From Roseovarius gaetbuli (GTDB lineage: Bacteria > Pseudomonadota > Alphaproteobacteria > Rhodobacterales > Rhodobacteraceae): a stretch of DNA of 64,000 bases. Where the stretch lies: contig NZ_FWFJ01000004.1 of assembly GCF_900172365.1 (NCBI RefSeq), forward strand, positions 62,001 through 126,000, read 5' to 3'. The translations under genes and the position numbers were made by a program. This document shows, in pieces, positions 1 through 64,000 of the stretch (the first letter of the stretch is position 1; each line of letters opens with the position of its first letter). The notes beneath the pieces were generated by a model. That model was given only the letters and a program-made list of their open reading frames with translations, did no database searches and was not told the origin of the DNA.

Positions 1-698
1 TCTTCGACTGGTCCGGTCATCTGGGGGTGGCGCTTTATCTGGGGTCTTACGCGGCGCTTCAGGCCAGGCTGATCCGCGGCAGCAGCTATATCTACGCGCT
101 CTTGAACCTTCTTGCGGCCACTTTTGTTCTGATAAGCCTGAGCTCGGCCTTCAACCTGTCTTCGGCCCTGATACAGGTGTTCTGGATCGCGATTAGTCTC
201 GGCGGGCTTGCCCGGCTGATCTGGCTCAATAGCGGCCTGCGGTTTTCATCCGAAGACAAGGCTCTGATCGCACAGATCTTTGGCGTAATGCCCAAACCTC
301 TGGCGCGTCAGTTTCTTGACAATGGCTAATGGCTGGATGGCGAGGCGGGCCTGGCCCTCACCACCCAGGGCGAACCGGTGAGCGCGCTTACCTTCATCCT
401 GCGCGGTGAAGCCGAAGTGACAAGCGATGCGCGCCCGATCGGACGACTTGGGCAGGGCCTTGTCGGGGAAATGAACGTGCTTGACGGCGGGCCCGCCAGT
501 GCCAGCGTCACCCTGACACGGCCCGCGCGCCTGTTCACCATCACCGGCGGCGCACTGAACCGCCTTATCCGGCGCGACAGCGATCTGCGCCTGCTGGTGG
601 AAAACGCCATGTCGCGCGATACCCGCGCCAAGCTTGTCGCCGCCAATCAACGCCTTTCCACTGCGCAAAAAGGGGGCCACGATGATCACGAACCCTGA
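1..698 (+). pseudogene. CBU_0592-like membrane + cyclic-nucleotide-binding protein, interrupted by an in-frame stop
   Basis: The reading frame is open from base 3 (FDWSGHLG), so the true start lies left of the window. The first part has three hydrophobic segments like the CBU_0592-like domain. A TAA at 327-329 follows LDNG, but the same frame continues directly with WLDGEAGL and a cyclic-nucleotide-binding fold (LGQGLVGEMNVLDGG, then SASVTL) up to the TGA at 696-698. Membrane helices followed by a cNMP domain are the Popeye-like layout. A single base change would restore one continuous protein, so I call a nonsense-mutated gene. A GTG at 378 could still give a separate cNMP-only fragment. The end overlaps the next gene by 17 bases. 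Ligand and function are unknown. Confidence 0.7.
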
Positions 699-1074
699 GA
701 TGATCGCTGTTCTGGTGCTTTTTCAGATCAAGCATTTCATCGGTGATTACCTCTGGCAAACCGATTGGATGCTGGCCAACAAGGGGCGTTATGGCCACCC
801 CGGCGGGCTTGTGCATGCGGGGGTGCATGGCGCGCTTTCGGCACCGATCCTGATCTGGGCCGGGGTGCCGATTGGGCTGGCAGTCATGCTCGCGCTCGCC
901 GAGGCCGCCGTGCATTACCACATTGACTGGGCCAAGGCCCGCGCGGTCAGACGGCGCGACCTCGATGCAGGCCAAACCGCCTCTTGGCGCTATCTGGGGG
1001 TGGATCAGGGGGTGGATCAGGGCGCGCATCAAGTGACCTATGTCGCGCTTTTCGCCGCCGCGCTTTACCTGTGA
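682..1074 (+). CDS. DUF3307 family membrane protein
   Basis: A 130-residue protein with the DUF3307 hallmarks: an N-terminal FQIKHFIGDYLWQTDWM segment, a HAGVHGAL segment, and a C-terminal HQVTYVALF helix. The family is made of small integral membrane proteins of unknown function, often beside SatD-like or regulatory genes. The start at ATG 682 lies 8-10 bases behind an AAAGGGGG ribosome-binding stretch and overlaps the end of the upstream broken gene, so the two were probably co-transcribed. A 12-bp tandem duplication near the 3' end adds a second GVDQ before the HQ motif; the frame is kept, so the protein may still fold. Confidence 0.75.
   Translation: MITNPEMIAVLVLFQIKHFIGDYLWQTDWMLANKGRYGHPGGLVHAGVHGALSAPILIWAGVPIGLAVMLALAEAAVHYHIDWAKARAVRRRDLDAGQTASWRYLGVDQGVDQGAHQVTYVALFAAALYL
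997..1020 (+). repeat. Two tandem copies of a 12-bp unit (ggggtggatcag) inside the DUF3307 gene
   Basis: The unit occurs twice without a gap and encodes GVDQ-GVDQ. Family members normally have one such segment, so this looks like a recent in-frame slippage duplication. Confidence 0.8.
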
Positions 1075-1116
1075 ACCGGCCTTTCCTTTTGCCACGGCGC
1101 GCGCAATCATCGCGCG

Positions 1117-2013
1117 ATGGCCAGAATCAACATCGAACAGCTTCGCACCTTTCTTGCCACGGTCCGCCTTGGCAGCGTCCGCAAGGCCGCGCTTGGCCTG
1201 AACATCACCCAACCCGCCGTCACCGCGCGGATCAAGAATCTTGAACACTCGCTGGCCGCCGACCTGTTTGATCGCACCGCAAGCGGTCTGCGCCTGACCA
1301 AACGCGGCGAGCGGCTGGTGAGTTATGCCGAACAGTTCGAGCACCTGTCGCAATTGGTCGAGGCCAATATCACCGACCCAGAGGGCATTGATTTCATCCT
1401 GCGCCTTGGCGTGTCGGAAACCATCGCGCAATGCTGGCTGCCCGAATTTGTCTCGGCACTGCACCGCGAATTTCCCAAAGTCGAGATCGAGATCAACGTC
1501 GATATCTCAACCAATCTGCGCGACGGGCTGCTGAACCGCGAGATTGATCTTGCCATTCTTCTGGGGCCGGTCTCGGAATATTCGGTCAATAATATCGAGC
1601 TGCCGGGCTTTGATCTTGCCTGGTACGCCGCCGCCGATATGCGGGGTGTGGGCGGCGACGACGCCACGCTTTTGGCCAGCAAGCCGATCATCACCTACGC
1701 CCGCAACACCCGCCCCTACCGCGAGCTGAAAACCGTTTTGTTTGAACGGGTCGGCCCCGGTGTGTCGCTGTTTCCCTCGTCGTCCCTGTCGGCCTGTTTT
1801 CGCCTCGTCGAGGCCGGGCTTGGCGTTGCCGCCCTGCCCCGCGCCCTTGGTGCGCCCTATCTCAAAGGCGGCACCCTGCGCGAGTTTGATCCCGGCTGGA
1901 CCCCGGGACCGCTGCGCTTTTCGCTCTCTTATCTCGGTGATCCCAAAAGCCACGTGGTTGAATCCGCCGCCAAGATCGCGCTTGGCGTGGCGCGGGCCTC
2001 TGCAGATGCATAA
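1117..2013 (+). CDS. LysR family transcriptional regulator
   Basis: A 298-residue LysR-type regulator. Residues 1-60 form the winged helix-turn-helix (LGSVRKAALGLNITQPAVTARIKNLE, then LFDRTASGLRLT), and residues 90-290 form a periplasmic-binding-like effector domain. It lies directly upstream of and in the same direction as the DUF1445 hydro-lyase and TRAP genes, so it probably controls them and senses their substrate; that is an inference from position. The GC-rich start region has ATG 1117 preceded by a weak ribosome-binding site. Effector not recognised. Confidence 0.9.
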   Translation: MARINIEQLRTFLATVRLGSVRKAALGLNITQPAVTARIKNLEHSLAADLFDRTASGLRLTKRGERLVSYAEQFEHLSQLVEANITDPEGIDFILRLGVSETIAQCWLPEFVSALHREFPKVEIEINVDISTNLRDGLLNREIDLAILLGPVSEYSVNNIELPGFDLAWYAAADMRGVGGDDATLLASKPIITYARNTRPYRELKTVLFERVGPGVSLFPSSSLSACFRLVEAGLGVAALPRALGAPYLKGGTLREFDPGWTPGPLRFSLSYLGDPKSHVVESAAKIALGVARASADA

Positions 2014-2014
2014 A

Positions 2015-2036
2015 TTTCCCTGATGCAAATGGGAAA
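2015..2036 (+). promoter_or_regulatory. Inverted repeat TTTCCC-N10-GGGAAA between lysR and the DUF1445 gene
   Basis: Six-base arms flank a 10-base spacer in the short AT-rich gap ahead of the DUF1445/TRAP operon. It could be the LysR operator (such sites have a T-N11-A core) or a weak terminator for lysR. No run of T follows directly. Confidence 0.3.
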
Positions 2037-2099
2037 AATATTTCGATTTGCCTTTATGCCCGTAACCCGTCAGCCTGTGCCCAACCGGGAGAGCCAGAT

Positions 2100-2912
2100 T
2101 TGACAGCCGATTATCAATCCCTACGGACCATGCCCATTGAGGACCTGCGCGCCACCATTCGCGCCGGGGAATATACATCGCATACCGCCGGGCTTGGCGC
2201 GGGTCTTTTGCAGGCCAACCTTGCGATCATGCCAGAGCGCCATGCGCTCGATTTCATGCGGTTTTGCCAGAGAAACCCCAAGCCCTGCCCGCTGACGGGG
2301 GTGTCGGATACCGGCAATCCGATGATGGTCACCCTTGGCCGCGACATTGATATCCGCCGCGACGTACCCGCCTATAACATCTACCGCGACGGCCTGCTGA
2401 GTGAGAGCAAAACCGACATCACCGCCCTTTGGCAGGATGATTTCGTGGTCTTCGCCCTTGGCTGTTCCTTTACCTTTGAGAACGCGCTTGAACAGGCCGG
2501 CATCAGCCTTTGGCATATTCAGAATAACACCACCGTGCCGATGTATCGCACCAATATCGAAACCACCCCGGCCGGGCCGTTCTGTGGTCCGATGGTGGTC
2601 AGCATGCGGATGATCGATCCCGCGCGCCTTGAAGAGGTGCAAAACTTCTGCCGCCGCTATCCGCTGGCGCATGGCGCGCCGGTGCATTGGGGCGACCCCG
2701 CACAGATCGGCATCGCCAATATCGGCGCGCCCGATTGGGGCGATCCGGTGCCTGACGAGCCCGGCAAGATCCCGGTGTTCTGGGCCTGTGGCGTCACCCC
2801 GCAAGCGGCGGTGGCGCGCGCCAAGCTGCCGATTTGCATTACCCACAAGCCGGGTCATATGTTGATTACCGATATTGCCGAGGATGCCGAAGTACCGGTG
2901 TTCCGGCCCTGA
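2100..2912 (+). CDS. Putative hydro-lyase, DUF1445 / D-glutamate cyclase family
   Basis: A 270-residue soluble protein matching the DUF1445 family over its full length: HTAGLGAGLLQANLAI, FCQRNPKPCPLTGVSDTG near residue 60, and FALGCSFTFENAL, the signature with its cysteine near residue 125. Bacterial members are annotated as putative hydro-lyases; the mammalian relative is a mitochondrial D-glutamate cyclase. I used the TTG at 2100 because a GGGAGAG ribosome-binding site lies 7 bases before it and homologues begin in this region; the in-frame ATG at 2130 is the alternative. It precedes the DctPQM genes by 34 bases, so it likely acts on the substrate they import. Confidence 0.75.
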   Translation: MTADYQSLRTMPIEDLRATIRAGEYTSHTAGLGAGLLQANLAIMPERHALDFMRFCQRNPKPCPLTGVSDTGNPMMVTLGRDIDIRRDVPAYNIYRDGLLSESKTDITALWQDDFVVFALGCSFTFENALEQAGISLWHIQNNTTVPMYRTNIETTPAGPFCGPMVVSMRMIDPARLEEVQNFCRRYPLAHGAPVHWGDPAQIGIANIGAPDWGDPVPDEPGKIPVFWACGVTPQAAVARAKLPICITHKPGHMLITDIAEDAEVPVFRP

Positions 2913-2946
2913 AAAAGCAAAAAACAACCCAACAAGGAGAAGTCAC

Positions 2947-3984
2947 ATGAAAAAGACACTAAGCCTGCTTGCCACCACCGCGCTTGTTGCCGCCCCCGCC
3001 ATGGCCGAGGATCTTTCGGTCGTCGGGAGCTGGTCGGGCCTGCCGCTGCACAAGCAATACGAGGCGCCGTTCTGGGGCGAGACCCTGCCCGCCGCTTCGG
3101 GCGGCGAGATCGCCACCGCCGTCACCACCCACGATCAGATGGGTCTGGGTGTCGGTGACATCTACCGCCTGCTTGGCGATGGCGTTTACGACGTTGCCAT
3201 GACCGTGGCCGATTACGCCGTGGCCGACGCCCCCGAGCTTGAAGGCCTCGACGTGCCGCTTCTCGCGCTGACGGCGGATGAGGCCAAGGCGATGGTCGAT
3301 GCCGCCCGCCCGATGGTCGAAGATATATATAACGCCCGCTTCAACAGCCATGTTCTTGCCATCGCGCCCTATCCGCCGCAGGTCGTGTTCTGTAACGCGC
3401 CGATTGCCGGTCTGGCCGACCTCAAGGGCCTCAAGGTGCGCGCCTCGGGTCGCATGACCGCCAAATTCCTTGACGCGCTTGGCGCCGAGGGCGTGAACGT
3501 GTCCTTCTCCGAAGTGCCGGGCGCCCTGCAAAAAGGCGTGGTCGATTGCGCCGTGACCGGTGCCGGCTCGGGCTATAGCGCCGGCTGGTGGGAAGTGTCC
3601 TCGCATCTTCTGACCCTGCCGCTTGGCGGCTGGGATTCGGTGGTAACGGCCATTAACCTCGACAAATGGAACAGCCTGAGTGGCGACATGCAAAGCCTGA
3701 TCTCCTCCGAGATCAAGGCCAACTTCGAGGCCCCCGCATGGGCATCGGCCCAAGACGCGTTGGTCAATGACATTGCTTGCCTCACCGGCAATGGCGAATG
3801 CCCGGCGGGCGATGCGCGCTCGATGACCCTTGTCGAGGCAAGCGATGCCGATTTCGCCACCGCCCGCGAGATCCTTGAAACCGAAGTGCTGCCCGATTGG
3901 GCCGGTCGCGCCGGTGCGGATTGGGTTGCGCGCTGGAACGCATCTGTGGGCGAAGTTGTCGGCGTCAAAGTCACCGCCAACTGA
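2947..3984 (+). CDS. dctP: TRAP transporter substrate-binding protein (DctP family)
   Basis: A 345-residue periplasmic protein with a clear Sec signal peptide (MKKTLSLLATTALVAAPAMA, cleavage near 20). The body has the DctP pattern: a binding-lobe segment LADLKGLKVRASGRM near residue 160, whose arginine normally holds a substrate carboxylate, and EVPGALQKGVVDCAVTG near 190. The start at ATG 2947 follows an AAGGAGA ribosome-binding site. It is the first of three TRAP genes in order P-Q-M. The ligand is probably an organic acid, and the neighbouring hydro-lyase suggests a hydroxy- or amino-dicarboxylate; both are inference. Confidence 0.9.
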   Translation: MKKTLSLLATTALVAAPAMAEDLSVVGSWSGLPLHKQYEAPFWGETLPAASGGEIATAVTTHDQMGLGVGDIYRLLGDGVYDVAMTVADYAVADAPELEGLDVPLLALTADEAKAMVDAARPMVEDIYNARFNSHVLAIAPYPPQVVFCNAPIAGLADLKGLKVRASGRMTAKFLDALGAEGVNVSFSEVPGALQKGVVDCAVTGAGSGYSAGWWEVSSHLLTLPLGGWDSVVTAINLDKWNSLSGDMQSLISSEIKANFEAPAWASAQDALVNDIACLTGNGECPAGDARSMTLVEASDADFATAREILETEVLPDWAGRAGADWVARWNASVGEVVGVKVTAN

Positions 3985-4011
3985 TCGCAAACGCTCCAGA
4001 GAGGGCCCCAA

Positions 4012-4560
4012 ATGACCGATAGATTTCTGACAAGACTACGTGCGCTCAACCGGGTGGTGGCGGTGCTGATTGGCATCATGCTTCTGGCCTGCGCGGGCTT
4101 CGTTCTGCTTGATATCGTTCTGCGGCAAGTGGGGTCCTCTTTTGGCGGCACCGATGAGGTGTCTGGCTATGTCATGGCGATCGCCACCTCCTGGGGCATG
4201 GCCTATGCGATGCTTGAACTTGGCCATGTGCGCATCGACATCCTGCGGAGCCGCGCCGCCGGGCGCGGCCGATGCCTGTTTGATCTGGCCTCGCTGATGA
4301 TCATGGCCGGCACGGTAAGCGTGATCGCCCTGCGCTGCTGGCCGGTGGTGGATCGCTCGATCTCCAATATGTCGCGCGCCAATACTGCGCTGGAAACGCC
4401 GCTCTGGCTGGTGCAACTGCCGTGGTTCGCCGGTTGGCTCTGGTTCGCCCTGATGGCATGGCTGACCTTTGTGACCGCGCTTGTGATGGTGCTTCAGGGC
4501 CGCTTTGATGCCTCTGAGGCAGCCATCGGCGTCTTTGGTGAAGAGGAGGCGTTTCAATGA
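4012..4560 (+). CDS. dctQ: TRAP transporter small membrane subunit (DctQ)
   Basis: A 182-residue protein with four predicted membrane helices and the DctQ-type core around FVLLDIVLRQVG and EVSGYVMAIATSWGMAYAMLELGHVRIDIL. DctQ pairs with DctM in the inner membrane to form the sodium-driven TRAP channel. The gene starts 27 bases after dctP, behind an AGAGAGGG ribosome-binding site, and overlaps dctM by four bases (ATGA), so translation of the two is coupled. Confidence 0.9.
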   Translation: MTDRFLTRLRALNRVVAVLIGIMLLACAGFVLLDIVLRQVGSSFGGTDEVSGYVMAIATSWGMAYAMLELGHVRIDILRSRAAGRGRCLFDLASLMIMAGTVSVIALRCWPVVDRSISNMSRANTALETPLWLVQLPWFAGWLWFALMAWLTFVTALVMVLQGRFDASEAAIGVFGEEEAFQ

Positions 4561-5840
4561 TCACCTATGTGTCGGTCGGCCTTCTCGCCCTGCTCAGCCT
4601 GTCGATCCCGGTCGGGATCGTGCTGTTCCTGCTCGGCTTTGGCATTGATGTGTTCTTTAGCCCCTTTCCCCTGATCAAGGGCTTGGGCCAGATGGTCTGG
4701 TCTTCGTCCAACAGCGCCACGCTTATCGCGATTCCGTTTTTTGTGCTTTTGGGCGAAATCCTTGTGCGAAGCGGCGTGGCCGCGCGCACCTATGAGGCGC
4801 TTGACCGGTGGGTGTCATGGCTTCCCGGCGGCTTGGTGCATGCCAATGTCGCCACCTCGACGATGTTCTCGGCGATCTCGGGCTCGTCCGTCGCCACCGC
4901 CGCGACCGTGGCCACCGTCGCCATGCCACAGGCCGAACGCCTCGGCTATGACCCCAAGCTGTTTTCCGGCGCGATTGCCGCTGGCGGCACGCTTGGCATC
5001 ATGATCCCGCCGTCGATCAACCTGATCGTTTATGGCTTTCTCACCCAATCCTCTATTCCACAGCTGTTCCTTGCGGGGCTTTTGCCTGGTATCCTTCTGG
5101 CGGTCGGCTTTATCGTGATCACGGTGATCATCTGTCTCATCCGCCCCGATCTTGGCGGCGAGCGGCGGGTCTTTCCGCTGTCGCAAATGCTTGGTGCGCT
5201 TGTGCATCTTTTGCCGATCATCTTTTTGTTCACCATGATCATCGGCACCATCTACAAGGGCTGGGCCACCCCGACCGAGGCCGCCGCCGTCGGCGTTGCC
5301 GTGGCCTTTGTCATCGCCGGTTTCGCCAGCGGCATTTCTTTCAAGATGATCTCGGATAGCCTTTTGGGCACGATCAAGGTCACCTCGATGATCATGCTGG
5401 TGGTGATGGGTGCGTCCTTCCTCAACTTCACCCTGTCCTCGGCCGGGCTTGGCCGCGAGCTCAAGGACTTTCTTGAGGGGCTTGGCCTCTCGCCGCTCGC
5501 CTTTATCCTCGTGGTGGTGATGATCTATGTCGTGCTCGGCTTTTTCATCGAAACGCTGTCGCTGATGGTGGTGACGATCCCGATCATCGTGCCGCTGGTG
5601 GTGGCGCAGGGCTATGATCCGATCTGGTTCGGCATCCTGATGATCGTGCTGATCGAAATGGCGCTGATCACGCCGCCTGTGGGGCTTAACCTCTACGTGG
5701 TGCAGGGCGCGCGCAAATCCGGCAAGATGAGCGACGTAATGATCGGCTCGATCCCGTTCGTCTGTGTCATGCTGATCATGGCCGCCGCACTCATCGCCTT
5801 TCCGCAACTGGCGCTTTACCTGCCATCGGCGCTTAACTAG
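4557..5840 (+). CDS. dctM: TRAP transporter large permease (DctM)
   Basis: A 427-residue multi-helix permease of the DctM type, the usual length. Family segments are visible: FFVLLGEILVRSG, the GSSVATAATVATVAMP stretch near residue 105, GGTLGIMIPPSINLIVYG near 140, and LITPPVGLNLYVVQG near 375. These form the transport core that moves substrate with sodium. It ends the plus-strand operon and its last 8 bases overlap the end of the convergent BASS-family gene, leaving no room for a separate terminator. Confidence 0.92.
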   Translation: MITYVSVGLLALLSLSIPVGIVLFLLGFGIDVFFSPFPLIKGLGQMVWSSSNSATLIAIPFFVLLGEILVRSGVAARTYEALDRWVSWLPGGLVHANVATSTMFSAISGSSVATAATVATVAMPQAERLGYDPKLFSGAIAAGGTLGIMIPPSINLIVYGFLTQSSIPQLFLAGLLPGILLAVGFIVITVIICLIRPDLGGERRVFPLSQMLGALVHLLPIIFLFTMIIGTIYKGWATPTEAAAVGVAVAFVIAGFASGISFKMISDSLLGTIKVTSMIMLVVMGASFLNFTLSSAGLGRELKDFLEGLGLSPLAFILVVVMIYVVLGFFIETLSLMVVTIPIIVPLVVAQGYDPIWFGILMIVLIEMALITPPVGLNLYVVQGARKSGKMSDVMIGSIPFVCVMLIMAAALIAFPQLALYLPSALN

Positions 5841-6759
5841 CGCGCCGCGTCAAAGGGCCGATAAGCATCGGCGTAAGATACATCGGCACCTGATAACAGC
5901 CGATAAACAACAGCATTGCCGCCCCAGTTTCAGGCGGCAATGCCCCGAGGAACAACGCAAGATTGCGATTGCCCGCGACAATCGCCAAGGCCGGGGCAGC
6001 CGTCACTTGACCGGCGCGGTGCATCAGCGCGAAAACCACGATCTGCGCGCCAAAGTTCAACCCGAAGACCACGGCCAAGGCCAGCCATAGCCCCGCATCC
6101 CCCGATAGGATCGCCGGACCAACCGCCGACATCAGCCCCACAACCACCACCGCCATCGCAAGCGTGATCACCCCGTCAACCGCGCCCTGCCCTTGCGGCC
6201 CGCGCAGCCACGGCACCGCCCGGCGCAGGATCATCGCCGCCCCACCGGCAAGCGCAATCACCGCCAAAAGCCTGAGCGCGGCAAGCGCCACAACCTCGGG
6301 CGCGCCAAAGACCGGCATCAGCCAGAACACCGGCAAGACCGTCAGCGGCAGGATCGCGGTGCCCACCACAAGCTGGCGCAGGGCCGGGCTTGGATCGGCG
6401 CCCGACAGGATCGCAAGACCGGGGCTTCCGGTCAGCGGCGCACCGGCCAGCACCAGAACCGCGCCGATCCCCAGGATCGAATTGAGCCCGCCAACCGCCC
6501 AAAGCACCGCGATTGCCAACACCGGCATGCCAACCTGCAAGGCCACGGCAAGCCCGACATAGCGCGGCAGATGCCGCCGATGCGGAAAGGCCGCAATCGG
6601 ATCAACCCGAAGCGTGGCCAGAAACAGCAGGCAGACGATCATCGGAAAGATCAGCGGCGCAAGGAATTGGGCAAGCCCTGGTGCCGTAACCCCAACCACC
6701 AGCCCGGCAATCAGCACAAGCCGCCCATGCCGCGCAAGCCCCTGCAAAAGCGCGCTCAT
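5833..6759 (-). CDS. BASS-family (bile acid:sodium symporter-like) membrane protein
   Basis: A 308-residue hydrophobic protein with about nine to ten membrane helices. The GAPLTGSPGLAILSGADPS stretch near residue 105 and VAGNRNLALFLG near residue 265 match the crossover motifs of the BASS superfamily. Substrates in this superfamily range from bile acids to pantoate and other organic anions; none can be assigned here. It is the last gene of a minus-strand operon, 5 bases after the deaminase-like gene, so it may move a product of that enzyme or of the imported nucleobase. Confidence 0.7.
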   Translation of the reverse strand: MSALLQGLARHGRLVLIAGLVVGVTAPGLAQFLAPLIFPMIVCLLFLATLRVDPIAAFPHRRHLPRYVGLAVALQVGMPVLAIAVLWAVGGLNSILGIGAVLVLAGAPLTGSPGLAILSGADPSPALRQLVVGTAILPLTVLPVFWLMPVFGAPEVVALAALRLLAVIALAGGAAMILRRAVPWLRGPQGQGAVDGVITLAMAVVVVGLMSAVGPAILSGDAGLWLALAVVFGLNFGAQIVVFALMHRAGQVTAAPALAIVAGNRNLALFLGALPPETGAAMLLFIGCYQVPMYLTPMLIGPLTRRAS

Positions 6760-6764
6760 TGCGT

Positions 6765-8045
6765 TTAGCCGCCCTGCCGGTGCCGCCGCCTGATCGTTGC
6801 GGGGCGCCCCGGCAAGGCAAGGCTCGCATCCTGACGCGGGGTTTTGGCAATCACCCGGCCCTTGGAGACCACCGCAAGACGCGCCGGGCGCAGGCGCAGC
6901 GCCTCGATCGGATCGCCCGCATCGAGTACCACCAGTGACGCCTGCGCGCCGACGTGCAAGCCATAGCCCTCAAGCCCGAGAATGCGGGCGTTCTGGGTGG
7001 TGACCATGTCAAAGCAGCGCCGCATCTCGTCGGGGTGGGACATCTGCGCCACGTGCAGCCCCATGAAGGCCACGTCAAGCATGTCCGCCGTGCCAAGCGA
7101 ATACCACGGATCAAGCACGCAATCCTGACCCCAGCCGACGGTGATACCCTGCGCCTGCATTTCCTTGACGCGGGTCAGGCCGCGCCGTTTCGGGAATGTG
7201 TCATGCCGCCCCTGCAACATGATATTGATCAGCGGATTGGGGATCGCCGCCACCCCGGCCTCGGCCATGAGCGGCAACAGTTTCGAGACATAGTAATTGT
7301 CCATCGAATGCATCGAGGTCAGGTGGCTTCCGGCGACCCGCCCCTGCAAGCCAAGGCGCTGCGCCTCAAAGGCGAGCGTTTCGATATGGCGGCTGTGAGG
7401 GTCGTCGGTCTCATCGCAATGCATATCGACGGGCACGCCACGCGCGGCGGCCAATTCACAGAGCTCGCGCACCGAGGCCGCGCCATCGGCCATGGTGCGT
7501 TCGAAATGCGGGATGCCGCCGGCCACATCCACCCCCATATCAAGCGCGCGAATGGTGTTGTCGCGCGCGGTCGGGTCGCGGTAAAACCCGTCTTGCGGAA
7601 AGGCCACCAATTGCAGGTCGATGTAACCCTTGACCTTATCGCGCACCTCCAGCATCGCCGCCACGCCAAGCAGGCGGTCATCGCAGGTGTCGACATGGCT
7701 GCGGATCGCCAAAAGGCCCATGCTCGCCGCCCAATCGCAATACTCCAGCGCGCGGCTGACCATCTCTTCCTGGGTCACGATCTCTTTCAATTCACCCCAA
7801 AGGCCAATCCCCTCAAGCAGGGTGCCGCTCGCGTTGACGCGCGGGGTGCCATAGCTAAGGGTCGCGTCCAGATGAAAATGCGGGTCGACAAACGGCGGGC
7901 TGACAAGATCGCCGGTGGCGTCAATCACCTCGCCCGCGTCCGCCTCTTGCAGGTTGCCGATCGCGGTGATCCTGGCGCCGGTGATGCCAATATCGGCCAC
8001 CCGCCCATCGGGCAACGTTCCGCCCTTGACGATCAGATCGAACAT
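6765..8045 (-). CDS. Cytosine-deaminase-like amidohydrolase
   Basis: A 426-residue metal-dependent amidohydrolase, strongly like E. coli CodA: metal ligands HFHLDATLSYG near residue 65, RSHVDTCD near 115, HCDETDD near 215, SHLTSMHSM near 245 and PKRRGLTRVKEM near 290. In E. coli the next motif reads HDDVFDPWY; here it is Q307-D308-C309. The metal-binding aspartate is kept, but the second aspartate, which shapes the pyrimidine pocket, is a cysteine. The substrate may therefore be another pyrimidine or a triazine-like amide rather than cytosine. The start at ATG 8045 shares one base with the stop of the upstream permease gene (TGATG). A longer frame extends upstream but only antisense into the permease gene. 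Confidence 0.8.
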   Translation of the reverse strand: MFDLIVKGGTLPDGRVADIGITGARITAIGNLQEADAGEVIDATGDLVSPPFVDPHFHLDATLSYGTPRVNASGTLLEGIGLWGELKEIVTQEEMVSRALEYCDWAASMGLLAIRSHVDTCDDRLLGVAAMLEVRDKVKGYIDLQLVAFPQDGFYRDPTARDNTIRALDMGVDVAGGIPHFERTMADGAASVRELCELAAARGVPVDMHCDETDDPHSRHIETLAFEAQRLGLQGRVAGSHLTSMHSMDNYYVSKLLPLMAEAGVAAIPNPLINIMLQGRHDTFPKRRGLTRVKEMQAQGITVGWGQDCVLDPWYSLGTADMLDVAFMGLHVAQMSHPDEMRRCFDMVTTQNARILGLEGYGLHVGAQASLVVLDAGDPIEALRLRPARLAVVSKGRVIAKTPRQDASLALPGRPATIRRRHRQGG

Positions 8046-8989
8046 CAGCGCTCTCCTTTGTTGAACGGCACCATCAACGCGCCCGGCACCTCGGCGCGTC
8101 GCGACATCACGATAAGCGCGAGGATCGACAGAACATAGGGCGTCATCAGGAAAATCTGATAGGGGATATCGGCGCCAAGCGGGGTCTGTTGCACCCGGAT
8201 TTGCAGCGCATCGAACGCCGCGAACAAGACCGCCCCCAACAGGGCCTTGCCCGGCTTCCACGCGCCAAACACCACCAGCGCGATACAGATCCAGCCGCGC
8301 CCGTTGACCATCTCGAAGAAGAAGGAATCAAACGCCGACATGGTCAGGAACGCACCTCCCATCGCCATGAAGCCGCTGCCGACAATCACCGCGCCCATGC
8401 GAATACCGGTAACCGAAAGCCCCTGCGCCTCCACCGCCGAGGGGTTTTCCCCCGCCGCGCGCAACGCCAGCCCAAGCGGCGTGCGGTAAAGAACAATCGA
8501 CACGAGCCCGACAAGCACAAAGGCCAGATAAGTCATCGGCGTTTGTGCAAAAAGCGCCGGGCCGATGAGAGGGATATCCGACAGGATCGGTATTTCGAAC
8601 GGCTGAAACGCGGTGATCTTGGGCGGGCTTGTCACCTCTGGCAGGGCAAGGCGATAGGCGTAATAGGTGCTTGAGGTCGCCAATAGGGTCACCCCCAATC
8701 CGACCACATGCTGCGACAATCCAAAGGGCACGGTCAGCACGCTATGGATCAAGCCGAACGCCATGCCGACCACCATCGCCACCATGACACCAGTCCAGAG
8801 GCCGGTACCGGAATAGACCGCCATCCAGCCGGCAAAGGCCCCGGCAACCATGATCCCCTCGATGCCGAGGTTCAGCACGCCGGCACGCTCACAAATCAAT
8901 TCGCCCAGGGTGGCAAAGATAAGCGGGCTCGCGATGCGGATCGCGGCGGCCCAAAAGCTGGCGGACAGAAGGATGTCGAGCATGTCCAT
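8045..8989 (-). CDS. Nucleoside-type ABC transporter permease (second permease)
   Basis: A 314-residue inner-membrane permease of the BPD_transp_2 fold, as in NupQ/YufQ nucleoside importers. Family segments include FATLGELICERAGVLNLGIEGIMVAGAF near residue 30 and GLALRAAGENPSAVEAQGLSV near 175. It pairs with the permease encoded 3 bases upstream and with the tandem ATPase. Gene order BMP protein, ATPase, permease, permease is the standard arrangement for this family. Confidence 0.9.
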   Translation of the reverse strand: MDMLDILLSASFWAAAIRIASPLIFATLGELICERAGVLNLGIEGIMVAGAFAGWMAVYSGTGLWTGVMVAMVVGMAFGLIHSVLTVPFGLSQHVVGLGVTLLATSSTYYAYRLALPEVTSPPKITAFQPFEIPILSDIPLIGPALFAQTPMTYLAFVLVGLVSIVLYRTPLGLALRAAGENPSAVEAQGLSVTGIRMGAVIVGSGFMAMGGAFLTMSAFDSFFFEMVNGRGWICIALVVFGAWKPGKALLGAVLFAAFDALQIRVQQTPLGADIPYQIFLMTPYVLSILALIVMSRRAEVPGALMVPFNKGER

Positions 8990-8992
8990 GAT

Positions 8993-10042
8993 CTATTCCC
9001 TCACCACCCGGAACCGGGTGAGCAATATCGCCAACACCATGAGCAAAAGCGCCGTCGCCAGCATGATATCGGCAAGATATGTGGGCACGCCAACCGCGCG
9101 GCTCATGCTGTCTGCGCCCACGAAAATACCCGCCACGAAAAGCGCGGCGGCGACCACCGCCAGCGGGTTGAGCAGCGCCAGCATAGCCACGATGATACCG
9201 GTGTAGCCAAAACCGGGCGACAGATCGAGCGTCAGGCTCCCCTTGACGCCGGCCACCTCGGAAAAGCCCGCCAGTGCCGCCAATCCACCCGACAAAAGCG
9301 CCGTCTTGATCAGCACGCCATTGACCGGAATGCCGACAAAGCGCGCCGCATCACGGTTTAGACCGACGGCGCGCATTTCATAGCCAAGGGTCGTGCGCCG
9401 CTGAATAACCCAGACTAGAGCGGCGGATATGATCGCAAGCCCGAACCCCCAGTGCAGGCGTAGCCCCTCCGCCATTCGCGGCAGGCGCGCCTCGGCAATC
9501 AGGCGCTCGGATTTCGGCCATCCCATGCCCATCGGATCCTTGAGCGGCCCTTCCAGAAGCATCGAGATGAACAGCAGAAAGATGAAGTTGAACAAAAGCG
9601 TCGTGACAACCTCGTCGACGCCAAAGCGCACCTTCAACAGCGCCGGCACCAAAAGCACAAGCGCCCCGGCCAGCATCGCGCCAAGCGCCAGCGTGGGCAA
9701 AAGCGCCCCCGCGCCCCAAGGCAGCGCGCCGGTGCCAAGCACGACGGTGATCAACGCCCCGGCGTATAACTGTGCCTCGGCCCCGATATTCCAGAGCCGC
9801 GCGCGAAACGCCACCGCGACCGAGAGGCCGGTAAAGATCAGCGGCGTGGCGCGGTTAAGCGTCTCTAACGCGGCGAATTTCGAGCCAAACGCGCCCTTGA
9901 GGATCAGCCCCAGAACCGAAAACGGATTGGCCCCGGCCAGCATCGCCAAAAGGGAGGCCACCACAACCGTCGTCATGATCGCGATCAGTGGCGGCAGGGT
10001 TGTGCGCGCAAGGCTCGGGTTGGCAATCGGCTCAAGACGCAT
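8993..10042 (-). CDS. Nucleoside-type ABC transporter permease (first permease)
   Basis: A 349-residue permease of the NupP/YufP type with many helices (LIFTGLSVAVAFRARLWNIGAEAQLYAG near residue 75, YEMRAVGLNRDAARFVGIPV near 225). I chose ATG 10042 because homologues begin with a short MRLEP-like leader and because this gives an 11-base overlap with the ATPase gene, typical of such operons. An earlier start would add a run of residues antisense to nothing known but deep inside the ATPase gene. Confidence 0.88.
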   Translation of the reverse strand: MRLEPIANPSLARTTLPPLIAIMTTVVVASLLAMLAGANPFSVLGLILKGAFGSKFAALETLNRATPLIFTGLSVAVAFRARLWNIGAEAQLYAGALITVVLGTGALPWGAGALLPTLALGAMLAGALVLLVPALLKVRFGVDEVVTTLLFNFIFLLFISMLLEGPLKDPMGMGWPKSERLIAEARLPRMAEGLRLHWGFGLAIISAALVWVIQRRTTLGYEMRAVGLNRDAARFVGIPVNGVLIKTALLSGGLAALAGFSEVAGVKGSLTLDLSPGFGYTGIIVAMLALLNPLAVVAAALFVAGIFVGADSMSRAVGVPTYLADIMLATALLLMVLAILLTRFRVVRE

Positions 10043-11579
10043 GCGCCATCCCCTCATCAAACCCATGCCCGGCCATCCACACGCCAAGATCGGCGGGGGC
10101 CATGCTGCCACGGGCAAATTCGGGCGACAGCCGCCCCTCGGAAATCACGTGGATCACATCCGACAGGGCCATGATCTCATCCAGATCCTCGGAAATCAAC
10201 AACACCGCCGCGCCGCGCGCCCGCGCCGCGAGAAGTTGCGAATGCACATAATTGACCGCGCCTATATCAAGCCCGCGCACCGGCTGATTGGCGAGAATGA
10301 TGCGCGGTGCGGCCTCAAGCACCCGACCAAGGATAAGCTTTTGCATATTGCCGCCCGACAACAGCCTGATCCGCGCCTCTGGCCCCGGACAGCGCACGTC
10401 ATAGCGCGCGATGATCTCTTGGGTCGCGGCCTCGGCGCGGGGCCAGTTCATCCAGCCGTGCTTGCTCATCGGGGCCGTGTGATAGCTTTCGAGAATGGCG
10501 TTTTCGGTCAGGTTGAAATCGGCGATCGTGCCGGTTTTATGCCTGTCTTCGGGAATGCGCGCGATGCCGCTTTGCACGGCGGTGCGCGGCGACCACTGCG
10601 CAACATTGGCCCCGTCAAGATCAAGCTGCCCGCTTTGCGGCGCACACAGCCCGCCGATCAGATCGGCAAGCGCCGCCTGTCCGTTGCCCGACACGCCGGC
10701 AAGCCCGGTAATCTGACCCGCGCGCAGATCAAGCGAGACGGATTTGAGCCCCGGCGCATTGCCCTGATCGGGCGTGCTCACATCGCCAAGCCGCAAAAGC
10801 GCCGCACCGGGGGCGGCGGGGACAACCTTGGGGGCGCTCACCTCGGCACCGACCATGGCGGTGGCAAGGGCGTGGCGATCCGTGTCGCGGGTGGCCATTT
10901 CGCCCACAAGCCGCCCATGGCGCAGGATCACCACACGATCCGAGATATCCATCACCTCGTGCAATTTGTGACTGATGAAGACAATCGACAGGCCAAGTGC
11001 CACCGCCTTGCGCAGGGTGGCGAAAAGATCGTCGGTTTCCTGCGGGGTCAGCACCGCCGTCGGCTCGTCGAGAATAAGGATCCTGGCCTCGCGGTAGAGC
11101 GCCTTGAGGATCTCGACCCGCTGACGCTCGCCCACGGTAAGGCTTCCGACACGGGCATCCGGATCGACCGCAAGGCGGAAATCATCGGCCAGCTTGGTGA
11201 TCTCGGCACGCACCGCCCCGCGATCAAGCCGGGGCTGCCAGAGCGGCACCGTGCCAAGGGTGACGTTTTCCAGCACGGTCATATTGTCGGCCAGCGTAAA
11301 ATGCTGATGCACCATGCCGACGCCCGCATCGAGCGCCGCGCGCGGATTGCCGGGCGGCAGGGCACGCCCGAACACCTCAACCGCGCCACTGTCGGCGGTG
11401 TACTGGCCAAACAGGATGTTCATCAGCGTGGTCTTGCCCGCGCCGTTCTCGCCCAAAAGCGCGATCACCTCGCCGCGATGCAAGGACAAGCTGACCGCGT
11501 CATTCGCGACCAGCTTGCCAAAGGTCTTGGTAATGCGATCAAGGCGCAGAACGACCTGCGCCGCCTCTGCGCCCGTCAT
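10032..11579 (-). CDS. Nucleoside-type ABC transporter ATPase (tandem domains)
   Basis: A 515-residue protein with two ABC domains, as in NupO/YufO and the related RbsA layout. Domain 1 has Walker A GENGAGKTT near residue 40, signature LTVGERQRVEI near 145 and Walker B ILILDEPTAVLTPQE near 165. Domain 2 has a degenerate Walker A (VSGNGQAALADLI) and the signature LSGGNMQKLILG near 410. It powers the importer formed by the two permeases. The gene abuts the binding-protein gene with no gap. Confidence 0.92.
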   Translation of the reverse strand: MTGAEAAQVVLRLDRITKTFGKLVANDAVSLSLHRGEVIALLGENGAGKTTLMNILFGQYTADSGAVEVFGRALPPGNPRAALDAGVGMVHQHFTLADNMTVLENVTLGTVPLWQPRLDRGAVRAEITKLADDFRLAVDPDARVGSLTVGERQRVEILKALYREARILILDEPTAVLTPQETDDLFATLRKAVALGLSIVFISHKLHEVMDISDRVVILRHGRLVGEMATRDTDRHALATAMVGAEVSAPKVVPAAPGAALLRLGDVSTPDQGNAPGLKSVSLDLRAGQITGLAGVSGNGQAALADLIGGLCAPQSGQLDLDGANVAQWSPRTAVQSGIARIPEDRHKTGTIADFNLTENAILESYHTAPMSKHGWMNWPRAEAATQEIIARYDVRCPGPEARIRLLSGGNMQKLILGRVLEAAPRIILANQPVRGLDIGAVNYVHSQLLAARARGAAVLLISEDLDEIMALSDVIHVISEGRLSPEFARGSMAPADLGVWMAGHGFDEGMAHAS

Positions 11580-12614
11580 TTATGACGACTTCGGTTCTTC
11601 GTCGTTGATCTCGACCGTGAAGGTGCCCGCCTTGATTGCCGCGCTGCGCTCTTTGACAAGCGCCATGGCGGCCTCGGGCACTTTGCCCTCGAACGTGCCA
11701 AGCGGTGCCAGCGATGAACCGCCCTCGCTCATGAAGGAATAGACCCCATAATCGGCGGCCTTGAAGGTGCCGGCGTTCACTTCGGCAATCGCCTTGTCCA
11801 AGGTCGGCTCGAAATGCCAGATCGCCGAGGCGACAACCGTGTCGGGATAATCGGCCTGCGTGTCGATCACGTTGCCAATCGCAAGAATGCCCTTTTCCGC
11901 CGCTGCATCCGACACGCCAAAGCGCTCGGCATACAAGAGATCGGCGCCGTTCTCGATCATCGCAAAGGCGGTTTCCTTGGCCTTGGGCGGATCGAACCAC
12001 GAACCGATAAAGCTGACCTGGAACTTGATATCCGGGTTCATCTCTTTGGCACCGGCCATGAAGGCATGCATCAAACGGTTCACCTCGGGGATCGGAAAAC
12101 CACCGACCATGCCGATATTGCCGCTCTTGGTCATCGACCCGGCGATGATCCCCGAAAGGTAGGACGCATCCTGAATATAGTTGTCGAACACCGCGAAATT
12201 GGGCAACGCCTCGTCGGGCTTAAAGCTTGAACCGAGAAGGAAGGCGATATCGGGATACTCCGCCGCCACTTCGCGCGCTTCCTGTTCCACAGCAAAGGCC
12301 TCGCCGATGATAAGCTTGTAGCCCTGCTCGGCATATTCGCGCATCACGCGGGCATAATCGGTGTTGCTCACATTCTCCGAGAACACATAATCCACATCGC
12401 CGCGCTCCTGCGCGGTCATGGCGGCCTTGTGAATGCGGCTCACCCATTGCTGCTCGACCGGCACTGTGTAAATCCCGGCGGTCTTGATCGGCTCGGCAGC
12501 ACGCAGCGGCGTGGCCAGCGTCGAGGCCCCGGCAACAAGCGCCACAGCGGCGGTGCTGGCCATGAACTGGCGGCGCGAGAGGGGCGCAGTGGTCCGTGTT
12601 TTGAGGGTGGTCAT
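11580..12614 (-). CDS. BMP-family ABC transporter substrate-binding protein
   Basis: A 344-residue secreted protein of the basic-membrane-protein (PnrA/Med) family, whose members bind purine or pyrimidine nucleosides. The N-terminus LSRRQFMASTAAVALVAGAS has a twin-arginine-like leader, with cleavage near residue 40. Typical segments are YAEQGYKLIIGEAF near 110 and SGIIAGSMTKSGNIGMVGG near 165. It is the first gene of a six-gene minus-strand operon. An AAGGAGAG ribosome-binding site precedes ATG 12614, and an 18-bp palindrome lies about 30 bases upstream. Pairing with the deaminase-like gene suggests a nucleobase or nucleoside ligand. Confidence 0.88.
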   Translation of the reverse strand: MTTLKTRTTAPLSRRQFMASTAAVALVAGASTLATPLRAAEPIKTAGIYTVPVEQQWVSRIHKAAMTAQERGDVDYVFSENVSNTDYARVMREYAEQGYKLIIGEAFAVEQEAREVAAEYPDIAFLLGSSFKPDEALPNFAVFDNYIQDASYLSGIIAGSMTKSGNIGMVGGFPIPEVNRLMHAFMAGAKEMNPDIKFQVSFIGSWFDPPKAKETAFAMIENGADLLYAERFGVSDAAAEKGILAIGNVIDTQADYPDTVVASAIWHFEPTLDKAIAEVNAGTFKAADYGVYSFMSEGGSSLAPLGTFEGKVPEAAMALVKERSAAIKAGTFTVEINDEEPKSS

Positions 12615-12643
12615 GGGTCTCTCCTTGTTGGGCAGCTTTTTTG

Positions 12644-12661
12644 TTTTACCAATTGGTAAAA
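12644..12661. promoter_or_regulatory. Perfect 18-bp palindrome TTTTACCAATTGGTAAAA upstream of the BMP importer operon
   Basis: The sequence is identical on both strands and lies 30-47 bases before the first ATG of the minus-strand operon, in an AT-rich stretch that fits a promoter. Its ACCAATTGGT core resembles GntR/FCD-type operators. No GntR-type gene is present in the window, so the regulator is unknown. Confidence 0.65.
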
Positions 12662-12809
12662 TTATTTTTGCGTATTGTCAGCAAATTTGTGCGCCGCCCG
12701 GTGAGAAACCGCAAGCTCTGCCTGCGAAATGGGCAAAGCTCATCTGCCGGTGTAAACTAGCGCGCCCAAAATTCGGTCACAAGCCGCAAAGCCCCTGAAA
12801 ACCGGGGGG

Positions 12810-13634
12810 TCAGGGCGCGATGGCTGTCGCTTCCATCGTGGTGACTTGATCCGTTTCACACCGCACACGCAGGGCGAGAGAGCCCTCGCTTGCCCTCGCC
12901 TCGATCCGCACCGGAATGCCGCAGATCAACGGCGACAGCCCGCGATAGCTAAACCGCGCGGGCAGATGGCCGAACACCTCGCTCGCAAGGTTCATCATCC
13001 AGATCGCCTGAAGCGGGCCATGCACCACAAGGCCGACATAGCCCTCGACCTCGGTGGCATAGGGGTAATCGTAATGGATGCGATGGCCGTTGAAGGTCAG
13101 CGCTGAATAGCGAAACAACAGGGTCGAATCCGGCGTGATCGACCAGCTTTGCGCGCCGGGCCACTCCTCGGACGCGGCGGGCATGCGCATGCTGCCGGGC
13201 TTGGGGTCTTCGCGGTAAACGATATCCTGCCGTTCGCTCAGGCAAGGCCCGCCATCAACGCTATACTCATGGCGTTGCGTGACAAACCCAAGCGCGCCGC
13301 TGCGCCCCTGTTTGAAGGTCACATCATCAATCGTGCTCGTGCGGGTCACATGCTCGCCCGGCGCAAACGCGCGGTGAAATTCCAACGCGCCCCCCGCCCA
13401 CATCCGGCGCGGCAATGGTAGAGCGGGTAGGAAAATCCCGGTCTTGGGGTGGCAATCGCGGCCAAGATCCGACGGCTCGACCACATCCGGCCCAAGGCAC
13501 CAGTGAAAGCCGGGCGGCACCGCGCCGGGGCCAAGCGTGCCCGCAAGCGTGGCGCGATATTGCGCCAGCAAGCGATCCGAAATCGGCTCTGACCGGGTAA
13601 AGCTGCGCCCGATCCAATCGTCATACTCACCCAT
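12810..13634 (-). CDS. MaoC/FAS1-type hotdog hydratase (mesaconyl/itaconyl-CoA hydratase-like)
   Basis: A 274-residue protein with an N-terminal FAS1-type dehydratase half (residues 1-135; WCLGPDVVEPSDLGRDCHP, then PLPRRMWAGGALEFH) and a C-terminal MaoC-like half containing RYSALTFNGHRIHYDYPYA near residue 175, where the H-x-I-H-Y-D segment is the hydratase motif. This two-half layout is seen in mesaconyl-C4-CoA and related hydratases. It lies 32 bases after the acyl-CoA dehydrogenase gene in the same operon, so it should hydrate the enoyl-CoA which that enzyme makes. The exact acyl group is not determined. Confidence 0.8.
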   Translation of the reverse strand: MGEYDDWIGRSFTRSEPISDRLLAQYRATLAGTLGPGAVPPGFHWCLGPDVVEPSDLGRDCHPKTGIFLPALPLPRRMWAGGALEFHRAFAPGEHVTRTSTIDDVTFKQGRSGALGFVTQRHEYSVDGGPCLSERQDIVYREDPKPGSMRMPAASEEWPGAQSWSITPDSTLLFRYSALTFNGHRIHYDYPYATEVEGYVGLVVHGPLQAIWMMNLASEVFGHLPARFSYRGLSPLICGIPVRIEARASEGSLALRVRCETDQVTTMEATAIAP

Positions 13635-13666
13635 TCAAACGCCCCCGCCCATATCGACCCCCTGAT

Positions 13667-14848
13667 TTATCCGCGACCGGACCCATAGGATTTAGGCAGG
13701 CCAAGCACCTGTTCGGCAATATAACACAGGATAAGGTTGGTCGAGATCGGCGCCACCTGATAAAGCCGCGCCTCGCGAAACTTGCGCTCGACGTCATATT
13801 CCTCGGCAAAGGCAAAACCGCCATGCGTCTGCATACAGGCCTCTGCCGCTTCCCAGCTTGCATCGGCGGCGAGCATCTTGGCGGTATTGGCCTCAACACC
13901 GGGGTTATGCCCCGCATCATACATGGCCGCCGCGCGATAGACGATCGCCTCGGCCGCCATCATATGGGCCTGCGCGCGCGCAAGCGGGAACTGAATCCCC
14001 TGATTGGCGCCGATCGGATCGCCGAACACCACCCGCTCGCGGGCATAGGCGGCGCCGGTCTTGAGAAACCACTTGGCATCGCCAATGCATTCGGCGGCAA
14101 TCAGGATGCGCTCGGAATTCATCCCCGACAGGATATAGCGAAACCCCTTGCCCTCTTCGCCGATAAGGCTGTCGGCGGGAATGCGCAGGTTGTCAAAGAA
14201 CACCTCGGTGGTGGCGTGGTTGATCATCGTGCGGATCGGGCGGATTTCGATGCCATTGCCGACCTTCTCGCGCAGATCGACAAGAAACACCGACAACCCG
14301 TCGGTCTTGGATGTGACCTGATCGCGCGGCGTGGTGCGCGCCAAGAGCACCATCAAATCGGAATGCTCGACCCGCGAGGTCCAGATTTTCTGGCCGTTGA
14401 TCATATACTCGTCGCCCTCGCGCCGCGCCGTGGTCTTGAGCGCAAGCGTATCGGTGCCGCTGGTCGGCTCGGTCACGCCAAAGGCCTGAAGCCGCAGCGT
14501 GCCATCGGCGATCCGCGGCAGGTAGCGTTCCTTTTGGGCCTCGCTGCCGTGGCGCAACACCGTGCCCATCGTATACATCTGCGCATGACACGCCGCCGCA
14601 TTGCAGCCCTGCCGGTGAATTTCCTCCAAGATCGCCGCCGAGGCGGTCAGGTTGAGCCCCGAACCGCCATAGCTTTCGGGGATCATCGCCGCCAGATATC
14701 CCTCGCGGATAAGCGCATCCACGAAGTCCTTGGGATAGGCCCTGCGCGCATCGAGATCGCGCCAATAGGCCCCTGGAAACCCGGCGCAAACCTTGGCCAC
14801 GCCATCACGAATTGCACTATACTCCGCCGTCGGATCGAAAGAGGTCAT
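13667..14848 (-). CDS. Acyl-CoA dehydrogenase
   Basis: A 393-residue flavoenzyme with the full ACAD fold: ALIREGYLAAMIPESYGGSGL near residue 45, AFGVTEPTSGTDT (FAD-binding loop) near 130, KIWTSRVEHSD near 160, and QTHGGFAFAEEYDVERKFREARL near 345. The catalytic glutamate is probably the E of AEEYDVER or a neighbour, as in isovaleryl- versus short-chain subtypes; I cannot decide which. The start at ATG 14848 is where family members begin. The frame runs on upstream for more than 600 codons, but only antisense to the aldehyde dehydrogenase gene, so that extension is rejected. Confidence 0.9.
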   Translation of the reverse strand: MTSFDPTAEYSAIRDGVAKVCAGFPGAYWRDLDARRAYPKDFVDALIREGYLAAMIPESYGGSGLNLTASAAILEEIHRQGCNAAACHAQMYTMGTVLRHGSEAQKERYLPRIADGTLRLQAFGVTEPTSGTDTLALKTTARREGDEYMINGQKIWTSRVEHSDLMVLLARTTPRDQVTSKTDGLSVFLVDLREKVGNGIEIRPIRTMINHATTEVFFDNLRIPADSLIGEEGKGFRYILSGMNSERILIAAECIGDAKWFLKTGAAYARERVVFGDPIGANQGIQFPLARAQAHMMAAEAIVYRAAAMYDAGHNPGVEANTAKMLAADASWEAAEACMQTHGGFAFAEEYDVERKFREARLYQVAPISTNLILCYIAEQVLGLPKSYGSGRG

Positions 14849-14934
14849 CTGTTTCTCATTCTGTCTAGGGTCGCCCTTCTTTCGCAGATTTGGGCCGGGC
14901 AAGGAACCGGAAAACCGATCCTGAACCCTGCCGC

Positions 14935-14964
14935 TTGTCAAACACGCCCAATCCCCTGTTATAT
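14935..14964 (+). promoter_or_regulatory. Candidate sigma-70 promoter (TTGTCA-N18-TTATAT) for the aldehyde dehydrogenase operon
   Basis: The -35-like TTGTCA and -10-like TTATAT lie 35-70 bases before ATG 15005, inside the divergent gap shared with the acyl-CoA dehydrogenase gene. It is based on sequence resemblance only. Confidence 0.4.
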
Positions 14965-15004
14965 GCGCGGACACATCGCACCGGCCAAAAGGGACACCTC
15001 CGAG

Positions 15005-16453
15005 ATGACAAGTTTTGCCATTCCCAAACCTCTCAACCTGATTGGCGGCCAATGGGTGCCTGCCCTTTCGGGGGCCGAGCTTGACGTGCGCTCGCCGATT
15101 GATGGCGAGGTGTTTACCTCTATCGCCGATTCCGGGCCTGCCGATATCGACGCCGCCGTCGCCGCCGCGCGCGCCGCGTTTGAAACCGGCGAGTGGGGCG
15201 TCCTGCCCGCCGCCGAACGGGGCCGCCTTATGCTGCGCCTCAGCCTGCGCATTCTTGAGGATGTCGAAACCCTCGCCCAGCTTGAAACCCGCGACAACGG
15301 CAAGCCGATCAAGCAATCGCGCGCCGATATGATCGCCGCCGCGCGCTATTTCGAATTTTACGGCGGCGGGGCCGATAAGGTCCATGGCGAGGTGATCCCC
15401 TTCATGGCGGGCTATAACGTGCAGGTGCTGCGCGAGCCCCACGGCGTGACCGGCCATATCATCCCGTGGAATTACCCCGCCCAGATGTTCGGCCGCTCGG
15501 TGGCCGCCGCCCTGGCCATGGGCAATGCCGCCGTTCTCAAACCCGCAGAAGATGCCTGTTTGACCTCGCTGCGCCTTGGCGAGCTGGCGCAAGAGGTCGG
15601 CTTTCCGCCCGGCGCGATCAACATCGTCACCGGGCGTGGCGATACGGCGGGCAAGGCCCTGTCCGAGCACCCTGATGTCGATTTCATGTCCTTCACCGGC
15701 TCGCCCGAGGTGGGCGTGATGATTCAGATTGCCGCCGCACGCAATCACATCAACTGTACCCTCGAACTTGGCGGCAAATCCCCGCAGATCGTGTTTGATG
15801 ACGCCGATCTTGACGCCGTGATGCCGGTGCTGGTCAATGCCATCATTCAAAACGGCGGCCAGACCTGTTCGGCCGGCTCTCGCGTTCTGATCCAGCGCGG
15901 GATCTACGACAGGGTAATGGCCCAACTCGCCGAGCGGTTCAGCGCCGTCACCGCCTCTGCTTCGGGCGAGGATGCGGTGCTTGGACCGCTGATTTCGGCG
16001 AAACAGAAAAAGCGCGTCGAGACCTATATCACGCAGGCCGACGCCCCGCTTGTGGCGCGCGGCACCATCGACCCCGACGCCCCCGAGGGCGGCTATTACG
16101 TGGCCCCTGCCCTCTTTGGGCCGGTCGATCCGAAATCCAAAATCGCCCAGGAAGAGGTGTTCGGTCCGGTGCTCTGCGCCATTCCATTTGCGGACGAGGC
16201 CGAGGCGATCCAGATCGCAAACGACACCGACTATGGCCTTGTCGCCGGCATCTGGACACGCGATGGTGGCCGCCAGATGCGGGTTGCCAAGGCGATGCGC
16301 TGTGGTCAGGTGTTCATCAACGGCTATGGCGCGGGCGGCGGGATCGAACTGCCGTTTGGCGGCATCCGCAAATCCGGCCATGGCCGTGAAAAGGGCTTTG
16401 CCGCCCTTTTTGAGTTTTCGCAAATCAAAACCATCATCAACAATCACGGCTAA
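15005..16453 (+). CDS. Aldehyde dehydrogenase family protein
   Basis: A 482-residue NAD(P)-dependent aldehyde dehydrogenase of normal length. Visible are IIPWNYPAQM near residue 155, the cofactor segment FTGSPEVG near 230, the general-base motif LELGGKSPQIV near 255, and the nucleophilic cysteine in GGQTCSAGSR near 288. The C-terminus ELPFGGIRKSGHGREKG is typical of betaine-aldehyde/aminoaldehyde types. It starts the plus-strand half of a divergent gene cluster and is followed 10 bases later by the SDR gene. It probably oxidises an aldehyde intermediate to the acid; the substrate is not recognisable. Confidence 0.9.
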   Translation: MTSFAIPKPLNLIGGQWVPALSGAELDVRSPIDGEVFTSIADSGPADIDAAVAAARAAFETGEWGVLPAAERGRLMLRLSLRILEDVETLAQLETRDNGKPIKQSRADMIAAARYFEFYGGGADKVHGEVIPFMAGYNVQVLREPHGVTGHIIPWNYPAQMFGRSVAAALAMGNAAVLKPAEDACLTSLRLGELAQEVGFPPGAINIVTGRGDTAGKALSEHPDVDFMSFTGSPEVGVMIQIAAARNHINCTLELGGKSPQIVFDDADLDAVMPVLVNAIIQNGGQTCSAGSRVLIQRGIYDRVMAQLAERFSAVTASASGEDAVLGPLISAKQKKRVETYITQADAPLVARGTIDPDAPEGGYYVAPALFGPVDPKSKIAQEEVFGPVLCAIPFADEAEAIQIANDTDYGLVAGIWTRDGGRQMRVAKAMRCGQVFINGYGAGGGIELPFGGIRKSGHGREKGFAALFEFSQIKTIINNHG

Positions 16454-16463
16454 GGAACACAGC

Positions 16464-17213
16464 ATGCGCTTGAACGGAAAAACAGCCCTTGTAACAGGCG
16501 CGGCCTCGGGCTTTGGCAAGGGCATCGCCGAGACCTTTGCCCGCGAGGGCGCCAAGGTGGCAATCCTTGACCTTAACCTTGAGGGCGCGCGCGCGGTCGC
16601 CGAGGAAATCGGCAACGGCGCGATTGCCATTCGCTGTGACGTCTCGGATGGTGCCGATGTCGCCGCTGCCGTGGCCGAGGTAAACACCGCCTTTGGCCGC
16701 CTTGATGTCGTGGTAAACAACGCCGGCTGGTCAAACGCCAACCGCCCGCTGATGGAAACCGACGAGGCGACCTTTCGCAAGCTTTACGACGTCAATGTCA
16801 CCTCGATCTTTCACATGACCAAGACCTGTGTTCCGCTCTGGCGCGCACAGGGAAGTGGCGTGATGATCAATATCGGCTCGACCGCCGGCATTCGCCCGCG
16901 CCCCGGCCTGACCTGGTACAATTCGACCAAGGGCGCGGTCAACCTGATGTCGCGTAGCCTTGCCGCAGAGCTTGCCCCCGATGGCATCCGCGTCAATTGC
17001 ATCGCCCCGGTGATCGGCGCCACCGCCCTTCTGGAACAGTTCATGGGCATGCCCGATACCCCCGAAAACCGCGCCACCTTTATCGCGGGCATTCCCCTGG
17101 GGCGCATGTCGACGCCGCGTGACATTGCCAATGCCGCGCTTTATCTGGCCTCGGACGAGGCCGATTTCATCACCGGCGTCGTGCTTGAGGTCGATGGCGG
17201 GCGCACGATCTGA
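16464..17213 (+). CDS. Short-chain dehydrogenase/reductase
   Basis: A 249-residue classical SDR of FabG type. The cofactor motif TGAASGFGKGI sits near residue 12, NNAG near 88, and the catalytic Ser-Tyr-Lys appears as INIGSTAG near 138 and YNSTKG near 152. An acidic residue (D36 in ILDLNLEG) after the second strand favours NAD over NADP. It probably interconverts an alcohol and a ketone or aldehyde in the pathway encoded around it. It lies between the aldehyde dehydrogenase and CoA-transferase genes on the same strand. Confidence 0.9.
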   Translation: MRLNGKTALVTGAASGFGKGIAETFAREGAKVAILDLNLEGARAVAEEIGNGAIAIRCDVSDGADVAAAVAEVNTAFGRLDVVVNNAGWSNANRPLMETDEATFRKLYDVNVTSIFHMTKTCVPLWRAQGSGVMINIGSTAGIRPRPGLTWYNSTKGAVNLMSRSLAAELAPDGIRVNCIAPVIGATALLEQFMGMPDTPENRATFIAGIPLGRMSTPRDIANAALYLASDEADFITGVVLEVDGGRTI

Positions 17214-17246
17214 CCCCCCCGCAACCCTGCGTGAAATGAGGCCCGC

Positions 17247-18392
17247 ATGACCCCTGATCTCTCTGGTCTTTTCGTTGTTTCCGTCGAACAGGCGGTCGCG
17301 GCGCCCTATGTCTCTGGCCGTCTCGCCGAGGCCGGTGCGCGGGTGATCAAGGTCGAGCGCCCCGAGGGCGATTTCGCCCGTGGTTATGATCACCTCGTAC
17401 ACGGCGAAAGCGCCTATTTTGTCTGGCTCAACCGGGGCAAGGAATCGATCTGTCTTGACCTGCGTCAAGACCCGGATCGCGCAGTGATGGAAGCGATGCT
17501 GGCGCGCGCGGATGTGTTTATTCAAAACCTTGCGCCGGGCGCGATTGACCGGCTTGGCTTTTCCGCCGACGATTTGCGCGCCCGCTATCCCCGCCTCATT
17601 ACCGTGTCGATCTCGGGCTATGGCGAAGAGGGCCCGTTGCGCGATCTCAAGGCCTATGACCTTTTGGTGCAGGCCGAAAGCGGGCTGTCGTCGATCACCG
17701 GCAACGCCCATGGCTCTGCGCGCACCGGGGTGTCGGTCTGTGATATCGCGGCCGGCATGACGGCCTTTCAATCGGTGCTTTTGGCGGTGATCGGGCGCGA
17801 AAAAACCGGCGAGGGGCGGCATATCGCAGTGTCCTTGTTTCACGCACTCAGCGACTGGATGAACGTGCCCTATCTGCAATATGCCTATGGCGGCAAAACC
17901 CCGCCGCGCAGCGGGCTGAACCATCCCACGATTGCGCCCTATGGCACCTATATGGGCAGCGACGACAAAGAGGTGCTTGTCTCGATCCAGAACGAACGCG
18001 AATGGGCGATTTTCTGCGCCGATATCCTCGGCCAGCCCGATCTTGCAACCGATCCGCGCTTTGACAGCAATTCCAACCGGGTCGCCAATCGCGCCGCGCT
18101 TGATGCGATCATCGCGCCGGTCTTTGCCGCCAGCCCCCGTGACGACATGGCCGAGCGGTTGCGCGCCGCACGCATCGCCTATGGCCGCGTCAGCACGATG
18201 GAGGATCTCGCCCAGCACCCCCAGAACCGCTATGTCGAGGTCGAGACCCCGAGCGGCCCGGTGCGCATGCTTGCCCCCGGTGCTCTGGTCGATGCCACCC
18301 TGCCCGATCTGGGCGCGGTGCCGGGGCTTGGCGCGCATACAGAGGCGCTGTTTGCAGAGTTTGGCCCAGAATTAGGGCCAGAGGATGAGTAA
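17247..18392 (+). CDS. Family III CoA-transferase (CaiB/BaiF)
   Basis: A 381-residue family III CoA-transferase. The N-terminus (VVSVEQAVAAPYVSGRLAEAGARVIKVERPEGDFAR) is characteristic, and the catalytic aspartate is in LKAYDLLVQAESGL near residue 138. These enzymes move CoA between carboxylic acids through a mixed-anhydride intermediate. Its presence with an acyl-CoA dehydrogenase and a hydratase means the pathway activates its acid by CoA transfer rather than by a ligase. It overlaps the following methyltransferase gene by 8 bases. Confidence 0.9.
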   Translation: MTPDLSGLFVVSVEQAVAAPYVSGRLAEAGARVIKVERPEGDFARGYDHLVHGESAYFVWLNRGKESICLDLRQDPDRAVMEAMLARADVFIQNLAPGAIDRLGFSADDLRARYPRLITVSISGYGEEGPLRDLKAYDLLVQAESGLSSITGNAHGSARTGVSVCDIAAGMTAFQSVLLAVIGREKTGEGRHIAVSLFHALSDWMNVPYLQYAYGGKTPPRSGLNHPTIAPYGTYMGSDDKEVLVSIQNEREWAIFCADILGQPDLATDPRFDSNSNRVANRAALDAIIAPVFAASPRDDMAERLRAARIAYGRVSTMEDLAQHPQNRYVEVETPSGPVRMLAPGALVDATLPDLGAVPGLGAHTEALFAEFGPELGPEDE

Positions 18393-19074
18393 CCCCGCCG
18401 ACACCCGCGCGCGAATCGTGGCCATCCTGCAAGAGATTGGCGCGCGCGATGTGCTGGATATCGGCTGTGGCCATGGCGCGCTTGCCAAGAGCCTTTCACG
18501 CGACGGGTTTCGCGTGACCGGCATTGACCCAAGTGCCGAGGCAACAGCGACCGCCACCGCGCGCGTCCCCGACGCAACCTTCGTCACCGCCGGGGCCGAG
18601 GCAATTCCCTTTGCCCCAGCCAGCTTTGACGCGGCGATTTTCCTCAATTCCCTGCATCACGTGCCCACGCCCGCCATGCCTGCCGCCCTGCAAGAGGCGC
18701 TGCGCGTCTTGCGCCCGGCTGGCGAGGTGATCGTGGTCGAACCGCTGGCAAAGGGCTCGTTCTTCGAGGTCATGCGCCCGGTCGAGGATGAAACGACGAT
18801 TCGCGAGGCTGCGCAGCACGCGATTGATGACCTTCTGGCCCAAGGCCTCGCCACCGGCCCCGCGCCGGTTGTTTATGAGCGCGCGACGCCGATGCCGGAC
18901 CTTGAGGCCTTCATCGACTATCTCGCCGCGGTCGATCCCGCCCGCCGTGCCGTGGCCGATGCGCTGCGCCCGAGGCTTGCCCGGCTTTTCGCCAAAAACG
19001 TGGTCAACGGCCCGGACGGTCAACAGCTTGTCCAACCCCTCAAAATCTGGCGGCTGCTGGCCAAGACCGAATAA
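18385..19074 (+). CDS. Class I SAM-dependent methyltransferase
   Basis: A 229-residue methyltransferase-11-type protein. Motif I is VLDIGCGHGALAKSL near residue 20, with an acidic residue in GIDPSAEA after the second strand; FDAAIFLNSLHHVP near 87 matches motif II and VLRPAGEVIVVEPL near 115 motif III. No signal peptide. It overlaps the CoA-transferase gene, so it is part of that operon, which is unusual for a simple acyl-CoA degradation cluster. The acceptor is unknown. Confidence 0.85.
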   Translation: MSNPADTRARIVAILQEIGARDVLDIGCGHGALAKSLSRDGFRVTGIDPSAEATATATARVPDATFVTAGAEAIPFAPASFDAAIFLNSLHHVPTPAMPAALQEALRVLRPAGEVIVVEPLAKGSFFEVMRPVEDETTIREAAQHAIDDLLAQGLATGPAPVVYERATPMPDLEAFIDYLAAVDPARRAVADALRPRLARLFAKNVVNGPDGQQLVQPLKIWRLLAKTE

Positions 19075-19152
19075 ATCATCCCGCCTTTTCGCTTTGGACT
19101 GGATTGATATGCATAATTGTGTATTTTTTCCCATCAAGGGGAGAAAACGCAC

Positions 19153-19860
19153 GTGTTCAGCCTGACTGACATCCTGAGCGAAGCGCTTGGCCTGATCCTG
19201 ACGTGGGATCGGGGCCTGAGCGAAATCGTCATGCTGTCACTGCGCGTGACCCTCACGGCGGTGGTGATTTCCTGCCTGATCGGCCTGCCGCTTGGTGCGG
19301 TGGTTGGCGCGTTCCGCTTTCCGGGCCGTGGCGTGCTCACCGTTTTGCTGAACGCTCTGATGGGCCTGCCGCCGGTTGTGGTCGGGCTTGTGGTTTACCT
19401 GATGCTCTCGGCCTCGGGGCCGCTTGGGGTGTTGCAACTGCTCTATACGCCCACCGCGATGATCATCGCGCAGACCATCCTTGTGACACCGATCATAGCA
19501 GCGCTCACCAAGCAGGTGGTCGAGGATCTGCATGTTGAATACCGCGAGCAATTCGCCTCGCTTGGCGTCGGCGCGTTTGATCGCATCACCGCGCTGCTCT
19601 GGGATGCGCGCTATAGCCTTCTGACGGTCGCCCTCGCCGGGTTTGGCCGCGCCGTGGCCGAGGTTGGCGCGGTGCTTATCGTGGGGGGCAACATCAACCA
19701 CGTGACCCGCGTGATGACCACGACCATCGCGCTTGAAACCTCGAAGGGAAACCTTGAACTCGCCCTCGCGCTCGGGCTCTTGCTGTTGGCGATTGCGGTG
19801 ATCGTGAACGCCCTTGTGATGGCGCTCCGGGCCTCTGCGGTGCGGGCGGCCTATGCGTGA
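19153..19860 (+). CDS. tupB: Tungstate ABC transporter permease TupB
   Basis: A 235-residue permease with five to six helices and the binding-protein-dependent EAA-like loop (EYREQFASLGVGAFDRITALLWDARY near residue 130). The stretch AEVGAVLIVGGNINHVTRVMTTTIALET near 175 is characteristic of TupB-type oxyanion permeases. I chose the GTG at 19153 because a GGGGAGA ribosome-binding site sits 7 bases before it; the ATG at 19117 would add a polar leader. The next gene overlaps by 8 bases. Confidence 0.88.
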   Translation: MFSLTDILSEALGLILTWDRGLSEIVMLSLRVTLTAVVISCLIGLPLGAVVGAFRFPGRGVLTVLLNALMGLPPVVVGLVVYLMLSASGPLGVLQLLYTPTAMIIAQTILVTPIIAALTKQVVEDLHVEYREQFASLGVGAFDRITALLWDARYSLLTVALAGFGRAVAEVGAVLIVGGNINHVTRVMTTTIALETSKGNLELALALGLLLLAIAVIVNALVMALRASAVRAAYA

Positions 19861-20617
19861 CATGACCCTTGATATGACCATCCCCGATGGCGCCACAGCG
19901 CCCGCCTTGCTTGCCTGTCAGGGGCTGTCGTTTGATGCGGGCGGGAAACGGCTGATTAATGATCTGACGCTTGAAATCCGCCCCGGTCGGCGCACCCTGG
20001 TGATGGGCCCGAATGGCGCCGGCAAAAGCGTTCTGCTGCGCCTTTTGCACGGGCTTATCGCGCCCACGGTCGGCGCGGTTCTCTGGCAGGGTGACCCGCT
20101 TGACCGCGCTGCGCGCGACGCACAGGCGATGGTGTTTCAGCGCCCTGTCATGCTGCGCCGCTCGGTTCTGGCCAACCTCAAATTCGCCCTCACAGTGCGC
20201 GGCGTCACCGGGGCCGCGCGCGCCGCAAAGGCCGCCGAGGCGCTTGAGCTTGCCCGCCTCACCGATTTGGCGCGCCGCCCCGCGCGGGTCTTGTCGGGGG
20301 GTGAACAACAACGCCTTGCACTCGCCCGCGCCCTTGTCGGCGAGCCTCGGCTTTTGTTCCTTGATGAGCCAACCTCAAGCCTAGATCCGGCCTCGACCCA
20401 CGCGATCGAGGATCTGATCAACGCCGCCCATGCGCGTGGCGTCAGCATCGTGATGGTCACCCATGACCTCGGACAGGCGCGGCGCATGGGCGATGATGTG
20501 ATCTTTCTTCAGAACGGCACCCTGGCCGAGGACGGCACCCTGCAAGACGTTCTGGCCGCGCCACAGGCGCCCTCTACCAAGGCCTGGCTTGAAGGCCGAC
20601 TTTACACCGCGCCCTAA
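19853..20617 (+). CDS. tupC: Tungstate ABC transporter ATPase TupC
   Basis: A 254-residue ABC ATPase. Walker A is GPNGAGKSVLL near residue 50, Q-loop VFQRPVM near 92, signature VLSGGEQQRLALARAL near 148, Walker B LLFLDEPTSSLDP near 170 and the switch histidine MVTHDL near 202. Gene order tupB-tupC-tupA is a common variant. Tungstate or molybdate uptake would serve molybdo-enzymes such as SoxCD, encoded 10 kb away, or formate dehydrogenase. Confidence 0.88.
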   Translation: MRDMTLDMTIPDGATAPALLACQGLSFDAGGKRLINDLTLEIRPGRRTLVMGPNGAGKSVLLRLLHGLIAPTVGAVLWQGDPLDRAARDAQAMVFQRPVMLRRSVLANLKFALTVRGVTGAARAAKAAEALELARLTDLARRPARVLSGGEQQRLALARALVGEPRLLFLDEPTSSLDPASTHAIEDLINAAHARGVSIVMVTHDLGQARRMGDDVIFLQNGTLAEDGTLQDVLAAPQAPSTKAWLEGRLYTAP

Positions 20618-20649
20618 TCTCAAATTCCAACAGGTCACGGAGTTTTTCA

Positions 20650-21474
20650 ATGATCAGATGTCACCTTCTTTCGCTTGCCGCATCCACCTTTCTGGCCCTT
20701 GGTCTTAGCGGCGCGGCACAGGCCGGGGACAGCTTTATCGTGGTGCAATCGACCACCTCGACCCAAAATTCCGGCCTGTTCGATCATATCCTGCCGATCT
20801 TTACCGAAAAGACCGGGATCGAGGTGCGCGTCGTGGCCGTCGGCACCGGGCAGGCGATCCAGAACGCCGCCAATGGCGATGGTGATGTCCTGTTCGTGCA
20901 TGCCAAGCCCGCCGAGGAGAAATTCGTCGCCCAAGGCCACGGTGTTGCCCGCTTTGACGTGATGTACAACGACTTTGTCATCGTCGGCCCGCCCGCCGAC
21001 CCCGCCGGTGTGGCGGGCATCACCGATGTGGTGGACGCCCTCACGCGCATCGCCGAGGCCGAGGCGCCCTTTGCCTCGCGCGGCGATGACAGCGGCACCA
21101 ACAAGGCCGAGCTGCGGCTTTGGGCCGAGACGGGCATCGACGTGCGTGCCGTATCGGGCGATTGGTATCGCGAAACCGGCTCGGGCATGGGCGCGACGCT
21201 CAACACCGGCACCGCCATGGGCGCCTATATCATGACCGACCGCGCCACCTGGATCGCCTTTGGCAACAAGGGCAGCTACAAGATCGCGGTCGCGGGCGAT
21301 GCGAAGATGTTCAACCAATATGGCATCATCCTCGTGAACCCCGAGATGCATGAAAACGTCAAGGCCGAGGCCGGTCAGACCTTTATCGACTGGGTTCTGT
21401 CCGACGAGGGCCAGGCCGCGATTGCCGACTACAAGGTCGACGGCCAACAGCTGTTCTTCCCGAACGCGGGCTAG
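20650..21474 (+). CDS. tupA: Tungstate-binding periplasmic protein TupA
   Basis: A 274-residue secreted protein, signal peptide MIRCHLLSLAASTFLALGLSG with cleavage near residue 25. The STTSTQNSG motif at the start of the mature protein and SRGDDSGTNKAE near residue 140 are the oxyanion-binding signature of TupA, which is selective for tungstate over molybdate. It is the last gene of the three-gene importer operon and converges on the HTH/PBP regulator gene, leaving only 12 bases between stops. Confidence 0.9.
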   Translation: MIRCHLLSLAASTFLALGLSGAAQAGDSFIVVQSTTSTQNSGLFDHILPIFTEKTGIEVRVVAVGTGQAIQNAANGDGDVLFVHAKPAEEKFVAQGHGVARFDVMYNDFVIVGPPADPAGVAGITDVVDALTRIAEAEAPFASRGDDSGTNKAELRLWAETGIDVRAVSGDWYRETGSGMGATLNTGTAMGAYIMTDRATWIAFGNKGSYKIAVAGDAKMFNQYGIILVNPEMHENVKAEAGQTFIDWVLSDEGQAAIADYKVDGQQLFFPNAG

Positions 21475-21486
21475 GCCAAAGAGGCC

Positions 21487-22356
21487 CTATTTCGAGATCC
21501 AGCGCACGCGCCCGAGATCGCCGATATCATAGCCGCCAAGCGCCCCGGCCTTGGCGGCAAAGGCCTCGCTTTGGGCAAAGTGCAACAAGCTTTGCACCGG
21601 CTCGGTGAAATAGGACCGCCGATCAATCAGCAGATCAAACCGCTCGTCCACAAGCGGCACGAAGGGCAGGTGAAACTGCTGCGCCATCGCCCTGATGCCA
21701 AGGGTCGCGTCGGCCTCGCCAGCGGCAATCGCGGCGGCGGCATCGCTTTCGGTATGGGCCAACCCACCGGCCACGACGATATCGGCCTCATCCAATCCCG
21801 CCTCGGTCATCAGACGCTGAAACAGCGCCGCCGCCCCGGCACCGGGCTGGCGCAGGATCACCCGCTTGCCGCGCAAATCGCCAACGCCGCGCACGTCGCT
21901 GGCCGCACCCTCCGACAAGATAAGACCGCGCGCCCGCAGCGCCCAACCGATCAGCACGCAATTGCCCAAACCAGCGGCCTCAACCGCCGCGATGTTCCAT
22001 CCTTCGGCGTCGGGGATATGCAGGCCGGCCACCGCCGCCTGACCCTGCACGAAACAGGCTAGACCGTCGCGGCTTCCGTTCAAAAGCGTCGCGAGCCCCG
22101 CCCCGCATTCACGCAGCGCCCAATCCAGAAGCGGATCATGCGAGCCGGTCACAAGCGCCGGGCGCTCGGCACTCCCAGCCGCGCCAGAGCCCTCGATCCA
22201 GGCCGTCAACTCGGCCGCCGGAAACAACAGCTTGCCGGTGATCTTGCGATGCGGGATCTCTTCGGCGGCGACCAGATCGTAAACCTTGCGCTCTTTCACA
22301 CGCAAAAGATCGGCCACCTCCTTGGTCGTCAAATAGGCGGGCTGTTGGGTATCCAT
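21487..22356 (-). CDS. Excisionase-type HTH plus PBP-like regulator, likely oxyanion-sensing
   Basis: A 289-residue protein. Residues 8-60 form an excisionase/MerR-like helix-turn-helix (YLTTKEVADLLRVKERKVYDLVAAEEIPHRKI), and residues 75-285 a substrate-binding-like domain (DLRGKRVILRQPGAGAA, GGLAHTESDAAAAIAAGEADATLGIRAMA). This pairing of HTH_17 and PBP_like domains is known in putative molybdate/tungstate-responsive regulators. It lacks a signal peptide, so it should sense the anion in the cytoplasm. Convergent placement beside tupBCA supports control of that operon. I used ATG 22356; an in-frame ATG at 22410 is possible. Confidence 0.7.
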   Translation of the reverse strand: MDTQQPAYLTTKEVADLLRVKERKVYDLVAAEEIPHRKITGKLLFPAAELTAWIEGSGAAGSAERPALVTGSHDPLLDWALRECGAGLATLLNGSRDGLACFVQGQAAVAGLHIPDAEGWNIAAVEAAGLGNCVLIGWALRARGLILSEGAASDVRGVGDLRGKRVILRQPGAGAAALFQRLMTEAGLDEADIVVAGGLAHTESDAAAAIAAGEADATLGIRAMAQQFHLPFVPLVDERFDLLIDRRSYFTEPVQSLLHFAQSEAFAAKAGALGGYDIGDLGRVRWISK

Positions 22357-22497
22357 GTTGCGAAAGGTGCCTTTTGAAATCTCTGTGCTCTGGCCAAGGT
22401 AACCCATCACAATCCGGAAATCAGCAGGAAACAGAGCCGCATTTCAACCAAGACCCCCCGCAAAATAATCCTTGTCTTTCGGCCCCTGCCTGTGGTC

Positions 22498-22517
22498 ATA
22501 TTCATAAATTCGAATAG
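22498..22517. promoter_or_regulatory. Candidate SoxR operator, exact ATTC-N8-GAAT, before the MBL pair
   Basis: ATATTC-ATAAATTC-GAATAG lies 15 bases before ATG 22532. The core ATTC-N8-GAAT is the motif reported for the related persulfide sensor SqrR. Sites with the same layout occur in the sox promoter gaps. Confidence 0.6.
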
Positions 22518-22531
22518 ATGGGGGAAAGCGG

Positions 22532-23446
22532 ATGACACCGACCAGACGACAGGTTCTTTGCGGCCTTGGGGCAACGGCGATCCTTGGTGCGCCTCGCATG
22601 ACATTTGCTGCCGACCGGATGACGCTTGGCACGGCCACGATCACCACCGTAAGCGACGGTCACCTCGTGCTGCCGAAAGAGTTTCTGCTTGGCAATCTGC
22701 CCAGTGACGAAACCGCACCCCTGCTCGCAAAATACGGCATCACCGGCGATGTGATGCACCCGCCCTGCAACGTCACCCTGCTTCAGGATGGCGATCGCAC
22801 CGTTCTGTTTGATGCCGGATCGGGCAACGGATTCATGCCAAGTGCGGGCGATCTGGTCGACACACTTGATGCCCTCGGCGTCGCGCCTGACGATGTGACT
22901 GATTTGGTCTTTACCCATGGCCATCCCGATCACCTCTGGGGGGTGCTGGATGATTTCGACGATCTGGTCTTTGCCAATGCAAGTTACATGATCGGCCAAC
23001 GGGAATGGGACTATTGGACCGATCCCGACACCGTCAACACCATCGGCGAAGAACGCGCGAGCTTTGCCGTCGGCGCCGCCCGCCGCCTCGCCGCGATCGA
23101 GGATCAGGTCAACTTTTTCAAAGATGGCCAAGAGGTGCTTCCCGGTGTGATGGCGCATGCCACCTTCGGGCATACGCCGGGGCATATGTCGTTCGAAATC
23201 CGTCAGGGAAGCGATGCGGTGATGGTCATCGGCGATGCCATCGGAAACGGCCATATCGCCTTTGAGCGCCCCGATTGGGCCAGCGGCTCGGATCAGGACG
23301 CCGAGGGCGGCATCAAGACCCGAAAGCGGCTCTTGGATCAGCTGGCACAGGATAAAATGGCGATGATCGGCTTCCATTTGCCCGACGGTGGCCTTGGCCG
23401 GGTCGAGCGCAGCGGCGACAGCTATCGCTTTGTGAGCGAGGTTTGA
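22532..23446 (+). CDS. Exported metallo-beta-lactamase-fold hydrolase of the sox locus (SoxG-like)
   Basis: A 304-residue protein with a twin-arginine-like leader (TRRQVLCGLGATAILGAP). The zinc-binding motif is intact: H129-G-H131-P-D133-H134 in FTHGHPDHLWG, with further ligands in HTPGHMSF near residue 213 and VIGDAIGN near 235. The family usually hydrolyses thiol-ester or similar bonds in the periplasm. In Paracoccus the sox locus ends with two such genes (soxG, soxH), and two tandem genes are present here too, although on the opposite strand from soxF. A candidate SoxR operator lies directly before it. The name is by analogy. Confidence 0.75.
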   Translation: MTPTRRQVLCGLGATAILGAPRMTFAADRMTLGTATITTVSDGHLVLPKEFLLGNLPSDETAPLLAKYGITGDVMHPPCNVTLLQDGDRTVLFDAGSGNGFMPSAGDLVDTLDALGVAPDDVTDLVFTHGHPDHLWGVLDDFDDLVFANASYMIGQREWDYWTDPDTVNTIGEERASFAVGAARRLAAIEDQVNFFKDGQEVLPGVMAHATFGHTPGHMSFEIRQGSDAVMVIGDAIGNGHIAFERPDWASGSDQDAEGGIKTRKRLLDQLAQDKMAMIGFHLPDGGLGRVERSGDSYRFVSEV

Positions 23447-23450
23447 GACG

Positions 23451-24395
23451 ATGAAACACCTGCTTCTTGCCCTCGCCCTTGTCACCACTCCGGCCCTCGC
23501 CAGCGAGAATATCGCCGATAAATACCCCGGTTCGCTGCTTTACGACGAACCGGTCGAGGTGATCCCCGGCGTCTGGTCCGCCATCGGCGCCACGGCGCCG
23601 CCCTCTTATGAAAACTCGGGCCATAACAACAACCTGAGCTTTATCGTCACCGGCGACGGCGTTGTCGTGATCAACGGCAGCGCCGCCTATGCCCTGGCAA
23701 AGGCGCTGCATGACGAGATCAAGCGCATCACCGATCAGCCGGTCAAGCTTGTGTTCAACGAAAATGGTCAGGGCCACGCCACGCTTGGCAATTCCTATTG
23801 GGCCGAACAGGGCGTGCCGATTGTCGCGCATGTCGATGCCGCCCATGAGGTCGAGAAAAACGGCGGCCCCAACCTTCAAGCGATGAAGGGCTATAACCGC
23901 GACAAGGCCGAGGGCACCACCGTGCAGGTCCCGACCGAAACCTTCAGCGACGAATATATCGTCGAAATGGGTGATTTCCGCATCGAGGCGCGCCACCTTG
24001 GCCCCGCCCACAGCCCCGGCGATATCGTGGTCTGGCTACCCGAACAAAGCCTGGTGATCTCGGGGGATATGGCGTTTCACGAACGCATGCTGCCGATCTT
24101 TGCCGATACCATCACCGCCGATTGGCTAGAGACTTGGGACAACGAATTCGAGGCGCTCAACGCCACCTATGTGATCCCCGGCCACGGCCACCCCACCAAT
24201 GTGGCGCAGGTCCGCCGATATACCAAAGGCTACCTCGAACACCTGCGCGCCCAGATCCGGGCGCATATTGACGAGGGCGGTGACCTGAGCGATGCCTATT
24301 ACGTCGACCAGTCGGCCTATTCCCACCTCGACACGTTCGAAGAACTCGCCACCAAGAACGCCGGTCGGGTCTATGAACAGATGGAGTGGGAATAA
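23451..24395 (+). CDS. Exported MBL-fold protein with altered zinc motif (SoxH-like)
   Basis: A 314-residue periplasmic protein, signal peptide MKHLLLALALVTTPALA. The fold is that of quinoprotein-relay-type MBL proteins: GPAHSPGDIVVW near residue 187, SGDMAFHERMLP near 205 and VIPGHGHPT near 245 keep the later zinc ligands. The first motif, normally HxHxDH before a TLGN-like turn, reads N105-E-N-G-Q107-G-H109-A110, so three of its four ligands are replaced. It starts 4 bases after the preceding MBL gene, so the two are coupled. It may bind one metal, or none, or use the Asn/Gln set as a family trait. Confidence 0.75.
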   Translation: MKHLLLALALVTTPALASENIADKYPGSLLYDEPVEVIPGVWSAIGATAPPSYENSGHNNNLSFIVTGDGVVVINGSAAYALAKALHDEIKRITDQPVKLVFNENGQGHATLGNSYWAEQGVPIVAHVDAAHEVEKNGGPNLQAMKGYNRDKAEGTTVQVPTETFSDEYIVEMGDFRIEARHLGPAHSPGDIVVWLPEQSLVISGDMAFHERMLPIFADTITADWLETWDNEFEALNATYVIPGHGHPTNVAQVRRYTKGYLEHLRAQIRAHIDEGGDLSDAYYVDQSAYSHLDTFEELATKNAGRVYEQMEWE

Positions 24396-24414
24396 GCCCC
24401 GAATTCTCCTTGAT

Positions 24415-24487
24415 CCGTAGGCTGGGTGAGACCCACACACCCTTTGGGATTGAACGAGAGCAAACGTGGGTTTCATCCACCCTACGG
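24415..24487. repeat. Inverted repeat of the widespread GTAGGGTGGGTGAAACCCAC type
   Basis: Left arm 24415-24436 and right arm 24466-24487 match in 19 of 22 positions as an inverted repeat. It lies between two convergent genes. Such GGGTGGGT...ACCCACCC elements recur in intergenic gaps of many proteobacteria; here it could act as a two-way terminator. Confidence 0.6.
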
Positions 24488-24514
24488 GCTATCTCGATCC
24501 CGGTTATTTGTCGC

Positions 24515-25579
24515 TCAGGTCGTCACAACCCGAACCGCGCCCCGACCCATCACAAGATGCGTGGCTATCGCGCCAATCCACATGCAGAACACCGCGACCC
24601 ACGCTGTGAGCGCAAAAATCGCGCCGCCCGACATGCCCGCGCCCACGGCACAGCCGCCCGCAAGCATACTACCAAACCCCATCAGGGCCGCGCCGACAAG
24701 GTAACGCTCCATCGGGGTATCGGGGCCAAAGCGTTCGATTTTCCATTCACGCGTCGCGATGGCCATGCCCGCCGCACCGACAAACACCCCCGGCACAAGC
24801 CCGACTCCGAACCCAAGCGGCAAGCTCGTGCTGTTGACCAGCCCCATCAAGGTATCCGCCGACGGGCCGGTAAAGGTGATCGAGGAAATAGCCACCACCT
24901 CGAATGAAGTCTGCGCAATCATATAGGTCGCCAACCAGCCAAAGCCGACAGCAAGCCCGACAAAGACCCCGGCAATCGCATGGCTGGCGCGCACACCGCG
25001 CATATGCGCAAGCCACAGAGCCGCCAGCAGAACCAGCCCGGCAATGGCCGCCGCAAGGCCCGGACCCATACCAAGATGCGACAAGATATTGCGCGCCTCG
25101 CCACCCGGCACCAGCCAGAGCGCGCCAAGCGCCTCGCGCACCGGGGCCAGAACCCCGCGCAGGGCCGATTGCGCGACCAGCGTCAGAACAAGACCGGTGA
25201 CAATGGCGCGCAGATTGCCGGTGGCCGACAAGACCAACAACCGGCTGGCACAGCCGCGCGCAAGGATCATGCCGGTGCCAAACATCAGCCCGCCGATGAT
25301 CGCGCCAGACATGCTTCCGGTCGCGGCAAGCGGGCGCGCCTCACTGACGTCAAGCAGGCCAAACGCGATCATGCCCTGCACCACCATCACCCCGGCAGAA
25401 AACGCAATCAGCCAGATCGACAGACGCGGCCCAAAGCCACCCGTCGCCACCTCGATCGAGGCCGCGCGCAGACAAAACCGCGAGTGTTGCGCCGCCGCGC
25501 CAAAGATCAGCCCGACAAGCGCCCCGGCCATCATCAGAACCGCGCCGTCGCCAAACCTGTCAATCAAGCCTTCAAGCAT
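24515..25579 (-). CDS. YeeE/YedE family sulfur-compound permease (full length)
   Basis: A 354-residue membrane protein with about nine helices and the duplicated YeeE/YedE pattern of the thiosulfate channel TsuA. Three cysteine sites are visible: SRFCLRAASIE near residue 35, LARGCASRLLVLSATGN near 105 and LAGGCAVGAGMSGG near 320; these relay the thiosulfate ion through the pore in TsuA. It lies beside the sox genes on the minus strand. A candidate FNR/DNR-type box (25636-25649) is 57 bases upstream of its start, suggesting oxygen or nitric-oxide control separate from SoxR. Confidence 0.85.
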   Translation of the reverse strand: MLEGLIDRFGDGAVLMMAGALVGLIFGAAAQHSRFCLRAASIEVATGGFGPRLSIWLIAFSAGVMVVQGMIAFGLLDVSEARPLAATGSMSGAIIGGLMFGTGMILARGCASRLLVLSATGNLRAIVTGLVLTLVAQSALRGVLAPVREALGALWLVPGGEARNILSHLGMGPGLAAAIAGLVLLAALWLAHMRGVRASHAIAGVFVGLAVGFGWLATYMIAQTSFEVVAISSITFTGPSADTLMGLVNSTSLPLGFGVGLVPGVFVGAAGMAIATREWKIERFGPDTPMERYLVGAALMGFGSMLAGGCAVGAGMSGGAIFALTAWVAVFCMWIGAIATHLVMGRGAVRVVTT

Positions 25580-25635
25580 CCGAGGCCCCTTTTGCCACCC
25601 CCGTTATCGGATAGCCGGATTCGGGCGCAAAAACT

Positions 25636-25649
25636 TTGACCTGCGTCAA
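25636..25649. promoter_or_regulatory. FNR/DNR-type box TTGACCTGCGTCAA upstream of the yedE-like gene
   Basis: Perfect TTGAC/GTCAA arms with a 4-base spacer match the layout of CRP/FNR-family sites (TTGAT-N4-ATCAA; NnrR/DNR variants carry GTCAA). It lies about 57 bases before ATG 25579 on the minus strand, outside any gene. Confidence 0.5.
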
Positions 25650-25681
25650 GCAACACGCCCGAACCCCGCGCAGAACAGACC

Positions 25682-26110
25682 CTATTCCAGCGCGCTTTGC
25701 ACGATCCCGTCCAAAAGCGCCTGGACCTTCTGCATCTCGCCTTGCGGATAGGTGCGATGGCCAATCACCACCTCGCCGCCCTGATCCGCCACGAAGATGC
25801 TATAGGGGCAGTGGGCGATATTCATCGGGTTTACCTCCATCACTTCGCGCGACACCTGCGCCGAGCAGAACAGAAAAATATCGGCGGCATCGAATATCTT
25901 GACGTCACTGCCCACATCGGCGCCGGTCCGGTTCAGCATCTCACCGACATGGCTTGTGAAATCAATCACAAGCCCCTCGCCGACAATGGCGTTTTCCACC
26001 GCAAAGGTGGCATCCTCAAAGCTGCCGTTAAAGGGCGTGGTCACAACCTCTTGCGCCATGGCCGACACAGCCATCATTCCGAATATCGCGGCAAATACTG
26101 TCTGTTTCAT
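25682..26110 (-). CDS. Secreted DUF302 family protein
   Basis: A 142-residue periplasmic protein: signal peptide MKQTVFAAIFGMMAVSAMA, then a DUF302 domain (FEDATFAVENAIVGEGLVIDFTSHVGEML, later AHCPYSIFVAD and VVIGHRTYP). I used ATG 26110 with a GAGAGAGA ribosome-binding stretch. The gene follows soxF by 39 bases on the same strand, so it is probably the last gene of the sox operon. DUF302 proteins are small and of unknown role; the single cysteine (CPYS, near residue 103) is notable in a sulfur context. Confidence 0.8.
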   Translation of the reverse strand: MKQTVFAAIFGMMAVSAMAQEVVTTPFNGSFEDATFAVENAIVGEGLVIDFTSHVGEMLNRTGADVGSDVKIFDAADIFLFCSAQVSREVMEVNPMNIAHCPYSIFVADQGGEVVIGHRTYPQGEMQKVQALLDGIVQSALE

Positions 26111-26149
26111 GGTCTCTCTCCTTGGGTGAAAATCGGCGCCCACAGGCGC

Positions 26150-27418
26150 CTAGCCGAACATGTCGGCGGTGATGCCTGCATACCAGCCGATCGATTCCTG
26201 ATAGGTTGCCTTGCGCGTCGCGGCATCCTCGCCGGTTTGTGAAATGAACCCGTCGACCTTGGCGATCTTGTCGGCCGTCGCCTCATAGGTGGCGCCCACC
26301 TTGACCCCATCATCGGAATCAATCAGCGACCAGCAGGTATTGGTAAACTTGGCCGGGAACACCTTGGACCCGGTCAGCGCACCGCGCACCGCCATGGCAC
26401 AAACCTTGGCCTGGCTGTTGGCGGCAAAGCCCGATTTCGGCATGTCGCCCTGCGCGGCCGCATCGCCAAGCACATGCACATCCGGGTCAACCTTGCTCGA
26501 CAGATCGGCGGCATTGACCGGCACCCAATTGCCATCGGTGACACCGGCGATGTCGGCAATCCGCCCGGCCTTTTGCGCCGGGATAACGTTGCAGACGTCA
26601 ACCTTTTCGACCATCCCGTCGATGTCAATCGTCATGTCATCGGGATTGACCGACACGTTGGTGCCGCCAAAATCCGGGCCGATCCGCTCGATCATGCCGG
26701 TATAGTGACTTTGCCAGCCTTCCTCGAACAGCCCCTGCTTGGAGAACTTTTCCTTCGGGTCGATCACGAGAATTTTGGCGCTCGGGTTGATCTGCTTGAG
26801 AACATGCGCCACCATCGACACCCGCTCGTAAGGGCCCGGCGGACAGCGATAGGGGTTGGGCGGCGCGACAAGAGCAAAGGTGCCGCCCTCGGGCATCGCC
26901 ATGACCTGCGCCTTGAGCAATTCGCTCTGCGATCCGGCCTTATAGGCATGCGGCATGGCGTTTTGCGCGGCCACACTCCACCCCGGAACGGCATCCTCGA
27001 CGAAATCAATGCCGGGGCTGAGGATAAGCTTGTCATAAGACAATTGCGCACCCCCCGCGAGGGTCACGGTCTTGGCCGCGCGATCCACGTCAATCGCCCA
27101 GTCATGCACCACGTTGATCCCGTATTTGGCCGCCAGCGTGCCATAGGTATGCGAGATATCCTCAAGATCGGTGAACCCGGCGATATAGAGGTTGGAAAAG
27201 AAACAGGTGAAATAGCTGCGCGACGGCTCGACAAGGGTAACGTCGATCGCACCCTTGGAATCTTTGGCGAGATAGCGCGCCACCGTGGCCCCCCCGGCCC
27301 CGCCGCCGATTACCACCACGCGGGGTTTACCATGGCCGTCGGCCAGAACCGCAGGGGCCGACAACGCCGCAGCGGCAGCCGCTCCGGTTCCGATAAACTT
27401 TCGACGGTTCAATGTCAT
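26150..27418 (-). CDS. soxF: SoxF, flavocytochrome c sulfide dehydrogenase-type flavoprotein
   Basis: A 422-residue FAD protein with a twin-arginine leader (NRRKFIGTGAAAAAALSAP). The FAD-binding motif VVIGGGAGGATVARYL is near residue 35. Redox-active cysteines of the FCSD family appear in APPNPYRCPPGPYERV near residue 192 and in KFTNTCWSLI near 350. With the diheme protein SoxE it oxidises sulfide in the periplasm and can stimulate the Sox system. It follows soxE by 28 bases. Confidence 0.95.
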   Translation of the reverse strand: MTLNRRKFIGTGAAAAAALSAPAVLADGHGKPRVVVIGGGAGGATVARYLAKDSKGAIDVTLVEPSRSYFTCFFSNLYIAGFTDLEDISHTYGTLAAKYGINVVHDWAIDVDRAAKTVTLAGGAQLSYDKLILSPGIDFVEDAVPGWSVAAQNAMPHAYKAGSQSELLKAQVMAMPEGGTFALVAPPNPYRCPPGPYERVSMVAHVLKQINPSAKILVIDPKEKFSKQGLFEEGWQSHYTGMIERIGPDFGGTNVSVNPDDMTIDIDGMVEKVDVCNVIPAQKAGRIADIAGVTDGNWVPVNAADLSSKVDPDVHVLGDAAAQGDMPKSGFAANSQAKVCAMAVRGALTGSKVFPAKFTNTCWSLIDSDDGVKVGATYEATADKIAKVDGFISQTGEDAATRKATYQESIGWYAGITADMFG

Positions 27419-27446
27419 CTTGGTCTCCTCCCTAATACCCTGCGAT

Positions 27447-28148
27447 TCAATCGAGGGCCCCGAAATACGTTGCAAGCGCGGCAATCTCTTCGTTTGAAAG
27501 CCGCCCCGCCATCATCTGCATCACCGGATGCGAGCGTAGTTTCGCCTTATAGGCGTGCATGGCAACCACGAAATCATCTTCTGGCCAATGTGTGATCGAC
27601 GGAATGCCGTTGGCGCTGCCGTCAATCTGATGACAACTCACGCATTCGCTGCTTAGGTATTCGCCATATTCCGGGTCGCCCTGAAGCGCGAGAATTTCGG
27701 GTGCAACTGAATGATCCGTGCCGCGCGCAGTTGGCGCCGCCTCGGGGATATTCTGCGGATTGTCGGAAAACCGGCGCAGATAGGCGAGAAGATCGGCGCG
27801 TTCTTGCGCATCCTCCAACCCGCCAAAGCTCATCCGGGTTTTCGACACCAATGCGCGCGGATTGGCTATATAGGCATCAAGCCGCGACAAATCCCAGACC
27901 AGCCCGTCAACGCCTGCGCGCTTCATCGAGGCGGAATAGGCAAAACCGTCGTGCGCGGCGGCGGGCCGTCCGAACAACCCGTTAAGATGCGGCCCGATGG
28001 CGTCTTGCGCGCCCTTGCCGATCTCATGACAGCCGCTGCACATTTCAAAAACGTCGGCCCCGGCCTCGGCGTCACCGATGGCCTCTGACCGCGCTGTCCC
28101 TGCCGCGAAAATCACGGCAAGGACGAAGGGTAGAAACCGTTGGGGCAT
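27447..28148 (-). CDS. soxE: SoxE, diheme c-type cytochrome
   Basis: A 233-residue periplasmic cytochrome: signal peptide of about 22 residues, then two class I cytochrome c domains with heme motifs CSGCH near residue 37 and CVSCH near 168. Candidate axial methionines lie in TRMSFGGL and HPVMQMMAG. It is the electron-accepting partner of the SoxF flavoprotein. It lies between soxD and soxF, the normal Paracoccus order. Confidence 0.93.
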   Translation of the reverse strand: MPQRFLPFVLAVIFAAGTARSEAIGDAEAGADVFEMCSGCHEIGKGAQDAIGPHLNGLFGRPAAAHDGFAYSASMKRAGVDGLVWDLSRLDAYIANPRALVSKTRMSFGGLEDAQERADLLAYLRRFSDNPQNIPEAAPTARGTDHSVAPEILALQGDPEYGEYLSSECVSCHQIDGSANGIPSITHWPEDDFVVAMHAYKAKLRSHPVMQMMAGRLSNEEIAALATYFGALD

Positions 28149-28157
28149 GATCAGCCC

Positions 28158-29195
28158 CTAGTCGGCGAAGCTGGACAGATAAGCGGCAATGGCGGCCTGA
28201 TCTTCCTCGGATTTAAGCCCTGCAAAACCCATTTTCGTGCCTTTCATATAACCGCGCGGATTGGCCAGGAACGCCGAAATAGTCTCTTCGTTCCACACCA
28301 GCCCCTCGTCGGCCCTGGCCATGAGCGCCTTTGAGTACTTGAACCCTTCAACAGACCCGGCCGCACGACCCATGACACCGTTAAGCTGTGGCCCGGCCCG
28401 ATCCTTGGCACCTTCGCCAACCTGATGGCAAGCCTTGCATTTCTTGAACACCTTTTCACCGGCTTCAATCAACGCCGGATCGACGGCGGCAACTTCGGGC
28501 TCCGGCGCGGGCTCCGGTTCTGCAACCGCAACCGCAACCGGCTCTGCCTCAGCGGCCTCCGCCTCTTCCACATCCGGGGTCACGTCAAGCACGCGGGCGC
28601 GCATGGTGATCTTGACCTCATCCTTGCAGTTTTCCATGCAAGGCTCGCCCGTCCACTTGGCATATTCGGTTTCGGCGCGGTCATCGACGATAAAGCCCCC
28701 GGCATTGGGCATCTCGACCTCGGCGAAGTTCTCGTGGCTCAGGGTGAAATCCTCGTCCACGAGATTGTTGGAATAAAGGATATAGGCCGTGATGGCGTAA
28801 ACCTCGTCATTGCTCAGGCTCTGCGCATTGCCAAACGGCATCGAGCGGTTGACGTAATCCCAGACCGTCGAAAGATAGGGCCAGTATGACCCGACCGTCT
28901 TGAGCGGATCTTCGTGGTCAAGCGTATCCCAGCCCCCGGCCAGCTTGGGCCAATTGCCGACACCTTCGGCGAAATCCCCGTGACAGACGGCGCAATTCTC
29001 GGCGAACACCTCATCCCCGGTCCAGACATCGCCCGAGCCTTCGGGCAAACCGCGCCCATCGGGCATGATCTTGACATCCCAAGCGGCAATTTCCTCGGGC
29101 AGCGCGGGGCGGCCAAGGCCGAAGTCCCCGGCAAAAACGGCGGTGGCGCTGATGGCAAAGCCGGCGGCAAGGGTGAATTTAAGAAACTTCGACAT
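28158..29195 (-). CDS. soxD: SoxD, diheme cytochrome subunit of sulfane dehydrogenase SoxCD
   Basis: A 345-residue periplasmic diheme cytochrome, signal peptide near residues 1-22. Heme motif CAVCH sits near residue 62 and CKACH near 255. Between the two domains (about 200-240) is a low-complexity linker rich in Glu, Ala, Pro and Val. SoxD takes six electrons from SoxC as the sulfane sulfur on SoxY is oxidised. I start it at ATG 29195, which overlaps soxC by 17 bases, instead of the longer frame. Confidence 0.95.
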   Translation of the reverse strand: MSKFLKFTLAAGFAISATAVFAGDFGLGRPALPEEIAAWDVKIMPDGRGLPEGSGDVWTGDEVFAENCAVCHGDFAEGVGNWPKLAGGWDTLDHEDPLKTVGSYWPYLSTVWDYVNRSMPFGNAQSLSNDEVYAITAYILYSNNLVDEDFTLSHENFAEVEMPNAGGFIVDDRAETEYAKWTGEPCMENCKDEVKITMRARVLDVTPDVEEAEAAEAEPVAVAVAEPEPAPEPEVAAVDPALIEAGEKVFKKCKACHQVGEGAKDRAGPQLNGVMGRAAGSVEGFKYSKALMARADEGLVWNEETISAFLANPRGYMKGTKMGFAGLKSEEDQAAIAAYLSSFAD

Positions 29196-30450
29196 TCTCT
29201 GCCTCCCCGTTGGGCTTGACCCACCACGTCTGAATGCAATTGTTGTGATAGATTGAGTTGAGTCCACGCACTTCGCGCAGCTGTGTCTTGGTCGGCTGAA
29301 CATAGCCGGTCTCGTCCATGGCGCGGCTCTGCAACAGCATCTCTGTCCCGTCCCACGTGGTATCAAGATAGAACCGCGTCAGCGCCATACGCTCGCCGGG
29401 CTTGGCAAGGCGGGCGGTTTCCCATGTCTTGCCACCGTCCTTGGATACGTCCACCCGTGTGATGGCTCCCCGACCTGACCAAGCCAGGCCGGAGATCACC
29501 AAAGGCCCGGTTCCGTGAGTGATGGGCGCTTGCGGGCTGGGCGATGTCACGACAGATTTTGCATCCATCTCCCATGTCCATTTGCGGCTGGTGCCGTCTT
29601 CCAATGTATCGGTGTATTTGCTGGTCTCTTCGCGGCTTTGCACGGCGGCATCGGTCACCTCGATCCGGCGCAGCCATTTGACCCACATATTGCCTTCCCA
29701 ACCGGGCACGACAAGACGCACAGGATATCCGTGTTCCTTGCGCAACGCCTCGCCATTGGCCTTGAACGCGACAAGCACGTCATCAAGCGCCTTTTCCATC
29801 GGGATCGAACGCCCGTTCGACGACGCATCGGCGCCCTCGACGTAAACCCATTTACCCTCGGTCTTGACGCCCGCCTCTTCCAGGATCGTGCGCAGCGGCA
29901 CGCCGGTATATTCCATGTTGTGGATCATGCCGTGGGTGAACTGCGCGCCGTTCAACTGTGCGCCGGCCCATTCCATCCCGGTATTGGCCGCACATTCACA
30001 GAAATAGACGTGGTTCTCGCGCGGAAAGCGTTCAAGATCGGCGTATGTAAAGACCAGCGGCGTATCGACAAGACCGTTGATCATCAGGCGATAATCGTCC
30101 TTGGCAAGCTCGATCGCGCCGGAATGGTGCCGCTCGAACGCACAGCCCTGCGGCGTGATCGTGCCGTCAAGCGCATGGATCGGCGTAAAGTTGATCGAGC
30201 TGATCGTATCCGCCGTCAGCCAGTCAACATTGCGCCGCACCACGTCGTTTTCAAACTGGATCGGCAGGCCATAGGGCGTGACGTCAACGCCTTCGCCAAG
30301 ACCCTGCGCCCAGGGCTGTGGCTCGACTATCAGCGGATCGGGCGTTGCCGCCTTGGCCGCGCCCGCCGCAAGCGCACCGGCCCCCGCCGCTGCCGCTCCG
30401 CGCAGAAACCCGCGCCGTGATGTGGATTTGCCTTTGAAGGTCTCGGACAT
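29179..30450 (-). CDS. soxC: SoxC, molybdopterin sulfane dehydrogenase
   Basis: A 423-residue sulfite-oxidase-type molybdoenzyme with a twin-arginine leader (TSRRGFLRGAAAAGAGALAAG), so the cofactor is loaded before export. The molybdenum-binding cysteine is in VYFCECAANTG near residue 153, followed by MEWAGAQLNGAQFTHG. The C-terminal dimerisation domain begins near 300. With SoxD it oxidises the sulfane sulfur of SoxYZ-bound thiosulfate, which lets the cell avoid sulfur globules. Its need for molybdenum links it loosely to the tup genes 8 kb away. Confidence 0.96.
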   Translation of the reverse strand: MSETFKGKSTSRRGFLRGAAAAGAGALAAGAAKAATPDPLIVEPQPWAQGLGEGVDVTPYGLPIQFENDVVRRNVDWLTADTISSINFTPIHALDGTITPQGCAFERHHSGAIELAKDDYRLMINGLVDTPLVFTYADLERFPRENHVYFCECAANTGMEWAGAQLNGAQFTHGMIHNMEYTGVPLRTILEEAGVKTEGKWVYVEGADASSNGRSIPMEKALDDVLVAFKANGEALRKEHGYPVRLVVPGWEGNMWVKWLRRIEVTDAAVQSREETSKYTDTLEDGTSRKWTWEMDAKSVVTSPSPQAPITHGTGPLVISGLAWSGRGAITRVDVSKDGGKTWETARLAKPGERMALTRFYLDTTWDGTEMLLQSRAMDETGYVQPTKTQLREVRGLNSIYHNNCIQTWWVKPNGEAENVEVS

Positions 30451-30477
30451 GTTAAATGCCTCCTTTCAGCATGAACT

Positions 30478-32175
30478 TCACGCGCCAATCACTTTGACGC
30501 TGTTATTGGGTTCAACGCGCACAGTGCCCTGTTTGCGGATATGGCTTTCGACGACATCCCAGATCTGCGGCCCTTCGGTGCCCTCGTTGACCGAGGCCCA
30601 GCCGGCGACCTGATAGGTCTTGGAGGCATCAAGCGCCTCGCCGGTTTTCAACAGGGTCATATCGGTGATCCGGCTGCCCTGCGGCTTGGTGATATCAATC
30701 CGATAGCCAAGCCCGCCAAGCCGCACCATATCGCCGCCCTGCTGGTAATAGGGGTCGGGATTGAACAGGTTGTCCGCGACATCCTCAAGGATGACATGGA
30801 TAAACTCGCCGGTCATTTCGGTGCGATACGCCCGGCCATAGGTCATCGAGGTCACGTTCCAAATATCCTCTCGGGTGATATCCTGCCCCGGCAGGATCGA
30901 CGGCCCCCACCGCACACCGGGCGACATGGCGATATCGGCCTCGCGCTCGCTGATCAGGGCGTCACAGATAAGATCATCCCAGGTGCCGTTGAAGTTGCCG
31001 CGTCGGTACAAAAGGCTCTCGCTCTGGCCGATCACCTCACTCAGCTCTGCCATATAAGGCGCGCGCTGTGCGTCGATCACCTCGGTGACCGCCTTGTCCG
31101 GCTCGATCACATCGCTGAAAATCGGGATAAGCTTGTGGCGGAAGCCCATCATCCGGCCGTCGCGCACATCAAGATCGACGCGGCTGACGAATTTGCCGTT
31201 CGACCCGCTGGCGACGATGATCGTCTCGCCAACCAAAACCGGCTCGGGCAAGGCATCATGGGTGTGCCCCGACAGGATGACGTCAATGCCGGTGACCTTA
31301 CCGGCCATCTTCTTGTCGACGTCAAAACCGTTATGGCTGAGCACGACGACCAACTCGGCGCCCTTGGCGCGCACTTCGTCAACCATCGCCTGCATGTTCT
31401 CGTCGCGGATACCAAAGCTGTATTCCGGGAACATCCAGCCGGGATTGGCAATCGGCATGTAAGGAAAAGCCTGACCGATCACGGCAACATTGACGCCGCC
31501 GCGCTCGAAGAACTTGTAAGGCGGGAAGATATCAACCGGCTCGTCCCATTCCGCGTCAAAGATATTCTGGCCAAGGGCGGCAAAGGGCAATCCCTCGACA
31601 ATCTCCTGCACGCGCTCTGACCCGAGCGTGAATTCCCAGTGAAAGGTCATCGCATCCGGCTTCAATGCGTTCATCACGTTGACCATGTCCTGACCTTCGG
31701 TCTGGTAACAGGTGTAAGATCCGTGCCATGTGTCGCCGCCATCCAGCAGGATCGCATCAGGGCGGTCGGCGCGAATCGCGTTGATCACGGTCGACACCCG
31801 GTCAAGCCCGCCAACCCGGCCATAGGCCTGCGCAAGCGCCGAAAAATCGCCCGAGCTCAGTGCGTAATGCGAGGGGCTACCGTCGTCGATGCCATACATC
31901 TTGCGGAAATCGGCGCCGGTGACATGCGGCACCTGCCCCTTGTTGTCGCCCACGCCGATATTGATCGACGGCTCGCGGAAATAGATCGGCTTTAGCTGCG
32001 CGTGAATGTCGGTGATATGGATCAGCGACACATTGCCAAAGGTATCAAACTGCAAGAGCTGATCCTGCGTCAGCGCCTGTTGCGCCGCAACCCTCGACCA
32101 CTGGCCAAAGGATGACGCGCCCAGAATGGCCGAAGCCGCCATGCTCGTCTGAAGAAAATCACGCCGCGAGATCAT
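30478..32175 (-). CDS. soxB: SoxB, S-sulfosulfanyl-L-cysteine sulfohydrolase
   Basis: A 565-residue dimanganese hydrolase of the 5'-nucleotidase fold, the same size as the Paracoccus enzyme. It begins MISRRDFLQTSMAASAILG, a twin-arginine leader. Metal ligands are seen in LIHITDIHAQL near residue 50, LDGGDTWHGS near 165, and ILSGHTHDALP near 305. It releases sulfate from SoxY-bound intermediates. I used ATG 32175 with GGAAGGG 6 bases upstream rather than the ATG 24 bases earlier. A terminator hairpin and a SoxR-like site lie just upstream. Confidence 0.96.
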   Translation of the reverse strand: MISRRDFLQTSMAASAILGASSFGQWSRVAAQQALTQDQLLQFDTFGNVSLIHITDIHAQLKPIYFREPSINIGVGDNKGQVPHVTGADFRKMYGIDDGSPSHYALSSGDFSALAQAYGRVGGLDRVSTVINAIRADRPDAILLDGGDTWHGSYTCYQTEGQDMVNVMNALKPDAMTFHWEFTLGSERVQEIVEGLPFAALGQNIFDAEWDEPVDIFPPYKFFERGGVNVAVIGQAFPYMPIANPGWMFPEYSFGIRDENMQAMVDEVRAKGAELVVVLSHNGFDVDKKMAGKVTGIDVILSGHTHDALPEPVLVGETIIVASGSNGKFVSRVDLDVRDGRMMGFRHKLIPIFSDVIEPDKAVTEVIDAQRAPYMAELSEVIGQSESLLYRRGNFNGTWDDLICDALISEREADIAMSPGVRWGPSILPGQDITREDIWNVTSMTYGRAYRTEMTGEFIHVILEDVADNLFNPDPYYQQGGDMVRLGGLGYRIDITKPQGSRITDMTLLKTGEALDASKTYQVAGWASVNEGTEGPQIWDVVESHIRKQGTVRVEPNNSVKVIGA

Positions 32176-32204
32176 ATCGGACCCTTCCACATCCCGCATA
32201 GGTT

Positions 32205-32224
32205 ACATGCGGTTTTTTGAATGT
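32205..32224. promoter_or_regulatory. Candidate SoxR operator upstream of soxB (degenerate)
   Basis: On the plus strand ACATGC-GGTTTTTT-GAATGT; on the minus strand ACATTC-N8-GCATGT. One half-site (GAATGT) is perfect and the other has one change. It is 30-49 bases before soxB and downstream of the soxA-soxB hairpin. Confidence 0.4.
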
Positions 32225-32236
32225 TTTCCACTGAAG

Positions 32237-32267
32237 AAAACCCCGCCCGACGAAACGCCAGGCGGGG
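32237..32267 (-). terminator. Intrinsic terminator between soxA and soxB
   Basis: On the minus strand a CCCCGCC / GGCGGGG stem (32241-32247 and 32261-32267, 13-base loop) is followed by TTTTCTTC. It lies after the soxA stop and before soxB, inside the sox operon. On the plus strand a short T run also follows, so it may work both ways. Confidence 0.7.
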
Positions 32268-32276
32268 CCTTTTGAT

Positions 32277-33140
32277 TTAGTTTCTGATCGACGGTCCTTC
32301 GACCGAAAGACCGTTGCCGCGCGAAGCAACATAAAGCTCAAGCGCGATGAACTCGGGGCTGCCTGGCTTGAAGGTCTCGGCGCGGGTATCGCGCACGCAG
32401 CCCTTGAAGCGCGCATGGACCGCGTTCAGCTTGGTGTTCTTGAGACGATAGGTCGGAAAGCCGTTGATCTGGCCCTGGCTCAGGTGATCCGCGCGGATCA
32501 TCTTGCCATAGCTGTTCTCGTGGCAATTCGCACAAGACAACTCAAGCTGACCGGTACGGGTATAGTAGAGCTCTTTGCCCTGCTCCCAAGTCGACTGGAC
32601 TGGGCCGTCGATCGCCACATTCACCGGCATGCCACGCGAGACCGAAGCCAGAAGCGCGGTCATGTTGACCATGTCCCCGCCAGTGTACTTCCACTTTTCG
32701 GCACCCATGCGGTTTTCACGGCAATCGTTGATCTGCATCTCCAGAGTGCGAACTTCGCCAGCGGCCTCGTTCCACTTGGGATAGACCGCGCGCACGCCCT
32801 TCATGCTTTCGTCGGCGGCACCGTGACAGCTTGAACAAGACTTGCCCTCACTGCCATCCGCCGTCTCCCAGGTCTCTTGTGCCTGTTCGACAAAGATCAT
32901 GCCAGGATTGTCGAAATCATCGGCCTGCATAGCGCGGGTCTCTGTGCCGCGGAAATGCCAGCCGGAATAGATCTCGTCCATCGCATCCGAAAGATGCGCC
33001 GGGGCCGCCGTGCGGGTGACCATCTCGATCTCTTCGTTGACGATCAGCGTGTCTTCGACCGGATCGGCAAATGCCGATCCCGCCGCAATCACGCCGACGC
33101 TCATCAGAGCCGTCCAAAGATTTGTTTTTCTCATTCTCAT
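32277..33140 (-). CDS. soxA: SoxA, diheme c-type cytochrome of the SoxXA complex
   Basis: A 287-residue periplasmic cytochrome, signal peptide of about 25 residues. It has two heme motifs, CSSCH near residue 100 and CANCH near 201, so it is the diheme form. The active-site cysteine that carries the cysteine persulfide heme ligand is in FKGCVRDTR near 247. SoxXA joins thiosulfate oxidatively to SoxY. ATG 33140 (MRMRK) or the ATG 6 bases later is equally possible. Confidence 0.95.
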   Translation of the reverse strand: MRMRKTNLWTALMSVGVIAAGSAFADPVEDTLIVNEEIEMVTRTAAPAHLSDAMDEIYSGWHFRGTETRAMQADDFDNPGMIFVEQAQETWETADGSEGKSCSSCHGAADESMKGVRAVYPKWNEAAGEVRTLEMQINDCRENRMGAEKWKYTGGDMVNMTALLASVSRGMPVNVAIDGPVQSTWEQGKELYYTRTGQLELSCANCHENSYGKMIRADHLSQGQINGFPTYRLKNTKLNAVHARFKGCVRDTRAETFKPGSPEFIALELYVASRGNGLSVEGPSIRN

Positions 33141-33159
33141 CCCTCCCTGACGAGTGACC

Positions 33160-33489
33160 TTATTTCAGCGCGATTTTCTTGGCTTCCTCGTAGACAGAGC
33201 CATCATCGTCATACCAGGTGAACTTGAACTCACCGGCCTCGGGCACGGTGGCCTCGAATTCGAAATAAGGGTTGGTGGAAATCGCGGGCTCCATCTTCAC
33301 ATCAAGAACGCTCTCACCGTTGAATTCACAGGTGAAGCGGTTGATGATCGAGCGCGGGATAATGTTGCCGTCCGCGTCTTTGCGCTGACCGGATTCCATC
33401 GCGTGGTTGATCAGGGTCTTGATCGTCACTGCATCGCCAGCAGCGGCAGATTTCGGAACCTTGACGCGGGGTTTGACGTCTTGTGCCAT
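33160..33489 (-). CDS. soxZ: SoxZ, sulfur-carrier partner of SoxY
   Basis: A 109-residue protein matching SoxZ over its full length (RVKVPKSAAAGDAVTIKTLINHAMESGQR, and a C-terminal YDDDGSVYEEAKKIAL). It has no signal peptide and is exported together with SoxY through the Tat leader of SoxY. Located 24 bases after soxY. Confidence 0.95.
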   Translation of the reverse strand: MAQDVKPRVKVPKSAAAGDAVTIKTLINHAMESGQRKDADGNIIPRSIINRFTCEFNGESVLDVKMEPAISTNPYFEFEATVPEAGEFKFTWYDDDGSVYEEAKKIALK

Positions 33490-33513
33490 TGTCGTGTCTC
33501 CTTGAGATATGCC

Positions 33514-33930
33514 TTAGCCGCCGCAGCCGCCGATTGTGACCTTGACGTTGCTCGACGCCTGAACGAACGAGCCGTCCGCCATCTTGGCAATCGCCACCAC
33601 GTCCTGCGTGCCGGCAAGGCGGATGCGTGTCGACGCCGCCTGCGACGCCGCAAGTGCGCCAAAGGCAAAGGTCGCAACGCCCGGTGTCGGGTTGCCGGTG
33701 GCCAGCACCATGATCTGGCTTGCGCCGGGGGCCGAAACTTCGATCGGAACGGTGTTGCCGTTTTCCGCGATCTCGGGCGCAGTCAGGGTGATGCCACCCT
33801 CGCCAATCGCCGCGCCGCCGGTGAAGGCCGCGATAGCGTCCTCGGCGGCTGCCGTGGCCCGCAGGGGCAGACCAAAGGCCACGAACGCCCCTGCCCCCAT
33901 AACCATAACTTTCCGTCTGGTCAGTGTCAT
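33514..33930 (-). CDS. soxY: SoxY, covalent sulfur-carrier protein
   Basis: A 138-residue protein with a twin-arginine leader (LTRRKVMVMGAGAFVAFGLP) and the defining flexible C-terminus ending VTIGGCGG, whose cysteine carries the sulfur substrate through the Sox cycle. It is 40 bases after soxX and paired with soxZ. Confidence 0.96.
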   Translation of the reverse strand: MTLTRRKVMVMGAGAFVAFGLPLRATAAAEDAIAAFTGGAAIGEGGITLTAPEIAENGNTVPIEVSAPGASQIMVLATGNPTPGVATFAFGALAASQAASTRIRLAGTQDVVAIAKMADGSFVQASSNVKVTIGGCGG

Positions 33931-33970
33931 TGTGTCAAACTCCTGATCTCATTCATCCCGCAGGGGACGG

Positions 33971-34441
33971 TCATTCCTTAAGGGTCACCAGGTAGGCAAC
34001 CACGTCTTCAATCTGCTGCGCCGACAAAAGCGGGCCGAACGTGTCGTCGGGGGCCTCGCCGGTATAGGCGTTGCCCGGACGGATAAAGCCTTCGGTCTTG
34101 TAGAAAGACGGCATCATCGAGTCGGGGAACATCATCTTGGCGTTGGCAACGATGCCACGCAGTTCCTCTTCGCTCCAGCGTTCGCCGACCCCGTCAAGCG
34201 ACGGTCCGATCTCGCCCTGGAACGGCACATCGCTCAGGTCGCTGACCTGATGGCAGGCCACACAGTTGCCCAGGGATTTGTTGCCAACCACCTCGCGACC
34301 GCCGACCGCATCGCCGGGTGCACCGGACAGGGATTGGCTTACGCTGCCATCTTCGAATTTAACATCCGAAGGGGCCACCTCGGCGGCGGATACCGCAAAG
34401 CCTGTAAAGACCAGCGCCATCGTCATAATTGATCGTTTCAT
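33971..34441 (-). CDS. soxX: SoxX, monoheme cytochrome of the SoxXA complex
   Basis: A 156-residue periplasmic cytochrome c: signal peptide MKRSIMTMALVFTGFAVSA, heme motif CVACH near residue 63, candidate axial methionine in MMPSFYK. It receives electrons from SoxA. I used ATG 34441, which has GGGAGGA 5 bases before it. Two SoxR-like sites fill the 107-base gap to soxW, so soxX is the likely start of the structural sox transcript. Confidence 0.95.
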   Translation of the reverse strand: MKRSIMTMALVFTGFAVSAAEVAPSDVKFEDGSVSQSLSGAPGDAVGGREVVGNKSLGNCVACHQVSDLSDVPFQGEIGPSLDGVGERWSEEELRGIVANAKMMFPDSMMPSFYKTEGFIRPGNAYTGEAPDDTFGPLLSAQQIEDVVAYLVTLKE

Positions 34442-34456
34442 GCATCCTCCCTCAAC

Positions 34457-34476
34457 ACATTCAGATTTCCGTATAT
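34457..34476. promoter_or_regulatory. Candidate SoxR operator 2 in the soxW-soxX gap (degenerate)
   Basis: ACATTC-AGATTTCC-GTATAT, 16 bases upstream of the soxX start on the minus strand, close enough to block ribosome binding or transcription start. The left half ACATTC is identical to the soxV-soxS site; the right half is degenerate. Confidence 0.4.
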
Positions 34477-34508
34477 CATAGGACACAATTCCGTGACCAA
34501 ACAACAAT

Positions 34509-34528
34509 AAATTCGTCTTTTTGAATTT
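34509..34528. promoter_or_regulatory. Candidate SoxR operator 1 in the soxW-soxX gap (exact)
   Basis: AAATTC-GTCTTTTT-GAATTT contains the exact ATTC-N8-GAAT motif and extends to 6-base inverted arms (AAATTC/GAATTT). It lies 68-87 bases upstream of soxX. Confidence 0.6.
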
Positions 34529-34548
34529 AAAGCTATTTGAATGACCCC

Positions 34549-35127
34549 TCAATCGCCCAGATCGACCGTGCGTTCCCTGATCCGACGGGCGTGGTAACGT
34601 TGAAAATCTTCTTCAGAATCAAGTGCGTACCGTTCTTCGTTTACCCAGGTCAACAGATCGAGCGTGGTGCCCGCCTCGAATGCGCCCGGCATCACCGCCA
34701 CAGCCGCCTGCGCGGCGGTTTTGCCCTCGGGCACCTCTTGCGGCATGAACAGAATCGATGGGGTGAACATCATTCCCCATTTGCGCATGGCATCGCGCTG
34801 TGACAATTCCTCGCCGTCAAAGTCGATCAGCTCGGCAGCGCCGTAAAGGTCAAGCTGCACCACAAAGAAATTCTCGCGGATATAGCTATCGATCACCGGC
34901 AGCGGAAAAACATCCCTGTGCATCCGCTCGCAATAGATACAGCCACGTTGCTCGATCAGGATCATGAGGCGCTTGCCTTCGGCGTTGGCCTCGTCCAGAT
35001 CCTCGCGCAGATCCTTGAAGGTCTCGCGCATCCAATCGGCCTTGTGCAGCCCGTCATCGCCAAGCTCGGCCGCCATCACCGGCACCGCCAGACAAAGCGC
35101 CGCCAACATCGTAAGAACCCGTTTCAT
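34549..35127 (-). CDS. soxW: SoxW, periplasmic thioredoxin
   Basis: A 192-residue thioredoxin-fold protein with signal peptide MKRVLTMLAALCLAVPVMA and the active site CIYC in RGCIYCERMH near residue 62. FTPSILF near 125 holds the cis-proline. It takes reducing power from SoxV across the membrane and in Paracoccus keeps SoxYZ reactivatable. It is 15 bases after soxV. Confidence 0.92.
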   Translation of the reverse strand: MKRVLTMLAALCLAVPVMAAELGDDGLHKADWMRETFKDLREDLDEANAEGKRLMILIEQRGCIYCERMHRDVFPLPVIDSYIRENFFVVQLDLYGAAELIDFDGEELSQRDAMRKWGMMFTPSILFMPQEVPEGKTAAQAAVAVMPGAFEAGTTLDLLTWVNEERYALDSEEDFQRYHARRIRERTVDLGD

Positions 35128-35142
35128 AGCTCCCTCCTCAGC

Positions 35143-35880
35143 TTAAATATTCTGGAATACCGGAAAGGCCTCAAGCATCCATTGGGCAATGTAATTCACA
35201 CTATCGGTGGCAATCAGCCCTGCAAAGACCAGCATCAAAAGCCCCATCGCCTTTTCCACCTTGGGCAGATGCCGCCGGAACTTTGACGCGAACCGCAAAA
35301 ACGGACCGATGAACAACGAAGCCACCATGAACGGCGTCGTCATCGCAAAGCCGAACACAAGCAAAAGGCCAAGCCCCTTAAGCGCTGTCGCCTCGGAACT
35401 CGCGGTGAACACCACCGCCGTGAGAACGCCGCCAACGCAAGGCGTCCAACCGGCGGCAAAGGCGAACCCCACCACATAGGCGCCCAGTACCGACATGTTC
35501 CTGGTGTCACCCGCATCCATCTGGAACACCCGGTTCAGAAACCCGATCCGCAGCACACCAAGAAAATGCAGTCCCATGACCAAGACCACCAGCGCGGCAA
35601 ACAGCCGAAACTCGGTCTGAAACCCGCGAAACGCCTGGCTAAGCCCAAAGGCCGCCGCGCCGAGCAGGACAAACACCGTGATGATTCCCGCCGAGAACAT
35701 CACCGAGGCCGCAAAGGCCCGGCGCCGCACACCGGGCGCAAGCTTGCCCTCGGCGCTTATCTCGGAAATCGAGGCCCCCGCCATATAGCTCAGGTAAAAC
35801 GGCACAATCGGCAAAACGCAGGGCGAGAAAAAGACGATCAGACCGCCCAGAAACGCACTTAGAATCGAGACGTCAAACAT
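35143..35880 (-). CDS. soxV: SoxV, CcdA-type transmembrane thiol transporter
   Basis: A 245-residue protein with six helices and the two CcdA cysteine sites: FFSPCVLPIVPFYLSY near residue 20 and AAGWTPCVGGVL near 135. It passes electrons from cytoplasmic thioredoxin to SoxW and SoxS-like partners. I chose ATG 35880, preceded by GAGGGG; the longer frame has a short polar leader that CcdA proteins lack. Confidence 0.92.
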   Translation of the reverse strand: MFDVSILSAFLGGLIVFFSPCVLPIVPFYLSYMAGASISEISAEGKLAPGVRRRAFAASVMFSAGIITVFVLLGAAAFGLSQAFRGFQTEFRLFAALVVLVMGLHFLGVLRIGFLNRVFQMDAGDTRNMSVLGAYVVGFAFAAGWTPCVGGVLTAVVFTASSEATALKGLGLLLVFGFAMTTPFMVASLFIGPFLRFASKFRRHLPKVEKAMGLLMLVFAGLIATDSVNYIAQWMLEAFPVFQNI

Positions 35881-35912
35881 CGGGGGCCCCTCAGACTGCT
35901 TGCTTGGCAAAC

Positions 35913-35932
35913 ACATTCAAACTATCATATGT
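35913..35932. promoter_or_regulatory. Candidate SoxR operator between divergent soxV and soxS
   Basis: ACATTC-AAACTATC-ATATGT, with ACAT/ATGT outer arms 12 bases apart. It lies 28-48 bases before soxS and 33-52 before soxV, so one bound dimer could control both directions. The inner right half differs from GAAT. Confidence 0.45.
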
Positions 35933-35960
35933 TTTAGAGTACCCGTCAATCGGAACCCAC

Positions 35961-36335
35961 ATGCGCCAATTGCTTGCCACGACCCTCATTCTGCTGGCAC
36001 TCGCCCTGCCCGGCGTGGCGCGGGCGGTCGATCTTGTGATGGTCGAGCGCGCGGGCTGTCACTGGTGCGAACGCTGGAACACCGAGATCGCGCATATCTA
36101 TCCCAAGACCCGCGAAGGCAAACTTGCCCCGCTGCGCCGCGCCGACATTCACGACCTTCCCGAGGACGTGACCTTCAAAAGCCCGCCGGTGTTTACCCCC
36201 ACTTTCGTGCTGGTCAAGGACGGGGTCGAACTTGGACGTATCGAGGGCTACGCCAGCGAAGATTTCTTCTGGTTTCATGTCGAACAGCTTTTGGCGGCGC
36301 ACCCCGAGGCCTTTGGCGCAACGGCCCAGCCATGA
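35961..36335 (+). CDS. soxS: SoxS, periplasmic thioredoxin-like protein
   Basis: A 124-residue thioredoxin-fold protein: signal peptide MRQLLATTLILLALALPG, active site CHWC in RAGCHWCERW near residue 33, and VFTPTFVL near 85. In Paracoccus SoxS reactivates SoxYZ. I used ATG 35961, at the signal peptide, rather than an earlier frame start inside the operator region. Seven bases separate it from soxR. Confidence 0.92.
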   Translation: MRQLLATTLILLALALPGVARAVDLVMVERAGCHWCERWNTEIAHIYPKTREGKLAPLRRADIHDLPEDVTFKSPPVFTPTFVLVKDGVELGRIEGYASEDFFWFHVEQLLAAHPEAFGATAQP

Positions 36336-36342
36336 GCACGCC

Positions 36343-36684
36343 ATGCTGACCCCCAACAATCGGCGCGGGCCTGACCTTAGCCCGCAATCGCTTGATGCCA
36401 TGCTCGCAAGCGCCCATAATGCCGCCGAGTTCCTCAAGGCCATTAGCCATGAAGGCAGACTGATGATCCTCTGTCACCTCTCGACCGGCGAGAAATCCGT
36501 GACCGAGCTCGAAGAGCTGTTGTCTGCCCGCCAGGCCGCCGTGTCGCAACAGCTTTCGCGCCTGCGGGTTGAGGGCCTTGTGACGCCGCGCCGCGAGGGC
36601 AAGGCGATTTATTACAGCCTGACAGATCGCCGTGCGGTCAAAATGCTCGAAATGGTGTATGATCTGTTTTGCAAACAGCCCTGA
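36343..36684 (+). CDS. soxR: SoxR, ArsR-family repressor of the sox genes
   Basis: A 113-residue winged-helix repressor of the ArsR/SmtB family. The DNA-reading helix is ELLSARQAAVSQQLSRLRVEGL, residues 60-85. Cysteines 44 (LMILC) and 110 (LFCKQP) are 66 residues apart, the same separation as Cys41 and Cys107 in the persulfide sensor SqrR, so it most likely responds to reactive sulfur rather than metal. Metal-site residues of ArsR or SmtB are absent. ATG 36343 follows soxS by 7 bases. Confidence 0.92.
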   Translation: MLTPNNRRGPDLSPQSLDAMLASAHNAAEFLKAISHEGRLMILCHLSTGEKSVTELEELLSARQAAVSQQLSRLRVEGLVTPRREGKAIYYSLTDRRAVKMLEMVYDLFCKQP

Positions 36685-36711
36685 TCCCGCCCACGATAAT
36701 CGGAGATTCGC

Positions 36712-37758
36712 ATGCTACACGGCATTCCTGAACCCCTGCTGATTGCCCTGATCGGCTTTGGCGGTGGCGCATTGCTTGGGCTTGCGGCGCGGCTTGGCCG
36801 GTTCTGCACCCTCGGCGCGATCGAGGATTACCTCTATCAGCAAAGCGACACCCGCCTGCGCATGTGGGTGCTGGCGATCGGCGTGGCCGGGATGCTGACC
36901 TTTGGCCTTGCCGGGCTTGGCCTCGTCAATCTTGCGGGCAATATCTATTACATCACCCCCTGGTCCCCGCTGATCACGGTTCTGGGCGGGCTGATGTTTG
37001 GCTATGGCATGTCACTGGCGGGCAATTGCGGCTTTGGCGCCCTGGCGCGCTTTGGCGGCGGCGACCTGCGGTCTTTCGTGATCGTCATCGTCATGGGCAT
37101 CGCCGCCTATGTGATGATGTCCGGCCCGCTCGCGCGCCTGCGCCTTGCGGCAACAGAGGCAACAACCCCAAAGTTAGAGACAGATAGCTACGCCCAGTTC
37201 CTGTCCCAGGCGACCGGCCTCTCGGTGGTCACGGCCGGGCTTGCCCTCTCCCTCCTGATCGCCCTCGCGGCGCTCGGCTCGCGCAGGTTCCTTCAGGACC
37301 GCAAGGCGGTGTTCTGGTCGCTGATCGTCGGGGTCGCGGTTGCCTCTGGCTGGGCCGGAAGCACTTGGCTCGCGACCCACGGATTTTCGCCCCAACCGAT
37401 CCAGTCTCATACCTTCTCGGCCCCGCTTGGTGAAACCATCCTGTTCCTCATGACCGCAAGCGGCGGCGGGCTGAGCTTTGGCGTCGGCTCGGTCTTTGGC
37501 GTTTTGGCGGGCGCCTTCTGCGGCAGCCTGATCAAGGGCCATTTCCGCTGGGAGGCCTGCGAAGACCCGCGCGAATTGCGCCGCCAGATCCTTGGCGCGG
37601 TCTGCATGGGCTTTGGCGCGGTGCTGGCCTTTGGCTGTACCATCGGCCAGGGCGTCTCGGCCTTTTCGGTGCTGGCGCTCAGCGCGCCAATCACCTTTGT
37701 CGCGATCTTCATCGGCGCCGCCATCGGGTTGCGCCAATTGATAACCGGATTCGCCTGA
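36712..37758 (+). CDS. YeeE/YedE family sulfur-compound permease (full length, SoxR-linked)
   Basis: A 348-residue, nine-helix YeeE/YedE protein with the TsuA-like cysteines in LGRFCTLGAIEDYL near residue 28, LAGNCGFGALARFGGG near 104 and FGCTIGQGVSAFS near 305. It begins 27 bases after soxR on the same strand, so it is in the soxSR transcript. The likely role is transport of thiosulfate or another sulfane compound across the inner membrane. Confidence 0.85.
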   Translation: MLHGIPEPLLIALIGFGGGALLGLAARLGRFCTLGAIEDYLYQQSDTRLRMWVLAIGVAGMLTFGLAGLGLVNLAGNIYYITPWSPLITVLGGLMFGYGMSLAGNCGFGALARFGGGDLRSFVIVIVMGIAAYVMMSGPLARLRLAATEATTPKLETDSYAQFLSQATGLSVVTAGLALSLLIALAALGSRRFLQDRKAVFWSLIVGVAVASGWAGSTWLATHGFSPQPIQSHTFSAPLGETILFLMTASGGGLSFGVGSVFGVLAGAFCGSLIKGHFRWEACEDPRELRRQILGAVCMGFGAVLAFGCTIGQGVSAFSVLALSAPITFVAIFIGAAIGLRQLITGFA

Positions 37759-37788
37759 TCCGCGCCAAAGCCTGCCCCGACCTTGGCC

Positions 37789-38205
37789 CTAGCCCTGCCG
37801 TGCCAGGACCGCGCGCGCCACCCAGATGCCCGCCAGCAAGGCGGCCACAAAGGCGAACACGCCGCTCTGCCCGGTGCCAAGCGCCGGAAGCGCCGCACCG
37901 GGGCAAAACCCGGCAATGCCCCAGCCAAGCCCGAACACCGCCGCGCCACCGATAAGACGCGCATCAAGCTTGGTGTTGGTGGGCAATTGAAACGCCCCCT
38001 CAAGCATCGGCGCGGGCCTGCGCCAGACGATCCGATAGCCGATGAACGTCGTCACCAAGGCCCCGCCCATCACGAAGACAAGGCTCGGGTCCCAGGTGCC
38101 GAACAGATCGAAAAAGTTCAACACCTTAGCCGGGTTGATCATCCCCGAAATCGCGATCCCAAGACCAAATACAAGCCCGACGATATATCCAGACAACAAC
38201 CGCAT
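37789..38205 (-). CDS. Half-size YeeE/YedE protein (DUF6691 type), partner B
   Basis: A 138-residue membrane protein with four helices. It has GLVFGLGIAISGMINPAKVLNFFDLFGTWDPSL near residue 10 and GIAGFCPGAALPALGTG near 98, the pattern of the DUF6691 half of split YeeE/YedE transporters. It follows its partner by 3 bases. In Xylella-like BigR loci such pairs are co-regulated with sulfide oxidation genes. Confidence 0.85.
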   Translation of the reverse strand: MRLLSGYIVGLVFGLGIAISGMINPAKVLNFFDLFGTWDPSLVFVMGGALVTTFIGYRIVWRRPAPMLEGAFQLPTNTKLDARLIGGAAVFGLGWGIAGFCPGAALPALGTGQSGVFAFVAALLAGIWVARAVLARQG

Positions 38206-38208
38206 CTC

Positions 38209-38649
38209 TTACACCCCAATCACGTGACGAATGACATAGACCGTCGCGAAACAGACCACCATGAAGGTCGCCGTCGCCACGAATGACCGCTTGGACAGAC
38301 GCGCCATCCCACAGACCCCGTGCCCCGAGGTACAGCCAGACCCAAAGGTCACGCCGATCCCGACGATGAAGCCGCCGATCAAAACCATCGGCATCGACAC
38401 CGGCACCTCAACCACCGGCATTTCACCCGACAGGGCAAAGATCAACAGCGGCCCGCTTATCATCCCCGCGACCATCGCCGCGCGCCAGCCCTTGTCGCCC
38501 ACCGTGCCCGCGGTGATCAGCCCCGACAAAATCCCCGTCGCACCCATGATCCGGCCCTGCGCCAGCATAAGCAAAACCGCCGACACCCCGATAAGAATGC
38601 CGCCCACCAGTGACAAAAGCGGCGTAAACGCCGTTTCAACGCCTGTCAT
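38209..38649 (-). CDS. Half-size YeeE/YedE protein, partner A
   Basis: A 146-residue membrane protein with four helices and the cysteine-rich motif FGSGCTSGHGVCGMARLSKRS near residue 105, the signature of YeeE/YedE halves. Together with the following DUF6691 gene it should build a split channel. A near-perfect SoxR-type site (38697-38716) lies 48-67 bases upstream. Confidence 0.85.
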   Translation of the reverse strand: MTGVETAFTPLLSLVGGILIGVSAVLLMLAQGRIMGATGILSGLITAGTVGDKGWRAAMVAGMISGPLLIFALSGEMPVVEVPVSMPMVLIGGFIVGIGVTFGSGCTSGHGVCGMARLSKRSFVATATFMVVCFATVYVIRHVIGV

Positions 38650-38696
38650 AGTCTCTTTCCCTTCCCCTCACCTGCCCCGGTCCACGGACAGGGGCT

Positions 38697-38716
38697 GTAT
38701 TACATTTCTTGAATAT
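38697..38716. promoter_or_regulatory. Candidate SoxR operator upstream of the split yeeE pair (one mismatch)
   Basis: GTATTA-CATTTCTT-GAATAT: the core is ATTA-N8-GAAT, one base from the exact ATTC-N8-GAAT, and the sequence is AT-rich against a GC-rich background. Confidence 0.5.
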
Positions 38717-38783
38717 ATGCAGGACCTGCGGAAATTCACACTCTAAACGCCAGAACGTCACGGAAATCTTACCGCCCTATCGC

Positions 38784-39569
38784 CTAAAGCGCGCGCTGCG
38801 ACTGGAACAAGGGCGAAATCGCGTTGGCGGTATCCTGAAGCTTTGGCAAAATCTCGCCGACGATCTTTTCCTTGCTCCAGGTATGCGCCGAAACCGAACA
38901 TTGCACCGCCGCAAAGGCGCGCCCGTCGGGGCCGATGATCGGCGTGGCAACGGCAAGCTCGTTCAGGATCATCTGCCCCTGCGAGATCGCATAGCCATCA
39001 TGCACCGCCTCTTCGATCATGCTCGCGATCCTGTCGCGATCCAACGTTGTGCTCGGGGTAAAAACCTTGATCGGCCAATCCTTCACTGCCGCGCGCCGTT
39101 CGTCCTCGGGATAGGTCGCAAGCATCACGCGCCCCGCCGAAGTGGACAGCGCCGGCAACCGCCGCCCGATCACCGTCGCGGCGAAATAGGTGCGCTTGCA
39201 CGGCAGACGGCTGACGTAAATGATGTGATCGCCGGACATCTCCGCAAGGTTGACGGTCTCTCCCAGTTCCTGGCTGAGGTTGATCAGCTTGGGCATCGCC
39301 TGCCCGACAAGCGGATCGGACCAGTAATAGGCATAGGCCATTTCAAGCCAGGCATGCGAGGGGCGAAACCGCCGCGTGCCGGGGTCTTTATCCAGCATCC
39401 CCTCGACATAAAGCGTGTTGGCAAGGCGCTGCGTGGCGCTTTTATCAAGCCCGGTGCGCGCCGCCAGCTCCGATAGCGACAACTCGCTGTGGCTTTCATC
39501 AAACGCCCGCAAAAGCCGCAGCCCCTTGGCCAGTGATCCGACAAAAAGCGTATTCTGCTTTGTTTTCAT
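38784..39569 (-). CDS. IclR family transcriptional regulator
   Basis: A 261-residue IclR-type regulator. Residues 8-70 form the winged helix (LSLSELAARTGLDKSATQRLANTLYVEGML), and residues 85-255 the effector-binding domain (GETVNLAEMSGDHIIYVSRLP, STSAGRVMLATYPEDER, ILNELAVATPIIGPDGR). It diverges from the peptide-type ABC operon with a 180-base gap and most likely controls it. ATG 39569 gives the usual short leader. Confidence 0.9.
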   Translation of the reverse strand: MKTKQNTLFVGSLAKGLRLLRAFDESHSELSLSELAARTGLDKSATQRLANTLYVEGMLDKDPGTRRFRPSHAWLEMAYAYYWSDPLVGQAMPKLINLSQELGETVNLAEMSGDHIIYVSRLPCKRTYFAATVIGRRLPALSTSAGRVMLATYPEDERRAAVKDWPIKVFTPSTTLDRDRIASMIEEAVHDGYAISQGQMILNELAVATPIIGPDGRAFAAVQCSVSAHTWSKEKIVGEILPKLQDTANAISPLFQSQRAL

Positions 39570-39749
39570 GCGCCTCTCACAAAATCCGGGGTCCGCATCG
39601 ATACAGTGGGTTGACGGATGCAAATGTCATTGCCTTAATAGATCATATGGCAACACTTGGTATCATAATGTAATATTTGCAGCAAGGACCAAAAAATGAC
39701 GCGGGGCCATAATCGCGCGCCACAAGACATACCAACAAGGGAGATTCCA

Positions 39750-41267
39750 ATGAAACAATCCTGGTTCAAAACCACAATCGCCAGTGTCGCGCTGATCGCG
39801 GCCTGCGGCGGAGCATGGGCCGAAAAGGCAAATGACACCCTGCGCGTCGGCTTTACCAAAGAGCTTGAGAACGTCGACAGCTTTTTCAATTCCTCGCGCG
39901 AAGGCGTCGTTCTGCAACGCGCGATCTGGGATGGCCTGATCTATCGCGATCCGATCACCAACGAATATTCCGGCAACCTGGCCACCGCGTGGGAATGGAT
40001 CGACGATGTGACCCTCGAATTCAAACTGCGCGAGGGCGTGACCTTTCACAACGGCGAGGCGTTCAACGCCGATGACGTGGTCTATACCGTCAATTTCGTG
40101 TCCAAGGAAGAAAACGGCGTCAAGACTCAGCGCAACGTGAACTGGATGAAATCCGCCGAGAAGATCGACGATTACACCGTGCGCATTCACCTTAAAGAGG
40201 CCTTTCCCGCCGCGGTCGAATTCCTGTCCGGCCCGGTCTCGATGTACCCCAACGAATATTACGCCGAAGTCGGCCCGAGCGGCATGGGCCTCAACCCCGT
40301 CGGCACCGGCCCCTACAAGGTGGTGTCGGTCGTTCCCGGCCAGCATTTCGTTTTGCAAAAGAACGACGGCTATCACGACAGCCCCAAGGGCAAGGCCAGC
40401 ATCACCAACGTCGATATCCGCACCATCCCGGATGTGAACACCCAGATGGCCGAGCTGTTCAGCGGCTCGCTTGATCTGATCTGGCAGGTGCCCGCCGATC
40501 AGGCAGAAAAGCTCGCCCAGATGGATCAGTTCACCGTCTCCAACGAATCAACCATGCGGGTCGGTTACCTTTCGATGGATGCCGCCGGGCGGTCCGGTGA
40601 CACGCCGTTTACCGATGTGCGCGTGCGCCGCGCCGTGAACCACGCCATCAACCGTCAGGAGCTGGTGGATGCGCTCCTCAAGGGCAAATCCAAAGTGGTC
40701 TGGACCCCTTGTTTCCCAAGCCAGTTCGGCTGTGTTCAGGACACCGCGACCGAGTATGAATACAACCCCGAAAAGGCCAAGGCGCTTTTGGCCGAAGCCG
40801 GTTATCCCGATGGCTTCACCACCGAGTTCTACGCCTATCGCAACCGCGAATACGCCGAGGCGATCCTGAGCTATCTCAACGCCGTAGGCATCAAGGCCGA
40901 TTTCAAATACCTGCAATATTCGGCCCTGCGCGAGCTTAACATGACCGGCGACGTGCCGCTTGCCTTCCTCACCTGGGGCAGCTTCTCGATCAACGATGCC
41001 TCGGCCATGGTCAGCCAGTTCTTCAAGCACGGTTCGCTTGACGATGCGCGCGACGATCAGGTTCTCGCCGATCTCACCATCGCCGATAGCGCGACCGACG
41101 ATGCCACCCGGATCGAGCATTACGGCAAAGCCATCGCCCGAATCACCGATCAGGCCTATTGGGCGCCGATGTTCTCGTACAACACCAACTATGTCTCGAC
41201 CAAAGAGGTAGAGTATACGCCCACCGCCGACGAGGTGCTGCGCTTTACCACGATGACCTGGAACTAA
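39750..41267 (+). CDS. Peptide-type ABC transporter substrate-binding protein (SBP family 5)
   Basis: A 505-residue periplasmic protein of the DppA/OppA/GsiB family: signal peptide MKQSWFKTTIASVALIAACGG, then LATAWEWIDDVTLEFKLREGVTFHNGEAFNADDVVYT near residue 95. An AAGGGAG ribosome-binding site precedes ATG 39750. The operon encodes a gamma-glutamyltransferase, so glutathione or gamma-glutamyl peptides are a plausible ligand; dipeptides are the alternative. Confidence 0.9.
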   Translation: MKQSWFKTTIASVALIAACGGAWAEKANDTLRVGFTKELENVDSFFNSSREGVVLQRAIWDGLIYRDPITNEYSGNLATAWEWIDDVTLEFKLREGVTFHNGEAFNADDVVYTVNFVSKEENGVKTQRNVNWMKSAEKIDDYTVRIHLKEAFPAAVEFLSGPVSMYPNEYYAEVGPSGMGLNPVGTGPYKVVSVVPGQHFVLQKNDGYHDSPKGKASITNVDIRTIPDVNTQMAELFSGSLDLIWQVPADQAEKLAQMDQFTVSNESTMRVGYLSMDAAGRSGDTPFTDVRVRRAVNHAINRQELVDALLKGKSKVVWTPCFPSQFGCVQDTATEYEYNPEKAKALLAEAGYPDGFTTEFYAYRNREYAEAILSYLNAVGIKADFKYLQYSALRELNMTGDVPLAFLTWGSFSINDASAMVSQFFKHGSLDDARDDQVLADLTIADSATDDATRIEHYGKAIARITDQAYWAPMFSYNTNYVSTKEVEYTPTADEVLRFTTMTWN

Positions 41268-41282
41268 GCGATCCGGTCTTCT

Positions 41283-41307
41283 GCGGGGGCGGCATGCCTG
41301 CCCCCGC
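41283..41307 (+). terminator. Strong hairpin after the SBP gene
   Basis: GCGGGGGC (41283-41290) and GCCCCCGC (41300-41307) pair perfectly with a 9-base loop, 15 bases after the SBP stop and before the permease gene. No T run follows, so it more likely protects the 3' end of the SBP message or causes partial termination. Confidence 0.55.
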
Positions 41308-41399
41308 GCCCTACCCTGCCTTGATCCGGGTGCCATGACGGCACCAAATCCCGCCGCCCGCGCGCATTTCTGCCCGCGCCAACCAAAGGGGCTGCCGCC

Positions 41400-42317
41400 G
41401 TGCTCAATTTCATCCTGAAACGCCTTGGCCTTGCCATTCTGGTGGCCTTCACCGTGTCATTCATAAGCTTTAGCCTGCTGTTCATGGCCGGCGATCCCGC
41501 CGTCGCGCTTGCCGGTGAAACCGCCAGCGGCGAAGATATCGAGGCCCTGCGTACCCTTTACGGCTTTGACCGCCCGATGCTGGTGCAATACGGCGAATGG
41601 CTGTTTTCCGCCCTGCGCGGCGATTTCGGCGAAAGCTATTATTTCCGCCTTCCTGTTGCCTCCCTGATCGTCGACCGCCTTGGCGTGACCATGACCCTCG
41701 GAGTCTGCGGCATCACCTTCGCCCTGCTCACCGCCGTCCCCCTCGGCGTCGCCGCCGCGATCAGGCCCAATTCGATCATCGACCGCGTGGCGCTGTTCCT
41801 GTCGGTCGCGGGCCAAGCGATGCCAAGCTTCTGGTTCGGCCTGATCCTGATCGTGCTTTTCGCGATCAAGCTCGGCTGGCTCCCGCCCTCGGGCGCCTCG
41901 ACCCCGGCGCATTTCATCATGCCGACGATTGTCCTGGGCTATTACGCCATGCCCGCGATCATGCGCCTCACGCGGGCGGGCATGCTTGACGTACTCTCGT
42001 CGGATTATATCCGCACCGCGCGTGCCAAGGGCGCGCCCGAAATGCGCGTTCTCTTCCGCCACGCCCTGCGCAACGCGATCATCCCGGTGGTCTCGCTGGC
42101 GGCGGTGCAGATGGGCTTTATGCTCGGCGGTTCGATCGTGGTTGAATCGATCTTCGCGCTGCACGGCGCCGGCTACCTCGCCTGGGAAAGCATCGCGCGC
42201 AACGATCTGCCCACGGTTCAGGCCCTGATCCTCGTCTTTTCGATGTTCTACATCGTCTTCACCTTTCTCGCCGATGTGCTGAACGCCTGGCTTGACCCCC
42301 GCATGCGGAGCAGTTGA
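41400..42317 (+). CDS. Peptide-type ABC transporter permease (DppB/GsiC-like)
   Basis: A 305-residue permease with six helices. It has the DppB features FSLLFMAGDPAVALAG near residue 22, RPMLVQYGEWLFSALRGDFGESY near 60 and the EAA loop DYIRTARAKGAPEMRVLFRHALRNAIIPV near 200. GTG 41400 is the start, giving the usual MLNFILKRL amino end. Confidence 0.9.
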   Translation: MLNFILKRLGLAILVAFTVSFISFSLLFMAGDPAVALAGETASGEDIEALRTLYGFDRPMLVQYGEWLFSALRGDFGESYYFRLPVASLIVDRLGVTMTLGVCGITFALLTAVPLGVAAAIRPNSIIDRVALFLSVAGQAMPSFWFGLILIVLFAIKLGWLPPSGASTPAHFIMPTIVLGYYAMPAIMRLTRAGMLDVLSSDYIRTARAKGAPEMRVLFRHALRNAIIPVVSLAAVQMGFMLGGSIVVESIFALHGAGYLAWESIARNDLPTVQALILVFSMFYIVFTFLADVLNAWLDPRMRSS

Positions 42318-42318
42318 G

Positions 42319-43221
42319 ATGACCATGACCGATACCCCCGATCCCCTCCTCAAGGACATCATCGGACCGACCCCCTCCCAGATGCTGCGCAAACGCGTCT
42401 TTGGCCACCAGGGCCTGTTGATCGGCGCCTCTGTGGTGGGCCTCTTGCTGCTGGTCGCGATCTTCGCGCCGCTGCTTGCCCCGCATGATCCCTATGCCCA
42501 GAGCCTGATGACCCGCATGCAACCCCCCGTATTCCTTGGCGGCGATTGGGAGCATCCGCTTGGCACCGACCACTTGGGGCGCGATTACCTCTCCCGGCTG
42601 ATCTATGGCGCGCGGGTGTCCTTGATGATCGGCGTGATCGCCGCGCTGATTTCCGGCGTGATTGGCACCGCCATGGGCGTCGCTGCGGGTTATTTCGGCG
42701 GGCGCGTCGATATGGTGGTGACCTTCCTGATCAACGTACGCCTCGCCATGCCGGTGGTGCTTGTGGCGCTTGCCGTGGTGGCGATCCTCGGCGGCTCGCT
42801 TCAGGTGGTGATCATGGTGCTTGGCTTCCTGCTCTGGGATCGCTTTGCCGTGGTCATGCGCGCCTCGACGCTTCAGGTCCGCGGCCGCGAATATGTCGCC
42901 GCCGCCCGTGCCATCGGCGCCTCGACCCCGCGGGTGATCCTGTCGGAAATCATGCCCAATATCGCCAATAACCTGATCGTGGTGGTCACCCTTGAAATGG
43001 CCCACGCCATCCTGCTTGAGGCGGCCTTGTCCTTCCTTGGCCTCGGGGTGCAACCCCCGACCCCAAGCTGGGGCCTGATGGTCTCGGAAGGCAAGAACAT
43101 GATGCTGTTCGAGCCGTGGATGGTGCTTATCCCCGGCGCGGTGCTGTTTGTTCTGGTGCTGGCGATCAATCTCATGGGCGACGGTCTTCGCGACGTCACC
43201 GCCCCCGAAAACCGGAGCTGA
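42319..43221 (+). CDS. Peptide-type ABC transporter permease (DppC/GsiD-like)
   Basis: A 300-residue permease with six helices. Segments FAPLLAPHDPYAQSL near residue 48, HPLGTDHLGRDYLSRLIYGARVSL near 80, and the EAA loop REYVAAARAIGASTPRVILSEIMPN near 195 are those of DppC. ATG 42319 lies one base after the stop of the upstream permease gene, so the two are coupled. Confidence 0.9.
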   Translation: MTMTDTPDPLLKDIIGPTPSQMLRKRVFGHQGLLIGASVVGLLLLVAIFAPLLAPHDPYAQSLMTRMQPPVFLGGDWEHPLGTDHLGRDYLSRLIYGARVSLMIGVIAALISGVIGTAMGVAAGYFGGRVDMVVTFLINVRLAMPVVLVALAVVAILGGSLQVVIMVLGFLLWDRFAVVMRASTLQVRGREYVAAARAIGASTPRVILSEIMPNIANNLIVVVTLEMAHAILLEAALSFLGLGVQPPTPSWGLMVSEGKNMMLFEPWMVLIPGAVLFVLVLAINLMGDGLRDVTAPENRS

Positions 43222-43224
43222 GCC

Positions 43225-44220
43225 ATGGATAACCCCCTTCTGAGCGTCCGCAACCTGACCCTTGATATCCCGGTTGGCGGCGGCACGCTCCACGCCGTGC
43301 GCGGCATCGATTTCGATCTCAAGCGCGGCGAGACCCTCTGTATCGTCGGTGAGAGTGGCTCTGGCAAGTCGCTCACCTCGCTGGCGTTGATGGGCCTTTT
43401 GGGCAAAACCATCAAACGCAGCGCCGATGAGATGACGTTTGACGGCATCGACCTGACCCGCGCCAACGCCCGCACCATGAGATCGTTGCGCGGCGCACGC
43501 ATGGCGATGATCTTTCAGGAACCGATGACCTCGCTCAACCCGGCCTATACCATCGGCGATCAGCTGACTGAGGCTCTGTTACTGCACAAACCTGTCGGAA
43601 AAGAGGCCGCGCGCGCCCGTGCCATCGAGCTTTTGGAAAAGGTCGGCATCACCGCCGCCGCAAGCCGTCTCTCGCAATATCCCCACCAATTGTCCGGCGG
43701 GCTTCGCCAGCGGGTGATGATCGCCATGGCCCTGATGTGCGAACCCGAACTGATCATCGCCGATGAGCCCACAACCGCGCTTGATGTCACTATTCAGGCC
43801 CAAATCCTGCGCCTGCTTTATGATCTTGGCCGCGAAATGAATATGGCGATGATCCTGATCACCCATGACCTTGGCGTTGTGGCCCGCGTCGCCGATAAGG
43901 TCGCGGTGATGTATGCCGGCGAGCTGGTCGAAACCGGCTCGGCGACCGAGGTGTTCAACACCCCCTCGCATCCCTACACCCGTGGGCTTTTGCGCTGTAT
44001 CCCGCTGCCCGGCAAGACCGAACGCGGAAGCACCCTTGGCACCATTCCCGGCATCGTGCCCTCGCTGATCGGCGATGTGACGGGCTGTGCATTCCGCACC
44101 CGCTGTCCGCATGCCACGCTTGAATGCCGCGGCGATATCCCGCGCCATACCAGCGGCGGCCATGCCTTTCGCTGCATCCACGCCGACGGCAAGCTTCACG
44201 CAGAGGAGGCCACCACATGA
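43225..44220 (+). CDS. Peptide-type ABC transporter ATPase (DppD-like)
   Basis: A 331-residue ATPase of the oligopeptide type. Walker A GESGSGKS near residue 40, signature LSGGLRQRVMIAMAL near 155, Walker B LIIADEPTTALDVT near 175 and switch MILITHDLGVVARVAD near 208. The C-terminal extension holds the oligo_HPY-type cysteines (GCAFRTRCPHATLEC), which bind an iron-sulfur cluster in some relatives. Confidence 0.92.
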   Translation: MDNPLLSVRNLTLDIPVGGGTLHAVRGIDFDLKRGETLCIVGESGSGKSLTSLALMGLLGKTIKRSADEMTFDGIDLTRANARTMRSLRGARMAMIFQEPMTSLNPAYTIGDQLTEALLLHKPVGKEAARARAIELLEKVGITAAASRLSQYPHQLSGGLRQRVMIAMALMCEPELIIADEPTTALDVTIQAQILRLLYDLGREMNMAMILITHDLGVVARVADKVAVMYAGELVETGSATEVFNTPSHPYTRGLLRCIPLPGKTERGSTLGTIPGIVPSLIGDVTGCAFRTRCPHATLECRGDIPRHTSGGHAFRCIHADGKLHAEEATT

Positions 44221-45239
44221 CCCCCGCCACCGCAACATCGCCAAAACCCGAAACCGCCGCACCCGTTCTTGAACTGCGCGGCGTGACCAAGACATACCGC
44301 GTGAAACAGGGCCTCTTTGGCAAGGCGCGCCCTCTGACGGCGGTCAACGATGTGTCCATTTCCCTGCCGCGCGGCGAGGTGCTTGGCCTTGTCGGTGAAT
44401 CCGGCTGTGGCAAATCCACCCTCGCCAAGATTCTGCTTGGTCTGGAAAGCCCAACGGCGGGTCAGGTTCTGGTCGACGGGCAGGAAATTGGCGCACAGGA
44501 TCGCATGACCCTAGCGCGCCGGATTCAGCCGATCTTTCAGGACCCCTATTCGTCTCTAAACCCGCGCAAAAGCATCTTTGACATCGTTTCGTTGCCGCTT
44601 CGGGTGCATCGCATCGGCGACGCGGCAAGCTGGGATAAAGAGGTACGCAAGATCCTCGATATCGTCGGCCTTCCCGCCCGCGTGATGAACACCTTCCCAA
44701 GCCAGATGTCGGGCGGTCAGCGTCAGCGTGTCGCCATCGCCCGTGCCCTGATCATGAAGCCCGAAATCGTGATATGCGACGAACCCACCTCGGCGCTTGA
44801 TGTCTCTGTGCAAAGCCAGATTCTCAACCTCTTGGGCGACCTGCGCCGCGAATTCGGTCTCACCTATCTTTTCATCAGCCACGATCTGGCGGTGGTCGAA
44901 CACCTCGCGACCCGCGTCGCGGTGATGTACCTTGGCCGCATCGTCGAAGAGGCCGAGGTAGGCGGTTTGTTCGACCACGCCCGCCACCCCTATACGCAGG
45001 CGCTTCTGAAATCCGTCCTCACGCCGGAACCGGGTCTTGGCGTGCCCGATACGCAACTTGGCATGGCCTATCCCAACCCGATTGATCCGCCCTCTGGCTG
45101 TCATTTTCATCCGCGCTGCCCCAAGGCGACCGAGTTCTGCAAAGCCACAGCCCCGCGCGCCCTTCCCACGCCCTTGGGTCACGTCGAATGCCACCTGCAC
45201 GACCCGACCGGCCCGATGTTCATAGGCAAGGAGGGCTAA
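44217..45239 (+). CDS. Peptide-type ABC transporter ATPase (DppF-like)
   Basis: A 340-residue second ATPase. Walker A GESGCGKST near residue 60, signature MSGGQRQRVAIARAL near 165, Walker B IVICDEPTSALDVS near 185 and switch LFISHDLAVVEHLA near 218. A C-terminal GCHFHPRCPKATEFC cysteine motif follows. ATG 44217 overlaps the DppD-like gene by four bases (ATGA); the longer frame upstream is antiparallel noise. Confidence 0.92.
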   Translation: MTPATATSPKPETAAPVLELRGVTKTYRVKQGLFGKARPLTAVNDVSISLPRGEVLGLVGESGCGKSTLAKILLGLESPTAGQVLVDGQEIGAQDRMTLARRIQPIFQDPYSSLNPRKSIFDIVSLPLRVHRIGDAASWDKEVRKILDIVGLPARVMNTFPSQMSGGQRQRVAIARALIMKPEIVICDEPTSALDVSVQSQILNLLGDLRREFGLTYLFISHDLAVVEHLATRVAVMYLGRIVEEAEVGGLFDHARHPYTQALLKSVLTPEPGLGVPDTQLGMAYPNPIDPPSGCHFHPRCPKATEFCKATAPRALPTPLGHVECHLHDPTGPMFIGKEG

Positions 45240-45241
45240 AA

Positions 45242-46813
45242 ATGTCCGACAACCTCTCGCGCAGCATGCTCACCCGCAAAACCGTCATTGAAACCGAATA
45301 CGGCGTCGTCGCCGCCCAGCATCGCCTCGCCGCCCAGGCCGGGGCCGATGTTCTGGCCGCCGGGGGCGATGCGGTTGATGCCGCCGTCGCCGTGTCCTTC
45401 GCCATCGGTGTGCTAGAGCCCTGGATGAGTGGTCCCGCCGGTGGTGGCGCCCTCATGCTCTGGCGCGCCGAAACCGGCACCGCGCAGGCCCTCAACTACG
45501 GCATGCGCTCGCCCGCCTCGCTTGATCCCGCCAATTACCCGCTGACCGGCAAGGGCATCGCCGGTGATCTCTTTCCTTGGGAAGAGGTGCTCGATGATCG
45601 CAACGTTCAAGGCGCCACCGCCGTCGCCGTGCCCGGCCTTGTCGATGGCATGGGCCAGATGCACGACCGTTTTGGCCGCCTGCCCTGGGCCGATCTTCTC
45701 GCGCCCTCGATCGCCTTCGCCAAACAGGGGCTGCTGGTCGACTGGTACGCCGCCCTCGTCATCGCCTCAAGCACCCGCGCGCTTGCCCAAGACCGCGACG
45801 CCGCCGCGCTATTTCTTGAGGACGGACAATGGCCGACCATCAGCGGCTGGACCGCTTTGGCCGAAAAACGCCTGGATCAGAGCCGCATGGCCGACAGCCT
45901 CGACCAGATCGCCCGCCACGGCGCGCGCACGCTCTATGACGGCGATCTCGGCGCCGCCATGGCCGGCGACATTCAGGCCAAGGGCGGCTGCCTTACGGTC
46001 GACGACCTGCACGCCTACCGCGCCCAAATGCTCGACCCGCTTAGCTTTGACTATCGCAAAACCCGCTTTCATGTCCCCCCCGGCCTGACCGCCGGGCCGA
46101 CCTTCCAACAGGCTCTCGCCCTGATGGAAACCCGCGACATGCGCACCAAGCCAGAGGCCTTCGCCGCCTATGCCGAGGGCCTGAAATCTGCCTATGCCGC
46201 CCGTCTTGGCAAAATGGGCGACACCGGCGAAACCGAGCATGCCCCCGGCTGCACCACGCATTTCTCAGTGGTGGATCGCGCCGGCAACATGGTCTCGCAA
46301 ACCCAGACCCTTCTGTCGATCTTCGGCTCTCGCGTGGTCTCTCCCTCTACCGGTTTCCTGATGAACAACGGCATCATGTGGTTTGACCCAGTTCAGGAGC
46401 GCCCCAACTCGCTTGGCCCGAACAAGGCCTGCCTGATGAATGTCTGCCCGATCCTTGGCGAAACGGGCGAGACCCGCTTTGCCTTTGGCGCCTCAGGTGG
46501 GCGTAAAATAGTCTCTGCCATGGCCCAAATGGCGTCTTTTGTCGCCGATTTCGACATGGATATCTCCGACGCCTTTCACCACCCCCGGATTGATGTCTCG
46601 GGCGGCGATACAATCGTCGCCGACGACACCCTGCCGTCCGAGGTTATCGAGCGCCTGCGCGCCGATCACCCTGTTCACACCACCCGGCGAAGCCCCTTCC
46701 CCTATGCCTTCGCCTGCCCTGCCGGCGTGATGCGGCTCGGCACGGCCAACTCGGGCTGTACCGAAATCATGTCGCCTTGGGGCGACGCCATAAACCAAGA
46801 GACACCGCAATGA
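45242..46813 (+). CDS. Gamma-glutamyltransferase family protein without signal peptide
   Basis: A 523-residue Ntn hydrolase of the gamma-glutamyltranspeptidase family. AAGGDAVDAAVAVSFAIGVLEPWMSGPAGGGALML near residue 40 is the usual amino-terminal signature, and GCTTHFSVVDRAGNMVSQTQTL near residue 338 holds the self-processing threonine T338, so it should split into chains of about 337 and 186 residues. No signal peptide is seen, unlike the periplasmic E. coli enzyme, so it probably works inside the cell. Located 2 bases after the last transporter gene, it likely removes the gamma-glutamyl group of imported peptides. Confidence 0.85.
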   Translation: MSDNLSRSMLTRKTVIETEYGVVAAQHRLAAQAGADVLAAGGDAVDAAVAVSFAIGVLEPWMSGPAGGGALMLWRAETGTAQALNYGMRSPASLDPANYPLTGKGIAGDLFPWEEVLDDRNVQGATAVAVPGLVDGMGQMHDRFGRLPWADLLAPSIAFAKQGLLVDWYAALVIASSTRALAQDRDAAALFLEDGQWPTISGWTALAEKRLDQSRMADSLDQIARHGARTLYDGDLGAAMAGDIQAKGGCLTVDDLHAYRAQMLDPLSFDYRKTRFHVPPGLTAGPTFQQALALMETRDMRTKPEAFAAYAEGLKSAYAARLGKMGDTGETEHAPGCTTHFSVVDRAGNMVSQTQTLLSIFGSRVVSPSTGFLMNNGIMWFDPVQERPNSLGPNKACLMNVCPILGETGETRFAFGASGGRKIVSAMAQMASFVADFDMDISDAFHHPRIDVSGGDTIVADDTLPSEVIERLRADHPVHTTRRSPFPYAFACPAGVMRLGTANSGCTEIMSPWGDAINQETPQ

Positions 46814-48198
46814 CCCGCAGCACAGCAATCGACACTATTTCGGCCTATTTCGACGAAAATCGCTTCCAGTCAGAGCTTGCCGAGCTGGTCACTTACGAGA
46901 CCGAAAGCCAAAATCCCGATCAGGCCCCTGAACTGACCCGCTACCTGAACCAGGCGATGCTGCCCCGCCTCACGGCGATGGGATTCACCTGCAAGACCTA
47001 TCCCAACCCCGTTGCCAATGCCGGCCCCTTCCTGATCGCCGAGCGGCACGAGGGCGATGACCTGCCGACCGTGCTTAGCTATGGCCATGGCGACGTGATC
47101 CGCGCCCAGACCGATCAATGGCGCGCGGGTCTGCATCCCTTCAAGGTCATTGAGGAAGGCGACCGCCTTTACGGGCGCGGCACCGCTGATAACAAGGGCC
47201 AGCACCTGATCAATATCGCCGCTCTCGACGCGGTTCTGAAAACCCGTGGCGCGCTTGGCTTCAATTGTCGCATAGTGATCGAAACGGGCGAAGAAACCGG
47301 CTCGCCCGGCCTTGCCGAATTCTTTGCCGCGCATAAGGAACAGCTCAGCGCCGATGTGCTGATCGCCTCTGACGGCCCTCGCCTGCAACCCGAAACGCCG
47401 ACCATGTTCATGGGCTCGCGTGGCGGGGTCACCTTTGATCTGATCGTCAATCTGCGGAACGGCGCGCATCACTCGGGCAACTGGGGCGGCCTTCTCGCTG
47501 ATCCGGCGATGATCCTGGCGCAGGCGCTGTCTTGCATCACCGATGCCCGTGGCCAGATCCAGATCCCCGAATGGCGCCCCGATAGCCTGACCGATGATGT
47601 GCGCGCCGCTCTGCGTGGCCTGCCGATCGAGGGCGGCGATGGCCCGGCGATCAACCCTGATTGGGGCGAAGAAAGCCTGACCCCGGTCGAGCGCGCCTAT
47701 GGTTGGAACAGCTTTGCCATCCTTGCGATGAAAAGCGGCGTGCCCGACGCCCCGGTCAACGCGATTTCCGCCCATGCCCGCGCCACCTGTCAGTTGCGCT
47801 ATGTGGTCGGCACCACACCCGAAGACATCCTGCCCGCCCTGCGCCGTCACCTTGACACGCATGGCTTTGACATGGTGCGCATTGAACCGCATGATCGCGG
47901 GTTTTTCCGCGCCACGCGGCTTGATCCGGGTCACCCTTGGGTCAAATTTGTTGCCGCTTCGCTTGAACAAACCTCGGGGCAAGCGCCCCATATCCTGCCC
48001 AATCTGGCTGGGTCGCTGCCCAATGACTGTTTCACCGATATTCTTGGCCTGCCCACGGTCTGGGTGCCGCATTCCTATCGCGGCTGTTCGCAACATGCCC
48101 CTGATGAGCACGTTCTCAAACCGGTCTGTCGCGACGCGCTGCGCCTTATGGCGGGTCTATTCTGGGATATAGGCGAGGGTGGCACGCCTGCGGGCTGA
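46810..48198 (+). CDS. M20 family metallopeptidase
   Basis: A 462-residue M20/ArgE/DapE-type peptidase. Metal ligands appear in LSYGHGDVIRAQ near residue 97, YGRGTADNKGQ near 128, ETGEETGSPG near 162, and a C-terminal HSYRGCSQHAPDEH near 430. The bacterial dimerisation domain occupies about 195-320. It overlaps the gamma-glutamyltransferase gene by four bases (ATGA), so the two are coupled; a dipeptide left after gamma-glutamyl removal (Cys-Gly in the case of glutathione) would be a natural substrate. Confidence 0.88.
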   Translation: MTRSTAIDTISAYFDENRFQSELAELVTYETESQNPDQAPELTRYLNQAMLPRLTAMGFTCKTYPNPVANAGPFLIAERHEGDDLPTVLSYGHGDVIRAQTDQWRAGLHPFKVIEEGDRLYGRGTADNKGQHLINIAALDAVLKTRGALGFNCRIVIETGEETGSPGLAEFFAAHKEQLSADVLIASDGPRLQPETPTMFMGSRGGVTFDLIVNLRNGAHHSGNWGGLLADPAMILAQALSCITDARGQIQIPEWRPDSLTDDVRAALRGLPIEGGDGPAINPDWGEESLTPVERAYGWNSFAILAMKSGVPDAPVNAISAHARATCQLRYVVGTTPEDILPALRRHLDTHGFDMVRIEPHDRGFFRATRLDPGHPWVKFVAASLEQTSGQAPHILPNLAGSLPNDCFTDILGLPTVWVPHSYRGCSQHAPDEHVLKPVCRDALRLMAGLFWDIGEGGTPAG

Positions 48199-48223
48199 GG
48201 ACCACTTCGCGTGGTTTACCCTC

Positions 48224-48255
48224 AAGGGCGCTCAGAGGGACCCTCTGGCGCCCTT
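48224..48255 (+). terminator. Hairpin after the peptide operon
   Basis: AAGGGCGCTCAGAGGG pairs with CCCTCTGGCGCCCTT with one bulged base. It begins 26 bases after the M20 stop. No T run follows, so strength as a terminator is uncertain. A smaller CCAC-TTCGC-GTGG hairpin precedes it at 48202-48214. Confidence 0.5.
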
Positions 48256-48631
48256 AGAGGTGATTTATCCTCGCTCCTGAAAGTTGATTAGGTTCATAAG
48301 GGTAGAAATCTTAACGCGCATTATTTGGCTATTTTGCACATTACTCTGACATACGTGATTTCACGGTCAAAAAGCGGTCCTCAAATCAGCTCGGCAGGTC
48401 CGGGATATTGCGCGGGGATTGTCAGGAAAAGCTGATCGGAACCCGACCCGAGCCCGTCAAAAGCATCCCAAAGATCCCTCTTCTGCCTGCTACAAACCCC
48501 GGAGGAGGCTTTCACATTCCTTGGAACCGCAAGGTCTGGGCTGATCGGCACGCAAGATCGGCATAAACTTGCTTTCGACCCGAAATTATCTAGTTTTACC
48601 AACTACTTTCCTTAATTGAAGACCGGCAAGA
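48256..48631. other. Gene-poor gap between the transport operon and the replication region
   Basis: No convincing gene. The sequence becomes richer in A and T than the left part of the window. A 73-codon frame on the minus strand (48381-48602) shows no recognisable domain or ribosome-binding site and is not called. Confidence 0.5.
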
Positions 48632-49825
48632 ATGTTGGAAACGCCGACCAGAATAAAACCCTGCTTCTTTGAGGAGCATATTCCCACAGAATTGGCAGAC
48701 CTTTCGGTCGACATTCAGAGGGAGGCCACTGGATTGGGACTGGGGCTGCACCCGGATAGCGCAGCCGAGCTTGCGGATCTCGTCCGCGTGATGAACTGCT
48801 ATTACTCTAACCTGATCGAGGGCCACAACACGCGACCTCGCGACATCGAACGGGCGCTTGCCGACGCTGAGCTTGAAGAAGAAATCCGCCCCCTCGCCCT
48901 GGAGGCCCGGGCTCATGTCATCGTTCAACGCGCCATTGACGAGATGCACCGCAAAGGCACCCTGCCCTGCCCCACCTCCGTCGAATTCCTGACCTGGGTT
49001 CATAAGAGCTTCTACGATGAGATGCCTGACGAGTTTCGGATGATCGAACATCCCGATGGGACGCAAGAGCCGATCGTTCCTGGACGCATGCGCCAGGACA
49101 ACGATCGTGACGTCGCGGTGGGGCGCCACCTGCCCCCTTCATCATCTCGCGTCGCGGCGTTCATGGATCATTTCGACAAGAGATTTCAGGTTGCGGCACG
49201 ATCATCCAGCGGGCGCATTATTGCGATCGCCTCGGCCCACCATCGGCTGAACTATATCCACCCCTTCCCAGATGGAAACGGGCGTGTCAGCAGATTGATG
49301 TCGCATGCCATGGCTTTCACCGCCGGAATTGGCGGCCAAGGGTCGTGGTCTGTGTCCCGTGGCCTGGCGCGCGGTTTGACGGATCGCGGTGAGTACAAGC
49401 GGATGATGGATTTGGCGGACAGTCCACGACGTGGAGACGGCGGGAATCTGTCACAGGCGGCACTCAAGACGTTCAGTGAATGGTTTCTTAACGTGACGCT
49501 CGACCAGATCATGTTCTCGACTAAGCTGTTCGACCTCGGAGGGCTGGACAAACGCTACCGACGTCTCGTTTTGGATACCATCGACGACAAGGGTGCGCCC
49601 GATCTGATTTCTGCCGTCCTTCGGTATGGCGCTCTGGATCGTGGGGACGCGCAAGTCGTTCTCAAGACGTCCGAGCGTACGGCACGCAATACACTCAGCA
49701 AATTGACGGCCGCCGGATACCTGAAATCTGTTTCTCCGAAGACGCCGGTGCGGCTGGCGTTCCCATTGGACTATCGAGAGCGCCTCTTCCCTAATCTCTT
49801 TGGCGATGTTGATCTGGCCGGGTGA
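48632..49825 (+). CDS. Fic family protein with N-terminal inhibitory motif
   Basis: A 397-residue Fic (AMP-transferase) protein. The catalytic motif HPFPDGNGR starts at H210. The inhibitory motif (S/T)xxxE(G/N) is present as S59-N-L-I-E63-G64, so this is a class II Fic protein, held inactive by its own N-terminal helix. Residues 330-390 look like a winged helix (LKTSERTARNTLSKLTAAGYLKSVS), so it may also bind DNA. It sits beside the repABC module and has lower GC than the genes to its left. Target unknown; modification of replication or partition proteins is conceivable but unproven. Confidence 0.88.
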   Translation: MLETPTRIKPCFFEEHIPTELADLSVDIQREATGLGLGLHPDSAAELADLVRVMNCYYSNLIEGHNTRPRDIERALADAELEEEIRPLALEARAHVIVQRAIDEMHRKGTLPCPTSVEFLTWVHKSFYDEMPDEFRMIEHPDGTQEPIVPGRMRQDNDRDVAVGRHLPPSSSRVAAFMDHFDKRFQVAARSSSGRIIAIASAHHRLNYIHPFPDGNGRVSRLMSHAMAFTAGIGGQGSWSVSRGLARGLTDRGEYKRMMDLADSPRRGDGGNLSQAALKTFSEWFLNVTLDQIMFSTKLFDLGGLDKRYRRLVLDTIDDKGAPDLISAVLRYGALDRGDAQVVLKTSERTARNTLSKLTAAGYLKSVSPKTPVRLAFPLDYRERLFPNLFGDVDLAG

Positions 49826-49928
49826 TGCGAGCTCGCGCCGAATTGGCTATGAGAGAGCCCTTATTGGTCGGGGATTGTGACGGATTTCTCGGTATGTTTA
49901 TAGAGACTGGTTAGCTTTAGGTGTTGTG

Positions 49929-49948
49929 ACGTCCACCGTGGTGGACGT
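49929..49948. repeat. parS-like palindrome 1: ACGTCCACCGTGGTGGACGT
   Basis: Nine-base perfect arms around a GT centre, in the gap downstream of repC. The inner 16 bases match the second palindrome (50107-50122) except at one central base. Confidence 0.65.
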
Positions 49949-50106
49949 TCTCTGTTTCTATCTGGAGAGATTGCACCGAACGTTTGATCTAATTGTGAAC
50001 TTTCATCCTGGCCTCTAGATTGAGTTATGTTATCGAGCTTACGCTTGATTTTCAAAGGCGCCACAATGCTTGCCGAATACCAGGCCGAGTGGGTTTGCAC
50101 GATATG

Positions 50107-50122
50107 TGTCCACCGCGGTGGA
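50107..50122. repeat. parS-like palindrome 2: GTCCACCGCGGTGGAC
   Basis: A perfect 16-bp palindrome, ending 3 bases before the repC stop. It fits the repABC centromere pattern GTTNNCNGCNGNNAAC except for two symmetric changes (T3 to C, A14 to G). RepB would bind it to segregate the replicon. A third, half-degenerate copy lies inside repC. Confidence 0.7.
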
Positions 50123-50124
50123 CG

Positions 50125-51180
50125 TTAAGTCGCGCGCGTTTCGGCTTTTGACAGACGTCTGATCAGGGACGCAGGATCGAACTGATCTTGCCTTTGGCCC
50201 AAAGTAATACTGTGGAAATATGCTCCAAAGTCTCTGATGCGCTTACCAAGCTGAAGTATGATAAAGATTGCACATGATGCTTTGCGTGCTCCTATGGCAT
50301 TCTTTGCTTTTTCGAATGTTTCTGGGTGAATACCCATCATTGGTGCGAGAGTTCGAGCATGGCTTTCGATGTCAAGCCAACTTCTTAGCTCACTGGTTGT
50401 GAAGGATGTCGCTTGATCGCAAACCGTTGTTAGCAGTCGTGGTTCGAACGTTTCAACATCTTGAGCGCCTTCTAAATCTTTTTTTACTTTTACAGACCTA
50501 GATTGATGCCGGACAGTTTGTCCGTCATTGACGGGCAGTATCACCGTTTCGGGGGTGTCTGCCGCGGTGGACAAACGCCGACATTCTTCATCCGCAGCGG
50601 CGAGTAGCGCACGATATTCAGGGAGACTCAGCTTTCTGCGTAACGCTTTGCGAACGCGCTGGATGAATGGGTTCTCAGGATATTGTTCTTCGAGATGAGC
50701 CAGCTTTGTCAGGATCTGTTTGCGAACAAAGATCTGGTCGCGTCGATTATGCTCTATCTCCTGTGCGAGGGTTAAAAGCTCGCTGGCACGTTGGAGCAGG
50801 GGGGCCAGTGACAAGCCGTAGCTGATACACTCACCACCAGATGAGCGAACGCGGTAGCGCTTGCGGTTCGAGCTATCATTGCGCTTGATGAAGCCAAGTT
50901 CAACAAATCGGTTGATGTGCCTACGAAGTGTACGTTCGTCGATCCCGCCAACGCGTTGGCAGATCGAGTTGTTGGAGGCGAAAACTGTTTCGCCGTGACC
51001 CGGCTTCAGGAAGCTGAGCATTGCTTGGAGTGTATGAATGTGACCTGGGCGAAGGCCAAATAGGCTGCGGGCGTCTCTGAGAGCTCTGAAGATGCTCCAG
51101 ATGTCTGTCTCGGATGACGTCGTTGATTTGGGTGCTGCTATAGCACCAGCGGTTTCGATCGATAGTTGTGTGAATGCCAT
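50125..51180 (-). CDS. repC: RepC, replication initiator of a repABC replicon
   Basis: A 351-residue RepC. The N-terminal region has a helix-turn-helix (GGIDERTLRRHINRFVELGFIKRNDSSNRKRYRV, residues 70-110), and residues 260-340 a conserved C-terminal part (MMGIHPETFEKAKNAIGARKASCAIFIILQ). RepC binds the origin, which in this family lies inside repC. It is the last gene of repABC and is separated from repB by a 238-base gap with a counter-transcribed RNA candidate. Confidence 0.92.
   Translation of the reverse strand: MAFTQLSIETAGAIAAPKSTTSSETDIWSIFRALRDARSLFGLRPGHIHTLQAMLSFLKPGHGETVFASNNSICQRVGGIDERTLRRHINRFVELGFIKRNDSSNRKRYRVRSSGGECISYGLSLAPLLQRASELLTLAQEIEHNRRDQIFVRKQILTKLAHLEEQYPENPFIQRVRKALRRKLSLPEYRALLAAADEECRRLSTAADTPETVILPVNDGQTVRHQSRSVKVKKDLEGAQDVETFEPRLLTTVCDQATSFTTSELRSWLDIESHARTLAPMMGIHPETFEKAKNAIGARKASCAIFIILQLGKRIRDFGAYFHSITLGQRQDQFDPASLIRRLSKAETRAT
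50557..50572. repeat. Degenerate parS-like copy inside repC (GTCTGCCGCGGTGGAC)
   Basis: The right half GCGGTGGAC is identical to palindrome 2, and the left half has two changes. It lies mid-gene, where repABC origins are found. Confidence 0.4.
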
Positions 51181-51263
51181 GTTATGTGAACAAGGACCAT
51201 TGGGCCCAATACTTCCCCGGCTCTTCCCACGATTTTATGTGAGAAAAGGCAATAAAAAGAGGT

Positions 51264-51278
51264 CCACCGAATCGGTGG
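51264..51278. promoter_or_regulatory. Hairpin CCACCGA-A-TCGGTGG in the repB-repC gap
   Basis: Seven-base perfect arms around one base, about 85 bases before repC. In repABC plasmids a structure ahead of repC (the S element) hides or frees the repC ribosome-binding site. It also shares the CCACCG/CGGTGG halves of the parS-like sites. Confidence 0.45.
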
Positions 51279-51281
51279 CAC

Positions 51282-51310
51282 TTGACCGTTTTGTTGGAGG
51301 TTGCTACATC
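51282..51310 (+). promoter_or_regulatory. Candidate promoter (TTGACC-N17-TACATC) of the counter-transcribed RNA
   Basis: A -35-like TTGACC (51282-51287) and a -10-like TACATC (51305-51310) are 17 bases apart on the strand opposite to repABC, as expected for the repABC antisense RNA. Confidence 0.6.
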
Positions 51311-51316
51311 ATAGAT

Positions 51317-51370
51317 GCTAATCAGACGATGAGGGCTCTCCAGGGGAAACTTTGGGGGGCTCTTTTCTTT
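51317..51370 (+). ncRNA. Counter-transcribed RNA (incA-type) of the repABC module
   Basis: Downstream of the candidate promoter a roughly 54-base transcript would end in an 11-pair stem (51331-51341 with 51354-51364, several G-U pairs), a loop AGGGGAAACTTT and a TTCTTT tail, an intrinsic terminator. Position between repB and repC, antisense orientation and size all match the small RNA that limits RepC in this plasmid family. Ends are predicted, not measured. Confidence 0.7.
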
Positions 51371-51418
51371 ATGGTCTTCGCTGCTCTCCTCTGTTCGTGT
51401 TTTTCATTATGGCCAGGG

Positions 51419-52387
51419 TCAGGACCCCGTGCCATGCTCATTCCGCCATTCTTCGAAGAGCTGCTTGAGCGTCGCCTCTGCGCGCTTTTCGAACCACTGG
51501 CTGAATTCCGGATTGTCCTTTCGGGCGACTTTGACGGCTATCGCCTTGTCATCGATGGCAAGTGTCCCGACGTAGCTGCCGTTCTCATCATTGACGACGG
51601 TCGTTGTGCCGCGACTCGTCGACTTTGCAGCGCCTCGGACTTTGCTTGAGCATGCCGCGTACACCGCGTTGAACTTTTCGGAGCTAGGCGTATCGCCGGG
51701 CAGGGTGGCGATTGTTTCACCAGCTATTTCCACTAGGTTCGCCTTCTCAGAGAAAGCGGCCAAGTCACCCCACTGTCGCCGCCCGATACCGTGGGCTGGT
51801 CCGATGAGATGAATGAGCTGAGCGGGCAACTGCTCGATGACAACACGGTGGTTCGATACACCTTGCCGCGTCAACCCAAGAGCATCCTGGATAACGCCCG
51901 GTTTGTACCCGGCTTCTTGCATCTCTTTGATAAACAATGATTTTTCAATGAATGATGGATCCAAACGAAGGTTGTTTTCCTGGCCTTGCGCAATCAACGA
52001 GGCATCGTCGTCCAATGTCCGCACGATTGCCTTGACCGCCCCGCCAACCTTTCGGATCGCGGCAAGCCTGCGCCGACCGTAGACAATGCGGTATCGGTCC
52101 GGCTGGTTCGAGGGTCGGACCATGATAGGCACTTGCTGGCCATGCTTGCGAATGCTCTCGGCCAGCTCGTCGATGCTGCTATCTTCCAGCACCAATCGAT
52201 CTCTCAGGCCATCCATGTCGATCTGCGCAGGGTCGATGTCTCTAATCGAGTTGGCTGTTATCTCGCGAAGCGAGTCACGCAGCCCACCGACAGAGCCTGA
52301 TAGCTTCGCAGGTTTTGCTGGGGCAGGGGAGGGGGCTGCTGCCTGCTGATCGTCTTTTGGAGGTTGGTTGAAAATGTTCCGGGCCAT
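51419..52387 (-). CDS. repB: RepB, ParB-type partition protein
   Basis: A 322-residue ParB-family protein. A ParB/Sulfiredoxin-like N-domain covers about 60-150 (ELAESIRKHGQQVPIMVRP, RYRIVYGRRRLAAIRKVGG), and the DNA-binding helix-turn-helix is YKPGVIQDALGLTRQGVSNHRVVIEQLP near residue 170. It should bind the parS-like palindromes near repC. ATG 52387 shares one base with the repA stop (TGATG), so repA and repB are coupled. Confidence 0.92.
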   Translation of the reverse strand: MARNIFNQPPKDDQQAAAPSPAPAKPAKLSGSVGGLRDSLREITANSIRDIDPAQIDMDGLRDRLVLEDSSIDELAESIRKHGQQVPIMVRPSNQPDRYRIVYGRRRLAAIRKVGGAVKAIVRTLDDDASLIAQGQENNLRLDPSFIEKSLFIKEMQEAGYKPGVIQDALGLTRQGVSNHRVVIEQLPAQLIHLIGPAHGIGRRQWGDLAAFSEKANLVEIAGETIATLPGDTPSSEKFNAVYAACSSKVRGAAKSTSRGTTTVVNDENGSYVGTLAIDDKAIAVKVARKDNPEFSQWFEKRAEATLKQLFEEWRNEHGTGS

Positions 52388-53586
52388 CAGCGACGCCCCC
52401 ATGCCATCTGGATCGTTTGCTCAAGCTCGTCGGCGACGCCGTTTACGCTGGTCAGAGCACGATCAATCGTTTTTCTAATGAACTGGCTCGGGTCAACCTC
52501 ATAGACGGTCTGCTGGGTCATTCCAGCGTCTGAGATTGCTGTCGACTTCAACATCGGCTCTGTCATGACCTGACCGGCGAGAATTGATCTCAAGTACCCA
52601 GCCATTTGGGTCTGCGGGCCGTCCGAGGGCTCATACCTCGTGATCAGGAACTTGACAAAATCCCAGGTAACCCTTCGCCCGATGGCTTCTTCGACGGCCT
52701 TCACCGTCTCTGACGCAAGCTTCAGGAACTGGCTCATCGACGCAATGTCGAGCATCCCCGGGACAACCGTCACCAGAAGGCCGGTGGAGGCCGCCAAAGC
52801 AGTCAAAGTGAGAAAACCCAGTTGTGGCGGGCAATCGATCAGGACGATGTCATAGTTGGATTCAACCTCTTCCAAGGCGAGAGAGAGACGCTCAGCAAAT
52901 ATGGGCTGTACCCGACGTGCGAGTGCATTTGCCGTCTCGGTCTCGTACTCCGACAACATCAATCCAGCCGGAACCATGTCGAGCTTATGAAAGTATGTTT
53001 TCTGGATGACCTCTGAGAGGGGGACTTGGTCCTCATATCTCAGGGCGTCATAAATCGTGCCGCCATCGGCGAATTCAAGCTCGGGCCGGAAACCGAAAAA
53101 AGTGGTCAGACTGGCCTGCGGGTCAAGGTCCAGAACGAGCACACGGTAACCGCGCAAAGCATATCGTTGCGCCAGATGGATAGTGGCGGTTGTCTTGGAT
53201 GAGCCACCTTTGAAGTTGACGACCGAGATGACTTGAAGCCGATCGCCGTCGACACGCCCGGGCCGGTAGGCGCCAGCGTTCTTCCCGGTTCTACCAAGAA
53301 TATCGCGCAGGTTATCAACCTCTTCGGCCGTATAGAACCTATGCCCGCGATTGTCTGTGTGAACTTCTGGAAAGCTGCCGTCTTTGTGACGATTGCGGAG
53401 GTTGGACGTGCTGACGCGCAGCAATCCGGCAACTTCAGTTGAGCTGAACCACCTTAAGGATTTTCGTTCTTCGGGTTCGAACGCGATTTTCATCTGGCGA
53501 TCCAAAGATTCGGCCAGATTGTCTGCAAACGCCCCGATATCAGAAGAGCCTATACCTTGTGCGTATCCAACGTTACGATCATCCAT
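52387..53586 (-). CDS. repA: RepA, ParA-type partition ATPase
   Basis: A 399-residue ParA-family ATPase. The N-terminus has a MerR-like DNA-binding helix-turn-helix (FSSTEVAGLLRVSTSNLRNRHKDG, residues 47-70), used for autorepression. The deviant Walker A is NFKGGSSKTTATIHL near residue 130, Walker A' is VLDLDPQASLT near 158, and Walker B is DIVLIDCPPQLG near 255. The N-terminal DNA-binding domain and repABC order mark it as RepA. It is the first gene of the operon. Confidence 0.94.
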   Translation of the reverse strand: MDDRNVGYAQGIGSSDIGAFADNLAESLDRQMKIAFEPEERKSLRWFSSTEVAGLLRVSTSNLRNRHKDGSFPEVHTDNRGHRFYTAEEVDNLRDILGRTGKNAGAYRPGRVDGDRLQVISVVNFKGGSSKTTATIHLAQRYALRGYRVLVLDLDPQASLTTFFGFRPELEFADGGTIYDALRYEDQVPLSEVIQKTYFHKLDMVPAGLMLSEYETETANALARRVQPIFAERLSLALEEVESNYDIVLIDCPPQLGFLTLTALAASTGLLVTVVPGMLDIASMSQFLKLASETVKAVEEAIGRRVTWDFVKFLITRYEPSDGPQTQMAGYLRSILAGQVMTEPMLKSTAISDAGMTQQTVYEVDPSQFIRKTIDRALTSVNGVADELEQTIQMAWGRR

Positions 53587-53626
53587 GTACTGCCGCCTAG
53601 TCTTGGCCCTTATTAAGGCTCTTGGT

Positions 53627-53673
53627 CATTCTGACGGCGTACAGCGTGTCTGACGCGTTTTGCCGTCAGAATG
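53627..53673. promoter_or_regulatory. 12-bp inverted repeat with an extra half copy before repA
   Basis: CATTCTGACGGC (53627-53638) and GCCGTCAGAATG (53662-53673) form perfect arms around 23 bases, and a third TCTGACGC copy lies between them. They are 41-87 bases before the repA start, where RepA would bind to repress its own operon. Confidence 0.65.
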
Positions 53674-53727
53674 GAAATGCCACGATCCTGTAAGTCCGGC
53701 AAGAAGAATCTAAATGTAGTGTGAAAG

Positions 53728-53736
53728 TTATCCACA
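53728..53736 (+). promoter_or_regulatory. Perfect DnaA box TTATCCACA upstream of repA
   Basis: It matches TTATNCACA exactly and is followed about 25 bases later by a 40-base stretch made mostly of A and T (53760-53799). Confidence 0.55.
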
Positions 53737-53759
53737 GGGCCAATTGGCGTTTCCGGCTG

Positions 53760-53799
53760 AATTATTGTATAAGTTATTGAAATAATTAATTTAAAATAC
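53760..53799. other. AT-rich segment beside the DnaA box
   Basis: Roughly 40 bases with only about five G or C, in an otherwise GC-rich window. It could be a DNA-unwinding element, an UP-type promoter element for repA, or simply a foreign stretch. Confidence 0.5.
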
Positions 53800-53952
53800 G
53801 ACCCTTGGTTTGACGCCCCTGTTCTGGGAATTTGACGCGGTGCTAAGCAAACGCAAGCCACAATAGAACTTTTGGCCGCTCGGGGATTCTTCAGCAGGAG
53901 GATTCTGTTGGATTCGGTTCGTGGATGTGCACCTATCCATGGCTATTGTCAC

Positions 53953-54195
53953 TCAACAAGAGACTGAAGTGGTCCTGCTCTTCATCAATTTCTGGCGCCT
54001 TTCGGCTTTCCCGCTCGAACACGCCCGATGCGCCTTCAAGCAGGGCCGGTTTCCCAGGGGGTAGCTCACCTGCCCCTGCCCCTGCCCCTCCGCATCAAAC
54101 CCAATCAAGAAAGCCCCATTATCATGGTCATGGGGCAGGGCGCGGTCCGGCCACGGCACGAACCGCGCAGGACCGCTCAAAAGGAGCCAGTTCAC
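53953..54195 (-). CDS. Doubtful small ORF, 80 codons, unknown
   Basis: A GTG-started frame, WLLLSGPARFVPWPDRA at its start and a GQGQGQ run from the 6-bp repeat in its middle. The second half is basic and low in hydrophobic residues, so it may be the leftover 5' end of a broken gene joined to noncoding sequence. No domain is recognised and the ribosome-binding site is weak. Confidence 0.2.
   Translation of the reverse strand: MNWLLLSGPARFVPWPDRALPHDHDNGAFLIGFDAEGQGQGQVSYPLGNRPCLKAHRACSSGKAERRQKLMKSRTTSVSC
54069..54086 (+). repeat. Three tandem CCTGCC units
   Basis: The units are adjacent, with a partial fourth (cct). A short hexamer tract of this kind is prone to slippage. Confidence 0.7.
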
Positions 54196-54317
54196 GCCCT
54201 TTAAGGCACTGCCGGTGAAAAAAGTGCCAATTGTTCATGCCTATTTGATGTCCTGCCCTTTCCGATGGCGCAGAATTTTGTCAAAGAGCCTTTAATCTAT
54301 TTGAAGAGGTCATTGTC

Positions 54318-55259
54318 ATGACAACACCAGAGACGGCCGCACCGGAAGGTGCCGACAACGCACGCATGCTGACGCACTTGCAGCGGCTTGAAGCGGAAAG
54401 CATTCATATCATGCGGGAGGTCGTGGCAAACGCCGAAAACCCGGTGATGCTGTATTCGGTCGGCAAGGATTCGGCCTGCATGCTGCATCTGGCGAAAAAG
54501 GCCTTTTATCCCTCGCCGCCGCCCTTCCCCTTGCTGCATGTGGATACGACCTGGAAATTTCAGGAGATGTACAAGCTGCGTGAAAAGGCGGCCAAAGACG
54601 CGGGTATGGATCTGATTGTGCATCAGAATCCCGAAGCGGTGGAAAAGCAGATCAACCCGTTCGATCATGGCGCATTGCACACCGATATGTGGAAGACAGA
54701 AGGTCTGAAACAGGCGCTGACCAAGTACAAGTTCGACGTGGCCTTTGGTGGGGCCCGCCGCGACGAGGAAAAGTCGCGTGCGAAAGAACGCATCTTCTCG
54801 TTCCGCTCGGCCAACCACCGCTGGGATCCGAAGAACCAGCGCCCGGAGCTGTGGAAGCTGTACAACACCCGCAAATCCAAGACCGAAAGCATTCGCGCCT
54901 TTCCGCTGTCAAACTGGACCGAGCTGGACATCTGGCAGTACATCCATCTTGAAGGCATCGAGATCGTGCCGCTGTATTTCTCGGCCCCCCGCCCGGTGGT
55001 CGAGCGCGATGGCATGCTGATCATGGTCGATGACGCGCGGATGCCGATGCAGGATGGCGAAGTGCCGATGATGAAATCGGTGCGCTTCCGCACCCTGGGC
55101 TGCTATCCGCTGACCGGCGCGGTCGAGAGCACTGCGGCGACGCTGCCGGACGTGATTCAGGAAATGCTGCTGACCACCACATCGGAACGCCAGGGCCGCG
55201 CGATTGATCACGATCAGGCCGCGTCGATGGAGAAAAAGAAGCAAGAGGGGTATTTCTGA
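54318..55259 (+). CDS. cysD: Sulfate adenylyltransferase subunit 2 (CysD)
   Basis: A 313-residue ATP-sulfurylase small subunit. The PP-loop VLYSVGKDS-type motif appears as [15 protein letters not shown] near residue 48. Also seen are [21 protein letters not shown] near 140 and [16 protein letters not shown] near 258. With CysN it makes adenosine phosphosulfate from sulfate. ATG 54318 lies 10 bases after a GAAGAGG ribosome-binding site. Leucine codons lean to CTG more than in the left half of the window. Confidence 0.95.
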
Positions 55260-57193
55260 TGTCCGACATGACCCAAACAGATGCCGCCCAGACAGATCAG
55301 GCCTATGTGACCGATGCGCTGATCGCCGAGGACATCGAGGCCTATCTGCTCAAGCACCAGCACAAGACCATGCTGCGGTTTATCACATGCGGTTCGGTCG
55401 ATGACGGCAAGTCGACGCTGATCGGGCGCCTGCTCTATGACAGCAAGATGATCTTTGAAGATCAGCTGGCCCATCTGGAGCATGACAGCAAAGCGCACGG
55501 CACCCAGGGGCAGGGCATTGATTTCGCGCTTTTGGTCGACGGTCTGGCGGCGGAACGCGAGCAGGGCATCACGATCGACGTGGCCTATCGCTTTTTTGCC
55601 ACCGACAAGCGCAAGTTCATCGTCGCCGACACCCCCGGCCACGAGCAATACACCCGCAACATGGTGACCGGCGCCTCGACCGCCGACCTTGCGGTCATCC
55701 TGATTGATGCGCGCCAGGGCGTGCTGACCCAGACGCGGCGCCATTCCTATCTGGTCAACCTGCTCGGCATCAAGAACGTGGTGCTGGCGGTGAACAAGAT
55801 GGATCTGGTGGATTACAGCCAGGAACGGTTTTACGAGATCGTCAAGGAATACTCGCATTTTGCCAAGCAGATCGGGATGGAGTCCTTCCTGCCGATGCCG
55901 ATCTCGGGGCTGGCGGGCGACAATATCGTCACCCGCTCGGACAACATGCCGTGGTATCAGGGCCCGACCCTGATGGGCCACCTGGAGGACGCGCCGGTCA
56001 ACGTGGCGCAGATGCAGGAGGAGCCCTTTCGCATGGCGGTGCAGTGGGTCAACCGCCCCAACCTCGATTTTCGCGGCTTCTCGGGGCAGATCGCTTCGGG
56101 CGTCGTGCGCCCCGGCGATGATATCCGGGTGCTGCCCTCGGGCAAGACCACCCGTGTCAAATCCATCGTCACCTATGATGGCGAGCTGCCAGAGGCGGTG
56201 GCGGGCCAGTCGGTCACGCTGACCTTCGCCGATGAGGTCGACTGTTCGCGCGGCGATATCATCGCGCGGTCGGATGCGCCTTGCGAGGTTGCCGATCAGT
56301 TCGAGGTGACCCTGGTCTGGATGGACGAAGCCGAGATGCTGCCGGGTCGCCCCTATCTGCTTAAGGTTGGCACCCAGACGATGACGGCGACGGTGACCGA
56401 GCCGAAATACGAGGTCAACGTCAACACGCTGGAGCAGATGCCCTCAAAAACCCTGGGGCTCAATGCGATCGGTGTGGTGAATATCTCGACCGACCGTGCC
56501 ATCCCGTTTGAATCCTATTGCGACAATCCCGATCTCGGCGGGTTCATTCTGATCGACCGCATGACCAATGCGACCGTCGCCGCCGGCATGATGCATTTCG
56601 CGCTGCGCCGCAGCCAGAACATCCACTGGCAGGCGCTTGACGTTGACCGCGACGCCCATGCCGCAAGCAAGAACCAGAAGGCCCGCGTCGTCTGGTTCAC
56701 CGGGCTTTCGGGATCGGGCAAATCGACCATCGCCAATATCGTCGAGAAAAAGCTGCACGCTCTGGGCAAGCATACCTTCCTGCTGGATGGTGACAACGTG
56801 CGCCACGGGCTGAACCGCGACCTTGGCTTTACCGATGCGGACCGGGTGGAAAACATCCGCCGTGTCGGCGAGGTGGCCAAGCTGATGACCGATGCCGGCC
56901 TTATCGTGTTGACCGCCTTCATCTCGCCGTTCCGGGCCGAGCGGCAGATGGTGCGCGAAATGTTGGCGGATGGCGAGTTTTTCGAGGTCTATGTCAACAC
57001 GCCGCTGGAGGTCGCGGAAGGCCGCGATGTCAAAGGTCTGTACAAGAAGGCCCGCGCCGGCAACCTGAAGAACTTTACCGGTATCGACAGCCCCTACGAA
57101 ACGCCGCAACAGGCCGAATTGACGGTCAACACGGTTGAGCTGAGCGCCGAAGAGGCCGCAGAGCAGATCGTTCAGGCGCTTCTGAACAGCTAA
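55259..57193 (+). CDS. cysNC: Bifunctional sulfate adenylyltransferase subunit 1 / APS kinase (CysNC)
   Basis: A 644-residue fusion. Residues 1-455 are the CysN GTPase: P-loop [10 protein letters not shown] near 44, DTPGHEQY near 125, NKMDLVD near 180. Residues 465-644 are the CysC APS kinase: P-loop GLSGSGKST near 482 and [18 protein letters not shown] near 510. The product is PAPS, used for sulfate assimilation or for sulfation of other molecules. Its ATG shares one base with the cysD stop (TGATG). Confidence 0.95.
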
Positions 57194-57199
57194 GCCAAG

Positions 57200-57235
57200 C
57201 CTCTGCGCGTCGGTTCCGGCGCGCAGAGGGCCTTT
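57200..57235 (+). terminator. Terminator-like hairpin after cysNC
   Basis: CCTCTGCGCG (57200-57209) pairs perfectly with CGCGCAGAGG (57220-57229), 6 bases after the stop codon. Only a short GCCTTT tail follows. Confidence 0.6.
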
Positions 57236-57431
57236 GGCGCCATGCCGGGGCATTGGGCCTGCTGGTATCTGTCGGCTTTTCTCGAAACCCCAGTCAGGGG
57301 GTCTCTTTATGGTTTGAGCGCGGCACATCACAGGTCGACCTGTGAAGATCTGTTCTGGACGGCATCAAAATATCCTGCCGGGGCCGGGATAGGTTTTGAC
57401 ACCGGGGTCTGTGGTGGCTACCAGCACAGCC

Positions 57432-58433
57432 ATGCAGACTGTTCTTGTTACCGGCTCGGCCGGCTTTATCGGATATCATCTTAGCTTGCGTCTTCTGGAT
57501 GCGGGGTGGCGGGTGATCGGCCTTGATTCTCTCAATGCCTATTACGATCCGGCGCTGAAACAGCACCGGCTGGATCAACTGGTGACGCATGAGGCCTATG
57601 TGCCGGTGCACGGCAAGCTGGAACAGCCCGGCCTGTTGATGGAGGTCTTTGCCGAACATCGGCCTGACCGGGTTGTCCATCTGGCGGCCCAGGCCGGGGT
57701 GCGCCATTCAATTGACGCCCCGCGCGATTATCTTGAGGCCAACCTGATCGGCGCCTTCGAGTTGATTGAGGCGGCGCGTGCCTATCCGCCCGAACATATG
57801 CTGATGGCGTCGACAAGTTCGGCCTATGGTGCCAACACGCAAATGCCCTATCGCGAAACCGATAAGGTCGACACCCAGATGTCGTTTTACGCGGCCACCA
57901 AAAAGGCCAATGAGGCGATGGCGCATTCCTATGCGCATCTCTACGGGCTGCCGATCACCATGTTCCGGTTCTTTACCGTCTATGGCCCCTGGGGCCGACC
58001 GGATATGGCCTATTTCAAATTCACCCGCGCGATTTTGAAGGGCGAGGCGATCGACGTCTATAACAACGGCGAAATGCGGCGTGACTTTACCTATATCGAC
58101 GATCTGGTCACGGCGATCCTCGGGTTGGCCGAGTGTCCCCCGGGGGAGGTACCTGTCGGGGATCACGACAGCCTGAGCCCGGTGGCGCCATTCCGTGTCG
58201 TCAATATCGGCGCCAGCCAGCCGGTCGCCCTGATGGATTTCATCGGAGCCATCGAAAAGGCCATCGGCCGCGAGGCCCGGAAAAACATGATGGGCATGCA
58301 GCCTGGTGATGTGCCCGCCACCTGGGCCGAAACCCAACTTTTGCGTGATCTCACCGGGGTGGAAATGACCACGGAGGTCGAGACCGGCGTAAAGCGGTTC
58401 GTGGATTGGTATCGCAGCTATTACGGCCTTTGA
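57432..58433 (+). CDS. UDP-glucuronate 4-epimerase-like NAD-dependent epimerase
   Basis: A 333-residue extended SDR. The NAD motif is VTGSAGFIGYHLSLRL near residue 6; the catalytic pair is in STSSAYG near 122 and SFYAATKKANEAM near 148; FFTVYGPWGRPDMAYFKF near 182 and DFTYIDDLV near 222 are typical of UDP-glucuronate 4-epimerases. These supply UDP-galacturonate for surface polysaccharides. I used ATG 57432, where the Rossmann strand begins; the earlier in-frame GTG/ATG would add a short unrelated leader. Closeness to cysDNC raises the possibility of a sulfated uronate polymer. Confidence 0.88.
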   Translation: MQTVLVTGSAGFIGYHLSLRLLDAGWRVIGLDSLNAYYDPALKQHRLDQLVTHEAYVPVHGKLEQPGLLMEVFAEHRPDRVVHLAAQAGVRHSIDAPRDYLEANLIGAFELIEAARAYPPEHMLMASTSSAYGANTQMPYRETDKVDTQMSFYAATKKANEAMAHSYAHLYGLPITMFRFFTVYGPWGRPDMAYFKFTRAILKGEAIDVYNNGEMRRDFTYIDDLVTAILGLAECPPGEVPVGDHDSLSPVAPFRVVNIGASQPVALMDFIGAIEKAIGREARKNMMGMQPGDVPATWAETQLLRDLTGVEMTTEVETGVKRFVDWYRSYYGL

Positions 58434-58549
58434 CAGGGCCGTTCTTGAAGAGGCTTTCTTGTGGGTAGTGTCGCAAGTAACCAGCATGAGTTGAGATTGG
58501 GGCGTCAGTCGGACATAATTTTCCGGCGAACTCTGCGTAATGCTCGGCC
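58434..58549. other. Non-coding flank between the epimerase gene and the IS3 remnant
   Basis: No gene recognised. It carries stop codons in all plus frames and may be the outer part of the decayed insertion sequence. Confidence 0.35.
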
Positions 58550-58842
58550 AGAAGATGCGGCGGATTGGAAAACAGTCTGGGGGGTTGTCTTCCCGACGTA
58601 AAACGGCGGCGTTGTCGTAACAATTATTTTTGCTGTTCATCAACATGCGAAAGCCGTGTCGGCGCAGGATCTTCTGATAGCCGTGCGCACAGTATTGGCG
58701 TCCGCGATCCGTGTGGTGAATGCAGATCTTGGATCACATCTGAAACGATCCGAATCTTCTCTTCAGGTGAACACTGCTTGCGCGTGGCGCGCTTGATGTC
58801 CTTGACGCTCTTCTCGCCAGGGCTCTTCGGTGTCTTTCTCAT
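58550..58842 (-). pseudogene. IS3-family transposase remnant (orfA start joined to orfB end)
   Basis: On the minus strand ATG 58842 opens with an IS3 OrfA-like start (KDIKRATRKQCSPEEKIRIVSDVI). About 40 codons later a different frame reads the second catalytic block of the OrfB DDE domain (HHTDRGRQYCAHGYQKILRRHG, then NNCYDNAA). The middle of the element, including the first catalytic Asp, is deleted, and the last catalytic Glu is missing because the frame breaks after NNCYDNAAV. The element cannot transpose. It marks a past insertion or rearrangement at the right end of the cysDNC-epimerase block. Confidence 0.75.
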
Positions 58843-59006
58843 CGTTCACTCCTCAACGGTGACGATGAGCCAGAAGCACTCTCTTATCAAATTGCCCTAT
58901 TTGGACCCATAGCCGCTGATGTCAGACACTGAGATGGTTGCTTTCTGGGTGGATATGGTGCCGGGGGCGTTCGACGACTATGGGGCATGAGGCCCTTTTG
59001 TAATAA
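58843..59006. other. Gap between the IS3 remnant and the DUF1612-like gene
   Basis: No gene recognised. It may hold the decayed outer end of the insertion sequence; I could not identify terminal inverted repeats. Confidence 0.35.
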
Positions 59007-59026
59007 GCAAAATAGTAGTATTTTGC
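59007..59026. promoter_or_regulatory. Perfect inverted repeat GCAAAATA-GTAG-TATTTTGC before the DUF1612-like gene
   Basis: Eight-base perfect arms with a 4-base spacer, ending 4 bases before ATG 59031. A protein bound here would cover the ribosome-binding site or start of transcription. The adjacent gene encodes a winged-helix protein, so autoregulation is the simplest idea. Confidence 0.6.
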
Positions 59027-59030
59027 GCAT

Positions 59031-60020
59031 ATGAATGAGGATTCCGACGATCTTTGGTTTCTGCCCGGCCAGCCGGAAGATCAGGCGATGCTTGCGCCTT
59101 TGCCAAGAGTGGCCGTGTCAGAGCGCGATCAGCTCGTACCCTGGGAAAGGGCGCAGGCGGCTTTGGCCTTGCTCTTGGCGCGGGTCGCGGCGCGGCTTGG
59201 GGCGCTTGATGACCGGTTGTTGCGTGCGCCAAAAGGCTGGCGCCACCGGTTGGCGCTGAGCGTGGCGGCGGATCTAAGCTGGTTTGCAGGAGAGAGGGTG
59301 ACGCCAGAGCGTTTGGCGCTTTGGCTGTCGTTGCGCCTTGCGGGGGCGCAGGAGGATGCGCAGGCCCTTGCAAGGGTTGGGTGGGCGATGCGGCGGCTGT
59401 CGAGCGGGCCGGGGCCGGAGGAGGGGCTGCAGGCCTTTCTGGGACGGCACGAGCCGGGGCAGGGGGCAGAGCCGCTTGGCGAGCGGATTGAAAGTTGGCA
59501 GAGCGTGATGGCGGCGGCGGGTGACTTGCATCCGCTGGTGCGCGCGGCGTTCGGGTTTTACCTTTGGCCGATGGCGGGGCTTGGGCATCAGGGTGACCGG
59601 CTTGAGGCGGCGGTGACGGCGGCGCGGCTGGCGGCGGGGGAATGCCGGGGCGGTGCGAACTTTGTGCCGCTTTCGTTGCCCGGTGCGGGGCGCGGGCCAA
59701 AGGACCCAGAGGCGCGGTTGCGAGCCTGGATCGAGGGCGCAGAGAGCGCCATTCTCAAGGCGACGCGCCAGCTTGATCAGTTGGAACGCTGGCAAAGCGA
59801 GGCGCGCGACCGCACGGCAAAACTCTCGGGGCGCACGCCGGGGCAGTTGCTGGCGGTGCTGGTGGAATGGCCGCTGGTGTCGGCGCCGATGGCGGAACAT
59901 CTGACCGGGGCCAGCCGCGCGGCGGTGCAACGCAACCTGACATGGCTGACCGACCACGGGTTGATCCGCGAGGTCACGGGGCAGGGGCGCTATCGGTTCT
60001 GGAGCATCGACGGGGCCTAA
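59031..60020 (+). CDS. DUF1612/RHE_PE00001-like protein with C-terminal winged helix
   Basis: A 329-residue soluble protein. Residues 30-140 are helical and leucine/alanine-rich (ALDDRLLRAPKGWRHRLALSVAADLSWFAGE), residues 265-325 form a winged helix (VLVEWPLVSAPMAEHLTGASRAAVQRNLTWLTDHGLIREVTGQGRYRFWS). The layout resembles rhizobial plasmid proteins annotated DUF1612 with a helix-turn-helix. The codons are unusually rich in G on the plus strand. A perfect inverted repeat lies at its start. It ends 4 bases into the convergent tctA gene. Function unknown. Confidence 0.6.
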   Translation: MNEDSDDLWFLPGQPEDQAMLAPLPRVAVSERDQLVPWERAQAALALLLARVAARLGALDDRLLRAPKGWRHRLALSVAADLSWFAGERVTPERLALWLSLRLAGAQEDAQALARVGWAMRRLSSGPGPEEGLQAFLGRHEPGQGAEPLGERIESWQSVMAAAGDLHPLVRAAFGFYLWPMAGLGHQGDRLEAAVTAARLAAGECRGGANFVPLSLPGAGRGPKDPEARLRAWIEGAESAILKATRQLDQLERWQSEARDRTAKLSGRTPGQLLAVLVEWPLVSAPMAEHLTGASRAAVQRNLTWLTDHGLIREVTGQGRYRFWSIDGA

Positions 60021-61507
60021 CCGGCTTCGCGGGCCTTGTTGAGGGTGCCGCGGCTAATGGCGACGACGGTGATCACGGTGAGCGCCCAGAAGAACCATGT
60101 GATCGGGCCGCGCAGCAGGATCTCGGGGCTGCCGCCGGACATTAGCATGGCCTGACGGAAATTGTCTTCGAGCAGCGGGCCGAGGATGAAGGCGATCAGG
60201 AAGGGCGCGGCGGGGATGTGATAGCGGCTCATGACAAAGCCGACCCAGCCCATGACGAACATCACGCCCACATCGAAGATGTTGTTGTTCACGGCAAAAA
60301 CCCCGTAGATGCAGAGCACCAGCACGCAGGGCATCAGGATACGCTTGGGGATGTCGGCCACCGGGCGAAAGCCGCGAATGGCCAGTGATCCGACGATCAA
60401 AAGCAAGCCAGAGCTGAAGATCAGCCCGATGAACAGGCCATAGATGATATCGACGTTCATGACGAACATCATCGGACCCGGTTGCAACCCGTGCACCATG
60501 AAAGCGCCGATGATGATGGCGGTGATCACATCGCCCGGCACGCCAAGCGCCAGCAGCGGGATCAGGGTGGCGCCGGCCACGCCGTTGTTGCCCGCCTCGG
60601 AGGCAGCGACGCCTTCGATCTCGCCCTTGCCGAAGTTGGCCTTGTTGGGCGATTTGCGCCGCGCCTCGGAATAGGACAGGAACGCCGCCGGGGCCGCGCC
60701 GATGCCTGGGATAGAGCCGAGAAAGACGCCGATGAAGCTGCCGCGTACGATAGAGCGGAAACAGCGTTTGTAATCGGCGAAGGTCACCCATTTGTTGCCC
60801 AGAGATTGCACCTTGCCGATATGGCCAGTGGGGTGCCAGACCATGTTGATCACCTCGGGGATGGCGAACAACCCGATCAGCACGGCGATGAAATTGAGCC
60901 CGCCCATCAGGCTTGGGTCGCCAAAGGTAAAGCGGTTGGTGCCATAGACCAGATCAAGCCCGATTGTCGCCAGCAACAGCCCCAGAAGCGCCGAGAGCGC
61001 GCCGCGCAGAAGGCTATCGCCCGAGACGCCCGCAATGATGGTCAGCGAGAACAGCATCAGGGCGAAAAACTCGGGCGGGCCAAAGTTGAGCGCGAAGGAC
61101 GCCAGCCAGCCCGCGAAGAGGATCAGCGACAGGTTCGAGATGAGATCGGCCGTGCAAGAGGCCCAAAGCGCCATGCCAAGGGCGCGCCCCGCCTCGCCGC
61201 GTTCGGCCATCGGGTGACCATCAAGGATGGTCGCGGACGAGGCCGGCGTGCCCGGTGTCTTGATCAGGATCGCCGGGATGGAGCCGCCGAAAATGCCACC
61301 CTTGTAGACGCCAAGCAGCAGAAGGATGCCGTTGATCGGCTGCATCGGAAAGGTGAAGGGCAGGGCGAGCGCCACCGCCATGGTCGCCGAAATGCCGGGA
61401 ATGGCCCCGCCGACCACGCCGATGACGATGCCGATGGCCAGCGACAGGAAGGCGTTGAAATTACCGACAAGCGCAAAGCCTGCCATGATGCTATCCAAAA
61501 GGCTCAT
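60017..61507 (-). CDS. tctA: Tripartite tricarboxylate transporter large permease TctA
   Basis: A 496-residue permease with about 11-12 helices. GAIPGISATMAVALALPFTF near residue 35 and the second copy GSIPGIGAAPAAFLSYSEARR near 265 are the TctA core repeats. It forms the sodium-driven channel with TctB. The family imports citrate and other carboxylates. It overlaps tctB by four bases. Confidence 0.93.
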   Translation of the reverse strand: MSLLDSIMAGFALVGNFNAFLSLAIGIVIGVVGGAIPGISATMAVALALPFTFPMQPINGILLLLGVYKGGIFGGSIPAILIKTPGTPASSATILDGHPMAERGEAGRALGMALWASCTADLISNLSLILFAGWLASFALNFGPPEFFALMLFSLTIIAGVSGDSLLRGALSALLGLLLATIGLDLVYGTNRFTFGDPSLMGGLNFIAVLIGLFAIPEVINMVWHPTGHIGKVQSLGNKWVTFADYKRCFRSIVRGSFIGVFLGSIPGIGAAPAAFLSYSEARRKSPNKANFGKGEIEGVAASEAGNNGVAGATLIPLLALGVPGDVITAIIIGAFMVHGLQPGPMMFVMNVDIIYGLFIGLIFSSGLLLIVGSLAIRGFRPVADIPKRILMPCVLVLCIYGVFAVNNNIFDVGVMFVMGWVGFVMSRYHIPAAPFLIAFILGPLLEDNFRQAMLMSGGSPEILLRGPITWFFWALTVITVVAISRGTLNKAREAG

Positions 61508-61995
61508 GGAAGTCTCACGAAATTGCCCTGCGGGATGGCGACGCTGGCGACATGCGCGAAGAAGGCATAAAGCACCAGCGGCACCAGCAAGGCGCAGGTA
61601 AGGGCGATTTTGGGGTGGCGGGTCTTGACCAGAAAGGCGAGCGCCGCAAAGGCCCCCATCGAGGCCCAGACCATGCCGATGCGCGGCATAGCCCAGAAGG
61701 TAACCATCATCAGAACCGCCATCGCCGCGAGTCGCATCATGCCTGCGCGCGGGTCTTCTATGGCCTCGTTGACGGGGGTGTCGTCATCATCCGGGCCACG
61801 CCCGAAGAGGATAAGGCCAAGCCCCACCAGCCCGGTCAGCCCGGCGATGGTATAGGGCCAGAACAGTGGCGAGAGGATGATCTTGCGGACATTGCTGGGC
61901 GAGGACACCCAGTTTGGAATGCCGTAGAGGATCAAGAAAAGGGCGACGAGGCAGGCCCCGATGCCAAGATGCACCTGTATTGTGCGAATGCTCAC
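61504..61995 (-). CDS. tctB: Tripartite tricarboxylate transporter small membrane protein TctB
   Basis: A 163-residue protein with four helices, SPLFWPYTIAGLTGLVGLGLILF near residue 42 being typical of TctB. It supports TctA in the inner membrane. It overlaps tctA and follows tctC after a 79-base gap that contains a hairpin. Confidence 0.85.
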   Translation of the reverse strand: MSIRTIQVHLGIGACLVALFLILYGIPNWVSSPSNVRKIILSPLFWPYTIAGLTGLVGLGLILFGRGPDDDDTPVNEAIEDPRAGMMRLAAMAVLMMVTFWAMPRIGMVWASMGAFAALAFLVKTRHPKIALTCALLVPLVLYAFFAHVASVAIPQGNFVRLP

Positions 61996-62030
61996 TCCGA
62001 TCCTCCCCGATCAGATTGATTTTGTTGGTG

Positions 62031-62056
62031 GCCGGGCGCGTTGTCGGGCGCCCGGC
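62031..62056 (-). terminator. Hairpin between tctC and tctB
   Basis: GCCGGGCGC (62031-62039) and GCGCCCGGC (62048-62056) pair perfectly with an 8-base loop. Without a strong T run it is more likely a 3' stabiliser of the abundant tctC message than a full terminator. Confidence 0.55.
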
Positions 62057-62074
62057 GGTCTGTTCAAAGTGGTA

Positions 62075-63052
62075 TCAGCCTTCGATCCGCATGCCTAGTT
62101 TGTCGACAAGGGCGCGGAAGGTTTCGTATTGCTTTTGAATGAAGGCGTTGGCGTCTTCGGGGCTCATGACGTTGATCACCGAGCCACGCGCCGTCATCTG
62201 ATCGACGAAGGTCTTGTCACCTGCGGCGGCGGCCATCCACTCGCCCCATTTGGCGGCGACATCATCGGGCAGGTCCTTGGGGCCGGCAATGCCTGTCCAG
62301 CCGACAAGCTGGGTCAGGCCGGGTTTGCCGACATCGGCCGAGGTGGGGGCGTCAAAGCCGGGCACCGGTTCGGCGGTGGTGATAAGGATCGGCTTGAGCT
62401 GGCCATTTGCGACAAAGCTCGCCAGGGCCGAGGTGTTGGTGCACAGGAAGGTGGCAGTGCCATTGAGAACCGCCGTTGCCGCCGCGCCGCCGCCTTTTTG
62501 CGGGATATGCGTGGCCTTATCGAGCGGGTTCTCGACGCCGTATTCCGACAGCACATAGACCGCCGCGAGGTGCAGCAGAGAGCCAACGCCAGAGGAGCTA
62601 TAGGTGGTGCCGTCAGATTCGGTCTTGGCGATCAGGTCTTCCATGGAGTTGATGCCGGAATCGGGGCGCACGGCGCAGGCGACGGGGTTGATTTCATAGA
62701 CGGTGACAAAGCGGAAATCATCGAGGCTGTAGGGCAGGGTGGCCTTCATCGCCGGGTTGACGGAATGCGAGCCGACGCGGGCGAACAGCATGGTATAGCC
62801 ATCAGGCTTGGCGTTTTGCACCGCAACAGAGCCGATGGCCCCGCCGGCGCCGGTGATGTTGGACATCACGAGCGGTTTGCCCACGGCCGTGCCCAAAGGC
62901 TCGGCGATGGTGCGGGCGGAAATGTCAGTCGCCCCACCTGCGCCATAGGGAATGACCATGTTGATCGGGCGTTCGGGGTATTCGGCCATGGCGGTTGTCG
63001 CCAAAAGGCCAAGACCAAGGGCGCAGGCCGCGCCCAGCTTTTTGAAAGTCAT
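62075..63052 (-). CDS. tctC: Tripartite tricarboxylate transporter substrate-binding protein TctC
   Basis: A 325-residue periplasmic Bug/TctC protein: signal peptide MTFKKLGAACALGLGLLATTAMA, then YPERPINMVIPYGAGGATDISARTIAEPL, the ligand-carboxylate loop of the family. I used ATG 63052 with GGAGGAG 7 bases upstream, rather than an ATG 15 bases earlier that overlaps this ribosome-binding site. It diverges from the LysR gene at the right edge, which probably controls it. Confidence 0.92.
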   Translation of the reverse strand: MTFKKLGAACALGLGLLATTAMAEYPERPINMVIPYGAGGATDISARTIAEPLGTAVGKPLVMSNITGAGGAIGSVAVQNAKPDGYTMLFARVGSHSVNPAMKATLPYSLDDFRFVTVYEINPVACAVRPDSGINSMEDLIAKTESDGTTYSSSGVGSLLHLAAVYVLSEYGVENPLDKATHIPQKGGGAAATAVLNGTATFLCTNTSALASFVANGQLKPILITTAEPVPGFDAPTSADVGKPGLTQLVGWTGIAGPKDLPDDVAAKWGEWMAAAAGDKTFVDQMTARGSVINVMSPEDANAFIQKQYETFRALVDKLGMRIEG

Positions 63053-63148
63053 AATTTTCTCCTCCACTGTCTTTTTATCCGGCCATTATCAATGGCTCAT
63101 TGCAACGCCGTTGGGTTCAGTAGTATCGTTAAGAGAACCTTAAGATAA

Positions 63149-63158
63149 GCAATATTGC
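63149..63158. promoter_or_regulatory. Palindrome GCAATATTGC in the tctC-lysR divergent gap
   Basis: A perfect 10-bp palindrome flanked by TAA and GTTA, 42-51 bases before the LysR start. LysR-type regulators usually bind such dyads in the gap they share with their target. Confidence 0.4.
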
Positions 63159-63199
63159 GTTACAGCATTTGTTAGATAAACTTACGATAAAGGGGCGTC

Positions 63200-64000
63200 A
63201 TGTCAATCCGGCGGTTGCGAACCCTGATTGCGGTCGAAGAACATAGCACCTTCAGTGCCGCGGCGGATTCGGTGTTCATCACCCATGCCGCCGTGAGCCA
63301 GCAAATGCGCATGCTGGAAGAGGAATGGCAGGTCACGCTGTTTGATCGCAGTCGGCGCACGCCGCAGCTTACCCCGGTGGGGCGCGCGCTTGTGGCCAAG
63401 GCGAAGGAGATCGTGCGCGCCTATGACACCATCGTGCCCTCGGTGATTGGCGATGCGGGGTTTCAGGGCGAAATCCTTTTGGGGGCGGTGCCGATGACGC
63501 TGACCGGGTTGACGCCGCTGGCGGTTCGCCGTCTCAAGGACAGTTACCCGGATTTGCATGTGCGGATCTTTCCGGGCCTGACCACGCAGTTGATCGCGCA
63601 GGTCGATCGCGGTGCGGTGGATGCGGCGATCCTGTCGCGGCACCGGCCCTTGCCGCCGGACATGGAGTATACCGACATCGCGCTTGAGCCGATGCAGCTG
63701 ATCGCGGCGCAGGATATGCCAAGCAATGACCCGCTGGAATTGCTCGCCAACTATCCGTTCATCCGCTTCAGCCGCGATGCGGTGGTTGGTAATCTGATCG
63801 ACGGCTGGCTTCAGGAAAGCGGTATCCGGGTGAATGCCACGATGGAGCTTGAGGGGCTTGAGGCGATTTCAAGCATGGTTCTGGCCGGGCTTGGGGTGTC
63901 GATTGTGCCCGCGCGCTGTGTCCGTGATTTCAATCCGCTGCCGCTCAAGCGCTTGCCCTTGCCCGAGGGGGCGCCGGCGCGGCGGCTGACCCTGGCCTAT
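63200..64000 (+). CDS. LysR family transcriptional regulator, cut by the right edge
   Basis: An open frame of 267 codons runs off the end of the window without a stop. Residues 1-60 form the LysR winged helix (LRTLIAVEEHSTFSAAADSVFITHAAVSQQMRMLEE, LFDRSRRTPQLTPVGRAL), followed by the effector domain (GVSIVPARCV near residue 235). About 30-40 residues are missing. GGGGCG precedes ATG 63200. It diverges from tctCBA. Confidence 0.9.
   Translation, partial: MSIRRLRTLIAVEEHSTFSAAADSVFITHAAVSQQMRMLEEEWQVTLFDRSRRTPQLTPVGRALVAKAKEIVRAYDTIVPSVIGDAGFQGEILLGAVPMTLTGLTPLAVRRLKDSYPDLHVRIFPGLTTQLIAQVDRGAVDAAILSRHRPLPPDMEYTDIALEPMQLIAAQDMPSNDPLELLANYPFIRFSRDAVVGNLIDGWLQESGIRVNATMELEGLEAISSMVLAGLGVSIVPARCVRDFNPLPLKRLPLPEGAPARRLTLAY

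Follow-up and report, generated by a model that had tools for sequence, protein, structure and literature searches.

A conserved, altered metal motif in the MBL-fold protein SoxH of Roseovarius gaetbuli

Introduction

What kind of site is left in a protein of the MBL fold when every conserved position of its HxHxDH metal motif has been replaced? This question is raised by soxH of Roseovarius gaetbuli, a gene that lies beside a run of sox genes in the window, i.e., the whole stretch of 64,000 nucleotides that was analysed. Judged by its residues, the metal site of this Sox protein, which is known but poorly understood, clearly departs from the MBL pattern. Passages of the literature call SoxG and SoxH zinc metallohydrolases (PMC10221251) and give the function of soxH as unknown (PMC4891895, PMC11237559). 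Sulfate release from SoxY by the so-called SoxH of Sulfurovum and Sulfurimonas is proposed or cited in passages of two papers (PMC10045233, PMC11237559); these proteins may or may not belong to the family described here. No description of the changed SoxH motif was found in the titles and abstract openings of open-licence PubMed Central papers. An earlier paper may nevertheless mention it, for example Rother et al. 2001, reportedly a paper on soxFGH. In a passage of PMC11582611, Rother et al. 2001 (PMC95344) is cited for sox genes.

Gene context

The soxGH genes and the neighbouring sox genes have the following positions in the window.

22532..23446, + strand: SoxG, 304 aa, MBL fold, intact HxHxDH (Pfam Lactamase_B, 1.2e-19)
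22916..22933, + strand: HGHPDH of SoxG, residues 129-134
23451..24395, + strand: SoxH, 314 aa, MBL fold (open reading frame; Pfam Lactamase_B, 3e-09, above the gathering score)
23451..23501, + strand: predicted Sec-type signal peptide of SoxH, residues 1-17, recognized by eye from the sequence
24515..25579, - strand: SoxT/TsuA-like sulfur transporter (Sulf_transp; Pfam above the gathering score, TsuA model below cut-off)
25682..26143, - strand: DUF302 protein, encoded between the SoxF and SoxT genes (match at 65/80 named loci)
26150..27484, - strand: SoxF-type flavoprotein (FCSD domains)
27447..28148, - strand: cytochrome c protein, called SoxE by position (Pfam Cytochrom_C; no SoxE model reached)
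28158..29366, - strand: cytochrome c protein, called SoxD by position (Pfam Cytochrom_C in two stretches; no SoxD model reached)
29179..30450, - strand: SoxC (TIGR04555, 597 bits against a cut-off of 420)
30478..32199, - strand: SoxB, used here as marker of the Sox system (TIGR04486, thiosulfohydrolase SoxB, 844 bits against a cut-off of 550)

Both soxG and soxH are on the + strand and face a minus-strand run that encodes the SoxT-like transporter, the DUF302 protein, the SoxF-type flavoprotein, the putative SoxE and SoxD, SoxC, and SoxB. SoxB and SoxC score above the curated cut-offs and mark the presence of a Sox system in this genome. In a passage of PMC11034169, a DUF302 protein is listed as orf3, without a known function. 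For SoxG, the nearest NCBIfam model is the AidB lactonase, whose cut-off (360 bits) is not reached by the score of 145.7 bits. The signal sequence of SoxH suggests that the protein is exported to the periplasm.

Adjoining soxG, positions 19117-22410 hold genes for an ABC transporter of the tungstate type (TupA- and TupB-like, with scores under the cut-offs), as well as a gene for a helix-turn-helix plus periplasmic-binding-like protein. Five named loci (L032, L036, L037, L038, and L053) show this gene order as well.

The altered motif and its conservation

Residues that bear on the metal site of SoxH are given below; fractions refer to SoxH rows collapsed at 95% identity.

23622..23624, + strand: H58 of GHNNN (112/112)
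23673..23675, + strand: N75, Asp in relatives (Asn in 112/112)
23757..23780, + strand: altered metal motif NENGQGHA, residues 103-110, with the HxHxDH positions at residues 105-110
24009..24011, + strand: H187, retained ligand position, in GPAHSPGD (112/112)
24066..24068, + strand: D206, retained bridging-ligand position, in SGDMAFHER (112/112)
24078..24086, + strand: H210-E211-R212 (H210 and R212 each 112/112)
24183..24185, + strand: H245, retained ligand position, in PGHGHPT (112/112)

The original prediction had stated that the motif position reads N105-x-Q107-x-H109-A110, that most of HxHxDH is lost, and that later ligands are kept, and it is borne out on each of these points. Positions 23757-23780 are in frame and encode NENGQGHA. 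In HMMER alignments, the motif region matches the chains of CphA and Sfh-I, mono-zinc B2 beta-lactamases, without a gap, so that N105, Q107, H109, and A110 occupy the four conserved positions of HxHxDH. The six positions of the motif read N-G-Q-G-H-A in the window protein, and all four conserved ones are replaced. Of the signature of a di-zinc MBL-fold hydrolase, which consists of HxHxDH and a later His, Asp, and His, the first part is thus changed to NxQxHA, and the later ligands are present as H187, D206, and H245.

An alignment of SoxH homologues at this motif, the check named together with the prediction, gave a uniform picture. The main alignment comprised 178 rows, 142 of which reach an identity of 50% with the window protein; rows with stops, a duplicate of the window (L001), and a broken copy from genome G014 (L025) were dropped from the counts. 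N-x-Q-x-H occurs in 142/142 of these closer rows and is followed by Ala in 141 and by Ser in 1, and N, Q, and H are found in 112/112 SoxH rows after collapse at 95% identity. In this non-redundant set, H87 is as invariant (112/112) as the residues so marked in the list above, and H247 is present in 110/112 rows. The pattern EN[GA]QGH[AS].LG matches 167/167 SoxH loci (some places counted twice), and the codons for E104, N105, Q107, G108, and H109 show only synonymous variation among 134 distinct SoxH sequences. Among 225 rows assembled afterwards, in which some places appear under two locus ids, there are 165 rows with NQHA, 3 with NQHS, 38 with GQHR, and 19 others.

Because N, Q, and H are kept in 142/142 homologues while synonymous codons vary, the change is not a local loss; on the evidence of these alignments, NxQxHA is a fixed trait and the normal state of SoxH, not a peculiarity of the window protein. 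The picture is that of a functional protein whose metal site has changed, and not that of a decayed copy. Recent decay in the window strain, or a sequencing or assembly error, can be dismissed with near certainty, as the same motif is found in separate assemblies of R. marisflavi DSM 29327 (L037, SoxH 98% identical to the window protein) and R. lutimaris DSM 28463 (L032, 94%) and in every other SoxH row. A broken soxH does exist in L025 (G014), where the gene is in two pieces, one of them with internal stops.

Paracoccus-type SoxH and its namesakes

The gene order on plasmid pPAN3 of Paracoccus pantotrophus DSM 11072 (NZ_CP038206.1) was obtained by tblastn with the window proteins, the stretch having no annotated features, and forms the row soxB-C-D-E-F-G-H with a SoxH that carries NENGQGHAMLGNG. 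Like the window protein, to which it is 61-63% identical, this SoxH has the NENGQGHAMLGN motif and is encoded beside SoxG, here at the end of the row. The arrangements differ in that the window soxGH faces soxT, the DUF302 gene, and soxF on the opposite strand, whereas soxGH of P. pantotrophus comes after soxF. Orthology of the two proteins is indicated by their identity, the shared neighbours, the tree, and the presence of one such gene per genome searched. Since the SoxH of the P. pantotrophus row carries the changed motif, the window protein is, by sequence comparison, a Paracoccus-type SoxH, and the altered motif belongs to that type.

Among named models, those closest to the window SoxH are the quinoprotein relay zinc metallohydrolases TIGR04559 (9.1e-42) and TIGR04558 (1.1e-35), which have the same fold. 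The scores are far below the curated cut-offs, however (143.4 against 280 bits and 123.1 against 300 bits, respectively), and membership in either family was rejected for this reason. Paracoccus SoxH likewise scores about half of the TIGR04559 cut-off. A protein from Caballeronia (L222:3990-5018), the only member of this kind that was checked, passes TIGR04559 with 399 bits and has HMHPDH; its gene adjoins those for a PQQ dehydrogenase and a carrier of the SoxYZ-like kind. According to a passage of PMC12997753, Pseudomonas putida has a PQQ-linked SoxH-like gene next to a SoxYZ-like gene. Full HxHxDH was found in 15/19 more distant rows of our set. The scores, the tree, and the one checked member make it likely that the intact-motif, PQQ-linked "SoxH" proteins are a family separate from Paracoccus-type SoxH. 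If the Paracoccus type lacks the zinc motif, conclusions such as zinc hydrolysis or sulfate release from SoxY cannot simply be carried over from one protein called SoxH to another.

The Caballeronia plasmid (L222) has SoxH-like genes on either side of the gene for the SoxYZ-like carrier, at 3990-5018 and 5902-6840, near the PQQ dehydrogenase gene. In the product of the latter, the motif and the later ligand positions that were read are lost, and its scores are below both TIGR cut-offs.

Distribution and link to the Sox system

With SoxH as query, matches at an E-value of 1e-20 were obtained in 127/295 genomes of the family, some of these being the sister family described below or an intact-motif relative alone. 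At 1e-30, matches were found in 11/385 genomes of the class and 12/398 of the phylum. Sorted by motif, SoxH accounts for 7 genomes of the class set and the sister family for 4. In the phylum set, 8 genomes carry SoxH, including one that does not belong to the class, and another 4 have just the sister family. The SoxH from outside the class, in G858, has NENAQGHS, and matches to SoxB and SoxCD are located nearby.

The marker gene soxB was present in 76/76 SoxH genomes tested as compared with 24/50 chosen genomes without SoxH. Since both genome lists were a hand selection from related organisms, the Fisher p value of 1.9e-13, which is uncorrected for choice and relatedness, serves as a guide only. 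Eight of the 50 genomes without SoxH carry the sister family, and soxB is present in 6 of these 8. Among 32 distinct places that have no SoxG in the surrounding stretch, pntA lies beside soxH in 19. At these places, which are away from sox, soxH lies upstream of pntAB, mostly with a phospholipid-methyltransferase-like gene in between (e.g., in L214 and L216), and soxB was found in 18/18 tested genomes of the 19. A conserved ORF of 261 aa upstream of soxH at the pntAB loci was set aside; it has no family match and is, by its composition, probably an antisense frame.

The link between SoxH and the Sox system rests on co-occurrence and gene order, and soxB without SoxH is common. Because 24/50 tested genomes that lack SoxH still carry soxB, SoxH is probably an accessory of the Sox system and not a core enzyme.

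A sister family with a related motif

A second family with a changed motif, named MBL fold metallo-hydrolase in plasmid records, is 31-41% identical to SoxH and has Q107 and H109 in common with it. At the four motif positions, this sister family has Gly, Gln, His, and Arg in 38/38 rows (some of them duplicate places), and the motif is GGQDHR or GSQDHR in the stretches inspected. H187, D206, and H245 are kept in 21/21 rows, with further rows in agreement where covered, and R212 is also present in 21/21. In contrast to SoxH with its Asn, position 75 is Asp in 21/21 sister rows (and in 14/15 other rows); position 58, an invariant His in SoxH, is N in 20 and D in 1 of the 21 rows, and position 210 is Val, Ile, or Met in at least 19/21.

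The surroundings differ as well, as no sox context was seen for the sister family, which occurs without SoxH in eight genomes. Genes for ArsR, a permease, and a thioredoxin lie beside it in 10/30 distinct places, and OsmC and cation transporter genes are also near it in some places of this ArsR type. Other neighbours, from the few places read, include a dnaX-ybaB-recR run, an aminoacyl-tRNA synthetase, a molybdopterin protein, and regulators. Since the sister family is found in metal-type resistance operons or mostly housekeeping surroundings and not in sox regions, the site common to both families need not mean sulfur chemistry. In L221, L223, and L202, proteins with GGQDHR or GSQDHR are encoded next to genes for ArsR, a permease, a thioredoxin, OsmC, and metal transporters.

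In trees built with the motif columns left out, SoxH and the sister family each formed one clade (SH-aLRT 98 and 97, respectively). Holding both together was not rejected (p-AU 0.663), and the branch that joins them had a support of 47 in the tree with three rows removed. In the first tree, the intact-motif protein encoded at 16912 of L200 (29% identity, from another class) was placed beside the two families on a long branch. On these topologies, Q107 and H109 of SoxH and the sister family may or may not have a single origin. The sox region of L200, which belongs to G858, contains a changed-motif SoxH at 7554 in addition to the intact-motif (HYHADH) SoxH-like gene at 16912. Of the earlier suggestion that SoxH is a subfamily with different chemistry, the subfamily stands, given the motif fixed in SoxH and the Q107 and H109 common to the sister family; the chemistry is a matter of proposal and is taken up below.

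Structure model

An AlphaFold2 model of SoxH, computed from 50 sequences, had a mean pLDDT of 79.7 and a pTM of 0.81. The loops at residues 52-57, 210-213, and 246-248 are under pLDDT 50, the loops of the candidate ligands being the weakest. The best fold match was chlorothalonil dehalogenase 6uxu (Z 27.2, rmsd 2.9, 278 aligned), followed by 8d2z (Z 26.3, rmsd 3.4, 272 aligned). Slightly lower Z-scores were obtained for the mono-zinc enzymes Sfh-I (24.7, with rmsd 2.5 over 224 residues) and CphA (24.2, with rmsd 2.6 over 222 residues); the di-zinc form of CphA scored equal to the mono-zinc form, and the difference in Z between these B2 enzymes and the B1 enzyme BcII (Z 23.1) was little over 1. 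The MBL fold of SoxH is indicated by the Pfam score above the gathering score and by the match to 6uxu, and the structural matches would speak for the fold only. No persulfide dioxygenase was among the 50 fold matches listed (VIA-align), a result that carries no evidential weight.

Proposed metal site and alternative explanations

The old first metal site (His116/His118/His196) corresponds to Asn105/Gln107/His187 in SoxH, and the old second site (Asp120/His121/Cys or Asp221/His263) to His109/Ala110/Asp206/His245. From the usual ligands, the classic two-zinc site should not be able to form. One metal ion (Zn, Fe, or Mn) may be bound near the old second zinc position by H109, in the place of Asp120, together with D206, H245, and possibly H187, and Q107 and N105 would line the pocket. 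Such a layout would resemble that of the mono-zinc B2 beta-lactamases, in which the first motif position is likewise Asn. Judged by the genomic context, SoxH may clear or release adducts of sulfur or thiols from Sox intermediates, for example from SoxYZ; hydrolysis, redox chemistry, and simple binding are all possible. We give an even chance to the reading in which SoxH is active in the periplasm as an accessory to Sox and binds one metal through H109, D206, H245, and perhaps also H187.

Conservation alone would also fit SoxH as a binding protein without catalysis. The original prediction had considered soxH and a coupled neighbour with an intact motif as catalyst and partner, and SoxH could indeed be a pseudoenzyme that binds or presents a substrate to be hydrolysed by SoxG. 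The coupling was confirmed: soxG, with HGHPDH, ends 4 bases before the ATG of soxH, SoxG and SoxH are side by side in 80/80 nearest named loci (the best 80 of 500 matches), and SoxG retains HxHPDH wherever covered, namely in 125/127 matches of at least 45% identity, the remaining 2 not being covered by the alignment. The pairing as such is weakened, however, by genomes that have no close SoxG. In 40 SoxH genomes chosen by hand, the best SoxG match at an E-value of 1e-20 was at least 44% identical in 20 genomes and 32-40% identical in 17, and 3 genomes, one of them 84% complete, gave none; in all 20 genomes whose best match does not exceed 40%, SoxH keeps N, Q, and H. In the SoxH of G858, a genome with no close SoxG, residue 106 is Ala and residue 110 is Ser, and SoxH is found without SoxG in the sox regions of L203, L204, L206, and L200. 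That the motif is kept in such genomes makes obligate pairing unlikely. Moreover, H109 never varies and neither do the three retained ligand positions; a dead site would have no need of this. We regard SoxH as a non-catalytic partner of SoxG as rather doubtful. The two SoxH-like genes of L222 appear to be a better candidate for a pair of catalyst and dead partner.

A two-metal site might also have been rebuilt from H58, H210, or H247, which are typical of SoxH, in combination with H109, H187, D206, and H245. The high conservation of H58 and H210 (112/112 each) and H247 (110/112) and the location of H210 and H247 next to ligand positions in the sequence are in line with this idea. However, the sister family shares Q107 and H109 and has N or D at position 58 (21/21) and Val, Ile, or Met at position 210 (at least 19/21), and the model is poor in the relevant loops. 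We consider a rebuilt site unlikely. Quite improbable is a metal-free pocket that binds a small sulfur compound or a protein thiol, with SoxH acting as carrier or sensor. It would agree with the replacement of all four conserved motif residues and of the usual Asp at position 75, but H187, D206, and H245, which bind metal in relatives, and the new H109 are invariant.

Compared with the preferred reading of an active accessory with one metal, a more far-reaching proposal is that SoxH and its GGQDHR sisters form a distinct MBL lineage. Its single metal, with one Asp and three His as ligands and a conserved Gln nearby, would serve redox chemistry on protein-bound sulfur, such as oxidation or release of a SoxY persulfide, and not zinc hydrolysis. 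This we offer as a long shot. With its invariant residues, SoxH offers a direct and inexpensive choice of sites for mutants.

Comparison with known metal sites

The motif of subclass B2 metallo-beta-lactamases is NxHxDR in combination with Cys221. SoxH is like this subclass (CphA, Sfh-I) in having Asn at the first motif position, in keeping the later His positions, and in its high fold similarity, but it has His for Asp120, Gln for His118, and Asp for Cys221. The window protein was rejected as a B2 beta-lactamase, as it scores 57.2 bits against a cut-off of 240 and agrees with the motif in the Asn alone. Among solved structures, the best sequence match to SoxH is 8d2z, a protein of the MBL superfamily from Burkholderia cenocepacia (5.1e-20). 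Its motif is also changed, although elsewhere than in SoxH, and reads HYHAVR in the alignment.
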